Assembly (NCBI RefSeq): GCF_958301595.1
Contig: NZ_CATQJU010000001.1
Coordinates: 1,612,001-1,676,000 of the forward strand
Reading direction: 5' to 3'
DNA: 64,000 nt
Origin: Porphyromonas vaginalis
GTDB taxonomy: Bacteria; Bacteroidota; Bacteroidia; Bacteroidales; Porphyromonadaceae
The notes under the pieces are model-generated. The model was not told where the DNA came from. It was given only the letters and a program-made list of their open reading frames with translations, and ran no database searches. This document shows positions 1 through 64,000 of the stretch, in pieces. The translations under genes were made by a program, and so were the position numbers. Position 1 is the first letter of the stretch, and each line of letters opens with the position of its first letter.

Positions 1-20
1 TTGCAAAAGTCAACAGTCTC
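1..20 (+). repeat. Tip of a 175-bp MITE-like element (truncated)
   Basis: The first 20 bases match the left end of the 175-bp element found in full at 26311-26485, minus its first seven bases, which would lie before the window. The rest of the element does not follow, so this is a truncated copy. Confidence 0.6.
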
Positions 21-100
21 CCCTTAGTCCTGAGAATATAACACAAGAAAGCCCAGCACCTCTCAACATGTACAGATGAGTAGTACTGGGTATAGAAGAC

Positions 101-132
101 GTAGGGAGTGTCCCCGGTGGGGGACTCCCTAC
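101..132. repeat. REP-like hairpin downstream of rpsU
   Basis: Arms GTAGGGA and TCCCTAC enclose a second stem, GTCCCC with GGGGAC. It lies 80 bases past the rpsU stop and could end rpsU transcription on the minus strand, though no clear T-run follows. The GTAGGGA arm is shared with the REP-like arrays near 14.8 and 49.7 kb. Confidence 0.5.
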
Positions 133-211
133 GCAAATATTTCATCAATGAGCACTCGCTACTCGCAGAGCCGTATAGATCGCTCGGAGCGTGGAGTCTC
201 TAATAAGTCTT

Positions 212-409
212 TTAAGCGTCTAGCTCCTCCTGACGAAGTGACTGCACGTAGCGAGCCTTCTCCATCATACGACGATTGACGTCTGAGGGCTTCTGAAATG
301 CTTGGCGCTTGCGGAGATCACGAACGATACCGATGTCGTTGTACTTACGCTTGTAACGCTTGAGTGCACGCTCGATGTTTTCGCCCTCCTTGATTGGTAC
401 AATTATCAT
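212..409 (-). CDS. rpsU: 30S ribosomal protein S21
   Basis: A 65-residue basic protein starting MIIVPIKEGENIERALKRYK, the usual S21 N-terminus, with an Arg/Lys-rich middle and C-terminus. S21 is a small-subunit protein located near the 3' end of 16S rRNA and is linked to initiation. Its length fits the Bacteroidetes form. The gene stands alone, and a well-formed promoter (486-516) lies about 80 bases upstream. The ATG at 409 is the only sensible start. Confidence 0.96.
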   Translation of the reverse strand: MIIVPIKEGENIERALKRYKRKYNDIGIVRDLRKRQAFQKPSDVNRRMMEKARYVQSLRQEELDA

Positions 410-485
410 ACTTGCTATTCTTTGTATTACGTTTGTTGTGATGAGAATATTTCAAGGACAGTACGTCTATCCTTACTTCGGAGGG

Positions 486-516
486 CAAAGGTACGAACTT
501 TATTTGAACTGGTCAA
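486..516 (-). promoter_or_regulatory. Bacteroidetes-type promoter for rpsU
   Basis: On the minus strand TTG (516-514) is followed after 20 bases by TACCTTTG (493-486), matching the Bacteroidetes sigma consensus TTG-N19-21-TAnnTTTG. Transcription would begin about 70 bases before the rpsU ATG. Confidence 0.75.
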
Positions 517-561
517 TAGTTTAGTGCGAACCTCAATCCCGAAAGGCTGGGCTAAGCTATA

Positions 562-593
562 TTTGGGGGGGCGAATAGTTTTTTGTACCTTTG
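562..593 (+). promoter_or_regulatory. Bacteroidetes-type promoter for tRNA-Arg
   Basis: TTTG (562-565), 20 bases, then TACCTTTG (586-593). It points at the tRNA gene starting at 690 and is divergent from the rpsU promoter. Confidence 0.7.
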
Positions 594-689
594 TCGAGCC
601 GTAGCGGTAATGCGCATGTGCAGGACGTATCAGCTACCTCTTGACACGACAGATGTGAGGTCGCGCTGTGATAACATATAATAAATATA

Positions 690-763
690 GGTCGAGTAGC
701 TCAGCTGGATAGAGCAACTGCCTTCTAAGCAGTAGGTCTTGGGTTCGAATCCCAACTCGATCA
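690..763 (+). tRNA. tRNA-Arg, anticodon TCT
   Basis: A full cloverleaf can be drawn by hand. The acceptor stem is GGTCGAG (690-696) with CTCGATC (756-762), with one G-T pair. There is a GCTC/GAGC D stem, an anticodon stem ACTGC/GCAGT around loop CTTCTAA with TCT at 724-726, and a T arm with GGTTCGAAT. The discriminator is A763. The 3' CCA is not encoded. It reads AGA arginine codons. Confidence 0.95.
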
Positions 764-991
764 CACATTGCGTAGACTCTAGCCTTGAGCGCGCTTCTTA
801 TTGCCCTGTATCCCCTGTCGCAAGGGCTTTCTCTCCTAGGTGCTGGGGACTTCACCATATCTATAATAAGGTCATAAGCTAGGGGCTTCTCTCACGCTCT
901 CATACTAAGGTGTTGACGGTGGACGATCGGTCTTGAGTCCAGGCAACGGAGGCGATGAGTGCCTATGCGCGGGTTTGAAGAGTAAAAGGAT

Positions 992-1831
992 ATGATAGTA
1001 CGACATAGAGACTGTAAGTTTGGGTGTGGTGTGATGATGATGCTCCTTGTGGAGCTCCTCGCACTATGCTCTTGTAGTCGTGCTGATCTCGCAGAGGGCG
1101 CGCAGCCCGAAGCTCTTGTGCAGGCAGACGCTGCTTATGCTGCTGGTCGCTACGAGCAGGCGGCCGAGATGTATAGCCATCTGGCTCAGGAGACTGCTGC
1201 CGAGGAGAGCCTGCAGAGTCTCTGCTACTATCGTGCTGGTGCTGCTTACAATGAGGTGGAGCAGAGGGGGCAAGCGATCCTGAATTATCGCAGAGCCTTG
1301 CTACTAGCGCCCGACTACTCAGAGGCACGGCACAATCTGCGTCTCGTCGAGGAGGCGAGGATGAATATGCCCGCCATGGAGTACCCGATCGTGCGTCGCT
1401 GGTCTGATGCGTGCGCTTATGCGGTTCCGATGAATGGGTGGCTTGTTGCTTCGGTCGTGCTTTTTGTGGGGAGCATAGTCACTTGCTTGGCTTTCTTCCT
1501 AGGTCGCTCTAGGCGGGTGCGGCGAGGATCGTTTTATGCGATGCTGGCCCTGATCATCTTGTGGGGCTGTACCTTACTCATGATACTACATCGTCGTCAC
1601 TACGATCAGCAGACAGATGTGGCGGTACTCTGCGGTGTCAAGGCTCCCCTCTATGCTCTGGAGGATGATCCGTCCGTAGCTACTCCGATGATGGAGCTGT
1701 ATGACGGTGCTGAGATGTGTATCGATGTCGAGGATCATGGTCAAGCTTACCTAGCGGTGACCCTGCCTGATGGCATCTCCGGACAAATAGCACGTACGGC
1801 TATCGAAAAGGTCGTCAGTGCCCAAAAGTAA
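992..1831 (+). CDS. BatE-like TPR and SH3-type membrane protein
   Basis: A 279-residue protein. It has a hydrophobic N-terminus (about residues 15-30), two TPR-like helix pairs (about 40-120), two membrane segments (about 150-170 and 180-198), and a C-terminal SH3-like stretch. This order is that of BatE, the last member of the Bacteroides aerotolerance (Bat) operon, thought to be part of an envelope stress system. The other bat genes are not adjacent here; the upstream neighbours are a tRNA and rpsU. The start could be 992 or the ATG triplet at 1034, which gives a cleaner signal sequence with a possible LCSC lipobox. Function beyond family resemblance is inference. Confidence 0.7.
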   Translation: MIVRHRDCKFGCGVMMMLLVELLALCSCSRADLAEGAQPEALVQADAAYAAGRYEQAAEMYSHLAQETAAEESLQSLCYYRAGAAYNEVEQRGQAILNYRRALLLAPDYSEARHNLRLVEEARMNMPAMEYPIVRRWSDACAYAVPMNGWLVASVVLFVGSIVTCLAFFLGRSRRVRRGSFYAMLALIILWGCTLLMILHRRHYDQQTDVAVLCGVKAPLYALEDDPSVATPMMELYDGAEMCIDVEDHGQAYLAVTLPDGISGQIARTAIEKVVSAQK

Positions 1832-1838
1832 AAACAGA

Positions 1839-1865
1839 GGAGTGCCTCAGCTGGTAAAGCACTCC
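1839..1865 (+). other. Short hairpin between batE-like and PAP2 genes
   Basis: Arms GGAGTGC and GCACTCC with a 13-base loop lie in the 57-base gap between two co-directional genes. It could be a weak terminator or processing site; no T-run follows. Confidence 0.3.
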
Positions 1866-1888
1866 CTCATGATAGAAGGATAGAAACT

Positions 1889-2593
1889 ATGGTTGAGCAG
1901 TTAGCACTCTGGGAGCGAGACGCTTTTTTAGCCATCAATGCGGCGCACACGCCTTATTGGGACGCTTTTATGTATCTCATCTCTTCGCGCTGGCCGTGGA
2001 TCGCCGTTGCTTTCGGACTGGTCATCTTTCTTTTTGCCAAGAAGCCGCTTCGCGAGTCGATCCTCCTCGTCTTGATGATTGCTCTCTTGATTACCGTAGC
2101 CGACCAACTCTCCAGCGGCTTGATCAAGCCTTACTTCGAGCGGCTGCGTCCCTCTTATCATCCACTTACGGCAGACCTGGTGCAGTCCGTCTACGGCTAC
2201 AAAGCGTGGGGCTACGGCTTCATCTCAGGGCATGCGACGAACTTTATGGCACTGGCGATGTTTACCGCATTGGCCTTCCGCAATCGTTGGTACACGGCGG
2301 TGGTCTTCGCGCTGGGACTGACCACAGCTTATAGTCGCGTCTATCTAGGCGTGCACTTTATCACAGATGTGGTGCCTGGCGCTTGTGTGGGACTGCTGCT
2401 GGGGTATCTCGTCTATCTGCTCTATCGCTGGCTACGTGTGAAGCTCTACAACGTACACCCCTCGGAGCCTCAGAGTCGTCTCTGCGCCTCCACGATCGGA
2501 TATCTGACCGCATTCCTGTGCGTCTTTATCCTCTTCCTATTTGCTTTTGCCGGCGAGCTGATGGGCGTGATGAAAGGGCAGGCGGGCTGGTAG
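1889..2593 (+). CDS. PAP2-family membrane phosphatase
   Basis: A 234-residue polytopic membrane protein with all three motifs of the PAP2 (type 2 phosphatidic acid phosphatase) superfamily: K80 to R87-P88, SGH at 114-116, and S149-R150 with H156 and D160. H116 and H156 are the expected catalytic pair acting on a lipid phosphate on the outer face of the inner membrane. About six hydrophobic segments are visible. Likely substrates are undecaprenyl diphosphate or a lipid A or phosphatidylglycerol phosphate; the sequence does not decide. The gene is convergent with the ComEA-like gene, only five bases away. Confidence 0.9.
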   Translation: MVEQLALWERDAFLAINAAHTPYWDAFMYLISSRWPWIAVAFGLVIFLFAKKPLRESILLVLMIALLITVADQLSSGLIKPYFERLRPSYHPLTADLVQSVYGYKAWGYGFISGHATNFMALAMFTALAFRNRWYTAVVFALGLTTAYSRVYLGVHFITDVVPGACVGLLLGYLVYLLYRWLRVKLYNVHPSEPQSRLCASTIGYLTAFLCVFILFLFAFAGELMGVMKGQAGW

Positions 2594-2598
2594 CCGGC

Positions 2599-3330
2599 TC
2601 ACTCAAAGTGAAAGTAGTGGGAGAGACGTACGCTGTCATCCCGATTGAACTCCTCAAGACTCATAATCCGGTGCCACGAATCTAGGGTGCCGTTCTTGCG
2701 AATGCTCCTTGCTAGAGCTGCCTGCTGCCGGTAGTTGAGGTAGGGATGTGAGGGGATGCTGTCACTACGCAGAGCGTCAAAGGGGGTACTGTAATTCTTT
2801 ATGCCAATATAGAAGAAGGGCTTGATGCGCTGGTAGCGATCAGGCTCCATGCCATAGATCTCTTGCAGTTGCAGTACCGTGTAGTATCCGCCTAGCTGAT
2901 CACGATACTTCACAATGCGTCTAGCAAAGCTGGGACCGATGCCGGGGATTTGCTGCAGTGTGAGCGTGTCGGCCCCGTTGAGGTCTATGCGTTGTCCCTC
3001 GTGTAGCTTCGGTTGGGAGCTGTGCTGCTGTCTCTCAGGCGCACCGACGTAGTCTGCCGATAGCTCGACCCCTTGAGAGGCGTTACTTACATCTTTACGT
3101 GACTTGTCAGGCTGTACAGGTGGTGCATAAGTACCCCTGTTGGCCTGTTTTTGTATGGAGTCTATGGGTAGGGTGCCCATTTGCTCGCTTATCGTCTGCC
3201 CTGCCAGAGGGGCGAGCGACTGAGCATTGTAGTTGTTGTCCCAGAGTACCTTGCCGATGGCCGCCAGTATGATCAGGCTAACGGCTATCAGCACCCAGGT
3301 CTCTATGCGTCCTCTCTTGAAGCTATTCAT
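2599..3330 (-). CDS. ComEA-type helix-hairpin-helix protein
   Basis: A 243-residue protein with one N-terminal membrane segment (about residues 12-30), a low-complexity linker, and two helix-hairpin-helix stretches: one around [20 protein letters not shown] (about 123-142) and a second near the C-terminus. ComEA proteins bind DNA at the membrane during uptake. In Bacteroidetes many proteins of this shape have no proven role in competence. The start overlaps the end of the ABC gene by eight bases, so it is the last gene of the mltG-tcdA-ABC run. Confidence 0.8.
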
Positions 3331-4015
3331 GCTGGTCGGGAGCGTACGTGTCGGCTATGATGCGCCCATCTTGTAGTGAGAGGGTGCGGTCGGCTCGCTG
3401 CGCAAAGTCTTCGTCGTGTGTCACGATCAGGAAGGTCTGCCCGAGCTGATCTCGTAGCTCGAAGAATAGCTCGATGAGCTCCTCCTTGCGCTGTGTGTCT
3501 AGGCTCCCCGACGGTTCGTCGGCTAGGATCAGCGTGGGGCGATTGATCAGGGCGCGCGCTACGGCTGTGCGCTGCTTCTCGCCACCCGAGAGCTGTGTCG
3601 GGCGGTGCTTAAGACGATCGGCCAGTCCCAGCTGTGTGAGTAGCTGCTCCGCTTCGCTGAGTGCTTGTCGCTTGCTCATGCCAGCGATCATAGCCGGGAT
3701 GGCTACATTCTCAGCAGCCGTGAACTCAGGCAGCAACTGGTGAAACTGAAAGACGAAGCCGATCTGCTTATTGCGAAAGTGTGCCTGCTTCTGGGCTGAG
3801 AGGGCAAAAGGATTGACCCCGCCGATCGATAGCTCTCCCTTGTCCGGCTTGAGTAGCGTCCCGATGATCTGTAGGAGCGTCGTCTTGCCCGCACCGCTAG
3901 GACCGACGATAGAGGTTATCTCCCCCTGATGTATCGAGAGGGTTATCTCTTTGAGTATTTGTAGCGAGCCAAAGGACTTGCAGATAGAGTCTAGAGTGAC
4001 GAGAGGCGTGGGCAT
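3323..4015 (-). CDS. LolD-like ABC transporter ATPase
   Basis: A 230-residue ATPase of the MacB/LolD group. Walker A GPSGAGKT is at 38-45, the Q-loop is in [10 protein letters not shown], the signature is LSGGEKQR, Walker B is LILADEPSG, and the H-loop is IVTHD. LolD powers release of outer-membrane lipoproteins from the inner membrane with LolC/E. No permease gene is adjacent, which is common for lolD in Bacteroidetes. It sits 14 bases after tcdA and overlaps the ComEA-like gene. The substrate is inferred from family. Confidence 0.85.
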
Positions 4016-4029
4016 AAGCTTAGTCGTTT

Positions 4030-4785
4030 TTACTGAGGCGTAGAGAGGTCTTGTAGTACGTAGGCTGCCATGTGAAGGCCAAAGAGCTGGGGCATGTAAG
4101 AGATTGTCCCGACGATGCTCCGCTTGTTCTGATCGCTGTGGGGTAGGGCACGTATAGCCTCCTCGCGCGATGGCTCGCTACTGTATACGCATGGTGTGGC
4201 AAAGACGGCACGCGGAGCCTCTAGCTGGCGAAGCCGCTTGCGTACGAAGCGTGCCAAGGCGCAGATATGCGTCTTACTCATCGGAGCGACGGAGACCTGC
4301 CGTGGATCTAGCTTAGCACCCGCACCCATAGCACTGATGATCGGGATGTCCAGCTGATGCGCAGCGAGGATCAGTTCGCACTTAGGCGTGAGCGTATCGA
4401 TGCAGTCTAGTATATAGTCGTAGTGATGTGTAGCGAGGAGCGTGGGGATGTTGTCGCCCGAGAGATAGGCCGCATGCGTCTCCACCGCTATGTCCGGATT
4501 GATCCGATGCAGTAGCTCCTCCACCACCTCCACCTTAGGACGCCCTATGGTATCTCTAAAGGCGATCACCTGACGATTGATATTCGTCTCATCGACCTTG
4601 TCGTGATCTACGAGTGTAAAGCGACCGATGCCAGAGCGCGCCAAGAGTTCGCACGCTTTGCTTCCCACACCGCCGAGCCCCACGATGAGGACATGCTTGT
4701 CGGCAAGGCATCGCAACGTCTCGCTCCCGAGGAGTAGCTCCGTACGCTCCAGCCAGTGAGGCACGCCGTCCATAGGTGTCGTCAT
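4030..4785 (-). CDS. tcdA: ThiF/MoeB-family tRNA threonylcarbamoyladenosine dehydratase
   Basis: A 251-residue E1-like adenylating enzyme. The nucleotide-binding motif GLGGVGS is at about 36-42, the acidic residue and DETNINRQ near 65-72, and [11 protein letters not shown] later. The TcdA (CsdL) form cyclises t6A37 to ct6A37 in tRNAs that read ANN codons. Length and motif order fit TcdA better than MoeB or ThiF, and no thiamine or molybdopterin genes are near. It lies nine bases after mltG. Confidence 0.85.
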
Positions 4786-4794
4786 CAGGTGCCG

Positions 4795-5910
4795 TTACTC
4801 TGTGATGCCCCGCTCATCTAGAGCCTTCTGATAAGCTCTAGCATTGCGCATGTGCTCAGCATAATTAGCCGCAAAAGCATGATGCCCCGAGAAGTCTGCC
4901 CGAGCACACATATAGAGGTAGTCGTGCGGCGTGTGATGCAGCACAGCATCTAGCGTCGTCATCTGTGGATAGCGAATAGGACCTGGAGGGAGACCCTTAT
5001 ATTTATAGGTATTGTAGGGCGAGTCAGCCTTCAGTAGCTCGCCACCGATACGCTGTGCCGTGAAGTTGCCTGTGGCAAACTTAAGCGTCGGATCAGCTTG
5101 CAGCGCCATACCCTTGCGCAGGCGATTGATGTAAAGCCCCGCAATGTCACCGTACTCGTCCGTCTTGCTCGACTCCTCCTCGACGATCGAAGCTATGATC
5201 GAGATCTCTACCGGGGTGAGTCCTATCTCCTGAGCCAGTGCCGTACGCTTCTGATCCCAAAACTTGTGGTAGCTCTGCTCATACTTGTGCAGCAGCTCTT
5301 TAGGGGATACATTCCAGTAGACCTCGTGCGTGTCTGGGAGAAACATACAGCGTATCGTCTCAGTCGTGAAGCCTAGCGAGTCGCAGTAGACCGAGTCTCG
5401 CAGTAGCGTGCGTAGCTCCTCGGCGCTCATCTCCAGGGGAGCCGTCAGCTTGTCGATCAGCTCCTCCTGCGTACGAATAGAGGAGAAGGAGAGCCTGACC
5501 GGCGTCTGAGCTCCATACTTGATCGTCTTGCAGATGGAGAGGATGCTCATATCAGGGCTTAGCCGATAGCGTCCCGGACGCAGTCTCTCCTCGATGCGTA
5601 TGAGGCGAGCCACGCTACGGAGCAGGGTGGGGTTCTTGATCTCTAGCTCCTTCGTGATAGTCGTCATCAGCGCCTCGCTACTAGTCGTGTCGGTGATGTA
5701 GGCGTAGCACTCCTGCTGACTCGTGCGCCCCGCAGGACGGAGTAGTAGGTAAGCAGCCCACGAGAGTAGGAGGAGTATGACGATGAGTAGCGTCGAGCGT
5801 ATCCACGTACGTATGCGTCTAGGCGACTCATGGTGACGACTCCGGTGCGAAGTATCATTGAAGTATGAGGGACGCCATTGTTTAGATCGAGATCTGCGAC
5901 TGCGTGACAT
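4795..5910 (-). CDS. mltG: Endolytic murein transglycosylase MltG
   Basis: A 371-residue YceG-domain protein with a basic Ser/Arg-rich cytoplasmic start, one membrane segment (about 38-57), then the periplasmic domain. The catalytic glutamate lies in ASIVEEESSK, followed by the family motif GLYINRLRKGMALQADPT. MltG cuts nascent glycan strands and is thought to set their length. It leads a tight minus-strand run with tcdA, the LolD-like ATPase and the ComEA-like gene. Confidence 0.93.
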   Translation of the reverse strand: MSRSRRSRSKQWRPSYFNDTSHRSRHHESPRRIRTWIRSTLLIVILLLLSWAAYLLLRPAGRTSQQECYAYITDTTSSEALMTTITKELEIKNPTLLRSVARLIRIEERLRPGRYRLSPDMSILSICKTIKYGAQTPVRLSFSSIRTQEELIDKLTAPLEMSAEELRTLLRDSVYCDSLGFTTETIRCMFLPDTHEVYWNVSPKELLHKYEQSYHKFWDQKRTALAQEIGLTPVEISIIASIVEEESSKTDEYGDIAGLYINRLRKGMALQADPTLKFATGNFTAQRIGGELLKADSPYNTYKYKGLPPGPIRYPQMTTLDAVLHHTPHDYLYMCARADFSGHHAFAANYAEHMRNARAYQKALDERGITE

Positions 5911-5953
5911 AGAGTAAGAGTCTAATCAGTTAGTAAAGACGGGCGGGTAAAGC

Positions 5954-6023
5954 AGTACCCACAAGGGATGATGTTGCACACTCATAGCGGAGTGGGGCCG
6001 TCTCTTGTGGGTACTTCCTTTTT
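5954..6023. terminator. Inverted repeat between DUF349 gene and mltG
   Basis: Perfect 12-base arms AGTACCCACAAG (5954-5965) and CTTGTGGGTACT (6004-6015) with a 38-base spacer. A T-rich tract follows on the plus strand only. It lies past the stop of the DUF349 gene, so it may end that transcript on the minus strand, though the T-run points the other way. Confidence 0.45.
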
Positions 6024-6092
6024 GTCATAGCGTAGGAGAGGTGGATCTCCTAGATGCTGGATGCCTAAGCATAAAAGGCTGTGCTGAGCAGT

Positions 6093-8102
6093 TTACTTCT
6101 CCTCTGGCTGTGCGGCCTCGGGAGCTGGTTCGTCAGCATCCTGCTGCACTCTCTGCTCCTTACGTATATCACGTAGCTTGAGATCTAGCTCGTCGATCTC
6201 TTGCTGCATCGAGTCACAGCGCTCCTCCAGCATCTTGAGCAGGTTCTCGCCTGCGCTGCTCGTCACACTCAGGCGCTCCTTGTTGTTGCTGTAAGTCTGC
6301 AGATCGCTCTCCAGCTGCTCCTTGCGGCGCTGTATGCGATCATACTCCTCACCATAAGGACTAGCAGGGCCGAAGTTGCGACGGTTATTGTTGCGGTTGC
6401 CACGTCTGTCGCCACGAGGCTTGTCGCTAGCTCTCAGCTTATTGAAGAAAGCATCCATCTGCTCCTTCAGCTCATCTTGTAGCTTACGGCGCGTCTTGCG
6501 AGGCATGTAGCCCAGCTGGTTAAAGTCTCTCTGTAGCGTCACCGCCTCCTCACGATCAGCATCGCTCGGAGACTCGATAGCGGCCAACTCATGTGCACGA
6601 GCTAAGAGCTGCTTAGCCGTAGCTACCGACTCCTTGCTCTCCTCACGCTGAGCCTGATAGAGAGCTTTGTGATGCGTGTAGTAAGTGTCGCACGCCTCAC
6701 GGAAACGCTTGAAGAGAGCCTGGTGCTTGTTCGTGTGGATCATCTCATTCCACTCCGTCTGCAGCTCCTGTATGCGGCTATGTCCCTCAGGCCAACGCTC
6801 CTCAGCGACGATCTGCTCGATCTCCTCGATGATCGCACGCTTGCGGTCGCCCTGCTCGCTGATCTGCTTGTTGCGATCACGCATGAACTCCTTGCGCTTG
6901 TCAAAGAAGATGTCACACGCCGTCCTAAAGTGCAGGTATAGCTCCTCGCTCACCGCACGAGGCACACGACCCGTCTTACGCCACTGTGCTTGCAGCTCCT
7001 TGATCTGGTCCGTGTAGGTGCGCCAATCCTTGAAGGTATGTATATCGTTCGGGTTGATCGCCTCGATCTGCGTGATGATACCCCGCTTGATCGCTTCGTT
7101 CTCACCCTCCTGCGTACGCTGCTGGTTGCGATACTCCTGGTTGTTGCTGTTGATCTTGGCCGAAAGCTCCTGAAACTGCTTCCACAGATCCTTGCGAAGC
7201 TCCTTAGCCACAGGACCCACGTCGCGCCAGCGGTGGTGTAGGTCTTGCAATTCGCGAGCTGCCTGCGTCACATCGGCAGACTCGGCTAGCTCCTTAGCAC
7301 GCTGTATGATGAGCTCCTTAGCCTCCAGGTTCTTCTTGAAGTCATAGTCGCGGAACTCGTTATTGATCTGCTGCAGGTCGTAAAACTCCTCCCTCAGATG
7401 CTCAAACTCACCCTGTATCTGGCGCATATCCCCAGGAGGCACAGCACCCGTATTGTGCCAGCTCTCCGTGATCTCACGGTACTCCTTGCTGATGATGCTA
7501 AAGCTCTCGCTCGACGAGAGCAGCTTACGCAGACGCTCCACGAGCTCACGCTTGATCGTTAGGTTAGCCTTCTGCTCCTCAGCTATCTCCTCCTGGCGCT
7601 TACGATTGCGCTCCTTAAAGTCATTGAGTAGCTCCTTGAGACGTATCTCCTGCGCCTCAGCGTCTGCACGTAGCTTAGCGTTCTCCTCCGAGACCGTGTT
7701 CAGGTAGCTATTCATCTTGCTGTAGAAGACATTCTTGTAGCGATCGATGATAGAGCGTGGAGGCAGCTCGCCGCTCTGTAGCAGGAGCACCACATCGTCC
7801 GTGATCTGTGCGCAGCTCATCTTAGCAATGTCTGCGTCGCTCTTGTTGAGGAGCTCCTGATACTGTCGCTCCTCCTCCGATAGCTCGGCCGGTGCTGTCG
7901 TCTCAGCTTGAATCGTCTCGGTGGTCTCCTCCGCATCGACAGACTGCTCTGGAGTCGTCTCAGCCACCACCTCGGGCGATGGAGAGGTCTCTGGAGTGCT
8001 TGTCGGGGATGTCGTCGCTTCCTGCGTCGATGGTGTAGTAGTCGTCTGGTCGAGAGCAGAGGTCTGCTCTGTGTTGTTCACTTCTTGTGGGATAAGATTC
8101 AT
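6093..8102 (-). CDS. DUF349 repeat protein
   Basis: A 669-residue, highly charged helical protein. Residues 1-75 are rich in Thr, Pro, Glu and Ser and look disordered. From about 130 to 620 there are several DUF349 units, seen as repeats of W...G.VP or the related RW.DVGPV and QWRKTGRVP motifs, each in a long coiled helix. An Arg/Asn-rich insert lies near 570. The C-terminus is again coiled coil and acidic. DUF349 proteins are widespread in Bacteroidetes; I know of no firm function. It is a single gene with a possible -7 element at 8209-8216. Confidence 0.9.
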   Translation of the reverse strand: MNLIPQEVNNTEQTSALDQTTTTPSTQEATTSPTSTPETSPSPEVVAETTPEQSVDAEETTETIQAETTAPAELSEEERQYQELLNKSDADIAKMSCAQITDDVVLLLQSGELPPRSIIDRYKNVFYSKMNSYLNTVSEENAKLRADAEAQEIRLKELLNDFKERNRKRQEEIAEEQKANLTIKRELVERLRKLLSSSESFSIISKEYREITESWHNTGAVPPGDMRQIQGEFEHLREEFYDLQQINNEFRDYDFKKNLEAKELIIQRAKELAESADVTQAARELQDLHHRWRDVGPVAKELRKDLWKQFQELSAKINSNNQEYRNQQRTQEGENEAIKRGIITQIEAINPNDIHTFKDWRTYTDQIKELQAQWRKTGRVPRAVSEELYLHFRTACDIFFDKRKEFMRDRNKQISEQGDRKRAIIEEIEQIVAEERWPEGHSRIQELQTEWNEMIHTNKHQALFKRFREACDTYYTHHKALYQAQREESKESVATAKQLLARAHELAAIESPSDADREEAVTLQRDFNQLGYMPRKTRRKLQDELKEQMDAFFNKLRASDKPRGDRRGNRNNNRRNFGPASPYGEEYDRIQRRKEQLESDLQTYSNNKERLSVTSSAGENLLKMLEERCDSMQQEIDELDLKLRDIRKEQRVQQDADEPAPEAAQPEEK

Positions 8103-8470
8103 TTTCGAGATGATTCTAGATGTATAACTAATATCGAGGAGTCGCCGTATGCGTCAGCGCAGCGTACCAGCTCCTCGTCTGCTCATTCAGCTAATGCTGC
8201 TCTGAATGCAAAGATAACTAATTCTTCGCGATTGGCGGACTATTTGCGCAAAGTGTTAGTTTTCCAAAAACTTTCCAGCCTTAGGCAAAAGCTAAGACGA
8301 CCTCTCCAGAGCCACGCCAATCAGCCCACATATCCGCCACGCTCACGCCCGCCATCCATCGCCTCTCGTGCAGACGGGAGGACGCGTAGACGAAGTCATT
8401 CGTGCGGGTTGCGCTTGCCCACTGAGTTAGAAAGAGTAACTTTGTCCGTACAAGACGCAATCATCACTCT
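8103..8470. other. Divergent intergenic region, DUF349 gene to hsdM
   Basis: 368 bases without a supportable gene. On the minus strand TATCTTTG (8216-8209) is a candidate -7 box for the DUF349 gene, but no -33 element stands at the right distance. The plus-strand end holds the hsdM promoter. A long reading frame across the region on the plus strand overlaps the DUF349 gene and has no protein-like character. Confidence 0.5.
8415..8444 (+). promoter_or_regulatory. Bacteroidetes-type promoter for hsdMSR-1
   Basis: TTG (8415-8417), 19 bases, then TAACTTTG (8437-8444). The hsdM ATG is 27 bases further on. Nothing comparable is seen before hsdS or hsdR, which suggests one transcript. Confidence 0.75.
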
Positions 8471-10018
8471 ATGACTAGTACTAAGCAACGAGACGAGTTA
8501 CACGCTGCCATCTGGGGCATTGCCAACGAAGTGCGTGGAGCTGTCGATGGGTGGGACTTCAAGCAGTTTGTCCTAGGCGCCCTTTTCTACCGATTCATCA
8601 GCGAGCACTTCGCCAGCCACATGGAGGCGGGCGACCCCGATGTCACTTACGCCAAGCTATCCGATGAGGATATTTCGCCCGAGATCAAGGAGGACGCCGT
8701 CAAGACGAAGGGCTACTTCATCTACCCCAGTCAGCTCTTTGTCAATGTAGTCTGTGAGGCGCATCACAACCCCGACCTCAATGTGCAGCTACGGCAGATC
8801 TTTGACGCTATCGAGGGCTCTGCTGCGGGCTACCCCTCTGAGGCTGCCATCAAGGGGCTCTTTGCAGACTTTGACACGACGAGCATCCGCCTAGGTAACT
8901 CCGTCGAGGAGAAGAACCGTCGCCTCGTAGCCGTGCTCACTGGCGTGGCGAGCCTAGACTTGGGTGATACGGAGCAGCATGAGATCGATATCTTTGGTGA
9001 TGCCTACGAGTTCCTCATCTCCAACTATGCAGCCAATGCGGGCAAGTCGGGTGGCGAGTTCTTTACACCACAAAATGTCTCCAAGCTGATCGCTCGCCTC
9101 GCCATGCATGGACTGGATCGGGTCAATAAGATCTATGACCCCGCCTGTGGCTCTGGCTCGCTGTTGCTACAGGCTAAGCGACAGTTTGACGCCCATCAGA
9201 TCGAGGAGGGCTTCTTCGGACAGGAGATCAACTACACGACCTACAACCTAGCGAGGATGAACATGTTCCTCCACGGGATCAACTACGACAAGTTTGACAT
9301 CAAGCTAGGCGACACGCTCCTCGACCCCAAGCACAACTATGAGAAGCCCTTTGATGCGATCGTCTCCAATCCGCCTTACTCGCAGGAGTGGGTAGGCGAC
9401 AAAGACCCCACGCTAATCAACGATGATCGCTTTGCGCCAGCAGGTGTCTTGGCACCTAATAATTACGCAGACTACGCCTTTATCCTTCATGTACTGCACT
9501 ACCTTTCGGCACGTGGACGGGCTGCTATCGTCTCCTTCCCAGGTGTTTTCTATCGTGGTAGACGTGAAAAGAAGATCCGCAAGTACATTGTCGACAATAA
9601 CTTTGTGGAGACGGTCATAGCACTCCCAACCAAACTCTTCTACGCTACCAGCATTGCGGTAAACATACTAGTCCTCTCGAAACACAAGGCAGACAACACA
9701 ATCCAATTTATCGATGTCAGTGGCGAGGAGTTCTATAAGAAGGAGACGAACAACAACGTCCTCACCGAGGAGCATATCGCCCGCATCATTCAGATCTTTG
9801 CCGACAAAGAGCCCGTGGCACACGTCGCCACATCGGTGCCTTACGCTGAGATCGTCGAGAACGACTACAACCTTTCCGTGACCAGCTACGTGGAGCCAGA
9901 GGACCAGACCGGGGAGATCGACATAGACGTCCTCCAGGGTGAGATCGCCGAGACGGTCGCTCGCATCAACGGGCTCCGTAGCGACATCGATGCAATCGTT
10001 AAGGAGATCAACTCATAG
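8471..10018 (+). CDS. hsdM: Type I RM DNA methyltransferase subunit HsdM (system 1)
   Basis: A 515-residue N6-adenine methyltransferase. The N-terminal helical HsdM domain spans about 1-150. The AdoMet-binding motif DPACGSG is at 223-229 and the catalytic NPPY at 300-303. Length is standard. With HsdS it methylates adenine in a bipartite target; with HsdR added the complex cleaves unmodified DNA. It is the first gene of an intact hsdM-hsdS-hsdR set. Base use is like its neighbours, unlike the second system. Confidence 0.96.
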
Positions 10019-10093
10019 AGATGCTACAGGAAGAAGTGGTTATTCCCAAAATGGAAACACCCACAGCACACAACAAAGCATAGACACCCCACG

Positions 10094-11374
10094 ATGAAGT
10101 ATATAGACAGACTACTACAAGGAGCCCCCGTCGAGTGGCGTCCCCTCGGCGAGGTCGGAGAGTTCACCCGAGGCAGTGGGTTACAGAAGAAAGACTTCAC
10201 CACAGAAGGTGTTGGGTGTATTCACTACGGTCAGATATATACCCATTATGGAACATTCGCTTTTGAAACAAAGACATTTGTGTCGGAGGAGTTTGCCCAA
10301 AAAGCACGCAAAGCTCAGTGTGGGGACTTAGTAATCGCCACAACAAGCGAAAATGATGAAGACCTATGTAAAGCTGTAGCTTGGCTAGGTAAGGATGAAG
10401 TAGTAGTAAGTAGTGATGCTTGCTTTTATACACACAAGATGGCTCCTAAGTATGTCTCCTACTTCTTTCAGTCAACACACTTTCAAAAGCAAAAAAGAGC
10501 CTTTATCACTGGAACTAAGGTCAGACGTGTAAACGCTAAAGACTTAGCTAAGATAGAAATCCCTATCCCGCCAGTGGCGGTGCAGGAGGAGGTGGGGCGG
10601 GTACTGGACAAATTTACAGAGCTGGAAGCGGAGCTGGAGGTAGCACTGAGCACCGAGCTGGACTGTCGCAGGCGACAGTACCAATACTACCGTGATGCGC
10701 TCCTCACGTTCGACCTCTCGCCGAGCGACGGGCTGTGCCACAGCCCCCTCTTCCCCGCCCCCTTTGCTGTCGAGTGGCGCTCCCTCGGTGAGGTCTTCGA
10801 GATGAGAAACGGCTATACTCCCTCAAAGTCTAATCCTTCCTACTGGGAGGGGGGAACAATCCCTTGGTTTCGGATGGAGGACTTGAGGACAAGTGGTCGC
10901 ATACTAGAGGACTCTATACAGCATATCACTCCAGAGGCAGTCAAAGGCAAGGGACTCTTTAAGGCAGACTCTATCCTTATGGCTACAACAGCTACAATAG
11001 GAGAGCATGCTCTCCTAGTAACTGAGTCACTAGCGAACCAGCGCTTTACTAACTTTGAGATACATGAGTCACTGTTAGGGGCTATCACACCTATGTTTGC
11101 TTACTATTACTTCTTCCGTATCTGTGAGTGGTGCAAGCGCAATGTCTATGAGAGTAGCTTCCCCTCAGTCGATATGAAAAAACTCCGAAAAGTCCGTTTC
11201 CCCATTCCACCGCTGGCGGTGCAGGAGCGGATTGTGGAGATACTCGACAAGTTTGACACGCTGGTGAACTCGATTAGCGAGGGATTGCCTCGTGAGATAG
11301 AGCTACGACGCAAGCAGTACGAGTACTACCGAGACGCACTCCTCTCTTTCGAACCTCTAACCTCTAATCTCTAA
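10094..11374 (+). CDS. hsdS: Type I RM specificity subunit HsdS (system 1)
   Basis: A 426-residue protein with two target-recognition domains, each starting with an EWR.LGEV motif (residues 14 and 223 regions). Each is followed by a conserved helical spacer ending in similar blocks, QYQYYRDALLTF and QYEYYRDALLSF. The recognition domains are more AT-rich than the conserved parts, as is usual for exchangeable domains. The two similar conserved blocks would allow domain swapping by recombination. The last five codons and the stop are made of TTAGAGG-type heptamer repeat (see 11348-11398). Confidence 0.95.
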   Translation: MKYIDRLLQGAPVEWRPLGEVGEFTRGSGLQKKDFTTEGVGCIHYGQIYTHYGTFAFETKTFVSEEFAQKARKAQCGDLVIATTSENDEDLCKAVAWLGKDEVVVSSDACFYTHKMAPKYVSYFFQSTHFQKQKRAFITGTKVRRVNAKDLAKIEIPIPPVAVQEEVGRVLDKFTELEAELEVALSTELDCRRRQYQYYRDALLTFDLSPSDGLCHSPLFPAPFAVEWRSLGEVFEMRNGYTPSKSNPSYWEGGTIPWFRMEDLRTSGRILEDSIQHITPEAVKGKGLFKADSILMATTATIGEHALLVTESLANQRFTNFEIHESLLGAITPMFAYYYFFRICEWCKRNVYESSFPSVDMKKLRKVRFPIPPLAVQERIVEILDKFDTLVNSISEGLPREIELRRKQYEYYRDALLSFEPLTSNL

Positions 11375-11398
11375 TCTCTAACTTCTAACCTCTAAAAC
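11348..11398 (+). repeat. Heptamer array (CTCTAAY) across hsdS stop and hsdR leader
   Basis: About seven tandem 7-base units of CTCTAAC/CTCTAAT/TTCTAAC fill the end of hsdS and the gap up to two bases before the hsdR ATG. They supply the hsdS stop codon and occupy the place of the hsdR ribosome-binding site. The family is the reverse complement of the TTAGAGG arrays at 34.5, 39.9, 50.3 and 60.4 kb. Confidence 0.85.
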
Positions 11399-11400
11399 CT

Positions 11401-14400
11401 ATGTCACAGTACAAGACGATCGCACAGTTGCCGAACTACATTGTCCTAGAGGACTACACCAAGTACGCTGCCCTTGCGGAGCCGCCCGCAGGCTATCAGT
11501 CGGAGGCGCAGCTGGAGCAAGAGTTGATCAAGGACTTAAAGGGGCTGGGCTACCAGTACCGCCCAGACATACACACGCCCGCAACGCTTCTAGCCAACCT
11601 GCGGGAGCAGCTGGAGCGACTCAATGAGGTGACCTTTACCGATGAGGAGTGGCAGCGCCTTCTCAGAGAGTACCTAGATAACCCTAGTGAGGGCATCATA
11701 GATCGTACGCGCAAGGTGCAGCGTGAGTCTGAGTGGGACTTTGTTTTTGACGATGGGCGTATGCAAAACATACGGATCGTGGACAAGAAACTCATCTCAC
11801 GCAATCAGGTGCAGGTGATCAATCAGTTTGAGCAGACGGGCAGCGAGGCAAACCGCTACGATGTGACGATCCTAGTCAATGGTCTGCCGATGGTGCAGGT
11901 AGAGCTGAAGCGGCGTGGCGTGGCGATACGTGAGGCGTTTAATCAGGTGCATCGGTATAGTAAGGAGAGCTTCAACAGTGAGAACTCGCTCTACAAGTAT
12001 CTGCAGATCTTTGTCATCTCCAACGGCACCGACACCCGCTACTTTGCCAATACGTTGACACGTGATAAGAATAGCTTTGACTTTACGATCAACTGGGCAC
12101 TGGCAAACAACAAGCCGATCCGCGACCTGAAGGACTTTACGGCGACCTTCTTCCAGCGCAATACGCTCCTCGAGGTGCTCCTGCACTACTCGGTCCTAGA
12201 CGAGAGCAATACGCTTCTGATCATGCGTCCCTATCAGATCGCCGCCACCGAGCGACTGCTCTGGAAGATACGTAGCTCTTACCAGGCTAAGCTCTGGAGC
12301 AAGCCCGAGGGTGGAGGCTACATCTGGCACACGACCGGCTCGGGCAAGACGCTCACGAGCTTTAAGGCGGCACAGCTGGCGACGCAGATTGACTTCATTG
12401 ATAAGGTCTTCTTCGTGGTAGACCGCAAGGATTTGGACTACCAGACGATGAAGGAGTACAAGCGCTTTGACGAGGAGAGTGTGACTGGCTCCAAGAGTAC
12501 GGCTGGGCTGAAGAAAAACATCGAGACGACGAAAGGCAAGATCATCGTCACGACGATCCAGAAGCTCAACAACCTAATCAAGAGTGAGAGCAGTCTAGCG
12601 GTCTACAATGAGCAGGTGGTCTTTATCTTTGACGAGTGTCACAGGTCGCAGTTTGGCGAGGCGCAGCGTAACATACGGCGTAAGTTCAAGCGGTACTACC
12701 AGTTTGGCTTTACCGGCACGCCCATCTTCCCGGAGAATGCGCTGGGTGCCGATACGACGGCAAGTGTCTTCGGCCAGCAGCTACACGCTTATGTGATCAC
12801 CGATGCGATACGTGATGAGAAGGTGCTGAAGTTTAAGGTGGACTACAACACGGTACTCCCACAGGCTCAAGCTGTCGAGCAGGAGCAAGATGAGGAGAAG
12901 CTACAGAGTGCAAAGAATAAGGCACTCCTGCTACACCCTGAGCGCATTCGTAAAGTGTCTGAGCATATCCTCACGGTCTATCGTGACAAGACGCACCGCA
13001 CACTGGGGGATAGTATGGGCTTCAACGCTATGCTTGCCGTGAGCAGTGTAGAGGCTGCGAAGCTATACTATCAGGAACTGACACGGCTACAGGTTGGTGC
13101 GACTCGTCCGCTACGGATCGCTACGATTTTCTCCTATGCGCCCAATGAGGAGCAGCGTGCTATCGGTGAGATTATGGATGAGGGCTTCGAGCCGTCGGCA
13201 CTGGACTACAGTGCTAAGGAGTTTCTCTCGCAGGTGATCGAGGAGTACAACGCTGCCTTTAAGGTCAACTTTGGGGTGGATAGCGATGGCTTCCAAAACT
13301 ACTATCAGGACCTCTCGAAGCGTATGAAGGATCGTGAGGTGGATCTGCTGATCGTGGTGGGGATGTTTCTCACAGGCTTTGATGCGCCCCGTATGAATAC
13401 GCTCTTTGTGGACAAGAACCTGCGCTACCATGGACTGCTGCAGGCGTTCTCCCGTACGAATCGTATCTACGATGCTACGAAGACGCTGGGCAATATCGTT
13501 TGCTTTAGAGATCTAGAGCCAGCGACGATCGAGGCCTTGAGACTCTTTGGCGATGAGAAGTCGCCCTATGAGATTCTAGAGCGGAGCTACAAGGAGTATC
13601 TGGAGGGCTTTACGGATGAGCAGACTCATCAGGCGCAGCGCGGCTATATGGAGGTGGTGCAGGAGCTACAGAGACGCTTCCCCGATGTGGACGAGATAGA
13701 GAAGACGCAGGACAAGCGGGCGTTTGTCAAGCTCTTTGGTGAGTACCTGAGGATCGACAATGTGTTGCAAAACTTCGATGAGTATGTGCAGTTGCGGGCT
13801 TTGCAGCAGATTGACAAGGAGGATGCCGAGGCGGTGGAAACCTTTAGAGCAGCGTACGGTATCTCGGAGGAGGAGCTGGCGACGATGATGACGATGGAGC
13901 TGCTCCCAGAGCGTGCTGTGCAGAACTACCGCTCTACCTACAACGATATCCGTGAGTGGCTCCACAAGCAGCGTCAGGGTGATGCGCCTAAGGAGACGCT
14001 CCGTGATTGGGACGATGTGGTCTTTGAGGTCACTCTGCTGAAGGCGCAGGAGATAAACCTTGACTATATACTGGGGCTGATCTTCGAGCATAATAAGGCG
14101 AGCATGAGCAAGCCAGATATCGTCGAGGAGATACGACGTATCATCCGAGCTAGTGTGGGCAGTAGAGCTAAGGAGGGACTGATCGTGGACTTTATCCATG
14201 AGACGGACCTAGATGCGCTAGAGACTAGGGCGGATGTGATCACGGCTTTCTTCTCCTATGCGCAGGAGCGTCAGCGGAGTGAGGCGGAGGAGCTGATCGC
14301 TGAGGAGGGGCTAAACGCTGATGCGGCTAGGCGCTACATACAGACCTCGCTACGGCGTGAGTATGCGAGCGATCAGGGTACGGATCTCTACGACATACTG

Positions 14401-14508
14401 CCTAAGATGAGCCCGCTCAATCGAAACTACCTGACGAAGAAGCAGAGCGTCTTCGAGCGTATCGCAGCCTTTGTGGAGAAGTTTAAGGGCGTGGGCGGTG
14501 AAGTCTAG
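11401..14508 (+). CDS. hsdR: Type I RM restriction subunit HsdR (system 1)
   Basis: A 1035-residue motor-nuclease. The nuclease core shows D154 and E168-x-K170 (QVELKRR). The helicase Walker A TTGSGKT is at 311-317, motif II is FDECHRSQ near 415, motif III-like FGFTGTP follows, and motif VI is FSRTNRIYD. It translocates DNA and cleaves at a distance from an unmethylated site. Length is normal and there is no break. A strong hairpin terminator follows. Confidence 0.96.
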
Positions 14509-14563
14509 CACGCCTCGCTGCCACCGCCGTACTCTTGTCTGATCATCGTCAGACAGATCATAG

Positions 14564-14601
14564 AGAGAAGCTCAATCGCTGAATAGCGGTTGAGCTTCTC
14601 T
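14564..14601 (+). terminator. Hairpin terminator of hsdMSR-1
   Basis: A 17-base stem (14564-14580 with 14585-14601, one mismatch or wobble) and a 4-base loop, 55 bases after the hsdR stop. The following bases are only moderately T-rich. Confidence 0.75.
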
Positions 14602-14635
14602 GCTGTTGTATCGTGCTGATGCTGTTGTACATACG

Positions 14636-14735
14636 AGTTCCAAAAAAAAAGTTCCCCGTTTGGAACTTTTTAGTTCCAAGGTAGGAACTCTTTAGTTCCA
14701 GCGGAGGAACTTTTTAGTTCCAAGGTAGGAACTTG
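14636..14735. repeat. Array of AGTTCC...GGAACT palindromes
   Basis: Four or so small palindromes in a row. Each has arms AGTTCC and GGAACT, variable 4-6 base centres (CCGTTT, AAGGTA, AGCGGA, AAGGTA), and TTTTT or CTTT spacers. Each can fold alone, or neighbours can pair. The AAGGTAGGAA core recurs in the elements at 50.0-50.3 and 60.1-60.6 kb. Confidence 0.8.
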
Positions 14736-14756
14736 AGTGAGACAAGTAACCCGTAA

Positions 14757-15140
14757 CGTTGCCCTGTGGGGACGCACGAGAGTGTTTAGCGAGAGGGCGT
14801 CCGTTGTAGAACGACATAACGTGTAACCCAGTAACCTTAAACGGGGACGGACGCACAGATCGTGCGTCCCTACAGGATTGCGTCTCGCTTTGACACAACG
14901 GACGCCCTCCGGCTAGACACTCTCGTACGTCCCTACAAATACAGGTGTTACTGCGTCTGATGGCTGACCTTGTCGTGTTGATGTGGTTTGTGTAGGGGTG
15001 GACCTGCATGTCCGCCCACAGGGCATACAACGCTCCGATGAGGACGGGCGGACACATAGGTCCGCCCCTACAGGATTACGTCTCGCTTTGACGAAAAAGG
15101 GACGCACGGTCTAGATTGACCGTGCGTCCCTACGAGTGTG
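14757..15140. repeat. REP-like array of GTAGGGACG palindromes
   Basis: Repeated palindromes of the form GGACGCAC-N4-GTGCGTCC with GTAGGGACG ends, plus variants GGACGCCCTC and GGGGCGGAC. They fill the space from the hairpin array to the next gene. The same family covers about 49.6-50.0 kb. Small reading frames inside are by-products. Confidence 0.75.
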
Positions 15141-15154
15141 TGTGCGTGTAGTGG

Positions 15155-15610
15155 CTAGCCCTTGAGTAGCTTGTGGGCTGCGCGACCCTCGACACGTGGG
15201 GGCTTGGCGTAGTGCTCCTCGTAGGTTATGTACTGAGGTGCACTACCTGGAGCGATACGGGTGAAGATCTCTGCGATGACGCCTTGCTCCTCGGGGCTGA
15301 GGGCTACGTAGCCGTGGCGTATGCGCTTCATCTCGCTGTAGCCAAACTGCCTATTGAGTTGCGCCTGTACCTGTCGCCACTGGGCTAGGGTCAGATCGTC
15401 GTAGCTCCATACGAGTCCACGGGCGTAGCGTCTCAGCTTGTACTCGTAGTAGTTGGGACAGTGGTCGTATCCGCCCGCCTTGTCGATGAGCTGGGGATTG
15501 GTGATGGTGAGCAAGCTATTGCTGTGCTCGACCTCTGAGAGAGCGTTGTGCCAGAGGGTGCACTGCTCTCGTCGGGTGCATCGTGGTGTGTAACAACTAG
15601 CGTGTTCCAT
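15155..15610 (-). CDS. Small conserved cysteine-containing protein, DUF6078-like
   Basis: A 151-residue soluble protein with an N-terminal Cys-rich start (CYTPRCTRREQC), a further Cys near residue 51 (YDHCPNYY), and a Tyr/Arg-rich middle. It resembles small Bacteroidetes proteins I recall as DUF6078, but I am not certain of the family. No membrane segment. No function can be assigned. It is read toward the REP-like array and stands alone, with about 80 bases of GGGTTAG-type repeat upstream. Confidence 0.6.
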   Translation of the reverse strand: MEHASCYTPRCTRREQCTLWHNALSEVEHSNSLLTITNPQLIDKAGGYDHCPNYYEYKLRRYARGLVWSYDDLTLAQWRQVQAQLNRQFGYSEMKRIRHGYVALSPEEQGVIAEIFTRIAPGSAPQYITYEEHYAKPPRVEGRAAHKLLKG

Positions 15611-15647
15611 AAGTTTTTTGTGTTTAGTAAATCAGTTTATTGTGCTT

Positions 15648-15690
15648 TCAGGGTTAGATTAGGGTTAGTCTGGGGTTAGTTAGAGGCTTG
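15648..15690. repeat. Short GGGTTAG/GGTTAGT degenerate repeat
   Basis: Four or five imperfect 7-12 base units (AGGGTTAGATT, AGGGTTAGTCT, GGGGTTAGTT) between the small protein gene and the end of the helicase gene. They look like a relative of the TTAGAGG heptamer family. Confidence 0.4.
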
Positions 15691-18039
15691 TTATATACGC
15701 TCTAGGTGGGTGTAGCGGATGAGTACCTCGCGGGTCCTGCCGTCGTCGAAGTGGATGGTGAGCTTGCCACCCATGGCACTCTCGATGCGCTCTATCTTGC
15801 CGTCGCCATGACGTGGATGGCGCACGCGGTCGCCGACGTGGTAGCCGTCGATGCTCTCGAGGGCGTTGACCGGCGAACTCTTCGCAAGCATCTGCTGGGG
15901 TGTTGGCTGTTGGCTATTGGCCGTTGGCTGTTGGCTGTTGGCTGTTGGCTGTTGGCTGTTAGCTGTTGGCCATTGGCTGTTGGCCGTTAGCTGATAGCTG
16001 GTACCGATGGGTGCTGCCTCCTCGTGAAGGGTGTAGTGCGTCCGTGGCAGCTCGGCGATGAAGCGGCTGGGGATCATGAGCTCGGTCTTGCCGTTGCGCG
16101 TGCGTATGCTGGTATAGCTGAGTGTACAGAGCTTTTGGGCTCGTGTGATGCCGACGTAGAGGAGTCGGCGCTCCTCTTCGATCATCTCAGCGGTGTCGAG
16201 GCTGCGCGAGGAGGGGAGGAGGTTTTCCTCTACGCCAGCGATGTAGACGTAGGGGAACTCTAGTCCTTTGGCGGCGTGGATGGTCATGAGCTGTATCCGA
16301 TCCTGCGGGGTGGCTCCGCTATGCTGCTCGACATTGTCCTGATCTTGGTTGGTCAGGAGGGGGATCTGCTGGGCAAAGGCGCTGAGCAGTTCGGTGCCAA
16401 GTGGCTTCTCGGCAAAGAGGTTGAGCGGGTCCTGTCGGTAGCGAGCCTCAAATTCGGAGGCACTGCTGACAAACTCCTTGAGGTTGTCGAGCTTGGCCTG
16501 GCTCTCGACGGTGTCTTCGCGTGTGAGCTCAGCGACGATGCCGCTCTCACGGAGTATATGTGCGATCCACTCCTCCAGCTTGGCGTAGTGCTGATAAGCG
16601 GTGGCGAGCGAGTCGATGAGGTTGACAAAAGAGGCTATCTTGTTGCGTACGCCTCGGCTGAGACCGACAGGGTCGGCACTGTCGATGGCGGCGCAGAGCG
16701 CGTCGTAGAGCGATAGCTGCGGGCTGTGCTGCTGGGCATAGAGAGCTACCTTCTCGAGGGTTTTGTCGCCAATGCCTTTGCGAGGATAGGCGATGGCTCG
16801 GCGGAGCGCCAGCTCGTTGTGCGGGTTGATGATGAGCTGGAGGTAAGCTATGGCGTCTTTGATCTCGGCACGCGCATAGAAGGCCATACCTCCGTAGATA
16901 ACGTAGGGGATGCCCTCCGAGAGAAGCACCTCCTCGAACTTACGGCTCTGCGCATTCGTGCGGTAGAGGATGGTCTGGTCAGAGAGCGGTATCTGCTCCT
17001 CATCGTGTCGCTGGGTGATGATGTCGATGAGTCGTGTCGCCTCCTCGTCGGACGAGGTGTAGTGGTAGAGCTGTAGCTTCTCGCCCTCGCCGAGGTCGGT
17101 GTAGACCTCCTTGGGGATGCGCTGCTGGTTGTGCTCGATGAGGGCATTGGCACTGCTGACGATATGGCCTGTGGAGCGGTAGTTTTGCTCTAGCTTAAAG
17201 AGCTTGGCACCGGCAAAAGCTTGCTTGAAGCTGAGGATATTGGCAATGCGTGCCCCTCGGAAGGAGTAGATGCTCTGGGCATCGTCGCCCACGGCAAAGA
17301 TGCGGTTGTGGTCAGCGACGAGGTGACGGGCTAGCTCAAACTGCGAGGTATTTGTATCCTGATACTCGTCGATGAGGAGGAAGTCTATGCCGCTCTTGAT
17401 CTCTTGGTGCGCCTCGGGGAAGTCGCGTATGAGGACGTTGAGGAGGAAGAGCAAGTCGTCGAAGTCCATCGCGTTGCTCTCCTTGCAGCGCTGGGTGTAG
17501 AGGCTGTAGAGCTTGTATAGCTCGCCCTCATGATTCATCGTATCGTACTTGCGGATCTCCTGATTGGCGGCGTAGGCTTGCGGAGAGATAAGCATGTTTT
17601 TCGCATCGGATATGCGCTTGAGGACACGCGTCGGGGTGTAGTTCTTGTCGCTGAGGTCTAGCTCCTTGATGCAGTTGCGTAGGAGTGCCTTGGTGTCACT
17701 GGTGTCGTAGATGGAGTAGTCCTGGCTGTAGCCGAGCAGTGGGGCGTAGCGCCTCAGGATACGTCCGCAGATGGAGTGAAAGGTGCCCATGCGTAGCCTA
17801 TAAGCGATGCTCTCGCCGAGCATGTCGCTGACACGCGAACGCATCTCGCCGGCAGCTTTGTTGGTAAAGGTGAGGGCGTAGAGTCGCTGGGGGGTCCACC
17901 CTTGGTCTACGAGGTGAGCGAGCTTGTAGGTGATGACGCGGGTCTTGCCTGATCCGGCCCCGGCGATGACTAGGGCGGGTCCTTCGTTATAGACGACGGC
18001 AGCTCGCTGTGCTTCGTTGAGTGCAGTGAGGTCTACCAT
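15691..18039 (-). CDS. UvrD/PcrA-type DNA helicase with a heptamer-encoded linker
   Basis: A 782-residue superfamily 1A helicase. The Q motif LNEAQRAAV is at residues 6-14, Walker A GAGSGKT at 27-33, motif II is LLIDEYQDT, motif III DAQSIYSFRG, and motif VI YVGITRAQ. The C-terminus has a Tudor-like domain (GDRVRHPRHGDGKIERI). It unwinds DNA in repair and replication-fork rescue. I chose the ATG at 18039 because an open frame further upstream has no family similarity and overlaps the SWIM protein gene, whose stop is two bases before this ATG. Residues of about 681-713, between helicase core and Tudor domain, are a TANSQQP repeat encoded by a GTTGGCT heptamer tract. Confidence 0.93.
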   Translation of the reverse strand: MVDLTALNEAQRAAVVYNEGPALVIAGAGSGKTRVITYKLAHLVDQGWTPQRLYALTFTNKAAGEMRSRVSDMLGESIAYRLRMGTFHSICGRILRRYAPLLGYSQDYSIYDTSDTKALLRNCIKELDLSDKNYTPTRVLKRISDAKNMLISPQAYAANQEIRKYDTMNHEGELYKLYSLYTQRCKESNAMDFDDLLFLLNVLIRDFPEAHQEIKSGIDFLLIDEYQDTNTSQFELARHLVADHNRIFAVGDDAQSIYSFRGARIANILSFKQAFAGAKLFKLEQNYRSTGHIVSSANALIEHNQQRIPKEVYTDLGEGEKLQLYHYTSSDEEATRLIDIITQRHDEEQIPLSDQTILYRTNAQSRKFEEVLLSEGIPYVIYGGMAFYARAEIKDAIAYLQLIINPHNELALRRAIAYPRKGIGDKTLEKVALYAQQHSPQLSLYDALCAAIDSADPVGLSRGVRNKIASFVNLIDSLATAYQHYAKLEEWIAHILRESGIVAELTREDTVESQAKLDNLKEFVSSASEFEARYRQDPLNLFAEKPLGTELLSAFAQQIPLLTNQDQDNVEQHSGATPQDRIQLMTIHAAKGLEFPYVYIAGVEENLLPSSRSLDTAEMIEEERRLLYVGITRAQKLCTLSYTSIRTRNGKTELMIPSRFIAELPRTHYTLHEEAAPIGTSYQLTANSQWPTANSQQPTANSQQPTANSQQPTPQQMLAKSSPVNALESIDGYHVGDRVRHPRHGDGKIERIESAMGGKLTIHFDDGRTREVLIRYTHLERI
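15900..15998 (-). repeat. GTTGGCT heptamer tract inside the helicase gene
   Basis: About fourteen 7-base units (GTTGGCT, GTTAGCT, ATTGGCC variants, plus-strand sense). Three units make 21 bases, encoding the 7-residue repeat TANSQQP on the minus strand. The same heptamers form intergenic arrays at 22464-22679, 34621-34710 and 50352-50420. Gain or loss of one or two units would shift the reading frame ahead of the C-terminal domain. Confidence 0.9.
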
Positions 18040-18041
18040 AA

Positions 18042-19424
18042 TTACTCTTGCTCTGCCTGGAGGATTGCGTCTAAGGTCTCGAGCAGGCGTGTGCGTCGCT
18101 GGGGATCGGCGATGGCGTCTCGTAGTGCCTGCAGGAGCTGGTGGGGGAGTAGCTCGTCGTCGCTTGCTGGCTCTTCGCTTGGCGTGGTCGGCTGCTCTGG
18201 CTCGTAGTTGCGTATGGTGGGATCGTCGGGCAGGAAGGTGATCAAGCCCGCTAACCGCTGCGGCAAACGCTCGGGCAGGTCGGTCATCGGGAAGAACTGC
18301 TTGGCATCCTCGATAAAAAGGTAGGTCGGGCCGAGCAGGTAGGGATCGATGTGCTGCGTTACGGAGGAGAACTGCAGGGGCGTGAAGAGCGACAGGTGCG
18401 GCACGGAGATGTAGAGGTGGCTGATCATGAGCCGCTTGATGGCTATGGAGAGGGGATCGGTCCACTTGCTGAGCTTTTGGCCACAAGCTACATAGACCAA
18501 GCTGTAGGCACCTGAGATGCTTGCGTTTTGCCTATTCACCTCGGAGAAGAGTGCGACGGTGACGCCCTCGGTGACACCGCGTGTCTCTAGTATCTCGTGC
18601 CACAAGCTCTGCTCCTCCTCGTCATGGACGATGATGAGCATACGCCCTGGCTCGTGGACGGAGACGAAGCGCATCATCGCTATCACAGGCTCGATGATGG
18701 CCTCGCTGTGAGGCGCGGGGATGATGCCGTAGCTCTGCCACAGGAGCTGGTAGAGTGCCTGACGCATCTCGAGGCTACTCTCGGCCTGTACGTAAGGCTG
18801 TGGCAGCTCGCCTGTGGGGAGCTTTTTGGTTACTAGCTGACGCCAATTGCTGAGACGCAGGTAGCTACGGATCATCTCGTAGACATCGTCGTAGCACTGG
18901 AAGGTGCTGGAGAGCTCCTTGGCCTCTCGGGTGATCTGGTCGATGAGGTGATAGTGCTCTGGCGGGAGCAGGGTCCCCTCGAAGTAGCGCGCCTGCCAGT
19001 CGGCGTAGAGCTCCTCTTTGCCCTTGCCTATGCTGCACTCGATGGTGCGTCCCCCCTTGTAACTGATGAAGATAGAGGTGCGATCGGGCTGGAAGGGCGT
19101 GGTACCCCAAGGATAGCCGGGCACCTCCTCCGAGAGGAAGTTGATGACCGCCTCGACATGCTTGCAGGTGCCTAGCCCGCTGGTGCGAAAGTCTAGACAA
19201 GCGCAGTAGTTGCGGTCGCTCCGTACGCCTCGAAAGGCGACACGGTAATGGTTTGACCCGCTCTGCACCATGTAGTCTCCCCAGATGCGATTGTTGTCTA
19301 GGTGGGAGACGGTAAAGTCGTTTTGCTCAGCAAACTGCTTGCGGAGGGCTATCTGCCACGCCTCGACGCTCATGCCTTCGGGGCAATAGCGGTTGGAGAG
19401 CTTCTTGGGGTCTGTCTGTTGCAT
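18042..19424 (-). CDS. SWIM zinc-finger protein (helicase-like N-terminus only)
   Basis: A 460-residue protein with a SWIM zinc finger: C74-x-C76 and C87-x-H89 (YCACLDF, TCKH). In Bacteroidetes this finger often stands before a SNF2 helicase. Here the region after it keeps a weak P-loop-less fold (LIIVHDEEEQSLWHEIL, YSLVYVACG, SHLYISVP) resembling part of a helicase domain without Walker motifs. The C-terminus is Pro/Glu-rich and acidic. It lies two bases before the UvrD/PcrA helicase ATG and 42 bases after uvrA, so a DNA-repair link is likely but inferred. Confidence 0.7.
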   Translation of the reverse strand: MQQTDPKKLSNRYCPEGMSVEAWQIALRKQFAEQNDFTVSHLDNNRIWGDYMVQSGSNHYRVAFRGVRSDRNYCACLDFRTSGLGTCKHVEAVINFLSEEVPGYPWGTTPFQPDRTSIFISYKGGRTIECSIGKGKEELYADWQARYFEGTLLPPEHYHLIDQITREAKELSSTFQCYDDVYEMIRSYLRLSNWRQLVTKKLPTGELPQPYVQAESSLEMRQALYQLLWQSYGIIPAPHSEAIIEPVIAMMRFVSVHEPGRMLIIVHDEEEQSLWHEILETRGVTEGVTVALFSEVNRQNASISGAYSLVYVACGQKLSKWTDPLSIAIKRLMISHLYISVPHLSLFTPLQFSSVTQHIDPYLLGPTYLFIEDAKQFFPMTDLPERLPQRLAGLITFLPDDPTIRNYEPEQPTTPSEEPASDDELLPHQLLQALRDAIADPQRRTRLLETLDAILQAEQE

Positions 19425-19466
19425 AGTTTTAGTAGATCAATAGGTATAGTTGGGGAGAGTGTTTCT

Positions 19467-22406
19467 TTAGGAATCCTGCTCGTCTGCTTCGGTCGTTGGG
19501 GTGCGCTGCATCTCCTCCTTGAGGTAGTGCGCTGTGTAGCTCTGCGTGTCGGAGCTCTGCGCCATCTCTTGTGGCGAGCCAGCGAAGATGACCTCGCCGC
19601 CGTTGCGTCCGCCCTCGAGTCCCATATCAATGAGGTAGTCGGCACTCTTGATCACATCGAGGTTGTGCTCGATAATGAGTACCGTATTGCCACGGTCTAC
19701 TAGCTCGTTGACCAGCTTGAGCAGGACGCGTATGTCCTCAAAGTGTAGCCCCGTGGTCGGCTCATCGAGGACGTAGAGGGTGCGTCCCGTGTCTCGCTTC
19801 GAGAGCTCGGTCGCTAGCTTGACACGCTGGCTTTCGCCGCCCGATAGGGTCGTGGAGGGTTGACCCAGCTTGACATAGCCTAGTCCGACGCGCTGCAGCG
19901 TCGAGAGCTTGCGGTAGAGGGCGGGGATATGCTCGAAGAACTCGACCGCCTGATTGAAGGTCATGTCTAGCACCTCGGCTATGCTCTTGCCCTTGTAGCG
20001 CACCTCGAGGGTCTCACGGTTGTACCGCTTGCCACGGCACACGTCGCACGGGATGGTCACGTCGGGGAGGAAGTTCATGGAGATGGTTTTGTAGCCGTTG
20101 CCTTTGCACTCTTCGCATCGTCCGCCCTTGACATTAAAGGAGAAGCGCCCCGGCTTGTAGCCACGCGCACGGCTCTCGGGCACTTTGACAAAGAGGTTGC
20201 GGATCTCGCTAAAGAGTCCGGTGTAGGTGGCTGGGTTGCTCCTCGGGGTACGTCCTAGTGGCGACTGATCGACGAAGGCTATCTTGTCAATGAGTTCCAA
20301 GCCCTCGACAGATGCGTAGGGGAGTGGTGCCTGCTTGCTACGGTAGAGGTGCTGCGAGATGATAGGTACCAATGTGCCGTTGATGAGCGAAGACTTACCG
20401 CTACCTGACACGCCTGTGACGCAGACGAAGAGGCCTAGCGGGATAGCGACATCTACGTTCTTAAGGTTATTGCCTGTGCAACCCTTGAGTCGTAGCCAGG
20501 CATCGTCGGTGGGCTGTCGGTAAGCGGCCGGTAGGGGGATGGCTAGCCTATTGGTCAGGTAGTCGCAGGTGAGCGTATGCGTATCGCCAATGGCAGAGGG
20601 CGGCCCCTGATAGGTCACATGGCCACCGAGACGGCCCGCTCCTGGTCCCATATCGATCAGGTAGTCGGCAGCGAGCATCATATCGCGGTCGTGCTCTACG
20701 ACGAGGACCGTGTTTTGCGCATCACGGAGCTTCTTGAGGGCGTCTATGAGCATACGGTTGTCGCGCTGGTGCAGGCCGATGCCTGGCTCATCTAATATAT
20801 AAAGTACCTCGACCAGTCCGGTGCCTATCTGCGTGGCGAGACGTATGCGCTGTGACTCGCCACCACTGAGCGAAGCGGAGGGACGAGCGAGCGTCAGGTA
20901 GTATAGCCCTACATCTAGTAGAAAATTGACCCGCAGCAAGATCTCTTTGATCACTTCGTGGGCGACCTTCTGCTGGTTTTTGGTTAGCTGCCCCTCGATC
21001 TCCCGCAGTCGCCCTACCAGACGGTCTAGGTCTAGCTCCGTCAGGTCGGCGATGTTGTAGCCCGCGAGCTTGTAGCTGAGGGCTATCGGGTTGAGGCGTC
21101 GTCCGTGGCACTCGGGACAAGTTTGCTCCGTCAGGAACTCTTCCGCCCAGCTGCGCATGGAGGCGGTAGCGTCATCATCCTCTGCCAGCTCACGCACATA
21201 CTGAGAGACGCCCGCAAAGGTGAAGTGTGCCTCGCCCTCGTCCTCCTCTTCGTCTGAGTCGACGCCGAAGAATATCTGCTCGACCGCCTCTGCGGGGATC
21301 TTTTCGAATGGGGTGTCTATCGTGCAGCCATGCTCCTTCAAGATCTCCTCGATAGAGGTGAAGAGTAGGCTGCGCTTCTTGTATCGCCCGATGGGTACGA
21401 TTGCGCCCTCACGTATGGAGACCTTCGGATCGGCCACCACCTTGTCTATGTCTAGCACGCCCACACGTCCTAGGCCTTTGCAGCGCTTGCAGTAGCCACG
21501 AGGCGAATTGAACGAGAAGTCGGCCGGCGAAGCGTCTGGATAGGCGATACCACTCTCGGGGTCCATCAGTCGCTTGCTCAGATGCTGTATCTCTGTGCTG
21601 TCGCGTCGCATCACGTCGATGACTCCCTCACCGAGCTTCATCGCTATGCCTACCGCTTCGGTGATGCGCTGCTTATTGCTCTCACGTACGGAGCATTTGT
21701 CCACTACGACACTGACATAGTGTATGGAGAAGCGGTTGAGTCGCATGCCAGGCGTCAGCTCGCACACCTCACCGTCGATGTAAGCGTGCAGGAAGCCTCG
21801 ACGCCTCATCTGCTCGAAGAGCTCGCGGTAGTGTCCCTTACGATCGACCACGACGGGTGCTAGGATGTAGATCCCCTCGTCAGCGTACTGCTCCATGATA
21901 TGCTCCACGACCTGCTCCTCGGTGTAGCGCACCATCTCCTTGCCCGTGAGGTAGGAGTAAGGGGTGCCGACACGTGCATAGAGGATACGTAGGTAGTCGT
22001 AGATCTCGGTCACGGTGCCAACGGTAGAGCGGGGATTGGTCGAGGCACTCTTCTGTTCGATAGCGACCACGGGACTAAGCCCCACGATCTCGTCGACGTC
22101 GGGTCGCCCGCCACCGCCACCGATGAAGCTGCGCGCATAGGAGGAGAAAGTGTCTAGATAGCGTCTCTGTCCCTCGGCCAGTAGCGTGTCAAAGGCCAGC
22201 GAAGACTTACCGCTCCCTGAGAGTCCCGTCACGACGGTCAACTTATGGCGAGGCAGCGAGACATCTACATTCTTCAGGTTGTGTACACGAGCTCCATGCA
22301 CTTCGATAGCACCCATCGCCCACAGCTCCTGCTCAGAAGCTGAGGCGTGCGTGTCACTGTCGTTAGGTCTATCGGTGTGAGCGTCTATCCGTCTGTCCTT
22401 GTCCAT
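19467..22406 (-). CDS. uvrA: Excinuclease ABC subunit A
   Basis: A 979-residue UvrA with two ABC modules. The first Walker A is GLSGSGKSS near 57 with signature [11 protein letters not shown]; the second Walker A is GVSGSGKSS with signature [11 protein letters not shown]. Zinc-binding CKRC, CPEC, CEEC and CDVC pairs are present, and the loop [17 protein letters not shown] is typical. UvrA loads UvrB onto damaged DNA in nucleotide excision repair. It is slightly long because of an extra N-terminal 30 and a C-terminal acidic tail. The ATG at 22406 is kept; an internal ATG 30 codons on is possible. It heads a run with the SWIM protein and helicase. Confidence 0.97.
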
Positions 22407-22433
22407 TTATCTAGAGATGCGGTTCATAGCCTA

Positions 22434-22441
22434 CAAATATA
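22434..22441 (-). promoter_or_regulatory. Candidate -7 element for uvrA
   Basis: TATATTTG on the minus strand fits TAnnTTTG, about 28 bases before the uvrA ATG. No TTG stands at the ideal -33 distance; the sequence just upstream is the heptamer array, so repeat length may affect the promoter. Confidence 0.45.
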
Positions 22442-22463
22442 GTGCTTTTCTGCGACAAGGAGA

Positions 22464-22679
22464 GCTGGTTGGCTGTTAGCTGGTTGGCTGTTAGCTGTTG
22501 GCCGTTAGCTGTTGGCTGTTGGCTGTTGGCCGTTAGCTGTTGGCGGTTAGCTGTTGGCTGTTGGCCGTTAGCTGTTAGCTGTTGGCTGTTGGCGGTTAGC
22601 TGTTAGCGGTTGGCCGTTGGCCGTTGGCGGTTTGCCGTTTGCTGTTAGCGGTTTGCCGTTTGCTGTTAGCTGTTGGCTA
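22464..22679. repeat. GTTGGCT/GTTAGCT heptamer array upstream of uvrA
   Basis: About 31 tandem 7-base units over 216 bases, with variants GTTGGCT, GTTAGCT, GTTGGCC, GTTGGCG and GTTTGCC. It starts some 60 bases before the uvrA ATG. This is the longest array of the family in the window. The rest of the gap to 22826 holds nothing I can name. Confidence 0.9.
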
Positions 22680-22826
22680 AGAGCTAAAGGCCAGCTCGCT
22701 ACCTCGATGGGTTGCGAGTTTGGATGCGCAGTTAGCATACAAAAAGCCCCTTATCAGTTACCCTTGTGACAGTCATCGATACCACAGGCTGCAGCGTCTA
22801 GGGTATAGCGGCCAGACTGAAAAGAG

Positions 22827-22863
22827 AGGAGCACCATACAGTGTCATACTGTGTGGTGCTCCT
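22827..22863 (-). terminator. Intrinsic terminator of the Big2 lipoprotein gene
   Basis: A 16-base stem (22827-22842 with 22848-22863, one G-T pair) and a 5-base loop. On the minus strand it is followed by TCTCTTTTC. It sits 60 bases past the lipoprotein stop. Confidence 0.85.
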
Positions 22864-22923
22864 CGTGAGTAGCTTGCGCTAGCTAGTGACTATATCGCTC
22901 CTGAGCGATAATCGTCTCTCAGC

Positions 22924-24291
22924 TTAGCGACGGCGTGCCTGATGTAGCTTGCGATGCTGAGTCTTAGAGAGAGTCTGCATCTTCTGGTGCTGCTTCATAG
23001 CTAGGCTACGCATCTGAGTAGCTGACATGTTTGCTGGCTTTTCACCAATCTGAAGCAGAGCTGCAGCACCATTTTCGCTGATGAAGATCTGAGCCATGAT
23101 CTTGCCTGTGGCATCGAAGCCTAACGCATAGCCTTTAGCAGCACTAGCCTCGAAGTTATTGCCATAACCGTTGGTTGTGAACCACTCCTTGAGCTTAGAA
23201 TCTTCGAAGTCTTGTTCGTTCTTGATGCAATTGACGACATTATTGATGAACGGAGTACCTTTTTCTGGTGTGCAAACGTAGTATGCCAGTAGGAAGTTAC
23301 TCTGAGGTATAGAAGCTTCCTTAGTAAGGAAGATTAGATTCTTTAGGTCCTCTTTGCTTTTCTCGGCGTTGTACTCGCGCAAGCCTAGAGTTGTCTCAAA
23401 CTCCTTGATCTTAGCTATATCCTTTGTTAGAACTGTGGTATAGCTGGGGAAGTCCTTAGCATTTGGTAATATGTCGTGGAATGTCTGAATATCTTGCTTG
23501 GGCATGGGCTTGGAGAATAGAAGCATCAGTGTGGAGCCAATCTCATCGTTAGGATCGTCTGCGAGCTCTACAGAGATCGAAGGATCATTATCGCAGACAC
23601 TCGTCTTGAAAGGCTTATTATCCTTGTCTTTACCCTCCTCAAACCTTGTAAAGCCATACTTTGCAAGCATAGCCATCGTCTTAGGACAGTTTGCTAAGCT
23701 CTCCTTACTAAAGGCGGGGATCACCCACTCACCAAGGCTTGGAAAAGAGAGTCCGTAGACAACACCCATGATCGTTAGATCCTTATTGACAAAGCCTCCT
23801 GCGAACGGGCCTTGATCCCAAATCTTGAAGGCCTGTGCCGTACGACCGATCTTAGCCTCGTAATCGAGAACCTCTTGGTTTGTGACGCTATTGTTATCTG
23901 CTGTAGCATCAAACATGAGTAGCGGTAGCTCATTAGTCTCTGTTACCGTGCCTCCATTGTCATCCTTAGATACAGTGACAACACTCTTTGCCGTGAGATC
24001 ACCGACTTTGGCTGTGATATTGGCAGTACCCTCGGCAACAGCGGTGACAAGTCCCTTGGCGTTAACCGTGGCTACCTGCTCATTGTCACTGGTGAAAGTG
24101 ACAGTGTAGGTCTGGTCTGTAGGCTCTACAGTGGCTGTGAGCTGCTGTGTAGCTCCTACCTTGAGGGTGACCTCTGTGGGGGCTAGTGTCAGAGACGTGG
24201 GCTGAGGCTGCACGTCACTGGACTCTCTCTCGCAAGATCCTAGCCCTACGACCAGTAGAGCTGCAAAAAGAATAGCTGAAAGTTTCTTCAT
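22924..24291 (-). CDS. Big2-domain lipoprotein of unknown role
   Basis: A 455-residue secreted protein. It has a lipoprotein signal ending in VVGLGSC with the lipidated Cys at about 19. A bacterial Ig-like group 2 domain spans about 30-107 (typical LTLAPTEVTLKVGATQQLTA and GLVTAVAEGTANITA). A ~300-residue C-terminal region is one I do not recognise; it ends in a Lys/Arg/His-rich tail. Big2 domains are adhesion or spacing modules on the surface. The gene is flanked by its own promoter and terminator, so it is likely a single-gene unit. Confidence 0.85.
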   Translation of the reverse strand: MKKLSAILFAALLVVGLGSCERESSDVQPQPTSLTLAPTEVTLKVGATQQLTATVEPTDQTYTVTFTSDNEQVATVNAKGLVTAVAEGTANITAKVGDLTAKSVVTVSKDDNGGTVTETNELPLLMFDATADNNSVTNQEVLDYEAKIGRTAQAFKIWDQGPFAGGFVNKDLTIMGVVYGLSFPSLGEWVIPAFSKESLANCPKTMAMLAKYGFTRFEEGKDKDNKPFKTSVCDNDPSISVELADDPNDEIGSTLMLLFSKPMPKQDIQTFHDILPNAKDFPSYTTVLTKDIAKIKEFETTLGLREYNAEKSKEDLKNLIFLTKEASIPQSNFLLAYYVCTPEKGTPFINNVVNCIKNEQDFEDSKLKEWFTTNGYGNNFEASAAKGYALGFDATGKIMAQIFISENGAAALLQIGEKPANMSATQMRSLAMKQHQKMQTLSKTQHRKLHQARRR

Positions 24292-24409
24292 AATCTATTG
24301 TTGATTAGTTAGTATGTGCCTAGTTAAGTGTACGACCTATGAAAGGAGAAAGCCGGGAGTCAGAGGTTAGAGTTCAGACAAAAAGAGCTCCTCTTCCGCT
24401 TTCAAAGGG

Positions 24410-24440
24410 CTAAGTTAAGGAAAAAACAACTCCAAAACAA
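24410..24440 (-). promoter_or_regulatory. Probable promoter of the Big2 lipoprotein gene
   Basis: On the minus strand TTG (24440-24438), 20 bases, then TAACTTAG (24417-24410), one mismatch from TAnnTTTG. The leader would be about 110 bases. The rest of the 24292-24648 gap holds scattered TTAGAG-type units (24364-24376, 24462-24481) and the htrA terminator. Confidence 0.45.
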
Positions 24441-24572
24441 TAGTTGGTGAGAGATCAAAGTTAGAGAATAGGAGTTAGAGTGGGGGGAGCGTAAAGGTCG
24501 CCACTCGTGAGATGGCTACAAAAAAAATGGGTGACCCGTTAGGATCGCCCGTCTGAGTGCGTTGGTATGAAA

Positions 24573-24616
24573 TCAGAGTGACCCGATCAAACGAAATGTC
24601 TGTCGGGTCACTCTGA
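24573..24616 (-). terminator. Terminator hairpin of the htrA-like gene
   Basis: Perfect 14-base arms TCAGAGTGACCCGA and TCGGGTCACTCTGA with a 16-base loop, 33 bases past the protease stop. The T-run is weak. Confidence 0.65.
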
Positions 24617-24648
24617 CTATTGGTTAGGTTGCTTCCTGTGGGTGCTTA

Positions 24649-26169
24649 CTAGCTGAGGTCGATAGCGTAGTACTTCATAGAGCCTCCAGGGTAGAAGCCC
24701 TTGACTAGTATCGCTTTGTCACCCCGGCGGGTCTTCTGAGCTGCATCAACCAGCTTGCGTGCTGCCGAGACGGAGCGTACAGCCTTATTATTGATCGAGA
24801 GGATGATAAAGCCCTCCTTGATGCCAGCCTCTTGGAGCTTGCCTCTGCCGACCTTGACGACCTCTAGGCCGTAGCTGATGCCTTGCTTGCGTAGCTGATC
24901 GCCTGAGATCTCTCGCAGGGTGGCTCCGAGGAGGCTATTGCTGTCTCTCTTGACGATCTTTGTGCTACCCTCATCGTTTTTGAGCGTAACCTTGAAGTCT
25001 CTCTTAGTGCCCTTGCGGTCTACGGTGACGATGATGGTGTCTCCAGGACGGCAACGACCGATGCGCTCCTGTAGCTCGCCCATCTCGGTGATCTTGTTGC
25101 CATCGATGGCTACGATGACGTCGCCCTCCTCGATGCCAGCAGCGTAGGCTGCGCTGACCTCTGAGAACTCGTTGACATAAACACCCTGAGAGACTTTGAG
25201 GTTTTTCTCTTTCTTGACATCCTCATTGACCGTGCCACCGATGATGCCTAGGACAGCGCGCTGTACGGAGCCATACTTCTTGAGGTCGCTGACGACTTTG
25301 GCTGCCGTATTGATGGGGACAGCAAAGGAGTAGCCTGAGTAATTGCCTGTCTCGGAGAAGATCATGGTGTTGATACCGATGAGTCGTCCCTCGGCATCTA
25401 CGAGGGCACCTCCACTATTACCACGATTTACAGCAGCGTCTGTCTGTATATAGCGAGCTATCTGAGCCGTGCCCTGAGGACCCTCGACAGCGGTGCTGCG
25501 TGCCTTGGCACTGATGATACCTGCTGTGACGGTACCGGTCAGGTTGAAGGGGTTGCCCACAGCTAGAACCCACTCGCCGAGCTTGATCTTGTCACTATCG
25601 CCAAAGGGGATGGTGGGCAGATCCTTAGCGTCGACCTTGAGTAGTGCTATATCTACAGTGGGGTCGGACCCGATGAGCTTAGCCTCAAAGGTGCGGCTGT
25701 CATCGAGTGATACGGAGATGCTCTTAGCACCCTCGACTACGTGATTGTTGGTAATAATATAGCCATCGGTGCTGATGATGACGCCAGAGCCGAAGCTGGT
25801 GACGGTGCGTGATTGCGGACGGTCGAAGCCTCGCCCCCCGCCAAAGAAAAACTCGAAGGGATCTATATAATCTATGGTCTGCTCGCCCTCTACCTTGATG
25901 TGTACGACCGCTTGTACGGCTAGTTCAGCCGCGGGTGAGAGATCGGGGGCATTGCCTACGGTGCGGCTGGAGGTGAGCTCGTAGTCGGACTGCAGGAAGC
26001 CGTAGTCGTTTTCGGAGCTCGGGTAGTTACTCTGTCTTAGTGCGGAGTAGGGAGATCCGTCTGCAGATGTTGCACTTCTGAGGGTGGCGCGTACTACCCC
26101 CCACGAGACGAGACCACTGACGAGGGCTATGCCTAGCGTCAGGAGTGAGTATTTGAGGTATTTGTTCAT
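24649..26169 (-). CDS. HtrA/DegP-family periplasmic serine protease
   Basis: A 506-residue protease with an N-terminal signal or anchor (about 7-27), a trypsin-like domain with H143, D173 and S252 (ITNNHVVEG, DPTVDIALL, GNSGGAL), then two PDZ domains (about 300-385 and 415-495). HtrA proteins degrade or refold damaged envelope proteins. A glycine-phenylalanine stretch (FEFFFGGGRGF, about 105-115) matches the LA loop. A MITE copy lies 140 bases upstream and could affect its promoter; no clear -7 box was found. Confidence 0.94.
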   Translation of the reverse strand: MNKYLKYSLLTLGIALVSGLVSWGVVRATLRSATSADGSPYSALRQSNYPSSENDYGFLQSDYELTSSRTVGNAPDLSPAAELAVQAVVHIKVEGEQTIDYIDPFEFFFGGGRGFDRPQSRTVTSFGSGVIISTDGYIITNNHVVEGAKSISVSLDDSRTFEAKLIGSDPTVDIALLKVDAKDLPTIPFGDSDKIKLGEWVLAVGNPFNLTGTVTAGIISAKARSTAVEGPQGTAQIARYIQTDAAVNRGNSGGALVDAEGRLIGINTMIFSETGNYSGYSFAVPINTAAKVVSDLKKYGSVQRAVLGIIGGTVNEDVKKEKNLKVSQGVYVNEFSEVSAAYAAGIEEGDVIVAIDGNKITEMGELQERIGRCRPGDTIIVTVDRKGTKRDFKVTLKNDEGSTKIVKRDSNSLLGATLREISGDQLRKQGISYGLEVVKVGRGKLQEAGIKEGFIILSINNKAVRSVSAARKLVDAAQKTRRGDKAILVKGFYPGGSMKYYAIDLS

Positions 26170-26310
26170 AGTATTGAGGTTATACTTCTTGCTAATAAAT
26201 TGATGGTATAGACCTCTGGAGCTGGGCTTCAGATCGCTTGCGCTCGGAAGGTTCTATATCCATTAGACGATTGAAGTGGCGAAATGTTGCATTAGGAGTG
26301 TCTAGAAATA

Positions 26311-26485
26311 GAGACTGTTGCAAAAGTCAATAGTCTCACAATCTTGCTTGCAAGATTGTCCTGACTTTGCAGAAAGAATGAAGCGCAAGACGCTGAGGGT
26401 GAGGTCTGAAGGGAGCATGCCTCTGTATGTGACCGAAGCCGAATTCCGAAAGCAACACAGCGACTCGCCTTTATGCAACAGTCTC
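26311..26485 (+). mobile_element. 175-bp MITE-like element, copy 1
   Basis: The element is exactly 175 bases, begins GAGACTGTTGC and ends GCAACAGTCTC, and is flanked on both sides by AAATA, a 5-base target duplication. Inside are a left-end hairpin (GAGACTGTTG with an imperfect CAATAGTCTC) and a second palindrome, ACAATCTTGC with GCAAGATTGT. It has no transposase gene. It lies between the SurA-like and htrA-like genes. Confidence 0.9.
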
Positions 26486-26516
26486 AAATAAGTCTTACCG
26501 CTGAAGTGATATGAGA

Positions 26517-26550
26517 AGACGCACACCCGCTTGTCTACAGGTGTGCGTCT
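26517..26550 (-). terminator. Terminator hairpin of the SurA/PpiD-like gene
   Basis: Perfect 11-base arms AGACGCACACC and GGTGTGCGTCT with a 12-base loop, about 50 bases past the stop. Confidence 0.65.
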
Positions 26551-26599
26551 ACTATATATTATGGAAGCGTCTCTAAGAAGCGCTTAGCTATCGCAAGTC

Positions 26600-28762
26600 T
26601 TACCAGAAGCGGTAACGTGTATCCTCGATAGGTGTCTGCTTGACGAGCTCTTGCATAGCTCTGTATGCCATCTGCTGTCCGTAGGAGCGACGCTTCTGAG
26701 CTGTAGCTGCAGGAGAGGGCTTCGTGACGGAGGCGTCTACGTTCTCCGAGATAGGCTGGAGCACGACAACCTCCGTGCCAGCACGGAATGGCGCTGAGAG
26801 CTTACCGATAGCTGTGGTCATAGCCTTACCCACGAGTGCTGATGGGGTATTGGGTGATGTGACGTAGCTGATGTTGTAGAGCGTGTCTACGCTAGACTGC
26901 ATCTCAGTAGCATAGCTGTCGAGGCTATTTAGCTTTTTGCTTGCCAGATTGGAGGCGAGCTTGTCGCCGCGCTGCTCCATCAAGACGTAGTCTCGTACTT
27001 GATCTGCTACCTGCTCGAAGGGCTGGAAGCCTGCGGGGTACTTAGTCTCAACTTGAGCTACGACTAGGTAGTCGTTTTCGCCACAGCGGAAGAGCTTGTC
27101 TGATACTGTGCCGGCCTTAGAGCGTAGTGCCCAGCTGATGATCTCACGAGAGTTGGGGATCGATGCGAGAGCAGCTGAGGAGCTGTTGATATACTCGCCA
27201 CGGACGACGGATAGACCTGCTTTCTGGGCATCATCCATCATCTGGTCAAACTTCTTGTCGCTCGTAAAGATCTCGTTGATCTTAGCTTGTGCTGTGCGGA
27301 AGGTCTCCTCGGAGAAGTTGATGGGTACTGTGAGCTGTGCGATCTTGTAATGATTGACAGACGCTGTGGGGGCTGTCTTACGAACGAGTAGCGTAGCTCC
27401 TGGTCTCTCCATCTTGACAAACTGGTTGACAGCTGTCTTGGTTAGTGTGTCTAGCCCCATACCGAAGAGCTCTGCCTCGGTAAAGGTGCTGTCGGGCATA
27501 CCTGTATAGTTATCCTGATTGATGAGATAACCGCCATTTGCCTTGACCTGCTCATCCATCGAGTAGGTGGCTACGATCTGAGCCAGCGTAGCAGATCCGC
27601 TCTGGATGGCTGCTATGAGGCTATCAGCCTTTGGAGCGTTGGCTGAGTCGAGCGGGATCAGATTGACCTTAACCTCTTCAGGAGCCTGCTTGCGGTCGAT
27701 GAGCTTGATGAGTGTGTAGCTGTCGTTGACGATGACAGGCTCATTGACACTACCTATCGCACCCTCGCGAAGCATAGTCATGGCATTGGGTATGGTAGAG
27801 AGGTACTGCTCAAGCTCCTTGTCTGTGAAGTAGGTCTCGTAAGCGTTGCCATTGTCGTAGTTGCGTACCACCTTAGCGGGTGTCGTGGTAGCTAGAAGCT
27901 GTACGCGAGCGGAGTCTACCTCAGCCTTGGCAGCGGCATAGTCAGCCTCGCTAGGACGTACTAGGATGCTGTAGTAGTTGACCTTAGCCTGCTCAAATGG
28001 GAATGCGTATAGCTGCTTGTGGCTATCGTAGTAAGCCTTGACTTGCTGGTCTGTTACTGTGACCTGATCATTGGGCAGTATGGTGCTCGGCGTACGTACG
28101 ACAGCAACGGTGCGTGTGCCTAAACCTGTGGTGTACTTCTCATCGAGTGAGTTGATGGCGTAGCTACGGGTGAGCAGTGCGTTGACCTTCTCAGAGAGTC
28201 TCTGCGTGCGAATCTGCTTCTCTGTCTCTAGCCACTGATTGCGTACAGAGATCATCATGCTTTGCTGCTCTGCTGGGAGACTCTTGATCTTATTCATATC
28301 GAGCTCGCTCATGACGCTACGGATCTGCTCAGGATCGCCCATATCTACTCCAAACTGTGAGAAGAACTGTGCTGCCCACTGTGACGTGGGTAGTCCCTCG
28401 CCAAAGATGAGTGCAGAGACCTCTGCTGGGGTGACACGTAGTCCGAGGGTCTTAGCCTCCTGCTCTAGGACGTAGTCGGCTATGAGCTCCTGTGCTAGCT
28501 GGTTGCTGATCTGCACACGATCCTGATCCGTCAGCTTGCCTTGGCGCTGACGCTCGTATGGCTCTGTGCGCTGGGTGAGCAGCTGCTGGTACTCATCGTA
28601 CTTGACCTTCTTGCCGTCAATCTTGAGAGCGACCATCTTGTTGTCCTGAAGCAGTGACGAGCCTGATCGTAGACCATCACCGATGATAAATGCTAAGAGT
28701 GCCACACCTACTACGATGATGAGCAGGCCGGCACGATTTCTGATTTTCTGTAGCGTAGCCAT
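26600..28762 (-). CDS. SurA/PpiD-like periplasmic peptidyl-prolyl isomerase
   Basis: A 720-residue protein with one N-terminal membrane segment (about 13-30), a SurA-N-type chaperone region (to about 260), a parvulin-like rotamase region around 350-460 (VNLIPLDSANAPKADSLIA, YSMDEQVKANGGYL), and a second C-terminal half. The layout is that of PpiD, an inner-membrane-anchored folding factor for exported proteins. Length is normal for Bacteroidetes homologues. It is the last gene of the run coaX to here. Confidence 0.9.
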   Translation of the reverse strand: MATLQKIRNRAGLLIIVVGVALLAFIIGDGLRSGSSLLQDNKMVALKIDGKKVKYDEYQQLLTQRTEPYERQRQGKLTDQDRVQISNQLAQELIADYVLEQEAKTLGLRVTPAEVSALIFGEGLPTSQWAAQFFSQFGVDMGDPEQIRSVMSELDMNKIKSLPAEQQSMMISVRNQWLETEKQIRTQRLSEKVNALLTRSYAINSLDEKYTTGLGTRTVAVVRTPSTILPNDQVTVTDQQVKAYYDSHKQLYAFPFEQAKVNYYSILVRPSEADYAAAKAEVDSARVQLLATTTPAKVVRNYDNGNAYETYFTDKELEQYLSTIPNAMTMLREGAIGSVNEPVIVNDSYTLIKLIDRKQAPEEVKVNLIPLDSANAPKADSLIAAIQSGSATLAQIVATYSMDEQVKANGGYLINQDNYTGMPDSTFTEAELFGMGLDTLTKTAVNQFVKMERPGATLLVRKTAPTASVNHYKIAQLTVPINFSEETFRTAQAKINEIFTSDKKFDQMMDDAQKAGLSVVRGEYINSSSAALASIPNSREIISWALRSKAGTVSDKLFRCGENDYLVVAQVETKYPAGFQPFEQVADQVRDYVLMEQRGDKLASNLASKKLNSLDSYATEMQSSVDTLYNISYVTSPNTPSALVGKAMTTAIGKLSAPFRAGTEVVVLQPISENVDASVTKPSPAATAQKRRSYGQQMAYRAMQELVKQTPIEDTRYRFW

Positions 28763-28854
28763 TATATAGTACTATCTGTTTTTTCTTCTCTATGAATCGG
28801 GCTTTCAGCTATCCTCCGTTAGGTAAGAGGAGGGTGCGAAAGCTATCTAGGTCG

Positions 28855-28862
28855 CAAAGGTA
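28855..28862 (-). promoter_or_regulatory. Candidate -7 element for the SurA/PpiD-like gene
   Basis: TACCTTTG on the minus strand, about 93 bases before the ATG. No -33 TTG at the expected place, which falls inside the upstream gene. Confidence 0.4.
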
Positions 28863-28877
28863 GTTAAAATTCAGTTA

Positions 28878-30143
28878 TCAGAGGTCTTTCCACATCTTCA
28901 CAAGTTCTATACGCGTGTCTGTCGACTTGATAATGTCAAAGTGCAGCTTGCCGATCACAATCTGCTCACCTGGCACTGGAATGCGCTCGAGGTGGTTGAT
29001 GATGAGCCCAGCGATAGTGATATACTCGTCGCTTGTGGGGAGTGCTAGCTGCCACTGCTCGTTGGCATCATCTATCTCTAGTCGCCCGCTGAAGGTGTAG
29101 GAGCCATCGGCGTTGTGCTTAGAGACGATTTTGTTTTGGTCATGCTCGTCCTCGATGTCGCCAAAGATCTCCTCAACTAGATCCTCGAGGGTGATCAGTC
29201 CAGAGGTGCCTCCCAGCTCGTCGATGACGATCGCGATAGACTTCTTGCGCTGCATGAGGATGCCCATGAGCTTCTGTCCATTCATACTCTCTGGGACGAA
29301 GACGGCCGTGCGTACACGCGCCTGCCAGTCAGGTCCTTTGAACATCTCGGCTGAGTGAATGTAGCCGAGGACGTTGTCAATGTTTTCTCTATAAACGATG
29401 ATCTTGGTCAGTCCAGTAGAGATAAAGAGAGAGGTGAGCGTCTCTGCGTCTGTGCCGATCTCACAAGAGACAATCTCGTTGCGGGGGATCATGCAGTCTC
29501 GCACCTGTGTGGTGGAGAAGTCGATGGCGTTTTGAATGATCTTAACCTCGGTGTCGAGATCGCTTGATCCCTCTCCACTTTGACTCATATTGAGGTAGTT
29601 GTCTAGGTCTAGCGTGGTGAGCTTGGGGTGCTCTTCAGTGGTTGGCATAGCATCTTTGGGCAGTAGCAACATAAAGAGCTTCGAGAGCCCTGTGGAGAAG
29701 AGCGTGATCGGGTAGAGGAGTATGTGAAAGAACCCCGATGGCAGTGCTTTACGATACATCTGCTGGTTGGGATTCATACGATTACGCGCCTTAGGCAGAT
29801 ACTCCCCGAAGATAACGATGATAAAGGTGGAAATAAGCGAATTGACCGTGATCTGAAAGACTGCATTGCTACTGATAGGAGCCAGTATAGGTGCAAAGAG
29901 TCTCGTCATGACCATACCGTAGATGACCAGTACGATGTTGTTACCTACGAGTAGGGTGGTGATAAAGCGGTCGGGACGACGGTAGAGCATCGAGAGTGTA
30001 CGCCCGATGATGCCCCCTCGCTTAGAGTCGAGCTTGAGACGCAGGCGATCTGCCGAGAGGTAGGCTATCTCAGTCCCTGAGAAGAACCCTGAGAGGAGTA
30101 ACAGTAGGACTATGTAGGTCAGTAGCCAAATCGTGTCAGCCAT
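28878..30143 (-). CDS. CNNM/CorC-type membrane protein with CBS pair (GldE/hemolysin family)
   Basis: A 421-residue protein. It has a DUF21 transmembrane domain (about 1-180, four segments), a CBS pair (about 205-325, CMIPRNEIV and DELGGTSGLITLEDLVEEIFGDIEDEHD), and a C-terminal CorC_HlyC domain. Homologues are proposed magnesium or cobalt transporters; in gliding Bacteroidetes the relative is GldE. It belongs to the envelope run and starts 56 bases after lptC. Confidence 0.9.
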   Translation of the reverse strand: MADTIWLLTYIVLLLLLSGFFSGTEIAYLSADRLRLKLDSKRGGIIGRTLSMLYRRPDRFITTLLVGNNIVLVIYGMVMTRLFAPILAPISSNAVFQITVNSLISTFIIVIFGEYLPKARNRMNPNQQMYRKALPSGFFHILLYPITLFSTGLSKLFMLLLPKDAMPTTEEHPKLTTLDLDNYLNMSQSGEGSSDLDTEVKIIQNAIDFSTTQVRDCMIPRNEIVSCEIGTDAETLTSLFISTGLTKIIVYRENIDNVLGYIHSAEMFKGPDWQARVRTAVFVPESMNGQKLMGILMQRKKSIAIVIDELGGTSGLITLEDLVEEIFGDIEDEHDQNKIVSKHNADGSYTFSGRLEIDDANEQWQLALPTSDEYITIAGLIINHLERIPVPGEQIVIGKLHFDIIKSTDTRIELVKMWKDL

Positions 30144-30166
30144 GTAGTAGATGCTTCATACGTTTG

Positions 30167-30174
30167 CAAAGATA
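30167..30174 (-). promoter_or_regulatory. Candidate -7 element for the CNNM/CorC gene
   Basis: TATCTTTG on the minus strand, 24 bases before the ATG; no clear -33 element. Confidence 0.4.
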
Positions 30175-30199
30175 GTAGAAATCTAGGGATCACGACTCG

Positions 30200-30808
30200 C
30201 TACTCACTCATCTCAGGATCGTCCTTCACGAGCATCTGACCACTGCTCCCGTGGAAGGTGTAACGAGTGAACTGCTCATCGCTCTCGAAGTTGCACCCCT
30301 TGATGCTCCGCTCTGGAGTCTCTATCCATACACTATCTGGGGTGTAGATGCGCTTCTCCTCCTGATCCCAGTAGAGGAGGTGGGAGTAAAAGCGTGAGCC
30401 AGCACGGTTGCGTACGTTGACCTCCCCATGCAGCTCCCACAGCTTACGATCTGTCCAGTAAAAAGCGGAGTCAGCCTCTACGAAGACGGTCGTACTGTCC
30501 TGCTCGTCAAACTGCTCCGTGTAGAGCCCATGAGGGAAATACCAGTGAGCCTCTCTGCCTGTTTTGTCGTTTTTGTTGTACACATACCACTCAGGAGTGA
30601 GTAGCCTGTACTGTGTGATACCTGAGTCGGCAACGAGTGCTCGCACATCTCGGGTGTACATCGAGTAGGCGGTCTCAGGGTCTAGCCCTACGTCAGAGAG
30701 TGGTGGTGGGTCCTTGCGCTGACAACTAGTCACAGCGAGCAGAGCCACAGCAAATAAGCTGAAGCATAGTAAGAGCATCTGTCGGCTCTGTGTCTGGTGT
30801 TTGGTCAT
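30200..30808 (-). CDS. lptC: LPS export protein LptC, lipoprotein form
   Basis: About 202 residues from the ATG at 30808; a GTG 18 codons upstream is less likely because it pushes the signal peptide inward. A lipoprotein signal ends in LLAVTSC. The body is the beta-jellyroll repeat pattern of LptC/OstA-like proteins (ITQYRLLTPEWYVY, DSAFYWTDRKLWELHGEV, YTPDSVWIETPE). LptC takes LPS from LptB2FG and passes it to LptA. The role follows from family and gene order rather than unique motifs. Confidence 0.82.
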   Translation of the reverse strand: MTKHQTQSRQMLLLCFSLFAVALLAVTSCQRKDPPPLSDVGLDPETAYSMYTRDVRALVADSGITQYRLLTPEWYVYNKNDKTGREAHWYFPHGLYTEQFDEQDSTTVFVEADSAFYWTDRKLWELHGEVNVRNRAGSRFYSHLLYWDQEEKRIYTPDSVWIETPERSIKGCNFESDEQFTRYTFHGSSGQMLVKDDPEMSE

Positions 30809-30931
30809 CTGCGAATAAAAAGCTAGCAGGTCAGCCAGCTGAGCGAACGCGTAGCGTCTCACTAGCTGGCTGACCCGTTTGTATACATGAAGTCTACTTA
30901 GGTAGATCCATAAAGTCTGTCAGATGCACTC

Positions 30932-32302
30932 TTAGCGAATGCGTGTAGACTCTCCGATCCAGCCTCCTACGTAGAAGGAGTCTCCCGAGTTGAGGTCTGG
31001 ATGGAAGAAGATATCTTGCTGAGAGGGTAGATAGCCTGAGTATTGGCTGATCAGTCTACCAGCCTCACCAGAGACGCTACTATCTATGCTACGAGCTCTC
31101 TGTAGCTTGTCGATAGCAAGTCCATATACGAGACGCTGCTTGACGGGATCATCTGGGAAGATGCTTTTGGCAGAGGCTGCGTACATCTGTGCGATCAAGA
31201 TAAGCGGTGCGCCAAAAGAGGGATTAGCAGCCATAGCCTTGTTGCAGTACTGTCGTGCAGAGGCATAGCTATGTGCCTTCATATCGATGACACCGAGCGT
31301 GTAGTAAGCTGTAGCCTGGAGACGCTTGTCTGAGGTGAGCGAGACGGCGTCGTTGAGGTATTGCTTAGCTTGACTCATTTGCCCCTTGTTGATACAGTCG
31401 GAGGCTAGACCCATAGCAGAGGCTGCTGTCGGCTTGATGTTGTATAGATAGCGACTAGCGGTAGCGTACAGAGGACTGTTCTCACACTTGGCGTAGCGAA
31501 ACATATCGAGCATCGCCTGGAGATACTTGACGTTGTCCTTGTTCTTCTCTAGGCCTTCACCATAGATCTTTATGAGCATGTTGCAATCAGCTAGCCCGCT
31601 TGTGGCGAATAGCTCATCGAGCTGCCCCTTGAGAGCCTGTATGTTTTGTAGCTTGACGGTATCACCGGCTTCTGTGAGCGCATCGACATCGTTCTGTAGG
31701 ATACCATTACCCGTCATGTAGTCATCGACATAATGCTCGTGCCAAGCAGGATTGCCGATAGCTTTATTCATAGAGGCGAAGACAAAGAAGTATACCAGCT
31801 GGCTCTCGGTCTCCTCGCCCATCTCTTCTACGACAGGCTTGGCCCAGTCGTAGATCTTGTCGTAGCTAGCCTTATCACCGTAGAGGCGTAGGTAGTCGTT
31901 GATCTTAGCAGTGGTTATGTAGTCCTTGCCATACTTAGGATCGTCACCAAAGTACTTGATACGCATGTCGTATAGCTTGAGGAGCTTCTCGATAGCATCT
32001 TGACGAGCAGCGTCATCTTGGGCGGTCTGGATCTTCCAGTTCATGATCTGCACTCCGTAGAGGTAGATGTTCTTTGTCGATCCAGGGCACTTTTCTAGAG
32101 CCTCAAGCCAAAATGGGTAGGCTTCCTTAAAGTTGTTACCCTTGACATAAGAGGTGAAGAGGCTAATGTTCTGTCGGCACTGAATGCTGTCATCCCCAGA
32201 GCCAAAAGGAGTACCCGTCTCCACACCAGTCTGAGCCCCGAGCGTTAGTGAGGTTGCTAGGAGGACTAGTATAGGGGTTAATAGATTCTTCAGTTTCATC
32301 AT
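30932..32302 (-). CDS. Exported tetratricopeptide-repeat protein
   Basis: About 456 residues from the ATG at 32302; a TTG ten codons upstream would overlap the previous gene. A signal peptide (KLKNLLTPILVLLATSLTLG) is followed by helical TPR repeats, clearest at about 310-400 (ATAYYTLGVIDMKAHSYASA). It is a conserved neighbour of coaX and lptC in Bacteroidetes, probably periplasmic or outer-membrane-associated. The specific role is unknown. Confidence 0.8.
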   Translation of the reverse strand: MMKLKNLLTPILVLLATSLTLGAQTGVETGTPFGSGDDSIQCRQNISLFTSYVKGNNFKEAYPFWLEALEKCPGSTKNIYLYGVQIMNWKIQTAQDDAARQDAIEKLLKLYDMRIKYFGDDPKYGKDYITTAKINDYLRLYGDKASYDKIYDWAKPVVEEMGEETESQLVYFFVFASMNKAIGNPAWHEHYVDDYMTGNGILQNDVDALTEAGDTVKLQNIQALKGQLDELFATSGLADCNMLIKIYGEGLEKNKDNVKYLQAMLDMFRYAKCENSPLYATASRYLYNIKPTAASAMGLASDCINKGQMSQAKQYLNDAVSLTSDKRLQATAYYTLGVIDMKAHSYASARQYCNKAMAANPSFGAPLILIAQMYAASAKSIFPDDPVKQRLVYGLAIDKLQRARSIDSSVSGEAGRLISQYSGYLPSQQDIFFHPDLNSGDSFYVGGWIGESTRIR

Positions 32303-32324
32303 TATCGGTATGTACAAAAGGTTT

Positions 32325-33644
32325 TTAGTCAAGTTTGATGGGCTTGAACCACGCCTCGTTAAAGCGTAGTGCTACACCCAGCGTCAGATAGTGCTCCGCA
32401 AGTCCTGTACGACTGGAGGGGCGTAGGTAGGAGTATCCGAGGGTTACGTCTACGTGTGATCTCTTGTCCACGAGTGGTAGTCCGAGTCCCAGATTAGCTC
32501 CTATCTGGTAGTAGGAGTTGTAGCCCCCTAGGCTGTTGGGGATACGTAAGTACGCATTCTCACCTTGCAGACCAGCGCGATAAGCTATACGCTGGCCGTA
32601 GTGTGAGGAGCGATCGTCAGGTACCCACGACATGCCTAGAGCCACTTGCCACTGGTCTACCCCCTGGTAGTCCAGTGATTGGTTGTGGGCTAGAGCTTCG
32701 CCCCATCTGCTATATTTGACATCCGCCCCGGCGATAAGTTTACTCTCTATTTGATATGCTATACCAGCGCTGGCCACGTGTGGACGAGCAAAGAGCGACT
32801 TGCTAGAGATCGTGTCGGCATGGATGACCTGAGCCCCTTTTCCTGTTATAGCCTCCGTCTGGAGAGAGAGCTGTCGGCTCCACATGGGTAGTTTAGGCTC
32901 GTAGGTCAGACCGATGTTGATCTGATGTCCCTCAGCAGAGAGCGGTATAATCCCCTGAGTACCTATACGTACACCCACAGAGCGGATGCGGAGGTTGTCG
33001 AGGAAGGTCGGGTTGAGACTCTCCTTAATATCGTATGTGATGCGACGCTCGTGCTGTAAATTGCCAAAGAGGTAGGAGGCGTTGACACCGAGCGACCAGT
33101 AGGGGAGGACTTTCCAGGCAAAGCCTAGATAGACCTCCTGAAGGTTGCCCTGACCCTTGTAGGCATGCGCAGCGTAGTGATCCTGGACTCCAGGTACGGG
33201 CACCTTCGTGCCGTAGCGATAGCCGACAGTCGAGTAGGGGACGAGCCCAGCACTGGCCGCAAAGTGCTTGCCAAGCGGTATCAGAGCCGTAGCGTAGTCA
33301 AAGTTGCCTACCATACGAGTATCCCGCTTACCAGCCTCTGTGAGCATATTCATCCCCATTGAGAGCCCGAAGTCAAAGAGGAAGGTCATCGAGTCAACCG
33401 CCGTGTAAGAAGCTGGGTTGGCTGGGTTGATGATCATATTGTCCCGTATAGCAGTAGTCAGTCCGCCCATACCTCTGAGGGCGTGGGGCGTCTGCTTGTC
33501 TAGTCTACCTAAGCCAAAGCGACTGTAGGGAGACTCAGTGGTATTACTCTGAGCGGAGAGAGCGACGGGCATCAAGAGGGTGGTCGCTAGGAGTGCCAGT
33601 ATGGTAGTGGTGCGTGCTATGTGTCGAGACATATATGCGGTCAT
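32325..33644 (-). CDS. Outer-membrane beta-barrel protein, FadL/PorV-like
   Basis: About 439 residues from the ATG at 33644; alternatives at 33665 and 33632 keep the same signal peptide. After the signal (ILALLATTLLMPVALSAQ) the motif SPYSRFGLGRL and the alternating aromatic beta pattern to a C-terminal strand indicate a barrel of the FadL-like group found across Bacteroidetes. No ligand can be inferred. It is between coaX and the TPR gene. Confidence 0.78.
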   Translation of the reverse strand: MTAYMSRHIARTTTILALLATTLLMPVALSAQSNTTESPYSRFGLGRLDKQTPHALRGMGGLTTAIRDNMIINPANPASYTAVDSMTFLFDFGLSMGMNMLTEAGKRDTRMVGNFDYATALIPLGKHFAASAGLVPYSTVGYRYGTKVPVPGVQDHYAAHAYKGQGNLQEVYLGFAWKVLPYWSLGVNASYLFGNLQHERRITYDIKESLNPTFLDNLRIRSVGVRIGTQGIIPLSAEGHQINIGLTYEPKLPMWSRQLSLQTEAITGKGAQVIHADTISSKSLFARPHVASAGIAYQIESKLIAGADVKYSRWGEALAHNQSLDYQGVDQWQVALGMSWVPDDRSSHYGQRIAYRAGLQGENAYLRIPNSLGGYNSYYQIGANLGLGLPLVDKRSHVDVTLGYSYLRPSSRTGLAEHYLTLGVALRFNEAWFKPIKLD

Positions 33645-33691
33645 TATATATAGAGAGTGTGGCATCTGTGACCATCGCAGGTCACGGATAA

Positions 33692-34474
33692 CTAACTGTC
33701 ACAAGAACGTGCTACTTGATACTGTAGTATATCACGCAGTCCTCGTTCCACTAAGTTTGTCTCTACAAAGGTCGGATATTTTAGCCACTTGACAAAATCC
33801 TCAGCGTATCCTCCCGTGATCCATACCTCCAGACTAGGGTAGTGCTGGTGTAGAGTTTCTACATAGGAGTCTATCTCGTGTACGATGCTTCGTGCCACAC
33901 CGAGCCATATAGCTTGATCGGTCTGTTCGCCTAGCTCTTGCTGCCATAGGTCTAGATTCGTCTGGAGCCCCGACCAAGGTACACGAGGTAGGCGAGCCGT
34001 GTAGTCGTGTAGTGCTTGTAGTCGTAGCTCAGGACCCGGTGAGATGTTGCCACCCATATAGCGTCTCTCGGGTAGGAGTAGGTCGTAGGTGATAGCGGTG
34101 CCTATGTCGATGATTAGAGCGGGAGCTGAGGTGAGTCGTGCTACACCGACTACACTGGCTATGCGGTCTACGCCTAGGCTCTGCCTGTCGTACCGTATCT
34201 CAGCTAGTGGTAGCGGTGTCTCTGCGTCGAGGGTGACGAAGCGTTGGCAGATGCTTTTGACAGAGTCAAGCCAAGGTGCCTCTCTCTTTCCTACAGAGCT
34301 GTAGATAGCGTGGAGGGGCTCTGCTGGTAACTGGTAGCTACATATCAGCTCTAGTATCTGATCACTCGTGGGAGGCTCGGGGTAAAGTCGTGTCGGGTAG
34401 AGCTGTGCGTCGGTGGCTAATGCTATCTTGAGGCGACTATTGCCCTGATCTATGAGAAGGTATGTGGGAGACAT
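33692..34474 (-). CDS. coaX: Type III pantothenate kinase
   Basis: About 260 residues. The phosphate-binding motif DQGNSRLK lies at residues 9-16, LGVDRIASVVG is near 96, and IDIGTAITYDLL carries the second phosphate loop. It makes 4-phosphopantothenate, the first step of CoA synthesis. The ATG at 34474 is preferred over a GTG at 34501 because a TACCTTTG promoter box occupies 34501-34508, so 34501 would precede the transcript start. It heads the envelope run. Confidence 0.92.
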   Translation of the reverse strand: MSPTYLLIDQGNSRLKIALATDAQLYPTRLYPEPPTSDQILELICSYQLPAEPLHAIYSSVGKREAPWLDSVKSICQRFVTLDAETPLPLAEIRYDRQSLGVDRIASVVGVARLTSAPALIIDIGTAITYDLLLPERRYMGGNISPGPELRLQALHDYTARLPRVPWSGLQTNLDLWQQELGEQTDQAIWLGVARSIVHEIDSYVETLHQHYPSLEVWITGGYAEDFVKWLKYPTFVETNLVERGLRDILQYQVARSCDS

Positions 34475-34500
34475 GTGTTCATCTGCTACTGCTTGGCTCA

Positions 34501-34508
34501 CAAAGGTA
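34501..34508 (-). promoter_or_regulatory. -7 element for the coaX run
   Basis: TACCTTTG on the minus strand, 27 bases before the chosen ATG. The upstream -33 position falls in the TTAGAG repeat and is not a clean match. Confidence 0.55.
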
Positions 34509-34517
34509 CAGCTTTTG

Positions 34518-34710
34518 GAGATTAGAGATTAGTAGTTAGAGATTAGAGTCTAGTTTTCTAGTGGCACTAGTAGCACTAGGACTTCTAGTGGCACTAGTAG
34601 CACTAGTAGCACTAGTATCTCTGGCCAACAGCTAACAGCCAACAGCCAACAGCCAATCGCCAACAGCCAATCGCTAACAGCCAATCGCCAACGGCCAATC
34701 GCCAACTTAG
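34518..34710. repeat. Composite short-repeat block (TTAGAG, 9-mer AGTAGCACT, heptamers)
   Basis: Three simple repeats in a row: TTAGAG-type heptamers (34520-34552), a 9-base repeat AGTAGCACT/AGTGGCACT (34558-34618), and the AGCCAAC form of the GTTGGCT heptamer (34621-34710, about 12 units). The block fills the divergent gap between coaX and the OmpA pair, upstream of both promoters. Confidence 0.85.
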
Positions 34711-34741
34711 TAGGTGAAAAGGTCGCTTATCTAGCTCGCTA

Positions 34742-34773
34742 TTTGGTTAAGTCGATAAATAATACTACTTTTG
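34742..34773 (+). promoter_or_regulatory. Bacteroidetes-type promoter of the ompA pair
   Basis: TTTG (34742-34745), 20 bases, TACTTTTG (34766-34773). A leader of about 100 bases follows before the first OmpA-family ATG. Confidence 0.75.
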
Positions 34774-34877
34774 CAGTGTATTACGTGCCTAAGGGTACGG
34801 ATCTTCGAGGGCGAAGAGTACGCTAAGACACACTAAACTAATCAGAAAACAAACCAATAACAAGACAAAGTATAATT

Positions 34878-36041
34878 ATGAAAGTAAAGCTCTTTCTGAT
34901 CTCCCTCTTGTTGGGAGTAACGACTCTAACGCTGAGTGCTCAGGAGACTGTAGCACCTCAAGCTGGCACAAAGCCTGTCTACAAGACAACCTTTGAGCGC
35001 GGTGCAGCATCAGATCATTGGTTCCTAACACTACAAGGTGGTGTAGGAGCTCAGTTCCTTTGTGGCAATGAGGAGAAGCCCTTTATGGATCGCCTCCAGA
35101 TGTCTTACTCGCTCTCTTTGGGCAAGTATCACACCCCCTCTTTTGCTACGCGCCTCAATCTAGTTGGTGCACAGGCTCACACCTACTATAAGGTAGGCAA
35201 CGATGTGAAGAACTACGAGACAAGCTTCGTAGGTGCTCACTACGACTTCATGTTTGACATCATCAACCACTTCAGCCGTTACAACGCTAAGCGTGTCTTC
35301 CACATCATCCCATTTGCAGGTGTGGGTTACAACATGAAGTTCAACAAGGCCTTTGAGGACCTCCACCACACAGCAGCTATCGACGCTGGTCTACAGCTTC
35401 AGTTCCGTCTAGGACGTCGCGCTGATCTCGTTATCGAGGGTAAGGCTATCTACAACAACTTCAACTTTGACTACAGCAACTGTCCTAAGATCGACGCATG
35501 GAATCCTAATGCCTACAACGGTCTCTACGGAGCCCTCACAGCAGGTCTTAACTTCCGCATGGGTGGTGTTGAGTGGACAGAGGTTGTTCCTATGGACTAT
35601 GACCTAATCAACGACCTCAACGGTCAGATCAGCTCACTACGTGCTCAGAATGCTGAGCTCAGCAAGCGTCCTGTATCTTGCCCTGAGTGCCCTGAGTTAA
35701 CGGCACAGACTACTACGACAGAGGTTATGTCTGACAAGACGATCCTCTTCAAGTTCGATAGCTCACGCATCGACAAGAACCAGATGATCACGCTCTACAA
35801 CGTTAGCGAGTATGTCAAGGCACACAATACGCCTATCCTAGTCATCGGCTACACCGATACAACTGGCGATGCCAACTACAACCTAGGCCTCTCAGAGCGT
35901 CGTGCTAAGGCTGTCACAAATGCCCTCATCAACGACTTCGGCGTATCAGCTGATATGATCACTACTCAGTGGGAGGGTGCTACAGACAAGCTATTTGACA
36001 CAAAGGCTTGGAACCGTGTTGTCATCATCCGCTCTAAGTAA
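34878..36041 (+). CDS. OmpA-family outer-membrane protein, Omp40/41 type (first of two)
   Basis: A 387-residue protein: signal peptide (to about 20, LSAQ), N-terminal beta-barrel (about 40-235), a short coiled segment with LNGQISSLRAQNAELSK, a Cys pair (SCPECPE), and a C-terminal OmpA peptidoglycan-binding domain with GYTDTTGDANYNLGLSERRA. It anchors the outer membrane to the wall. In Porphyromonas gingivalis two such proteins form heterotrimers, which fits the tandem pair here. Highly expressed by analogy, with a good promoter. Confidence 0.92.
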   Translation: MKVKLFLISLLLGVTTLTLSAQETVAPQAGTKPVYKTTFERGAASDHWFLTLQGGVGAQFLCGNEEKPFMDRLQMSYSLSLGKYHTPSFATRLNLVGAQAHTYYKVGNDVKNYETSFVGAHYDFMFDIINHFSRYNAKRVFHIIPFAGVGYNMKFNKAFEDLHHTAAIDAGLQLQFRLGRRADLVIEGKAIYNNFNFDYSNCPKIDAWNPNAYNGLYGALTAGLNFRMGGVEWTEVVPMDYDLINDLNGQISSLRAQNAELSKRPVSCPECPELTAQTTTTEVMSDKTILFKFDSSRIDKNQMITLYNVSEYVKAHNTPILVIGYTDTTGDANYNLGLSERRAKAVTNALINDFGVSADMITTQWEGATDKLFDTKAWNRVVIIRSK

Positions 36042-36091
36042 GTCTATAGCTCACTCAAATCATCAATCTACGAATTAAACACACTAGAAAT

Positions 36092-37249
36092 ATGAAAGCA
36101 AAAGTATTTATGCTATCACTCGTTGTCGCACTGACAGCTTTCGTAGCTCAGGCTCAGGAGGCTCAGGAGGTCGACAACCGCCCCGCATACAAGACGGAGT
36201 TTGAGCAAGACCCTGCTGCTCATTGGTTCATCGAGCTGCACGGAGGTGCTGCTATGCTACCTTTTGGCAACAAGGCTAATAAGGACGCTGAGTTTGTAGA
36301 CCGCATCTCACCCATCGCCAGCCTTTCGTTTGGCCGTTGGCACTCCCCATACTTTGCTACCCGCCTACGCGGCTACGCATGGAATGTATATAGCTTTGAG
36401 AAGCCCGCTAACGAGCTCGTTCGCTATCAGAACGTCTTCGGTGCTGCTTCACTAGAGTTTATGTTTGACCTAGTCAACTACTTCGCTCCATACAGAGAGA
36501 ATCGCGTCTTCCACCTCATCCCCTTCGTAGGTCTAGGTGGTCACATGAAGTTCTACTCTGCAAACGATAAGAGCGGTGACAAGCTCGGTACGGAGAATGA
36601 CTACAGCGGTCTCCTCAATGGTGGTCTCGCTCTCAAGTTCCGTCTAGGCAAGCGCGTCGACCTCAACCTCGAGGGGCAGATGATGGTCTCTAAGAACAAC
36701 TATCAGGGTACCCGCACCATCCATCAGCCCGCTGATGTTATGGCTCTGGTCTCTGCAGGTCTCACCTTCAAGCTCGGTCGTGTAGCCTTCCAGCCTATCA
36801 CTCCGATGGACTATGACCTCGTCAATGACCTCAACGGTCAGATCAGCTCGCTACGTGCTCAGAATGCTGAGCTCAGCAAGCGTCCTGTTTCTTGCCCTGA
36901 GTGCCCAGAGGCTGCTCCTGCTACCAAGCCTGTTATCGAGAATGTTGTAGCCTTCCGTATCGGCAGTGCTAAGATCGACAAGAACCAGATGATCAACGTA
37001 TACAACTCTGCTGAGTCTGCTAAGGCAAATGGTGGCAAGATCTACATCGTCGGCTATGCTGATGAGCAGACTGGTAATGCCAACATCAACATGACTCTCT
37101 CTCAGCGTCGTGCAGAGGCTGTCAAGAACGCTCTCATAAACAACTATGGTGTCAGTGCAGACAATATCGTCATTGACTTCAAGGGCGACACTGTACAGCC
37201 ATTTGCTACAAACGAGTGGAACCGCGTTGCTATCATCGACATCAAGTAA
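36092..37249 (+). CDS. OmpA-family outer-membrane protein, Omp40/41 type (second of two)
   Basis: A 385-residue paralogue of the previous gene, 50 bases downstream and probably on the same transcript. Same order: signal peptide, barrel, coiled segment, SCPECPE, OmpA domain (NINMTLSQRRAEAVKNA). The barrel and OmpA domain differ clearly from the first copy, yet the stretch of about 30 residues from MDYDL to CPECPE is nearly identical. The paired Cys could make the disulfide known in the P. gingivalis heterotrimer. Confidence 0.92.
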   Translation: MKAKVFMLSLVVALTAFVAQAQEAQEVDNRPAYKTEFEQDPAAHWFIELHGGAAMLPFGNKANKDAEFVDRISPIASLSFGRWHSPYFATRLRGYAWNVYSFEKPANELVRYQNVFGAASLEFMFDLVNYFAPYRENRVFHLIPFVGLGGHMKFYSANDKSGDKLGTENDYSGLLNGGLALKFRLGKRVDLNLEGQMMVSKNNYQGTRTIHQPADVMALVSAGLTFKLGRVAFQPITPMDYDLVNDLNGQISSLRAQNAELSKRPVSCPECPEAAPATKPVIENVVAFRIGSAKIDKNQMINVYNSAESAKANGGKIYIVGYADEQTGNANINMTLSQRRAEAVKNALINNYGVSADNIVIDFKGDTVQPFATNEWNRVAIIDIK

Positions 37250-37340
37250 GCGACTGCAACGATAACTACTTCTCACATCGTCATGGCTAAATCCTTTTCT
37301 AGATGAGGCTTGAGATGTAGAGGTACAAGCATCTGAATAT

Positions 37341-37385
37341 AAAGAGAGGTGGTGACCGACTTGGTTGCTGCCTCTCTTTTTTATG
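37341..37385 (+). terminator. Terminator of the ompA pair
   Basis: Arms AAAGAGAGG and CCTCTCTTT (37341-37349, 37371-37379), followed by a T-run. About 90 bases past the stop. Confidence 0.85.
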
Positions 37386-37425
37386 ACTGACATAAGACTT
37401 CTGGAGTTGAGAAGACTAGCGAAAA

Positions 37426-37600
37426 AGGACTGCTACAAAAGTCAACAGCCTCACATTCTTGCTCGCAAGACTGTCCTGACTTTGCAGAAAGGATGAAGCG
37501 CAAGGCACTGAGGGTGAAGTCTGAAGGGAGCACACCTTCGTATGTGACCAAAGCCGAATCCCGAAACCAACACAGAGAGTCGCCTTTATGCAATAGTCTC
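37426..37600 (+). mobile_element. 175-bp MITE-like element, copy 2 (decayed)
   Basis: Aligns along its full 175-base length with copy 1 but has many substitutions, including in both tips (AGGACTGCTAC, GCAATAGTCTC). Flanks GAAAA and AAAAA match at four of five bases. Probably an old insertion. Confidence 0.8.
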
Positions 37601-37739
37601 AAAAAAAGGATTAGCTAGATGCTTCCCCGATCTCTCCATTTTGGGTACCTTTGTGGTGACGGCAGAGGCGTCGAAAAATAGGTACGCGCTTCCGTCGGCA
37701 AAATTGTTATACTCACTTTATTTATCTACTTAATCGACT

Positions 37740-38006
37740 ATGTCACAGAGTCCACAAGATGAGTCGTACCTCTTTTTGGTACGCTCTTATGGCGTGCAGG
37801 AGCTCGCCATCCGTTACTTCCCCGATGTCTTACCCGCTAGTGCTACACGCCATCTTACCCGCTTGATACGAGGTGACAGTGAGCTACTCGACAAGCTCAC
37901 GCAGATAGGATACAAGCAAGGCTGTCGTATCTACACCCCCGCCATGGTGCACCTGATCGTGCGCTACTTAGGTTTGCCGCAGCACTATATCTTTGCGGAG
38001 GAATGA
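37740..38006 (+). CDS. DUF4248-like small protein
   Basis: An 88-residue protein with the pattern I associate with Bacteroidetes DUF4248: RSYGVQELAIRYFPDVLPAS, then LTQIGYKQGCRIYTPAMVHL, then YLGLP. It looks like a small helical DNA-binding-type fold. Such genes often sit beside HU-like and amidase genes in small phage-like cassettes, as here. A TACCTTTG box lies at 37646-37653 without a -33 match. Function unknown. Confidence 0.7.
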   Translation: MSQSPQDESYLFLVRSYGVQELAIRYFPDVLPASATRHLTRLIRGDSELLDKLTQIGYKQGCRIYTPAMVHLIVRYLGLPQHYIFAEE

Positions 38007-38049
38007 TCCTGTGCGGAGCTGCTATGCTCCCTGTGAGCGTAGTGGCTCC

Positions 38050-38143
38050 GATCACAACGCTCCACAAAATCTTCGATCGAAACGCCTCAAATGTTCCGAC
38101 TGAAACGCCACAAATGTTCCGATCAAAACGCCACAAACAAGAC
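38050..38143 (+). repeat. 23-bp tandem repeat
   Basis: Three close units of 23 bases (38075-38097, 38098-38120, 38121-38143), core AAACGCCACAAATGTTCC, plus an older degenerate unit before them. No spacer structure, so not CRISPR. It directly follows the DUF4248-like gene. Confidence 0.7.
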
Positions 38144-38268
38144 CCCGATTCGTAAGTCAAGCAGCCCAATGAGACGAGCCACCCGCCCATCTGGGCGAAT
38201 GACTACTAGCTACTAGGAGGGCGTCCGTTATCGAGACAGCTTACGACGTTTTAATATGACTATGAGTT

Positions 38269-38443
38269 GAGATTGCTGCATAAAGGCGCATCGCTGTGTT
38301 GCTCTCGGGATTCGGCTTCGGTCACATACGGAGGTATGTGAGCTTCAGACCTCACCCTCAGCGCCTTGCGCTTCATCCTTTCTGCAAAGTCTAGACAATC
38401 TTGCTCGCAAGGTTGTGAGACTGTTGACTTTTGCAACAGTCTC
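38269..38443 (-). mobile_element. 175-bp MITE-like element, copy 3 (reverse)
   Basis: 175 bases in reverse orientation, flanked on both sides by GAGTT, a perfect 5-base target duplication. The outer tip at 38269 has drifted (GAGATTGCTGC). Confidence 0.88.
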
Positions 38444-38506
38444 GAGTTATACGTCGTGCTGTCCTCAGAGCGGACGCCCTCCCTACGAAATAGTCTCCGT
38501 GCCTTC

Positions 38507-39205
38507 CTACACGGAGTTACTTGTGACTTTTGCAACAGCCCCCCTTATGCGCCATACGAGCGCAGTGGTTGCCATGAGCAGGAGCAAGCCGAAGATGATC
38601 CAGTAGGTGATACACCTGGTGGATTGCTGCTTTGTCACGACCTCCTGTTGATGCTCGCTCTGCTGCTGAGCTACACGCTCTAGCGTAGTACGCTGCTGCG
38701 CTACGCTATCCCGCTCCTGGACGACACGTCGCCGAGCACGCAGGTAGTGCACGGCCGACTGCTCAGGCCACTTGGCCCCCAGCAGCGAGTCGCCCGTGAG
38801 TCGCGCGACCTCGCTCGGTGGTATGATCGTGTCTACTAGAAGTAGCTCCCACTCCTCTAGAGAGCTGTCCCGGTTACGCTGCGTAGCATCACGCACTGCC
38901 AGCTCACTATGGTGCTGTGACTGCTCTAGCGACTCCGCACTGGAGCGGTGTCGCTTGCTACCACAGCTCACTAGGAGACTGGCGGTGAGTGTGAGTGCGA
39001 GTAGTGTTGTCTTACTGAGACTGTTGCATAAAGGCGCATCGCGGTGTTGCTTTCGGGATTCGGCTTCGGTCACATACGGATGTATGTGAGCTTCAGACCT
39101 CACCCTCAGAGCCTTGCGCTTCATCCCTTTTGCAAAGTCTAGACAATCTTGCTTGCAAGGTTGTGAGACTGTTGACCTTTGCAATAGTCTCTTACTGCCT
39201 CGCAT
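38507..39205 (-). CDS. Lipoprotein with C-terminal membrane segment, split by an in-frame MITE
   Basis: The open frame is 232 codons, but residues of about 5-64 come from a MITE (39017-39191) plus its 5-base duplication, 180 bases in all. Without it the gene would read MRGSKTTLLALTLTASLLVSC, a normal lipoprotein signal, followed by a charged helical body of about 110 residues and a membrane segment (about residues 200-222). Small lipoprotein plus helix plus membrane segment, beside holin-like and amidase genes, suggests a spanin-like lysis role, but this is inference. The signal now sits ~60 residues inside, so export is probably lost. The 3' end runs into another MITE fragment. Confidence 0.6.
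   Translation of the reverse strand: MRGSKRLLQRSTVSQPCKQDCLDFAKGMKRKALRVRSEAHIHPYVTEAESRKQHRDAPLCNSLSKTTLLALTLTASLLVSCGSKRHRSSAESLEQSQHHSELAVRDATQRNRDSSLEEWELLLVDTIIPPSEVARLTGDSLLGAKWPEQSAVHYLRARRRVVQERDSVAQQRTTLERVAQQQSEHQQEVVTKQQSTRCITYWIIFGLLLLMATTALVWRIRGAVAKVTSNSV
38525..38540 (-). repeat. MITE end fragment
   Basis: GACTTTTGCAACAG matches the tip of the 175-base element. It forms the last codons of the lipoprotein gene at 38507-39205. Confidence 0.55.
39017..39191 (-). mobile_element. 175-bp MITE-like element, copy 4, inside a gene
   Basis: Exactly 175 bases in reverse orientation with TTACT on both sides. Tips GAGACTGTTGC and GCAATAGTCTC. Together with the duplicated five bases it adds 180 bases, so the host reading frame stays open. 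Confidence 0.93.
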
Positions 39206-39404
39206 GGTACTTGTACTTATAGTCTAGTCCGAGGAGAGCCCCCGCGAAGGTCATCACCTCACCATAGGCAACCAGCACCGAGCTATCGATGACTCCCAGA
39301 GGAGGAACCGCAAAGCCCGCCACGAGGAGTCCGATGCCAGAGACTGAGAGGAGTACCGCTAGGTATAGCTGCTTATGTCCTTGGGGTCTTATCGTTTGTG
39401 CCAT
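39192..39404 (-). CDS. Small two-segment membrane protein, holin-like
   Basis: A 70-residue protein with two hydrophobic segments (about 13-32 and 40-58), a short turn between, and a basic C-terminus (YKYKYHARQ). It overlaps the amidase gene by 16 bases and ends where the split lipoprotein gene begins. Size, topology and place beside an amidase suggest a phage-type holin; no holin family motif was recognised. Confidence 0.6.
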   Translation of the reverse strand: MAQTIRPQGHKQLYLAVLLSVSGIGLLVAGFAVPPLGVIDSSVLVAYGEVMTFAGALLGLDYKYKYHARQ

Positions 39405-39856
39405 AGGGATAGATACTCTTTGAATGCATCAAAACAAGGACACGCCTTCAACCACTCGTGCGGCTCTACGACGCCGTTGTGGTTTAGGTCGGGACTCAGG
39501 TCCCTATGCCCTACGATCCGTGCGTTAGGGTGTATAGCGACCAGCGTCTGGAGTAGCTTAAGCATAGCGGCACGCTGCTCCGGGGTACGTGTATCCCAGG
39601 GCGTTCCGTCGGGTCTCAGTCCCCCTTCGTAGCATACGCCTAGGCTACACTGGTTGTAGCCGATAGCATGCGCCCCAGGCATGGAGGGCGGTCTCATCGA
39701 TTCGATCACACCAGCACGTGTGATGTAAAAGTGGTATCCCGCCATGGCAAAGCCTCTGGCGCGGTGGTCTTGATCCAGCTGCCAGGCACTGTAAGTCATA
39801 TTGCTGCGTGTAGCACTGCAGTGTATGACGATATATTTGATGTCGTTTGGTCTCAT
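39389..39856 (-). CDS. N-acetylmuramoyl-L-alanine amidase (T7 lysozyme-like)
   Basis: A 155-residue amidase_2 (PGRP-type) protein with zinc ligands visible as IHCSAT (His 12), GHRDLSPD (His near 128) and ACPCF (Cys near 140). YHFYITRAGVI is the usual core strand. It cleaves the lactyl amide of peptidoglycan. There is no signal peptide, as in phage endolysins that leave through a holin. Such amidases are common beside HU-like genes in Bacteroidetes. Confidence 0.9.
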   Translation of the reverse strand: MRPNDIKYIVIHCSATRSNMTYSAWQLDQDHRARGFAMAGYHFYITRAGVIESMRPPSMPGAHAIGYNQCSLGVCYEGGLRPDGTPWDTRTPEQRAAMLKLLQTLVAIHPNARIVGHRDLSPDLNHNGVVEPHEWLKACPCFDAFKEYLSLWHKR

Positions 39857-39868
39857 AGTATAGTGGGT

Positions 39869-40026
39869 TTTAGAGATTAGAGGTTAGAGATTAGAGGTTA
39901 GAGGTTAGAAGTTAGAAGTTAGAGGTTAGAAGTTAGAGATTGGAGCACTAGTGTTTCTAGTGATGCTAGTGCCACTAGGGTCTAACCTCTAACCTCTAAA
40001 ATCTAACCTCTAGGGTCTAACTTCTA
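39869..40026. repeat. TTAGAGG heptamer array, two arms in opposite sense
   Basis: About ten TTAGAGG/TTAGAAG/TTAGAGA units (39869-39944), a centre with CTAGTG-type repeats (39947-39975), then about six units of the reverse complement CTAACCT (39979-40024). The whole could fold into a long imperfect hairpin. The HU-like gene's stop codon lies in the right arm. Confidence 0.85.
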
Positions 40027-40542
40027 GATTCCGATATTCCCTTCCTCTTGGTTAGAGCCACCACCCGTCCCATTGCCTGGAGTAGGCTTGCTAGGATTAG
40101 AGCCCTCACTTGAGGGGTTGCTCGGCTTATTGGCCGACTCGGTAGGATCAGTGGGGTCACTCTTGCGGTAGCTCGCATTGGTCATCTTGTGACGGATCTG
40201 TGCGCCAGGGACGAAGATCACTCTATTGCCGTGGATCATCTCTCGCTTAAACTCCTCGGGCTTGTCACACGACTTGCTGCGCAGGGTTGCTCTAAAGCGA
40301 CCTAGATCGCCTAGATCCACGATACGACCATTAGACAGCTCCATAGAGAGCAGCATCGAGACCGTGTTCATGACGCTGAGCACATCGCCCATAGAGATTG
40401 CAGAGATCTGTGAGACCATCTGAGCGATGTCAGCTTGTGAGGTGACGCCGTCGTACTTAGCCTGTGCGTAGTACTTGGTCTCTAGAGAGTTTGGGGTTGC
40501 ACCTTTTCGATTGATTTGCTGGATAGCATACTTGATTGCCAT
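40024..40542 (-). CDS. HU-like DNA-binding protein with disordered tail
   Basis: A 172-residue protein. Residues 1-125 resemble the HU/IHF-like family common in Bacteroidetes (NGRIVDLGDLGRFRATLRSK, VIFVPGAQIRHKM). The C-terminal ~45 residues are Pro, Ser, Gly and Asn rich and look disordered. It leads the minus-strand set with the amidase, holin-like and lipoprotein genes. A nucleoid-type DNA-binding role is inferred from the family. Confidence 0.82.
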   Translation of the reverse strand: MAIKYAIQQINRKGATPNSLETKYYAQAKYDGVTSQADIAQMVSQISAISMGDVLSVMNTVSMLLSMELSNGRIVDLGDLGRFRATLRSKSCDKPEEFKREMIHGNRVIFVPGAQIRHKMTNASYRKSDPTDPTESANKPSNPSSEGSNPSKPTPGNGTGGGSNQEEGNIGI

Positions 40543-40894
40543 AGTAGATTATTTTTTTTGAGTTGATAAATTTAGTTTGCCATCCTCAGAGCCTGTCGTA
40601 GCTGCGCTAGAGATCTCCTATATATAATAGGTGTCGTGGAGCATGCCGGCGATTGCTTCGAGATACGACTCTGTGTCGTGACCACTATCGATAGGAGCTG
40701 TGTAGAGCACGATTTTTCTCTACTGGCAGGATCTCTATGACGAGCGTGCGATAGTATCTCTGAGAAGACAATGCAAAGGTACGACACCGACTGAGGGGTG
40801 CCTGCTGTCAATGTCCTCGAGCGTACCTCTCGTGCCCTAAGAGGATCGCAAACGCTCCATAATGTATCGAGCGAAGCACACGCTCAAACGATCT

Positions 40895-40946
40895 GAGACT
40901 GTTGCAAAAAGGATGAAGCGCAAGGCACTGAGGGTGAGGTCTGAAG
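40895..40946 (+). repeat. Internally deleted MITE copy
   Basis: Starts with the intact tip GAGACTGTTGCAAAA, then jumps to the middle of the element (GGATGAAGCGCAAGGCAC) and stops at GGTCTGAAG. The junction fits recombination between TTGCA motifs in the element. Confidence 0.7.
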
Positions 40947-41004
40947 CGTACAAAAGCTTCTTAATAACAGACCTCGCAAGAAACTAGGCTATAAAACTCC
41001 CTAT

Positions 41005-41057
41005 GAAGTTTTTCCTACATTTGTAACTGTGTTGCACTTGACATTGGAATGCGCGAT
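41005..41057 (+). repeat. Left 53-bp direct repeat flanking RM system 2
   Basis: Matches 50439-50491 with about five substitutions and one indel. Shared blocks include GAAGTTTTTCC, TACATTTGTA and GTGTTGCACTTGACATTG. The TACATTTG box inside fits a -7 promoter element, so it may be a duplicated promoter rather than an attachment site. Confidence 0.75.
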
Positions 41058-41192
41058 GTACGTTCTCGAGGTATAAGTCGGATTACTTGTGCGAATAGTG
41101 TTATATTTGCCATTGAAAAGGGTGGTTTGTGACAGCTTTCACTAGCTGTGCTTTGTTTCAATTACAAACCTAGCCTTTTCTCTTTACCCTGC

Positions 41193-41210
41193 AAAACGTT
41201 TAGGACACTA
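41193..41210. repeat. Left 18-bp inverted repeat of the RM-2 cassette
   Basis: AAAACGTTTAGGACACTA, the perfect reverse complement of 49479-49496. The next base begins ATGCTC, the ancestral start of the XRE gene. Outward of it, similarity to the right side continues weakly for about 13 bases. Confidence 0.85.
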
Positions 41211-41248
41211 ATGCTCAAAAATGGAAGAAACTGAATCGAATCAAAGTA

Positions 41249-41437
41249 GTGCTGGTGGAAAAAGGAGTTTCACAGACGGAACTCGCTGAAGATCTTGGAA
41301 AAAGCTTTAGTACGGTTAATGCCTATTGCTCAAACAGGCAGCAGCCTTCATTGGAGTTGCTCTTTCAAATAGCCGATTATCTGAAGGTTAGTATTAAAGA
41401 CTTAATTGTAGAAAACGAGTCTAAAGACATTGAATAA
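41249..41437 (+). CDS. XRE-family regulator of RM system 2 (possible early frameshift)
   Basis: A 62-residue helix-turn-helix protein from a GTG start (QTELAEDLGKSFSTVNAYCSNRQ is the HTH region). An ATG at 41211 followed by a five-A run is out of frame by one base. With six A's it would read MLKKWKKLNRIKVV and join this frame, giving a 75-residue protein. So this copy has lost one A, or starts at GTG without helix 1. It overlaps the hsdM start by eight bases. Such controllers time methylase and nuclease expression in RM systems. Confidence 0.75.
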   Translation: MLVEKGVSQTELAEDLGKSFSTVNAYCSNRQQPSLELLFQIADYLKVSIKDLIVENESKDIE

Positions 41438-44321
41438 GCAAAAGATAAAACTCAGCCAACTTGAAGGCCTACTAAAGGGTGTGGCCGATGACCTGCGCGG
41501 CAAGATGGATGCTGCCGACTATAAGGAGTATATCATGGGTATGCTCTTCTTGAAGCGCATGAGCGATGTGTTCGATCAGAAACGAGAAGAGGTGCGTCGC
41601 CAGTTTGAGCATTTGCCCAAAGAGGCAATCAATCAGCTTTTAGAGGACAAGGGTACCTATGGCGACACTTTCTTCGTGCCTAAACGTGCCCGTTGGAATG
41701 AGGGCTGGATTGACGAAGAAGGTCATGAAGTGCCTCCAATTAAGCACCTTAAAGAGAGTATAGGTGCTTATCTAAATAAGGCTTTATGGGCCATAGAGGA
41801 TGAAAATCCGGAAACGCTGAGCGGCATTTTCAAGGAGCGCATCAACTTCAACCGTCAGGTTGATGGCAAACCAGTGGTAAAGAATGCCGATCTCGAGAAG
41901 ATTATCAAGCGTTTCAACGATTTTCCTGCTTTGATTAACGAGAACTTTGAGTTCCCTGACTTGCTTGGAACTGCTTATGAGTATATTTTAAAGTTCTTTG
42001 CAGATGAAGCTGGTAAGAAAGGTGGGCAATTCTATACTCCTGGACAGGTGGTACGCCTACTGGTTCAGTTGCTGGAACTTAAAGAGGGCATGAAGATATG
42101 CGACCCTACTGTGGGATCCGGCGGTATGCTCATACAATGTCACCAGTGGTTAGAAGAACAGGGTAAAAACGCGGACAATATAGAATTATTCGGTCAAGAG
42201 AATGATCCTGCGGTGGTGGCTTTAAGTCGCATGAACCTCATTTTGCACAACATCACCAAATACCGTATAGAGTATTGTGATACCATTGCAGAGCCGGCTT
42301 TGGTGAGCAATGGCCAACTTATAAAGTTCGATCGATTGATAGCAAATCCGCCGTTTTCTCAAAACTATAACCGAGCAGAGATGCGACACCCTGAACGGTT
42401 CACCTACGGTTTCCTACCCGAAAGTGGTAAAAAGGCGGATCTTATGTTTGTACAGCATATGCTATCTGTTTGTACATCTGGCGGAAAGGTAGTCGTTATC
42501 ATGCCGCATGGTGTATTGTTCCGTGGTGGCAAGGAGAAGGATATCCGTCGATTGATGCTCACTGGGAAGAATGCCGATGGCACAGAGGCCGGAGTGAAAC
42601 ACGATGTACTTGAAGGGGTAATCGGTCTTCCGCCCCAGTTGTTCTATGGTACAGGAATACCAGCTTGTGTGATGGTCTTCAACAAGCAGAAGCCTGATGC
42701 ACTGAAAGACAAAGTGTTCTTTATCAATGCCGACCTTGAATACAAGGAGGGTAAGAAGCAGAACACACTGCGTCCTGAAGACATAGAGAAAATCACCACT
42801 ACCTTCCTTTCAAAGACGGAAATACCCGGATATTCGCGCCTTGTGCCTATGAGCGAGATAGCCGATGAACGCAATGACTTCTCTCTCAATATCCGTCGGT
42901 ACGTGGACAACACGCCCGCTCCGGAAGCACAAGACGTGAAGGCGCATCTCGTGGGTGGCGTACCCGATTCGGAGATAGCAGACATTGCCACACGTCATGC
43001 ACATAAGTTCTCGTTCATTCCAAAGGAGATATTCAAAAAGCGGAATGCTAACTACAGCGATTTCTGTATCACAGACAAGAACGAGATTAAGGATATAGTC
43101 GAGCACGATGACAGCGTTCTTTGCAAGGTGAGCCGTATGAATAAAGCTTTAGAGGATTGGTGGCAACAGGGTAGCAAAGTCTTTGCTTCGCTTGCCAGCA
43201 ACCGACAAGCCAATCTGCCTGCGATTCGTGCCCGTCTGTTGGGTGATATCGACCATGGGCTGACGCCCCTTGGTGTGCTCGACCGCTTTCAAGTGAGCGG
43301 TATATTTGTGCGTTGGTGGGATGGCATAAAGTATGACCTGAAGACCATTCGTCAACGTGGTTGGGATATCGACCTCGTAAATAATGACGATTTCTGCTAC
43401 CTCATTATCAACAAATACTTCCAAGCGGAGCAACAACGAATAGATGAGTTGCAGGCACAGATTGCAAGGTTGGAAAGCGACCTTTCAGTGCTTGTAGAGG
43501 AAGCTCTTGAACTCTGCGAATATGAACCTGAGGAAAGTGAAGATGGCAAGGAAACGAAGATTACGCCCAAACTGGCCAAAGAACAGATAGCCATAGCTAC
43601 GGAAGAAATCGGCGAGACTGAGGCGCAACCGTATAACGATAAGCTGAAAGAAATCACAGACAAGGAAGCTGAGATCAAGCAAACCAAGTCGGATTTGCAG
43701 GCGGCGGAGGAAATGTTGGATACTTGCGTCCGCCTGAAATGCTACGGCATTGATGAGGAAATAGCTCCTATCACCGAAAAGCAGGAGATTGCTCAAAAGC
43801 AGCTGGACGAACTTAATCTAGATCTCAGCTTACGCATCGCTTCCATAGCCGACCGCTTGGACGACATTACCGGCCTTGAACAAATAAACAAGTCGGTTGC
43901 TTCATTGGAGAGACGTACTAAAGCTGCTCAGAAGAAGCTACCCACTATCGAAGGTAAACAGTTGTTATCAACCATTGCTGTGGTAAAGAGATCACTCAAG
44001 GAAGTGAAAAAGCAAGACAAAGGACTTCGTGACACATTGGAAGCCATTGACAGTCGAATTGACCAAGTGCGTCAGCTTTTCAAACAGATGGGTGGCCAAG
44101 TGACTGATGAAGAATGCTGTGAGCTTATCCTACAAAAGCATTTCAGCCTCGTAAGCACAGAAATGAACCACTACCTTGATACCGAGAAACGTGCGCTCAT
44201 TGCAGCTTACGAGCATCTGTTTGAGAAATACGCAGTATCAGCCCGTCAGATTGCTGAAGAGCGTGATGCTGCTATGAAATCGTTGAACGATGCGCTTACC
44301 GCACTACATTATTTAGATTGA
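41430..44321 (+). CDS. hsdM: Type I RM methyltransferase subunit HsdM (system 2), long form
   Basis: A 963-residue protein starting at TTG, the only start before the conserved N-terminus, overlapping the XRE stop. AdoMet motif DPTVGSGG is at 225-232 and catalytic NPPF at 306-309. The usual HsdM ends near 520; here about 440 extra residues follow, mostly coiled coil with heptad Leu/Ile (about 665-900). The extension includes WWDGIKYDLKTIRQRGWDID, which is also seen at the end of some other HsdM proteins. Base use is more AT-rich than the surrounding genes. Confidence 0.93.
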   Translation: MNKQKIKLSQLEGLLKGVADDLRGKMDAADYKEYIMGMLFLKRMSDVFDQKREEVRRQFEHLPKEAINQLLEDKGTYGDTFFVPKRARWNEGWIDEEGHEVPPIKHLKESIGAYLNKALWAIEDENPETLSGIFKERINFNRQVDGKPVVKNADLEKIIKRFNDFPALINENFEFPDLLGTAYEYILKFFADEAGKKGGQFYTPGQVVRLLVQLLELKEGMKICDPTVGSGGMLIQCHQWLEEQGKNADNIELFGQENDPAVVALSRMNLILHNITKYRIEYCDTIAEPALVSNGQLIKFDRLIANPPFSQNYNRAEMRHPERFTYGFLPESGKKADLMFVQHMLSVCTSGGKVVVIMPHGVLFRGGKEKDIRRLMLTGKNADGTEAGVKHDVLEGVIGLPPQLFYGTGIPACVMVFNKQKPDALKDKVFFINADLEYKEGKKQNTLRPEDIEKITTTFLSKTEIPGYSRLVPMSEIADERNDFSLNIRRYVDNTPAPEAQDVKAHLVGGVPDSEIADIATRHAHKFSFIPKEIFKKRNANYSDFCITDKNEIKDIVEHDDSVLCKVSRMNKALEDWWQQGSKVFASLASNRQANLPAIRARLLGDIDHGLTPLGVLDRFQVSGIFVRWWDGIKYDLKTIRQRGWDIDLVNNDDFCYLIINKYFQAEQQRIDELQAQIARLESDLSVLVEEALELCEYEPEESEDGKETKITPKLAKEQIAIATEEIGETEAQPYNDKLKEITDKEAEIKQTKSDLQAAEEMLDTCVRLKCYGIDEEIAPITEKQEIAQKQLDELNLDLSLRIASIADRLDDITGLEQINKSVASLERRTKAAQKKLPTIEGKQLLSTIAVVKRSLKEVKKQDKGLRDTLEAIDSRIDQVRQLFKQMGGQVTDEECCELILQKHFSLVSTEMNHYLDTEKRALIAAYEHLFEKYAVSARQIAEERDAAMKSLNDALTALHYLD

Positions 44322-44322
44322 T

Positions 44323-45567
44323 ATGGGTATGAGCGAAACAAAGAAACATATTCCGCATGGTTGGGACAGTCAGCCTATAGGTGCGCTCGTTACTGAACAG
44401 CAGAAGAGCAATCTCAATGTCAGTGATGCAACTGGTGAAGGGAAATATCCATTTTTTACAAGTGGAGAGGTTGTACTCAGGCACTCAGATAATCTCGTGA
44501 ACGGTGAGAATTTATACCTTGCCGATGGAGGAATTGCGGAAGTTAAGTTTTATAACGGACCTGCTGCGTATTCAAACCATACATATGTTCTGAAAGCAAA
44601 AAAGCAGATTGTTGAAGGTGGTTACCTTTATGCTTTTCTCGATGCTCATTGTTCAAATATAGACTATCTCTATTTTCAGGGTACAGGATTAAAGAATCTT
44701 CAAAAGAAAGATTTTAAATCGTTTTCTGTATTATACCCAAAAGATAGGTCAGAGCAGCAACGCATTGTGCGATTGCTTACTTGTTTAGACGAGGCGATAG
44801 CCAAGACTGAGGCGCTGATTGAGAAATATCGTCGCATCAAACAAGGCATGATGCACGACCTGCTCACCTATGGCATTGACAAGGACGGAAATATCCGCTC
44901 GCCGAAAACTCATCGCTTCAAACCTTCACGTCTTGGAATGATTCCTGAGGAGTGGGAATGTTCTTCCATAGGTGAAAAATGTTATGTCACTAAATTAGCA
45001 GGATATGAATTTACAAAATATATTCATTATCAAGATCACGGTGAAATTGTAGCACTAAGAGCTCTTAATATTAAACATGAGAAGATTGTTCTTGACGATG
45101 TAAGATATATATCTCGCGAAACTTCAAATTTACTATCCAGATCTAAATTGTACGCAGGAGATATTTTAATTACATATATTGGGGCATATATAGGTGATAT
45201 AGCCCAAGTACGAGAAAACGACAGGTTTCATCTTGCTCCTAATATAGCCAAAATTGTTGCGGGTGAAGATATACTATCAGACTTCTTAGAGAATATATTA
45301 CGTTCCGAGAAAGTTCAATTTTACTTTAAAAAATTGATAACAACAACGGCTAATCCGAGCCTCACTATGGGGCAAATCCGCAGCTCTTATATAGTATATC
45401 CAAAAGATAAATTGGAACAAAAAATCATTTGCGAGAGGATTAGAAATATCAATAATATAATATATAAAGAAAAGGCTTCCCTTGCAAAACTCTGTGCCGA
45501 GCGACAAGGTCTTCTCAATGACCTCTTAACAGGCAAAGTCCGCATTCCCGAAACAGTAAATATTTGA
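44323..45567 (+). CDS. hsdS: Type I RM specificity subunit HsdS (system 2)
   Basis: A 414-residue protein with two target-recognition domains and conserved helical spacers (DEAIAKTEALIEKYRRIKQGM and a C-terminal EKASLAKLCAERQGLLNDLL). The recognition domains are strongly AT-rich. The ATG lies one base after the hsdM stop; a second ATG two codons later is equally possible. It sets a target different from that of system 1, since the recognition domains share no evident similarity. Confidence 0.94.
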   Translation: MGMSETKKHIPHGWDSQPIGALVTEQQKSNLNVSDATGEGKYPFFTSGEVVLRHSDNLVNGENLYLADGGIAEVKFYNGPAAYSNHTYVLKAKKQIVEGGYLYAFLDAHCSNIDYLYFQGTGLKNLQKKDFKSFSVLYPKDRSEQQRIVRLLTCLDEAIAKTEALIEKYRRIKQGMMHDLLTYGIDKDGNIRSPKTHRFKPSRLGMIPEEWECSSIGEKCYVTKLAGYEFTKYIHYQDHGEIVALRALNIKHEKIVLDDVRYISRETSNLLSRSKLYAGDILITYIGAYIGDIAQVRENDRFHLAPNIAKIVAGEDILSDFLENILRSEKVQFYFKKLITTTANPSLTMGQIRSSYIVYPKDKLEQKIICERIRNINNIIYKEKASLAKLCAERQGLLNDLLTGKVRIPETVNI

Positions 45568-45571
45568 AATT

Positions 45572-48500
45572 ATGATAAAGAGCAACGATAATAAGTATGT
45601 GGGTGAACTCGGCAAGGCTATGAAGTTCGATGAAAAACACAGCGTAGAGATACCCTTTATGGAGCAACTCCGAGCACAAGGCTGGGACGAGGGTGACAAC
45701 GAAGTGCTGATGCTCGAGCTTGGACAAACCCCTGAAGATAGCTACCGCCATTCATTCCGAGAAGTGGTGCTCATGCCCAAGCTCAAAGCCGCAGTGCGCC
45801 GTATCAACCCGTGGCTCACTGATGGTCAGATGGACGACGTAATCACACGCATTACCAGCTTCGGCAGTGGCAAACTGCTTGATAATAACCGTGAAGTGCT
45901 GCGTCTGCTGCTCGAAGGTACCACCGTGGCACGCAACGAACAAACAGGTGATCTGTCGCCAGAAGTGCGTTACATTGACTTCCGCCATCCAGAAAACAAC
46001 GTCTTCACCGCCATCTCACAATTCAAAGTAGCTATTCCGGCAACCGACAACCACATCATTCCCGATGCGGTGCTCTTTGTCAACGGTCTGCCCCTCGTAG
46101 TGGTTGAAGCAAAATCGCCTAAAATCACTGAGCCTATCCCCGAAGCAATTGACCAGCTGATGCGCTACAGCGAGCAACGTGGCTATGTAGGTGAAGGAAA
46201 TCAGGAGCTGTTTGCCTATAACCAATTTCTCGTAGCCACCTGTCGCAACCAGGCCATGTTTGGTACCATCACTACGCATACCATCAAGTACTTCTACCGT
46301 TGGACAGACCCTTACCCCATGACGGTGAACGACCTGCAACACGGACAGTCTGCCCCCAACGACCAGCAGCGGCTTGTGGCTGGTATGCTAACTCTCCAAA
46401 ATTTGCTCGACATCCTGCGTGTCTTCACCATATTCAAGACCGATGATAAGGGAAAGACCATCAAGGTGGTAGGGCGTTACCAACAGTTCCGTGCCGTGAA
46501 GAAAATGGCGGAGCGACTGAAAAAAGTCAAGAACAAGATAGAGCGTGGCGGCATATTATGGCACACGCAAGGTTCGGGTAAAAGCCTCACGATGATGTTC
46601 CTTGTTCGGCAAATGCGTATAGATGCCGAATTGGCCACATGGAAGATCGTGTTTGTGACCGACCGCACACAGCTCGAAGAACAACTGGGCGAAACGGGAA
46701 CGGGCATAGGTTTGACTCTCCATAAAGCCGAATGCATTGACCCTCTCAACCCACCCAAAGGAAATAGTTTGAAAGAGTTGCTCAAAACCGATGGCAGCGA
46801 CTTAGTAATGGCCATGATACACAAGTTTCAGGAAACTGGGGAACTCGGGAAAGGCATGGCTTTGTTTCCCGAACTCAATACGAGCGACAAGGTACTCATC
46901 ATGACCGATGAAGCCCACCGCTCGCAATACTCTCTATTGGGAGCCAACCTCGACCGGGCATTGCCTAATGCAACCAAAATCGGTTTTACTGGTACACCAA
47001 CTGCCAAGACTGAGCGTCTATACAAAGACTATATAGACCGTTATACCATGCGCGAAAGCATAGATGACGGCGTGACACTCGAAATCATCTATCAAGGCTT
47101 CACACACAATGCAGAAGTAGAAGATAAAACTGATGCAGACAAGAAGTTTGAAGATGTCTTCAGCGACTACAACCTTGTGGAGCGAATGCAAATACTCGGC
47201 TTCGGATCTCGTGATGCCTATCTTGACAGCGAGGTAACGATCCGCACCAAAGCCAAGAGCATGATGCAGCATTATGTGAGCCAAATATTCAGCGGAGGTT
47301 TTAAAGCACAGATTGTGGCCAACAGCCGCATTGCAGCCGCACGTTATAAAAAAGCCGTAGAAGATGCGCTGAAAGAAGAAATAGGCAAATTGGAGCAAGA
47401 CAACCCTAACCATATAGATCTTGAAACTTTGCGGAAGGTACGAGCCGCTGTTGTCATTTCGGGCGACCGTAACGACCCGCCCGAAGTGAAACAGTATATC
47501 GACAAAACGTATCACGAGCGGAGTATCAAGTCCTTTAAACTGCCATTTGGCGCTGAAGACGAGGAAGACAACACAATCAAGGGCGATGTGGGAATCATTA
47601 TCGTGTACAACATGCTCACCACCGGCTTCGATGCCCCCATTGAGCAGGTGCTGTACCTTGACAGAGTGATTATTGCCCATAATCTGTTGCAAACTATCGC
47701 CCGCCCGAACCGCAAAGGTCCGGAGGGCAAAGACTATGGCTTTGTTGTTGACTACGTAGGAATAGGCCACCATCTACGCGAAGCCATCCTCAAAACCGAT
47801 GAAAAACAGCAACAGGTTGACAGTGGAGAGATTGAGAACATTATTGCAGCCATTGGCAACGAAGAACAGCTGTTGAAAGATTTGGCCGAAGCCCACAAAG
47901 CCATCATGCACTTCATTAAAGTGGAGCACGGTATAAACGACCTGACTGATGAAGATGCATTCTATGACCTATTCTATGATGAGACGATACGCGGCACATA
48001 TATTGAGCTGTACCGTAAATTTTCGACAGCTTTCAATGCCCTGCTTCCTGCCAAAGAGGCTTTAAATTACTACGAAGATTGGGTGCAGCTTACCGAAATC
48101 AACGCATTGGCAATGAAGCACCTTGGTGATGGGCGGTTGAGTATGAAAGGTCTGCCACCCAAACTGTTGGCCATAGCTGATGCCTATTTGAAGAATAAGG
48201 GCATTGAGGAAACCGTGAAGCCAATATCCATCATGGATGAAGACTTCATGGAGGAAACCAAAAAGCGCAAGCGCGACAAGACCAAGGCCACACAAGTGGA
48301 GCATGCTATCCGTAATTTCATCGACATCAACATGGATGAAGATCCAGAGCTTTTCGCATCATTCTCAACAGCCATAGAAGAAATACTCAAAAACTTCAAA
48401 GGCAACTGGAAGAGAATTTATGACGAGCTGGAGAAGTTGCGCCAAAAGATATTGCAACGCCAACAAGAACCGACTTATGGACTTGATCGAAGGACTCAAA

Positions 48501-48802
48501 TGCCATTCTTCCGTATATTCAAAGCCGTATTGTGGGATGACCGCGATTTAAACGAGGATGAAATCAGCCAAAACGTGGCATTGACCCAGGCCGTAGCATT
48601 GAAGCTCCAAACGGAAATTAAGTTAGTTGGCTTTTGGGACAACGTAATGGCTCAAAAAAGGCTGAAGGCAGACCTGCAAAACGAAGTGCTTTTGTCAAAG
48701 GACTTTTGTTCGTTGCCCGACATGATGCAGAAGTACAAGCAGGTGATAAGCCGTATAATGGAAGTAGCCCGAGCCAACCATAACCATCTCATAAGCCAAT
48801 GA
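45572..48802 (+). CDS. hsdR: Type I RM restriction subunit HsdR (system 2)
   Basis: A 1076-residue motor-nuclease with D165 and E179-x-K181 (VVVEAKSP), Walker A GSGKS in WHTQGSGKSLT, motif II TDEAHRSQ, FTGTP, and ARPNRKG as motif VI. Intact and of usual length. It starts four bases after hsdS and overlaps the next gene by four (ATGA). Confidence 0.95.
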   Translation: MIKSNDNKYVGELGKAMKFDEKHSVEIPFMEQLRAQGWDEGDNEVLMLELGQTPEDSYRHSFREVVLMPKLKAAVRRINPWLTDGQMDDVITRITSFGSGKLLDNNREVLRLLLEGTTVARNEQTGDLSPEVRYIDFRHPENNVFTAISQFKVAIPATDNHIIPDAVLFVNGLPLVVVEAKSPKITEPIPEAIDQLMRYSEQRGYVGEGNQELFAYNQFLVATCRNQAMFGTITTHTIKYFYRWTDPYPMTVNDLQHGQSAPNDQQRLVAGMLTLQNLLDILRVFTIFKTDDKGKTIKVVGRYQQFRAVKKMAERLKKVKNKIERGGILWHTQGSGKSLTMMFLVRQMRIDAELATWKIVFVTDRTQLEEQLGETGTGIGLTLHKAECIDPLNPPKGNSLKELLKTDGSDLVMAMIHKFQETGELGKGMALFPELNTSDKVLIMTDEAHRSQYSLLGANLDRALPNATKIGFTGTPTAKTERLYKDYIDRYTMRESIDDGVTLEIIYQGFTHNAEVEDKTDADKKFEDVFSDYNLVERMQILGFGSRDAYLDSEVTIRTKAKSMMQHYVSQIFSGGFKAQIVANSRIAAARYKKAVEDALKEEIGKLEQDNPNHIDLETLRKVRAAVVISGDRNDPPEVKQYIDKTYHERSIKSFKLPFGAEDEEDNTIKGDVGIIIVYNMLTTGFDAPIEQVLYLDRVIIAHNLLQTIARPNRKGPEGKDYGFVVDYVGIGHHLREAILKTDEKQQQVDSGEIENIIAAIGNEEQLLKDLAEAHKAIMHFIKVEHGINDLTDEDAFYDLFYDETIRGTYIELYRKFSTAFNALLPAKEALNYYEDWVQLTEINALAMKHLGDGRLSMKGLPPKLLAIADAYLKNKGIEETVKPISIMDEDFMEETKKRKRDKTKATQVEHAIRNFIDINMDEDPELFASFSTAIEEILKNFKGNWKRIYDELEKLRQKILQRQQEPTYGLDRRTQMPFFRIFKAVLWDDRDLNEDEISQNVALTQAVALKLQTEIKLVGFWDNVMAQKRLKADLQNEVLLSKDFCSLPDMMQKYKQVISRIMEVARANHNHLISQ

Positions 48803-49473
48803 ACTACGAGATAAGATACAGTAGCCGGCGTAAAACGCTGGGCATCGTGGTGGAACGCGATGGGCGCGTGGTTGTAACAGCTCCTGAGGGAATTGCCGCT
48901 ACACGTATCGCAGCCATCGTAGAACAGAAGCGCACATGGATAGAGGAAAAGCAAAAGGATGCACGCAAATACCCCGAACAACCTAAGAAGAAGGAGTTTG
49001 TTACGGGAGAGACTTTGCTTTACCTCGGTCATCCATGCCCTTTGGTGATTTCTAAAATCAACTTCCCAGGTGTAGCGTTCCGTGATGGTACGTTCAGCAT
49101 CTCATGCCATAGTCAGGCCAAGGCATACGACCTTCTGAAGGAGTGGTATAAAAACCGCGCGTGGGCTGTTATTGATCCATTGGCACGTGAATATGCTACG
49201 TCATTAGGCGTAACCTATTCAGAGTGCTGTATCAAAGAGATGCACTACCGCTGGGCTTCCTGTACGCCGAAGGGAAATCTTTGTTTTAACTGGAGAGCCA
49301 TCAAAGCTCCGATAAACGTAATCCACTATCTTGTGGTGCACGAACTTGCGCATCTCATCGAGCCGAACCACACTCCAAAGTTTTGGAACATAGTAGCAGT
49401 ACAGCTCCCTCAATACGCTCAAGCAAAGGATTGGTTGGCTAAAAATGGAAACGAAATAGAAATTGACTTTTAA
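48799..49473 (+). CDS. YgjP/DUF45-type zinc metalloprotease linked to RM system 2
   Basis: A 224-residue protein with the zinc-protease motif HELAH (181-185) and a third His at 192 (NHTPKFW). The middle has MHYRWASCTPKGNLCFNWR, typical of the YgjP (DUF45) family. No signal peptide. The start overlaps the hsdR stop (ATGA), so it is translationally coupled. YgjP-like genes are often found after type I hsdR in many phyla; what they cleave is not known to me. The right inverted repeat begins five bases past its stop. Confidence 0.9.
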   Translation: MNYEIRYSSRRKTLGIVVERDGRVVVTAPEGIAATRIAAIVEQKRTWIEEKQKDARKYPEQPKKKEFVTGETLLYLGHPCPLVISKINFPGVAFRDGTFSISCHSQAKAYDLLKEWYKNRAWAVIDPLAREYATSLGVTYSECCIKEMHYRWASCTPKGNLCFNWRAIKAPINVIHYLVVHELAHLIEPNHTPKFWNIVAVQLPQYAQAKDWLAKNGNEIEIDF

Positions 49474-49478
49474 TCCAA

Positions 49479-49496
49479 TAGTGTCCTAAACGTTTT
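49479..49496. repeat. Right 18-bp inverted repeat of the RM-2 cassette
   Basis: TAGTGTCCTAAACGTTTT, perfect reverse complement of 41193-41210. It begins five bases after the metalloprotease stop codon, so the cassette 41211-49478 carries almost no spare sequence. A weak inner match (TAGACACTA, 49549-49557) means a hairpin role is also possible. Confidence 0.85.
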
Positions 49497-49584
49497 TGGC
49501 GGGCGAAGGGTGTAAGATAGCTGTCAAGCGAGTCAATCGCCCCTTGACTAGACACTAACCATGACGACGTATCGCTGGTTTGGA

Positions 49585-50000
49585 AACGGACGCCCTCCGA
49601 CTGGGCACCCCCGTGCGTCCCTACATCATCGTTACACGTCACGAGCGTCCGTTATGTCAAGGCGATACGTGTAACCCTTTGTAGGGACGCTCGGTCGAGC
49701 GTCCGTTGTCGAACGATATGACGTGTACGGGACGCTGTAACCATTAACGGGGACGGACGCCCTCCCACCGACGTCGCCATGTAGGGACGCACGATCTGTG
49801 TGTCCGTTATGTCAAAGGTTACAGCGTTGTGGTTTTAATGGGGACGGACGCACAGATCGTGCGTCCCTACAGGGTATCGTCACGGCTAGTGGCGTCCGTT
49901 GTGTCAAAGATTACAGCGTTGTGGTTTTAACGGGGACGGACGCACAGATCGTGCGTCCCTACAGGGTATCGTCACGGCTAGTGGCGTCCGTTGTGGCTGT
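49585..50000. repeat. REP-like GTAGGGACG palindrome array (second locus)
   Basis: At least five palindromic units, GGACGCAC-N4-GTGCGTCC and variants. A block of about 95 bases with GGCGTCCGTTGTGTCAAAG is repeated nearly unchanged. Same family as 14757-15140. Confidence 0.78.
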
Positions 50001-50011
50001 TGGTTGTTACA

Positions 50012-50276
50012 ATAATTTAGAGTCGGCTACATATCGATACGGGGCTGTGTCGGGGAAAAGTGATTTCCACGTGGATATTTTGAAATATCCAGGTGGAGAA
50101 TTTTTATTTCCCAGGTAGGAAATAAAAAATTCCTCGGAGGAATCAAATGAAACTTCGGAGGAATTTTTTGACGCCCACGTGGAAAATAAAAAATATCCAC
50201 GTGGAGATTTGAGATTTTCCACGTGGATATTCGAGAAAGGAGGGAATCGGACGAATTTCCCTGTAAAGAGATGTAA
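50012..50276 (+). repeat. 265-bp element of CACGTG and CTCGGAG palindromes, copy A
   Basis: Matches 60096-60359 over its full length at a level I estimate above 80%. It holds at least six small palindromes: TCCACGTGGA four times, TTCCTCGGAGGAA, and TTTCCCAGGTAGGAAA. Ends are conserved (AAAGTGATTTCCACGTGG on the left, TTTCCCTGTAAAG on the right). No protein of note is encoded. Confidence 0.85.
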
Positions 50277-50280
50277 AGGG

Positions 50281-50420
50281 AGATTAGAGGTTAGAAGTTA
50301 GAGATTAGAGGTTAGAGGGGAGAGGTTAGAGGGGAGAGATTAGAGGTTAGAGGCGGTTGGCGGTTGGCGGTTGGCGGTTAGCTGTTGGCTGTTGGTGGTT
50401 GGCTGTTGGCGGTTGGTGTC
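50281..50420. repeat. TTAGAGG then GTTGGCG/GTTGGCT heptamer arrays
   Basis: About ten TTAGAGG-type units with GGGAGAGG variants (50281-50352), running directly into about nine GGCGGTT/GGCTGTT units (50352-50420). The two heptamer families abut here. Confidence 0.85.
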
Positions 50421-50438
50421 GGTGGTCAAACAGGCTAC

Positions 50439-50491
50439 GAAGTTTTTCCCTACATTTGTAGTCGTGTTGCACTTGACATTGCGATGCGCGA
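50439..50491 (+). repeat. Right 53-bp direct repeat flanking RM system 2
   Basis: Near copy of 41005-41057 in the same orientation, 9.4 kb away. It contains TACATTTG (50451-50458), a candidate -7 box for the small membrane protein gene 80 bases on. Confidence 0.75.
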
Positions 50492-50541
50492 AGTCTTTCT
50501 GTGGCAGCACACAGCTTTAACTATTGGAAAAATACGATTCG

Positions 50542-50772
50542 ATGAACATAGTCAAAACTGTTTTATCTAACATGCTGGAGGAGGAGCCTTTTCTTCTCGT
50601 AGCTGTCAGGAGTATCCTCTTTCTGATGTTCTTTTTGATCTCTGTCTATCTCTCTTTTGATAGAGATATGCTTCTCTTTTGGCTTACCACAGGGGGAATG
50701 GTCATTTATGCCCTTCTCATTATAGGGGTGCTCGTCTCTCAGAGTAGAAAGAGAAAAAAGAAGACCGCATAA
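50542..50772 (+). CDS. Small membrane protein of unknown function
   Basis: A 76-residue protein from the ATG at 50542; a TTG six codons upstream is also open. Two hydrophobic segments (about 18-36 and 42-62) and a basic tail (RKRKKKTA) place the C-terminus in the cytoplasm by the positive-inside rule. I do not recognise a family. A possible promoter lies in the 53-base repeat upstream. Confidence 0.55.
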   Translation: MNIVKTVLSNMLEEEPFLLVAVRSILFLMFFLISVYLSFDRDMLLFWLTTGGMVIYALLIIGVLVSQSRKRKKKTA

Positions 50773-50824
50773 TCAAGTGTAATCGTGGAGACAGGAGTCT
50801 AGGGCTACAGCCATCGATCACGAT

Positions 50825-50999
50825 AAGACTGTTGCATAAAGGCGAATCGCTGTGTTGCTTTCGGGATTCGGCTTCGGTCACATACGTAGGTATGTGAGCT
50901 TCAGACCTCACCCTCAGCGCCTTGCGCTTCATCCTTTCTGCAAAGTCAGGACAATCTTGCGAGCAAGATTGTGAGACTGTTGACTTTTGCAACAGTCTC
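50825..50999 (-). mobile_element. 175-bp MITE-like element, copy 5 (reverse)
   Basis: 175 bases, reverse orientation; tips AAGACTGTTGC and GCAACAGTCTC. Flanks ACGAT and AAGAT agree at four of five bases. The right-hand half is close to identical to copies 3 and 4. Confidence 0.88.
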
Positions 51000-51063
51000 A
51001 AGATGGTTAGCCCTAGTCCAAGTTTTACAGCGAAGAGACGTATAGCGTCTTCGTGAAAACAAG

Positions 51064-51103
51064 AATAGCCACGAGGGAGGTGGATGTATCCTTCGTGGCT
51101 ATT
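51064..51103 (-). terminator. Terminator of the porQ-to-ispF run
   Basis: Perfect 11-base arms AATAGCCACGA and TCGTGGCTATT with an 18-base loop, followed on the minus strand by CTTGTTTTC. 25 bases past the ispF stop. Confidence 0.78.
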
Positions 51104-51128
51104 GGGGTGCTCTGGTATGGCGTGAGGA

Positions 51129-51605
51129 TCAGCGAGTAAGCAGTACGACGGCTTGCGCTGCGATGCCCTCGCTATTGCCTAGCGGTCCGAGATGCTCGTG
51201 GGTCGTTGCCTTGACATTGACGCCAGGGGTGTCGAGTAGTTCCTCGAGGCGCGCTATCATCTGCGGTATATGACTCGACAGCTTAGGTTGCTGAGCGATG
51301 ATGGTAAGGTCGGCGTTGACCACTTGGTAGCCTGCTTCGCGTACCATCTGCATGACGGTGGCAAGGAGCTGCGTGCTGTCGGCACCACGGTACCGCTCGT
51401 CGGTGTCGGGGAAGTGGTAGCCGATGTCTCGCTGGCCGATAGCCCCGAGGAGTGCATCCATCAGGGCGTGTAGCGCTACGTCGGCATCGGAGTGACCGAG
51501 TAGTCCCAGCGGGCTGGGGATGCGTATGCCACAGAGGATGAGCGGTCGGTCTGGCGTGGTGCGATGTATGTCGTAGCCAGAGCCTATGCGATAGCTGCAG
51601 GTCAT
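51129..51605 (-). CDS. ispF: 2-C-methyl-D-erythritol 2,4-cyclodiphosphate synthase
   Basis: A 158-residue enzyme. Metal ligands are in GSGYDIHRT (Asp and His near 10-12) and LLGHSDADV (His near 38). The C-terminal TTHEHLGPLGNSEGIAAQAV is the family signature. It makes the cyclic diphosphate in the MEP isoprenoid pathway. It starts 12 bases after porV and ends the run, which also carries ispH. Confidence 0.96.
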   Translation of the reverse strand: MTCSYRIGSGYDIHRTTPDRPLILCGIRIPSPLGLLGHSDADVALHALMDALLGAIGQRDIGYHFPDTDERYRGADSTQLLATVMQMVREAGYQVVNADLTIIAQQPKLSSHIPQMIARLEELLDTPGVNVKATTHEHLGPLGNSEGIAAQAVVLLTR

Positions 51606-51617
51606 GCTTGCGGTAGC

Positions 51618-52799
51618 TTACTTGAGTAGCTCACGGATGCCGTCAAAGTCGAAGGCGATGGTGAAGCGGAGCGTCTGGTCGAGCGGGTTGCTCTGGACAG
51701 TCGAGACGAGGTAGGAGGCGTCGATGCTGAAGACGTTCATCTTGAAGCCCGCACCAGCGGTGAAGTACTGGAGGTTACCTTTGTCCGGGTGTAGGTAGTG
51801 GTAGCCCGCACGTAGGAAGAAGCGATTGTTGTAGCTGTACTCAGCACCGAGTCGTAGGGAGACCTCCTGTAGCTCCTCCTTGAAGCCGCCAGGTGCATCA
51901 GCCCACGAGGTGAAGATACCTGCGATGGAGGAGGTGTTGAGATACTTTTGGCGAGCAGCATCGTACGCCTCGGGGTTGGCTTGATCCTTGACAGGAGGGG
52001 TCGGGACGAGGAGCTTGTTTGCCTCCACGTTGAAGGCCAGCGCATTGTACTCATCAAAGGGGTAGAGAAGTCCTGTACCGAGCGAGAGATTGGTCGGGAT
52101 AAACATACTGGTGGCACCGTTGTCGTAAGAGATCTTGGTACCGATGTTCTTAATGTTGAAGCCAAAGGTCCACAAGCTCTCGGCAGAGCCTAGGTCAAAG
52201 TAACGATTGTAGAAACCTGCGATGTCTGCTGCAAAGGCATTACCCGCGCTCTTCTCACCCGTTGCGAGGTTGTTGTCGGCGCGTATGTAGCGCAGAGCGA
52301 CCGCCATCGAGTAGCTGTCAGAGAGTTGTAGCCCGTAGCCAAAGTCTACGGCAAACTCATTGGGGTGCGCCTCACCGAGCGACTCGGACATAGGGCCAAA
52401 CTGCTCGATAGCACCAAAGGAGAAGTAGCGTACAGAGGCACTGAGTGCTTGGTTGCTCTCACGGCCTATCTTATAGTAGCCGACAAGCTCCATGAGCTTG
52501 ATATCCTTGACCAGCTTAGCGAGCCAAGGTGTGTAGGACATACTGGTACCCGCCTTGCTACTGAGGAAAGCGTACTTAGCGGGGTTGAAGTACTGAGACT
52601 GTACGTCAGGTGTGGTCGAGACACCCATATCGGCTAGACCTGCAGCACGGGCACTTGGGTTGATATTGAGCGAGGGTACTGAGGTGAGGACCGGATTGAA
52701 GCGTCTGTCTTGGCTCACTTCTTGTGCTGTGAGGTGAGCGGTTAGCGACCCCAAGGCTAGGAGTAGGAGGGCGGTTATGCGTAGATTGCGAAGTTTCAT
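51618..52799 (-). CDS. porV: Type IX secretion outer-membrane protein PorV (LptO)
   Basis: A 393-residue FadL-like barrel with a signal peptide (to about 25, HLTAQ). The N-terminal SVPSLNINPSARAAGLADMG, STTPDVQSQYFNPAKYAF and C-terminal TLRFTIAFDFDGIRELLK are typical of PorV. PorV shuttles cargo from the secretion channel to the PorU sortase, which attaches A-LPS. ispF follows at 12 bases, as in P. gingivalis by my recollection. Confidence 0.94.
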   Translation of the reverse strand: MKLRNLRITALLLLALGSLTAHLTAQEVSQDRRFNPVLTSVPSLNINPSARAAGLADMGVSTTPDVQSQYFNPAKYAFLSSKAGTSMSYTPWLAKLVKDIKLMELVGYYKIGRESNQALSASVRYFSFGAIEQFGPMSESLGEAHPNEFAVDFGYGLQLSDSYSMAVALRYIRADNNLATGEKSAGNAFAADIAGFYNRYFDLGSAESLWTFGFNIKNIGTKISYDNGATSMFIPTNLSLGTGLLYPFDEYNALAFNVEANKLLVPTPPVKDQANPEAYDAARQKYLNTSSIAGIFTSWADAPGGFKEELQEVSLRLGAEYSYNNRFFLRAGYHYLHPDKGNLQYFTAGAGFKMNVFSIDASYLVSTVQSNPLDQTLRFTIAFDFDGIRELLK

Positions 52800-52859
52800 A
52801 GAGTCTATTGATTTACTGAACTAACGGCGGTGGAAGGCTGTTTATTGTATTACTTGTTG

Positions 52860-54413
52860 TTAGATCGATACGATGCCCCAGGAGGAGCGGTCGAGGTTGC
52901 GGTAGTTGATCGCCTCGCTGATATGCTTGAGCGAAATCTGCTCAGAGCCATCGAGGTCGGCAATGGTGCGAGCCACCTTGAGGATGCGGTCGTACGCTCT
53001 CGCAGAGAGGTCGCGCTGTATCATTGCTTGACGCAGTATCTTCATAGCGTCACCCTCGACATAGGCGAACTGCTTCATCAAGCGTGGGGTCATCTGTGCA
53101 TTGCAATGGATGCCTGGGTAGGGGGCGAAGCGCTGGAGCTGTATCTCTCTCGCCTTGATGACCCGCTCGCGGATCGCAGCACTGCTCTCGGAGGGGCGAC
53201 GGTCGGAGAGCGAGTCGAAGTCTACGGGACGAGTCTCGATCTGTATGTCTATGCGATCTAAGAGAGGCCCGGAGAGCTTTTGCAGATACTTAGCGGGTGC
53301 TCCAGGAGGGCAGGTACACTCGCGGTTGGGATCGTTGTAGTATCCACAAGGACAGGGGTTCATTGCAGCTACCAGCATGAAGGAGGCGGGATAGCTGAAG
53401 GTCGCCTTGGCACGAGAGATGGTGATGGTACGGTCTTCGAGCGGCTGACGTAGCAGCTCGAGGGCTACACGATTGAACTCGGCCAGCTCGTCAAGGAAGA
53501 GCACCCCGTTGTGTGCCAAGCTCACCTCGCCTGGACGTGGGGTCGTACCGCCTCCTACAAGTGCTACATTAGAGATGGTATGGTGTGGCGAACGGAAGGG
53601 GCGGCTCTTCATCAGGGATACATCTCCCTTGAGGGCACCGGCTACGGAGTATATCTTGGTCGTTTCGAGTGCTTCGTGGAGGGTGAGTGGCGGGAGGATC
53701 GTGGGGAGACGCTTGGCGACCATTGACTTACCCGATCCAGGCGAGCCGATCATAATGATATTGTGTCCACCTGCGGCTGCGACCTCCATAGCTCGGACCA
53801 GGGCGGGCTGCCCTTTGACCTCGCTGAAGTCTACCGAAGAGACGCACTGCTGCTGGGCAAACTCCTCGCGGGTGTTGACCACCGTCGGCTCTAGCTTGGC
53901 TCTGCCTGCGAGGAAGTCTATGATCTCTCTGAGCGACTCGACGCCGTAGACTTCTAGGTCGTTGACGACGGCAGCTTCGCGGGCGTTTTCTTTTGGCACG
54001 ATGACTCCTTTGAACTTCTGCTCTCGCGCCATGATGGCCATCGGGAGTATTCCTTTGATAGGTTGTAAGGTGCCATCGAGAGATAGTTCGCCAGCCATCA
54101 CATAGTTTGCCAGAGGCTCATCGGGAATGATCTCATTGGCAGCAAGAAGTGCCACGGCAATCGGGAGGTCAAAGACGGTCCCCTCCTTGCGCACATCGCC
54201 TGGGCTTAGGTTGATGACCGTATTATGGCTCTTAGGGTGCGCGCCACTGGAGTCGCAGGCGGTGTAGACACGCGAGAGCGACTCCCGCACGGCGGCATCG
54301 GGCAGTCCTACCATGCTGATGTTAAATCCCTTGGAGACGCTGAGCTCCACGGTGACGAGAAGTGCATCGAGGCTGACCAGGGCTGAGGAATAGGTCTTGA
54401 CGAGCTTACTCAT
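52860..54413 (-). CDS. comM: ComM/YifB-type AAA+ ATPase (Mg-chelatase-like)
   Basis: A 517-residue protein with an N-terminal Lon-like fold (about 1-170, FDLPIAVALLAA), Walker A GSPGSGKSM near 222, Walker B LFLDELAEF, sensor AAMNPCPCGYY with the Cys-rich loop (CPCGYY, CTCPPG), and a C-terminal helical lid. In Vibrio and Haemophilus ComM is a hexameric branch-migration helicase used in natural transformation. The start overlaps the upstream lipoprotein gene by eight bases. Confidence 0.94.
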   Translation of the reverse strand: MSKLVKTYSSALVSLDALLVTVELSVSKGFNISMVGLPDAAVRESLSRVYTACDSSGAHPKSHNTVINLSPGDVRKEGTVFDLPIAVALLAANEIIPDEPLANYVMAGELSLDGTLQPIKGILPMAIMAREQKFKGVIVPKENAREAAVVNDLEVYGVESLREIIDFLAGRAKLEPTVVNTREEFAQQQCVSSVDFSEVKGQPALVRAMEVAAAGGHNIIMIGSPGSGKSMVAKRLPTILPPLTLHEALETTKIYSVAGALKGDVSLMKSRPFRSPHHTISNVALVGGGTTPRPGEVSLAHNGVLFLDELAEFNRVALELLRQPLEDRTITISRAKATFSYPASFMLVAAMNPCPCGYYNDPNRECTCPPGAPAKYLQKLSGPLLDRIDIQIETRPVDFDSLSDRRPSESSAAIRERVIKAREIQLQRFAPYPGIHCNAQMTPRLMKQFAYVEGDAMKILRQAMIQRDLSARAYDRILKVARTIADLDGSEQISLKHISEAINYRNLDRSSWGIVSI

Positions 54414-55449
54414 TGTATTGGAAATAAGAGATAGAGTCCACGACTAGCGTGTGGTTACTATCGGTACGGTAGTGCATCACGCCAGCCTGTCTGTCTGGAG
54501 CTAAAGATCTGTAGAGCTGCACACGGAGAGGCTCGGGCGCATCAATGATATAGTTGTATGCGCCTAGGCGATTGGCTATCTGAGCTAGCGAGTCTACGTT
54601 TCCGAGGGGCAGGAGCAACGTGATCGACTGCTGAGAGCCTTGCGGTATGCGTACCTTTCGCCACTCGATATCTGCGCCATAGAGGATGCGCCCCTGCGGA
54701 TAGCTGGAGGCTTGCCATGTGATTGTGTCCTGCTTATTGATAGCGCGTAGGGTGGGGTACCCCTTTTGTGCAGTGGACGGAGGGGTGACGACAAACTGAT
54801 AGATCTCAGGTGTAAAGAGTGCTGAGTCTATGGTGCCATCGATGAGTGCTAGACGAAACTGCGACAGGCCGTCTTCGTAGAGAGACATGATCTCTAGTGC
54901 CCAGTCCATCTGCGCGGCATAGCGTTTCAGCTCCTTCTCCTTGAGGTTTGATGCAAAGGCGATGAACTCCTGCATCACCAGCTTCGCCTCTTTATTGGCG
55001 TTGTCGAAGTCATTGTCAGCGACCGCCTTGTCGTAGGTACGTAGGAGCGGGGTCGCTTTCTTTAGGAAAGCTTTGTAGCCCGTCCTCTTAGCTTCGTCCT
55101 GGTCGTAGCAGTTGTGCGGTGAGGCGACCTCTAGGTGAAAGCGCACCTTGCTCTGGTTCTGCAGGTCTAGCGGGTAATACTGCTCGAAGGAACCTACGAC
55201 GAGGTACGCCTCATAAATAGAGTCCCGGTCGAAGGTGTAGGAAAAAGCTTCCCCGACCTTGGTAAAGGTGAGCGTGTCAATCTGCGCTCCGCCACTCTGT
55301 AGCGTGTAGAGGAGCGCTGTGTAGCCCGTGTTGTCCGCCTTGCCGCTGTCGATCTCAATCTTTACCTGACCACCACCACAAGATACTAGTAGGAGCAAGC
55401 AGGTGAGGGTCGGCAATAGTATGCTAAAGGGGTGGAGCAGTCGTCTCAT
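54406..55449 (-). CDS. Lipoprotein, DUF4369-like, unknown function
   Basis: A 347-residue protein with a lipoprotein signal (LLLLVSC, Cys near 24). The N-terminal beta region (DTLTFTKVGEAFSYTFDRDS) resembles DUF4369, which often precedes a thioredoxin domain. Here the C-terminal part looks thioredoxin-like in place (ITLLLPLGNVDSLAQIANRL) but has no CxxC, so it cannot act as a disulfide enzyme. Between ispH (12 bases) and comM (overlap). Confidence 0.65.
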   Translation of the reverse strand: MRRLLHPFSILLPTLTCLLLLVSCGGGQVKIEIDSGKADNTGYTALLYTLQSGGAQIDTLTFTKVGEAFSYTFDRDSIYEAYLVVGSFEQYYPLDLQNQSKVRFHLEVASPHNCYDQDEAKRTGYKAFLKKATPLLRTYDKAVADNDFDNANKEAKLVMQEFIAFASNLKEKELKRYAAQMDWALEIMSLYEDGLSQFRLALIDGTIDSALFTPEIYQFVVTPPSTAQKGYPTLRAINKQDTITWQASSYPQGRILYGADIEWRKVRIPQGSQQSITLLLPLGNVDSLAQIANRLGAYNYIIDAPEPLRVQLYRSLAPDRQAGVMHYRTDSNHTLVVDSISYFQYNE

Positions 55450-55461
55450 AGGGTGTGTATT

Positions 55462-56382
55462 TTAGTTAGACTGAGTAGCATCTTGTCTTTGTTGCATCCA
55501 GTGCTCGATGATCTCGGCGATCTCTTGCAGTTGCTCTCGCGAGGTGCTGGTGGCTCCGCACACGCCAATAGACTCCTCGTGTGAGGGGACTAAGTCGTAG
55601 GTCAGTTCGGAGGGATAGGTGATGAAGGTCGTATTCGGATTGACCTCGAGGCAGTTCTGATAGAGGACACGCCCGTTGGAGCTCTTCTGATCGGAGACAA
55701 AGAAGATGCGGTCGTGGCTCTTGGCAAAGGCTCGAATATTGGGAATGCGACGCGCCACCTGCTGGCAGATGGTGTTGTGATAAATAAGCGTTGCAGAGCC
55801 ACTCAGACGGCTCTTAATGAGCGAAAGTATCTCCTCAAGCTGATCCTCCTGCATGGTAGTTTGCGAAAAGAGCTCGACAGAGTGCGAGAAGTCGATCAAG
55901 TCTAAGTCCTTAGGCTCTCGCACCACAATCGCCTTGCCATCGGTCTGTCCGACCAGTCCATTGACCTCTGCATGTCCAGGCTTGCCGAAGATGACGATCT
56001 GCGTATCATCCTCCGCATGCTGGAGGTATGCTTGTCTCACCTTCTGCTGTAGTCTCAGCACGACAGGGCAAGTCGCATCAACCACTTCTATGCCATGCTC
56101 TGCAGCGTAAGTGTAAGAGGCGGGTGGCTCACCGTGAGCTCGGTATAGTACCCGTGCATTGCTCAGACGGCTAAACTGCTCGTGATCTATCGTATGCATG
56201 CCGAGAGACTCCAGCCGATCTACCTGAGCACGATTGTGAACGATGTCGCCTAGACAGTAGAGAGGCTCGTTACGCTCTTGGCGCAAGATCTCCTCCGCAC
56301 GAGAGACCGCCTTGATGACGCCAAAGCAGAAGCCCGACTCGGGGTCTATCTCGACACGTCCTATCTGATTATTCGCCTTCAC
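55462..56382 (-). CDS. ispH: 4-hydroxy-3-methylbut-2-enyl diphosphate reductase
   Basis: A 306-residue enzyme from a GTG start six bases after cmk. The three iron-sulfur Cys are in SGFCFGV, VDATCPVV and NTICQQV, with GEPPASYTYA and the C-terminal GVCGATSTSREQ. It performs the last step of the MEP pathway, making IPP and DMAPP. Shares the run with ispF. Confidence 0.95.
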   Translation of the reverse strand: MKANNQIGRVEIDPESGFCFGVIKAVSRAEEILRQERNEPLYCLGDIVHNRAQVDRLESLGMHTIDHEQFSRLSNARVLYRAHGEPPASYTYAAEHGIEVVDATCPVVLRLQQKVRQAYLQHAEDDTQIVIFGKPGHAEVNGLVGQTDGKAIVVREPKDLDLIDFSHSVELFSQTTMQEDQLEEILSLIKSRLSGSATLIYHNTICQQVARRIPNIRAFAKSHDRIFFVSDQKSSNGRVLYQNCLEVNPNTTFITYPSELTYDLVPSHEESIGVCGATSTSREQLQEIAEIIEHWMQQRQDATQSN

Positions 56383-56388
56383 CCTTAT

Positions 56389-57075
56389 CTACTTCTGCTC
56401 TCTCTGTCGTGCTAGAGCTAGAGCCATGGCAGCCTGCTCCTCTATAGAGAGTACACTATTATCTATGACTACCGCATCTTCAGCTTGGCGGAGCGGATTG
56501 ATCGCTCTGTGTGAGTCTCGGTAGTCGCGATCTTTTAGATCGGCCGAGACCATCTCCATCGTTGTCGTCTGGTCGCCTTTGCCACGTAGCTCATCGTAGC
56601 GACGCTGTGCACGCACCTCTGGCGTTGCTGTGAGAAAGATCTTGAGCTCAGCCTCTGGGAAGACAACCGTCCCTATATCTCGTCCATCCATCACGATACC
56701 GCCCGCCTCGCCCAGACGCTGCTGTTGCGCCACGAGCATCGTGCGTACGAAGTCATAGCTCGCCACGACACTGGCTGGACGAGACACCTCTAGCGTGCGG
56801 ATCTCAGACTCGACATCCTCACCATTGAGGAGCGTGTGTCCCGTCTGAGGGTCAAAGGTCACCTGCACACCCTCCAGCTCCTGACGTAGCTTATCTAGGT
56901 CAAAGTGCTCACCATCCCATAGCCCACGGCGCATCGCAAAGAGAGCCACGGCACGATACATCGCACCGCTATCCACGTAGGTGTAGCTCAGGTCCTTGGC
57001 GAGTGCACGCGCTAGCGTACTCTTGCCGCAGGCGCTGTATCCATCGATCGCTATCTGTATCTGCTTAGTAGACAT
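56389..57075 (-). CDS. cmk: Cytidylate kinase
   Basis: About 228 residues from the ATG at 57075; an ATG at 57084 is also possible. P-loop GYSACGKST, DSGAMYRAVAL, MDGRDIGTVVFP and QRRYDELRGKG are typical of Cmk. It phosphorylates CMP and dCMP. The start lies inside the 3' end of porQ (11-base overlap). Confidence 0.94.
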   Translation of the reverse strand: MSTKQIQIAIDGYSACGKSTLARALAKDLSYTYVDSGAMYRAVALFAMRRGLWDGEHFDLDKLRQELEGVQVTFDPQTGHTLLNGEDVESEIRTLEVSRPASVVASYDFVRTMLVAQQQRLGEAGGIVMDGRDIGTVVFPEAELKIFLTATPEVRAQRRYDELRGKGDQTTTMEMVSADLKDRDYRDSHRAINPLRQAEDAVVIDNSVLSIEEQAAMALALARQREQK

Positions 57076-58066
57076 ACTTGTCATTGCCAAATGTTGTGGA
57101 GAATGAAAACATCAGCCCCAACATCTGTGGGGTATAATAGGTTGCGCCGAGTGCTAGGCGGTAGTGCCTCTGGTTAAAGCCCACACCAGCCGACAGGCCA
57201 CTCAGGCTCTTAGCTCCTCGCTCCGAGAGATCCACCGCTTGCTTTGCGTTGTACCCGATGCCGATCCAAAACTGCTCAGACGGGACAAACTCCACGCCAC
57301 CCGCTAAGTGACTCGCTACACGGATACCCGTCGACCGTCCCGCTCCCCAGGTCTGTATATTATAAGGTGTCAGACCATGTAGCGTGAGGTGAAAGCGTAT
57401 CGGAGCATGCGCCAGTCGCTGCGACATACCGAGACGCACGTCCCACTGTGGCATACGACGCGAGAGTCCGTAGCTCTTGAGCATACCGCCCACATTAGAG
57501 ATGGTCATACCTAGCGATGTGCCCCAGTCGGAGCGGTAGTAGCTCAGCCCTGCGTCGGCTATGAGGGCAAAAGCAGAGTAATGCTCGATCTGCCCATAGA
57601 GCATCTTGAGCGCCAAACCACCACGCAGTCTGTCGGTCAAGTCGTAGCTGTACAGCCCCGAGAGTGACATCTCCATCGCCTGAAAAGGAGCCGTCGCCAC
57701 CCCCTGCGTATCATATCCCTGCATCTTACCATAGTAGGTACTGCGCAGAGCGACCGCCCAGGCACCCCGCTCACCGACAGGTAGCCCGTAGAGCGCATTG
57801 GCACTGTGCGTGCCACGCATGTAGTTGAAGTAGGAGAGAAACATTCGTCCCGCCACCTCGTGTCCATAGAGTGCGGGGTTGTCTAGAGCTAGCCCCGGGT
57901 TTGCATCTATATAGGATATTACCTTGCCGCCCATAGCGAGCGACTGTGCTGAGGGGGGCTGTAGCAGGAAGCCAAAAGTATGAGCCTCCTGCCCCCGTAC
58001 AGTTGTATAGGGGAGGAGGCCGAAAAGTAGTAGGAGTAGTGCACTCCCGAGAGATGCTCGAGGCAT
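57065..58066 (-). CDS. porQ: Type IX secretion system protein PorQ
   Basis: A 333-residue FadL/PorV-like barrel. After a signal peptide (LLPYTTVRGQ), FGFLLQPPSAQSLAMGGK and SYIDANPGLALDNPALYG match the PorQ start. PorQ is an outer-membrane component of the sortase complex with PorZ, PorU and PorV. porQ-cmk-ispH order is as I recall from P. gingivalis. Confidence 0.9.
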   Translation of the reverse strand: MPRASLGSALLLLLFGLLPYTTVRGQEAHTFGFLLQPPSAQSLAMGGKVISYIDANPGLALDNPALYGHEVAGRMFLSYFNYMRGTHSANALYGLPVGERGAWAVALRSTYYGKMQGYDTQGVATAPFQAMEMSLSGLYSYDLTDRLRGGLALKMLYGQIEHYSAFALIADAGLSYYRSDWGTSLGMTISNVGGMLKSYGLSRRMPQWDVRLGMSQRLAHAPIRFHLTLHGLTPYNIQTWGAGRSTGIRVASHLAGGVEFVPSEQFWIGIGYNAKQAVDLSERGAKSLSGLSAGVGFNQRHYRLALGATYYTPQMLGLMFSFSTTFGNDKYVY

Positions 58067-58087
58067 AGATCTGTAGTAGAGGGACTA

Positions 58088-58813
58088 TCAGTCGTTACGT
58101 CCGAAGAACCTCAAGAGGTATAGGAATAGGTTGATAAAGTCTAGATAGAGCGATAGAGCGCTGATGACCGCTAGCCGTCCCACCTGCGTATCGTCATAGA
58201 GGTCTGTCTCAGTAGCTAGACGCTTCACACGCTGCACATCGTAAGCGGTCAGAGCGGTGAAGAGTACCACGCCGATGAGGCTAATGATCCAGTCCAGACC
58301 GCTCGAGCGAAGGAAGAGATTGACCAGCGAAGCAATGATGAGGCCTATCAGTGCCATGAATAGGATAGAGCCCATCTTAGATAGATCCCGCTTGGTGGTA
58401 GCACCCACGAGCGCCATCACGCCAAACATGCCGGTGGTTATGAAGAAGGTCTTCGCAATCGACCCGAGACTATATACTACAAAGATGACAGAGAGCGTCG
58501 CACCATTGAGTGCCGAGTAGACAATCAGCATAATGGTAGCCGTCGTCACGCTCATCTTGTGGATGCGCGCCGAGAGGACGAAGACCACGACTAGCTCCGC
58601 AATGATGAGTAGCCACATAGCTCCTGATGAAGCTATCTGGTAGAAGAGTCCTGTGTTTACGACACCCATAGCAGCGAGTGCCGTGATGAGCAGGCATAGA
58701 GCCATCCAGCCGAAGGTCTTGCGCATCACTGTGCCAACCAATGGGGCTGCCATATAGGTTTGTCCCTCAGGAGTTGAGTAGTCTGAGGGGTTGTAGGGAG
58801 GGGGTGTTGTCAT
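58088..58813 (-). CDS. Bax inhibitor-1/YccA-family membrane protein
   Basis: A 241-residue protein with seven hydrophobic segments and a C-terminal conserved YDVQRVKRLA and LYLDFINLFLYLLRFFG, marking the BI-1/YccA/TMBIM family. Bacterial members are pH-sensitive calcium leak channels or FtsH regulators. First gene of the minus-strand run to ispF, 21 bases before porQ. Confidence 0.9.
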   Translation of the reverse strand: MTTPPPYNPSDYSTPEGQTYMAAPLVGTVMRKTFGWMALCLLITALAAMGVVNTGLFYQIASSGAMWLLIIAELVVVFVLSARIHKMSVTTATIMLIVYSALNGATLSVIFVVYSLGSIAKTFFITTGMFGVMALVGATTKRDLSKMGSILFMALIGLIIASLVNLFLRSSGLDWIISLIGVVLFTALTAYDVQRVKRLATETDLYDDTQVGRLAVISALSLYLDFINLFLYLLRFFGRND

Positions 58814-58877
58814 AGCTTTATGATATTAAAGTGTTTCATCGTTTTGTCTGTATCAGATAGGGGAGTGAGAGAGAAGT

Positions 58878-59813
58878 TTAACGCTTCCCGTCTAGCGTCT
58901 CCAATGTTGCCGAGTCAAGAACCTCAGCTTTCACTATGCGCTTTGGCTGCTGAGTGAGTCCTAGCTTGGAGTCGTTGCAGAGTGTATAGGAGAGTCGATC
59001 GGTCACCTGTAGGTAGCACTCAGCGCTGTCAGAGAGCAACGCATCAGCCGCCTCAACTGTCAGTGTATCAGCCCGCACCACAGAGCGATCGGAGGCTGTC
59101 AGAGAGAGCTCATTGGTCTGTCCGAGGAGTGTAGCACTTCCAGATCCAGTCGCTGTGATGTGGGTCTCCCCATCAGACTGCAGTACAGCACGTATCTCAG
59201 GTGAACCGCTGTAGCCTATGAAGGACTGCTTGCACGAGAGGTAGAGATCGGCCTTTGCATTGCCACGCAGCTGTACCTCTGCGTAGTTCGCATCGATGGT
59301 CAAACCCTCTACCTGCCCACCAATCTGTAGCAGGTCAAAAGGCGTATCGAGCTTGTTGCATCCCGTCGCTACGACCTTGGCATCCCCGACCACGCGCAGC
59401 TGGCTGATCGAGGGTAATGTGAGCTCGGCAAAGACCTCTCCCGGTACCCAACGGTTGCGATAGGGTAGACGTCTGATGGATAGCGTGTTGTCGGCTACGC
59501 ACACCTTCACACGGCGGCGTAGCGCGTTGGGATAGGAGACTCTGAGCGTGGCGTGTGATACGGTGTCAAACTTGATCTGTAGTTGAACGCCCGTCCCCAC
59601 CTCTAGCGTGTCAAAGGTCCTAGTAGCGTAGCTGTAATTCTTGCTACGCCTATGACGCTGCCAGTAGAGGAGAGCTAGAGCGGTCACCGCCACACCTGAG
59701 GCGAGGGTGCCACCAGCGATAACTCCTTGTCGCCATCTACGCACACCCTCAGGGATCGGTATGTCAGAGAGCTTAGAGGTGAACTGAGAGAGGGATATGT
59801 TGCGTTTCTTCAT
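58878..59813 (-). CDS. Membrane-anchored DUF2807-like beta-helix protein
   Basis: About 311 residues from the ATG at 59813. An open frame continues 58 codons upstream into a repeat element and is not conserved-looking. One membrane segment (about 33-52) is followed by a right-handed beta-helix-like repeat (FDTLEVGTGVQLQIKFDT, LRVVGDAKVVATGC, VQLRGNAKADLYLS), the pattern of the head-GIN or putative autoadhesin domain. Role unknown; usually in the periplasm or on the surface. Stands alone. Confidence 0.72.
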   Translation of the reverse strand: MKKRNISLSQFTSKLSDIPIPEGVRRWRQGVIAGGTLASGVAVTALALLYWQRHRRSKNYSYATRTFDTLEVGTGVQLQIKFDTVSHATLRVSYPNALRRRVKVCVADNTLSIRRLPYRNRWVPGEVFAELTLPSISQLRVVGDAKVVATGCNKLDTPFDLLQIGGQVEGLTIDANYAEVQLRGNAKADLYLSCKQSFIGYSGSPEIRAVLQSDGETHITATGSGSATLLGQTNELSLTASDRSVVRADTLTVEAADALLSDSAECYLQVTDRLSYTLCNDSKLGLTQQPKRIVKAEVLDSATLETLDGKR

Positions 59814-59964
59814 AGAGACTCTAGGGATTGATTGAGTGATAGGTGTCTGTCTGTCAATAGCGTGCCACGAGGGCCGACCCTGCATCAAGAGACGAATCAC
59901 CCCATTTGTAGCAACGAAGATACAAAAAAGTGCAGAGACGCCAATAGTTCCCTCCGTATGGCAC

Positions 59965-60064
59965 AGGGCTGACGCATTATATACCATGAAGTCATAGGCC
60001 TCTCTACTCCTCGCTTGTTGCTAATGAGCAGCTCCTGACAGAGCGATTATGATGCGTCATCCCT
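59965..60064 (+). repeat. Inverted-end element, copy 1 (100 bp)
   Basis: Starts AGGGCTGACGCATTATATA and ends with its near reverse complement (GATGCGTCATCCCT). Shares CTCCTGACAGAGCGATTAT with copy 2. Looks like a very small MITE; no clear target duplication. Confidence 0.65.
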
Positions 60065-60095
60065 GGCTGGGAAAAGTTGATGCCGGCTCGCTACG

Positions 60096-60359
60096 ATAAT
60101 TTACAACTAACTACATATCAAAATGGCATTGTGTCGGAGAAAAGTGATTTCCACGTGGATATTTCGAAATCCCCACGTGGAGAATAAAAAATTCTTCGGA
60201 GGAATGAAATGAAACTTCGGAGGAATGAAATGAAACTTCGGAAGAAATGATTCGCCCCCACGTGGAAAATAAAAAACATCCACGTGGAGATTTGAGATTT
60301 ACCACGTGGATATTCGAGAAAGGAGGGAATCGGACAAATTTCCCTGTAAAGATATGTAA
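60096..60359 (+). repeat. 264-bp element of CACGTG and CTTCGGAGGAA palindromes, copy B
   Basis: Same orientation and ends as copy A at 50012-50276. The central CTTCGGAGGAATGAAATG unit is duplicated here, while the CAGGTAGG palindrome of copy A is missing. Confidence 0.85.
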
Positions 60360-60427
60360 TTAGAGGTTAGAGGTTAGAGATTAGAAATCAGGGATTGGGG
60401 GAATCGGAAGGGGAGAGGTTAGAGGGT
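60360..60427. repeat. Short TTAGAGG heptamer tracts
   Basis: About four units at 60360-60386 and two at 60414-60427, directly after the palindrome element, as at 50281. Confidence 0.7.
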
Positions 60428-60519
60428 AGGGCTGACACATTATATATAGTGACCTCATCTATGTCTTGCTTGTCGCTCGTGTGTAGCTCCTGACAGAGCG
60501 ATTATAATGCGTCAGCCCT
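60428..60519 (+). repeat. Inverted-end element, copy 2 (92 bp)
   Basis: AGGGCTGACACATTATATA at the left and TATAATGCGTCAGCCCT at the right, near-perfect reverse complements. Same orientation as copy 1; the pair brackets the 264-base element. Confidence 0.65.
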
Positions 60520-60537
60520 GACGTATGGCACTACAGT

Positions 60538-60625
60538 TTCCTACCTATGAAACTCTATTTTCCTACCTATGAAACTCTATTTTCCTACCTATGAAACTCT
60601 ATTTTCACCCGTATGAAACTACAGT
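60538..60625. repeat. 22-bp tandem repeat TTCCTACCTATGAAACTCTATT
   Basis: Three identical 22-base units (core TTCCTACCTATGAAACTC) and a fourth degenerate one. CCTACCT is the reverse of the AGGTAGG core in the palindrome arrays at 14.6 and 50.1 kb. Confidence 0.85.
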
Positions 60626-60644
60626 GCCAATAGGGGATGGCACT
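60623..60644 (-). terminator. Possible terminator of the LytTR regulator gene
   Basis: Arms AGTGCCA and TGGCACT with an 8-base loop, about 40 bases past the stop. T-run weak. Confidence 0.4.
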
Positions 60645-60680
60645 GGAGCTTCACGGCAAAAAGGAGCTTACGACTTATCG

Positions 60681-61460
60681 CTAGTCTTCTCGGTTTTGGG
60701 AGAAGAAATGATTGAGGTTCTTGAAGCCAATCTTGGAGCTGGGTAACTGAGGAAAAGGAGAGCGCAGTATGAGCTTGCGTTCGGTGCGATTTGTGTAGCC
60801 CTGGATGTAGTTAAGATTGACGATGTAGCTCTGATGCGTCCTAACGAAGATGTGTAGTCCCTGTAGCTCTCTATCGTAGACACCTATGTTCTTAGTGCTG
60901 TAGATCTCCTCACCATCAGACAGATAGATCTTACACCCCCCGTCACTAGACTGTATGTATACGATCTGATTACTATGGAAGATTCGCGTGTCTACCGCTG
61001 TAGAGACTTGTAGCCACTTACCAGTCTGGTCGCTTGGGGTAGATGCAGTACTCGTCTCTTGCGACTGATAGATATGCTGAGTAGCCTTTTCGATAGCTGA
61101 GCGTAGCGACTCCTTGTCTATAGGCTTGTCGAGAAAGGCGACGGCTCCCTCATAGATCGCTTGCTGCGCATACTTAAACTCACAGTGCCCGGAGAAGATG
61201 ATGAGCTGAAACTGTCGGAAGTTTTGCCACTCCTCTAGTAGGTCAAAGGCGGTCCGCCCCTCAGGAGCAAACTGTATGTCCAAGATGAGTAGCTGGGGGG
61301 CAAACTTCTTGATGGCTAGATCTACCTCTGCCAGCGAGGTACAAGTAGCAACAATCTCTAGCGTTGGGGCTACCTCCTCGACTAGAGAACGCATCAGAGC
61401 CAAGATCTCGGGAGAGTCGTCAGCGATTATGGCCCGTAGTGGTGGGATAGTTGTAAACAT
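60681..61460 (-). CDS. LytTR-family response regulator
   Basis: A 259-residue regulator. The receiver domain (about 8-125) has the acidic pair ADDSPE, the phosphorylated Asp in LLILDIQF, and the Lys in FLDKPI. The LytTR DNA-binding domain is at about 148-250 (IVYIQSSDGGCKIYLSDG, FVRTHQSYIVNLNYI). It starts four bases after its kinase, so the pair is coupled. Targets are unknown. Confidence 0.93.
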   Translation of the reverse strand: MFTTIPPLRAIIADDSPEILALMRSLVEEVAPTLEIVATCTSLAEVDLAIKKFAPQLLILDIQFAPEGRTAFDLLEEWQNFRQFQLIIFSGHCEFKYAQQAIYEGAVAFLDKPIDKESLRSAIEKATQHIYQSQETSTASTPSDQTGKWLQVSTAVDTRIFHSNQIVYIQSSDGGCKIYLSDGEEIYSTKNIGVYDRELQGLHIFVRTHQSYIVNLNYIQGYTNRTERKLILRSPFPQLPSSKIGFKNLNHFFSQNRED

Positions 61461-61464
61461 AGAT

Positions 61465-64000
61465 TTATAGGCGATAATGAGGTGGTAAGCGTAGTGTGAT
61501 GGTGGTTCCTTGCTCCGAAGAGTCTATACCGAGGTCTATCGCATAGCCTAGTCGATTGAGGAGGTGGATACGCTTCTTCGTTAGCTCCAGACCATAGGAG
61601 TGATAGCTGAGCTTGGACTTGTGTTGTAGCTTTTTGGCTTGCTGTATGCCGATACCATTGTCAGCTATCTGGATGGATATGGCTCCACCCTGTTGGTCTA
61701 GAGAGATGGAGACTTGTAGCATCGCTCTACGGGCATCATTGAGAGGCAGTAGTCCGTGACTTATAGCATTCTCCACAAAGGGCTGCAGGAGCATCGGAGG
61801 TATACAAACCTGATCGGGAGATATAGCCTCCTCAATGGTAATCTGAAAGGCAAAAGCATCTGGGTGTAGCTCCTGCTGAAAGCTCACAAACTGCTCCGTC
61901 AGCTCTAGCTCCCGCTGTAGCGTAGTCCAGTGCTGTGCTAGTGTAGAGTCTAGCGCACTTACAGAGCTTTGTATCGAACTATGGAGGAATGCTCGTATGA
62001 GCCGACTCAGACTGACCAACTGCTGCTCGGCCTCTTCGGTTTTCTGTAAGTGTACCTTAGCCTGTACCGAGGTCAGGACATTGTAGACAAAGTGTGGATT
62101 GAGTTGAGCTTGTATCGTATCCATCTCAGCTACCTGAGCTTGCGTAATAGTCTCAGAGAGGCGTCGCTTAGTACGTAGCAGGAGGAGCACACTCCCCACG
62201 ATGGCTAGCAGCAGTAAGAGGACAATGCTTGGGACAAACCATGCCTGATTATAGAAGGCTCGCCTTACCGATATCTCTAGTTCATATAGCTCCTGCTCCG
62301 AGCAGACCTTATCAGTCCCTTTGTATAGCACCTGCACCTGCAGTGTCGTCGTGCCATGAGGCAAGTTGGTCAAGACGATATAATCCTCATCCTGAGCCTT
62401 GCTCCAAGGTGCTGTGCTACTCGTACGATAGCGATACACCAGCGGATAGGGACGACTATAGGCAAGCGTCGTAAGCGAAATGGTCACAGACGATCTATTG
62501 GTCGGGAGGCTCACTCGTCGCTGATTATATAGTATAGGCGTGTTATCATAATAGGAGAAGAAGAGCTTGGCTCCGTGCGTAGCTGTCGGTCTTAATAGTT
62601 TGGGGCGAATAGACGCTAGATGCGAACTACTGGCCACCCAAATGTTGCCCTGAGAGTCCATATATGCGCCAGCCTGCCCAGGCTCCTCTACACGAAAACC
62701 ATTGGACGCATCGATATAGCCCCACAGTTTCACTCGTCTCGTACGATGAAATGCTTTGAGATCGATGATACAGAGCCGATCGCCCTGCGACACCAGTAGT
62801 CGCTCGCTATCTATCGGTAGGACGAGGGCGGTCAACTCTTGGAACTCGGGATCATCTACTACGCAGATTTGATCTTGCTTAGCATCGTAGTAGCATAGTC
62901 CCATATCTGTGGCAAACCAAGTCGTGCCATACGCATCTGTCGCCATCTCCATACAGAAGTATGAGGCGCCTCGCTCGTTAGCATACCTAACTAACGCTCC
63001 TGTGTCGTAGTCATAGCGGTAAATCTCTCTACCACCCAGCCAGTAGCTCCCGACAGAGTCCCGTGTGATGGAGAGTATATTACCCTGTATTGTGACACTC
63101 TTATATTGTGTGACTGTACGCTGTACTTTACCCTCTTCGTCCCATATAGCAAAGCTACCCATACCTCCTCCCCATATAAGCCGACGCTGAGCATCGTAAT
63201 AGGTATAGAAGCAGAGCTGCTCATGCACCCCTGTACGCTCTAGCTCTGAGACCTTACCACTCTTCGGATTATAACGTATCACTCCTTTAGAGTGTGGAAA
63301 GTAAAGCACCCCACGGCTATCTCGTACAGGATGAAAGTAGTACCCTTGATCTAGCTCGCTAGTAAGTGAGAGCGACTCTACCTGATCGCCACGGATGCGC
63401 TTGATCTCGTGCGTAAAGGAGCTAGCGTATATCGTGCCATCATCGCCAGCGACACAGCCCCACACCTCAGGCAGTAGCTTCGCATCGTAGAGCTGAATCG
63501 CATCAGGCAATACCTGTAGCATACCGCGCTCTGTACCAAGATAGATGCCCCCCTGATGGTTAACGACCATATCTGTGATATACCCCCACTGCGATATATA
63601 CTTACTAAGATTTATCAGCTCGCCATAATTTAGGAACTGTAACTCTCCTAGATGTAAGCCTGGCAGTATGACATTGCTTACCCCATACCAAGCTATCGGG
63701 AGTGGCTCTACCCAACGCCCTCCTACAGAAGAAGCTATACGACTAAGCCCCTTAGCAGAGAGAGCATAAAGCTCCACCGTCCCCACCTCTCGGCTAAAGG
63801 CTATACAGACCTCGCCCCGAGGCCCATAGAGCAGACGCTTAGACTGTTGCTGTAGTTGCTTAGGGAGGTCAACGGTTGTGATACGCCCCTCTCTCGTCAC
63901 CCGCAATAGCCTCTCAGAGTCATCATCATACGAACCTACGAGGTAGAGGTCGTGGTGTAGCTTATCATAGCGCATCGGAGAGTGTACCGAGGTGACCCCT
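61465..64000 (-). CDS. LytS-type sensor histidine kinase with periplasmic propeller (5' end missing)
   Basis: At least 845 residues; the frame stays open to the window edge, so the true start lies beyond 64000 and an internal ATG at 63975 is probably not it. Order: beta-propeller repeats of the Reg_prop type (for example NHQGGIYLGTERGMLQVLP, DAYGTTWFATDMGLCYYD), a Y_Y_Y-like domain (YRYRTSSTAPWSKAQDEDYI), one membrane segment (about 588-608 of the visible part), a His_kinase domain with the phospho-accepting His in LNPHFVYNVL, and an ATPase domain (LLQPFVENAISHG). This is the sensor design Bacteroidetes use for glycan and other signals; the ligand is not evident. Confidence 0.92.
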   Translation of the reverse strand, partial: GVTSVHSPMRYDKLHHDLYLVGSYDDDSERLLRVTREGRITTVDLPKQLQQQSKRLLYGPRGEVCIAFSREVGTVELYALSAKGLSRIASSVGGRWVEPLPIAWYGVSNVILPGLHLGELQFLNYGELINLSKYISQWGYITDMVVNHQGGIYLGTERGMLQVLPDAIQLYDAKLLPEVWGCVAGDDGTIYASSFTHEIKRIRGDQVESLSLTSELDQGYYFHPVRDSRGVLYFPHSKGVIRYNPKSGKVSELERTGVHEQLCFYTYYDAQRRLIWGGGMGSFAIWDEEGKVQRTVTQYKSVTIQGNILSITRDSVGSYWLGGREIYRYDYDTGALVRYANERGASYFCMEMATDAYGTTWFATDMGLCYYDAKQDQICVVDDPEFQELTALVLPIDSERLLVSQGDRLCIIDLKAFHRTRRVKLWGYIDASNGFRVEEPGQAGAYMDSQGNIWVASSSHLASIRPKLLRPTATHGAKLFFSYYDNTPILYNQRRVSLPTNRSSVTISLTTLAYSRPYPLVYRYRTSSTAPWSKAQDEDYIVLTNLPHGTTTLQVQVLYKGTDKVCSEQELYELEISVRRAFYNQAWFVPSIVLLLLLAIVGSVLLLLRTKRRLSETITQAQVAEMDTIQAQLNPHFVYNVLTSVQAKVHLQKTEEAEQQLVSLSRLIRAFLHSSIQSSVSALDSTLAQHWTTLQRELELTEQFVSFQQELHPDAFAFQITIEEAISPDQVCIPPMLLQPFVENAISHGLLPLNDARRAMLQVSISLDQQGGAISIQIADNGIGIQQAKKLQHKSKLSYHSYGLELTKKRIHLLNRLGYAIDLGIDSSEQGTTITLRLPPHYRL

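Follow-up and report, generated by a model that had tools for sequence, protein, structure and literature searches.

Here we report the identification of a 175-bp MITE in a lipoprotein gene of Porphyromonas vaginalis, where it separates the start codon from the signal peptide and preserves the frame, as well as the recurrence of such insertions: at least eight independent read-through events were found in this and related genomes, five of them within the n-region or where the core of a signal peptide begins. As a probable explanation, to which we give roughly two chances in three, the n-region would act as a tolerant landing site, the residues encoded by the element being removed together with the cleaved signal and the mature protein being unchanged. 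Envelope genes with such a pre-signal insertion include lptE and a DUF4835 gene, and an element ahead of the signal appears compatible with export.

Results

An in-frame MITE insertion in a lipoprotein gene

The window, which is the whole stretch of 64,000 nucleotides analysed here (contig NZ_CATQJU010000001.1), contains the following features at the insertion site.

39017..39191: MITE, 175 bp, ends GAGACTGTTGCA / TGCAATAGTCTC, assigned from its sequence, its 144-copy family and the TIR match to ISPg4
39012..39016: target-site duplication TTACT, copy 1
39192..39196: target-site duplication TTACT, copy 2
38507..39205, minus strand: lipoprotein gene with the insertion, 232 aa, native start codon at 39205-39203
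38963..39016, minus strand: native signal peptide downstream of the element, SKTTLLALTLTASLLVSC
38974-38963, minus strand: lipobox LVSC, judged by eye
39122..39124, minus strand: in-frame ATG in the element, possible alternative start (MKRKALRV...)
38269..38443: second MITE copy, immediately downstream of the lipoprotein gene, duplication GAGTT

We confirmed the in-frame position of the MITE, downstream of the start codon of this gene and upstream of its export signal. As an earlier note on this DNA had calculated, the 175-bp element and its 5-bp duplication add 180 bases and preserve the frame: the minus-strand ORF 39205..38507 reads through MRGSK, 58 element codons and SKTTLLALTLTASLLVSC, with TTACT on both sides of the element and the native ATG intact. 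The 60 residues that the note placed ahead of the signal peptide correspond to the 175-bp element plus its duplication. Its claim that removal of the 180 bases restores an uninterrupted sequence with a normal lipobox (LVSC by eye) also stood, since the resulting MRGSKTTLLALTLTASLLVSC agrees with real uninterrupted homologues. More full and partial copies of the same family lie elsewhere in the window (26311-26484, 37430-37600, 50826-50999 and 40902-40952).

Empty sites and a second insertion in related genomes

The 2.52-Mb genome containing the window (G000) was grouped in one genus with P. uenonis 60-3 (G002), P. uenonis DSM 23387 (G013) and an uncultured Porphyromonas MAG (G018); a further genome, G020, is a single chromosome of 2,186,370 bp that we take to be P. 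asaccharolytica DSM 20707. A search of 61 genomes with the part of the protein that follows the element found it in five, the own genome among them. The uninterrupted homologue that the earlier note had suggested looking for is present in G020, where the protein begins MRSSKRRLTALILTACLLLSC, and in G002, where it begins MRSYKCVVCALILSASMLLSC; in both, the equivalent ATG overlaps the end of the upstream gene. The G018 gene carries the same insertion at the same site. By the earlier note, the same N-terminal residues without MITE features would have spoken against an insertion; G018 shares these residues, but together with the element and its duplication. The G013 gene also holds the element in frame, in the opposite orientation, 3 bases away and with the duplication AAGAG. 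Two independent insertions have thus struck the first six codons of one gene. In total, the five homologues contain two independent in-frame insertions and no frame-breaking one.

The element family

The own genome contains 73 matches to the MITE, some of them partial, so the element is no chance resemblance. Exactly 175 bp was the length of 113 of the 144 distinct copies collected from six genomes, the remaining 31 having other lengths by that measure, so the arithmetic behind the statement that the element always keeps frame holds for most of the family and "always" is slightly too strong. A perfect 5-bp duplication flanks 109 of the 144 copies if shifts of the ends by as many as 4 bases are allowed, and 92 of the 144 with default ends. 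The element is short and multicopy, has no transposase inside, and possesses 12-bp TIRs and a target-site duplication, as is characteristic of MITEs. Its consensus ends, GAGACTGTTGCA / TGCAACAGTCTC, match those given in Table 2 of PMC4596501 for ISPg4, an IS5-family IS of P. gingivalis (GAGACTGTTGCA / CGCAACAGTCTC), at 12 of 12 positions on the left and 11 of 12 on the right, as expected of an IS5-family derivative.

An autonomous parent IS with a matching TIR pair was sought by eye at 22 DDE_Tnp_1 loci of the own genome, with 3 mismatches allowed, and none was seen; two of these loci (L300 and L312) have lone 27-nt palindromes at a distance on both sides. The element had no match in plasmids or phages. 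Its palindromic right end of about 27 nt was also observed alone, at G020:C1:344518, 337950, 166659, 92566 and other positions, one such lone palindrome lying about 450 bp past the spanin-like gene, and it may act as a terminator. Copies common to two species (L031/L056, L286/L292 and L053/L141) differ less than their flanking synonymous sites, which blurs the age of the shared insertions and may reflect gene conversion or exchange.

The consensus is open in three of six frames (plus 1, plus 2 and minus 1), in keeping with the earlier statement that the element has an open frame; on both strands, phase 1 is free of stops. Three open frames occurred in 37 of 5000 dinucleotide shuffles of the consensus. 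Among the 130 gap-free copies that do not belong to the known in-gene set, 109 keep the minus-1 frame too; these counts exclude two of 161 copies, which contain N. Therefore an open frame alone proves little, and we rejected it as proof of selection on the element.

Other repeats were noticed in the window. Seven-base repeats of the GTTGGCT type at 15864-16028, inside a helicase-like ORF (18486-15691, by eye), encode TANSQQP repeats; units of this type also occur at several other sites, and here they form a further kind of repeat that is read in frame. Arrays of a TAGAGGT-type heptamer lie on either strand outside annotated-looking genes (39845-39973, 11335-11408, 50252-50366 and 60328-60414).

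Eight read-through insertions in protein genes

In the frame catalogue of the 144 copies, each copy was represented by its longest stop-to-stop frame, provided that this reached 120 codons, which left 49; the plus phase-2 frame was examined only within the 144, and gene status of the 49 was judged by eye and for some by Pfam. The catalogue is small and incomplete, and the eight independent read-through insertions found are thus a lower bound. Five lie ahead of or at the start of a signal-peptide core and three inside other proteins.

Pre-signal: window lipoprotein gene, G000 and G018
Pre-signal: window lipoprotein gene, independent event, G013
Pre-signal: BACON and Endonuclease_NS lipoprotein (families by Pfam), G000, G002 and G018
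Pre-signal: LptE, G020
Pre-signal: DUF4835 protein, G000 and G020
Inside protein: TatD (Pfam), G000 and G018
Inside protein: chorismate-binding enzyme (Pfam), G013
Inside protein: Exo_endo_phos_3 protein (Pfam), G016

The LptE protein of G020 reads MARSRLLYIM, 58 element codons and IIGVVMLLLMGTSC, compared with the uninterrupted MVRSKLLYIIGVVMLLLMGTSC and similar forms in G000, G002, G013 and G018. Ten LptE N-termini were extracted, of which G005 gave nothing and G012 a wrong stretch; in the eight genomes with a readable N-terminus (G000, G002, G011, G013, G014, G016, G018 and G020), the element is present only in G020. The DUF4835 protein of G020 reads MKRFFLALV, 58 element codons and LVALLLWLP..., almost identically in G000, and has no insert in G002 and G013; the motif used located the N-terminus in G002, G013 and G020 among eight sequences. 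Empty sites were shown for four of the five pre-signal events, namely both insertions in the window gene and those in LptE and DUF4835.

Each of the eight events is read in phase 1, on either the plus or the minus strand. With six equally likely frames, all of them would fall in the three open ones with a probability of 0.004, or of about 0.02 (8 of 9) if the probable non-read-through copy L019 is added as a ninth event. The proposal that the element is suited to making protein inserts is therefore borne out by the eight events. Five of the 49 catalogued frames (L019, L068, L105, L150 and L154) contain a stop within the element and extend for 20 codons or more in both directions from it; by eye, L019 looks like a probable gene, and the rest were judged non-coding.

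Several copies were left out of the eight. At L019 (G000:C1:8135-8309), the element stands behind MTPT, and its minus phase 0 has a stop and ends with ATG CAA CAG in frame, so the element may supply the start; a Pfam search of this gene fragment found no family. At L045 (G000:C1:2007166-2007340), in a TonB-receptor-like CarboxypepD_reg/Plug gene, the element sits exactly at the start, where AT of the duplication and G of the element rebuild the ATG. At L201, in a repeat protein of G013, the element lies 20 codons before the end and part of it is N. Several other copies appear to sit at the final codon or two of a gene, or immediately ahead of a start. Codon-usage scoring of all sites proved too weak and was not used, the window lipoprotein itself scoring 0.065 against a threshold of 0.15.

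The host gene and its cluster

The window gene is the last gene of a lysis-like cluster on the minus strand (38507-40542) that looks phage-derived and is composed of HU-HIG, Amidase_2, holin-like and spanin-like genes.

40024..40542, minus strand: HU-HIG DNA-binding protein, first gene of the cluster
39389..39856, minus strand: N-acetylmuramoyl-L-alanine amidase (Amidase_2), phage endolysin-like
39192..39404, minus strand: 70-aa small membrane-type protein, holin-like, stop codon inside the target duplication
38552..38611, minus strand: C-terminal hydrophobic segment (probable TM) of the lipoprotein, judged by eye

The Amidase_2 enzyme upstream of the lipoprotein gene matches phage amidase and endolysin families. 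The 70-aa protein, a putative holin, matches 20 phage records, 18 of which are Porphyromonas phages, and in the one phage record inspected its homologue adjoins the endolysin gene. A lipoprotein with a C-terminal TM is the topology of u-spanins. The window lipoprotein combines, by eye, an N-terminal lipobox with a C-terminal hydrophobic segment, and the Amidase_2 and prophage-type small protein genes upstream provide the corresponding neighbourhood; it thus looks like a unimolecular spanin, a resemblance that we express as spanin-like only. Searches for phage relatives of the lipoprotein returned no PHROG, no Pfam family above the cut-off and no phage record by tblastn, and its C-terminus is variable among homologues. 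The cluster may be a domesticated lysis cassette.

Two separate restriction-modification sets were also observed in the window, at 8471-14508 and 41430-48802, with HsdM, HsdS-like and HsdR-like genes by eye; N6_Mtase and HsdM_N were confirmed only for the ORF at 41430.

The n-region as a probable tolerant landing site

Signal peptides are cleaved off after export, and residues added ahead of the hydrophobic core are therefore absent from the mature protein. An insertion between the start codon and the core would merely lengthen the n-region. Translation would start at the native ATG or at the in-frame ATG of the element, the element-coded stretch would remain cytoplasmic while the unchanged core and lipobox are exported, and signal peptidase II (I for the DUF4835 protein) would remove element and signal together, leaving the mature protein unaltered.

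The space available for such insertions is small. By a strict and crude rule that undercounts, 6 of 40 window genes have a recognisable signal, and codons between start and core make up 45 of 17,766 (0.25%). Even with 3% qualifying codons, the chance of at least five of eight insertions falling ahead of the core would be about 1e-6, if insertions were even along genes. A rough sum for non-coding DNA gives 73 matches per ~380 kb (15% of the genome, from the window gene list), i.e. about 0.2 per kb, and a similarly rough one for pre-core codons gives three insertions per ~5-16 kb, i.e. 0.2-0.6 per kb; thus the n-region seems about as permissive as spacer DNA.

The properties of the inserted stretch agree in part with a cytoplasmic position. 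In minus orientation it is hydrophilic, with a maximal KD over 11 residues of -0.27 to 0.36, compared with 1.89 to 2.89 for the signals, and its net charge of +3 to +6 fits such a position. In plus orientation it is less hydrophilic (maximal KD 1.59), and the copies have charges of -1 (P. uenonis) and +1. The 12 residues directly before the core carry a charge of only 0 to +2 in the minus orientation, compared with -3 in the plus orientation, which is not ideal for an n-region and counts against the proposed mechanism.

Instead of tolerance, the pattern might reflect targeting, if the transposase prefers A+T-rich gene starts and only harmless insertions after the ATG survive. Other copies just before or at start codons, such as L045, agree with such a preference; however, it would predict similar numbers behind the starts of cytoplasmic proteins, where one candidate (L019) compares with five events in signal peptides, and we consider targeting in place of tolerance somewhat unlikely. 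Targeting and a tolerant n-region are not mutually exclusive.

The earlier note had offered two outcomes for the window gene, abolished export or a new coding start supplied by the element; our analysis does not support these as the only two options, and a long n-region removed with the signal appears to fit best. A new start at the internal ATG (39124-39122, codon 23 of 58) would give a shorter extension. On the minus strand, all but one of 143 gap-free copies (142) have this ATG, in 133 of 143 an ATG stands at the corresponding codon of plus phase 1, and minus phase 0 likewise ends with ATG CAA CAG, as at L019. Yet its presence in nearly all copies, genic or not, says nothing about its use. 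The TatD insert in G000 and G018 follows the N-terminal DCHTH, which we take to be the metal-binding motif of TatD, and must be read through for a working enzyme, and the window gene has retained its native ATG. A new internal start is thus possible but not needed, and as the explanation of the pattern it seems rather improbable.

Export and purifying selection

LptE is probably needed for life. A single match was found in G020, with the element, and one match in each of 31 genomes (own included, G020 searched apart). The DUF4835 protein likewise has one match in G020, with the element, and was present in 24 of 30 genomes searched, and so is not universal. After its insert, 53 synonymous and 4 nonsynonymous changes were counted over 294 codons between two species (dN/dS 0.02). 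After the shared insertions, dN/dS was 0.12-0.14 for the BACON-endonuclease lipoprotein (three species) and 0.29 for TatD; the value of 0.35 for the window gene, from one species pair, does not represent strong constraint. Within the element part, with few changes, dN/dS ranged from 0.18 to 0.89. These ratios, as estimated from the aligned sequences, show purifying selection outside the element in the genes with shared insertions. The DUF4835 region differs between the two species at 4-9 per 100 positions upstream and 4-7 downstream, so a recent local transfer of the gene is not indicated; the element itself, with 4 differences in 175, is somewhat too similar for its apparent age. Since the only LptE and DUF4835 genes found in G020 carry the insertion and the shared-insertion genes are under apparent purifying selection, loss of export is unlikely, and this half of the pair offered by the earlier note is not favoured.

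For the window gene itself, export could nevertheless have been abolished and the gene be a tolerated, non-functional relic of the lysis-like cluster. The prophage-derived look of the cluster, where loss might be neutral, the dN/dS of 0.35 in the one pair and the variable C-terminus would suit a relic. Against it stand the five homologues with two independent in-frame insertions and zero frame breaks, and the use of the same location in LptE and DUF4835, for each of which G020 yielded a single gene. Weaker evidence comes from the frame kept in G000 and G018 despite 15 and 13 substitutions from the consensus, as the chance of staying open is about 0.44 after 18 random substitutions and two of four other diverged copies are open. 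Altogether we regard a relic as quite improbable, and cleavage of the insert together with the signal as the favoured account of the window gene as well.

Discussion

In-frame MITE inserts are known in Rickettsia (RPE), enterobacteria (RU) and Coxiella. Rickettsia RPEs are small multicopy elements found in frame in protein genes, and the gmk product with an RPE insert was reported to be active with changed affinity (PMC10969869, PMC2229807). The eight read-through events share with RPEs their in-frame insertion in protein genes. However, as described in these sources, RPEs occur in ORFs at large, whereas five of the eight insertions here precede the core of a signal peptide or lie at it, and their extension would be lost with the signal; the elements also differ in phylum, in the IS5-type ends and in the clear 5-bp duplication. 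In Yersinia YPO1552, an RU-2 (YPAL) element similarly places a MITE frame at the N-terminal end of a protein predicted to be exported (PMC2759123, PMC2229807), but there the MITE itself is part of a new predicted signal peptide, whereas here an existing signal follows the insert and relatives have empty sites. The MITEPgRS/MITE464 element and ISPg4 of P. gingivalis share the left TIR GAGACTGTTGCA with our element (PMC4596501); 41-nt tandem repeats have been described for MITE464, and by eye none were seen in the 175-bp element, which has no transposase inside. The Coxiella QMITE1 and QMITE2 elements are likewise MITEs with ORFs overlapping genes, some in frame, but no pre-signal location is described and the word 'signal' does not appear in the available text of PMC5896051. 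Finally, the ESPR of autotransporters resembles the present case as a long N-terminal extension on a working signal peptide (PMC2805444); it is native and of about 25 residues, whereas the extension here is a mobile element. Searches of the open-licence literature returned no account of in-frame insertions that recur in front of an intact signal peptide, and the recurrent pre-signal location appears to be new.

The insertions provide a natural experiment on the permitted length of the n-region, in envelope genes found once per genome (LptE and DUF4835). They also call for caution in annotation, since a start-calling rule could mis-assign the starts of insert-carrying genes. From the proposed mechanism it can be predicted which positions within genes mobile elements may occupy at low cost. 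A more tentative extension, which we hold at somewhat below even odds, is that bacterial n-regions in general offer in-frame mobile elements a safe harbour, with an insertion rate like that of intergenic DNA; if true, exported genes would accept whole elements after the start codon, and the insert would be cut away with the signal and be absent from the mature protein.
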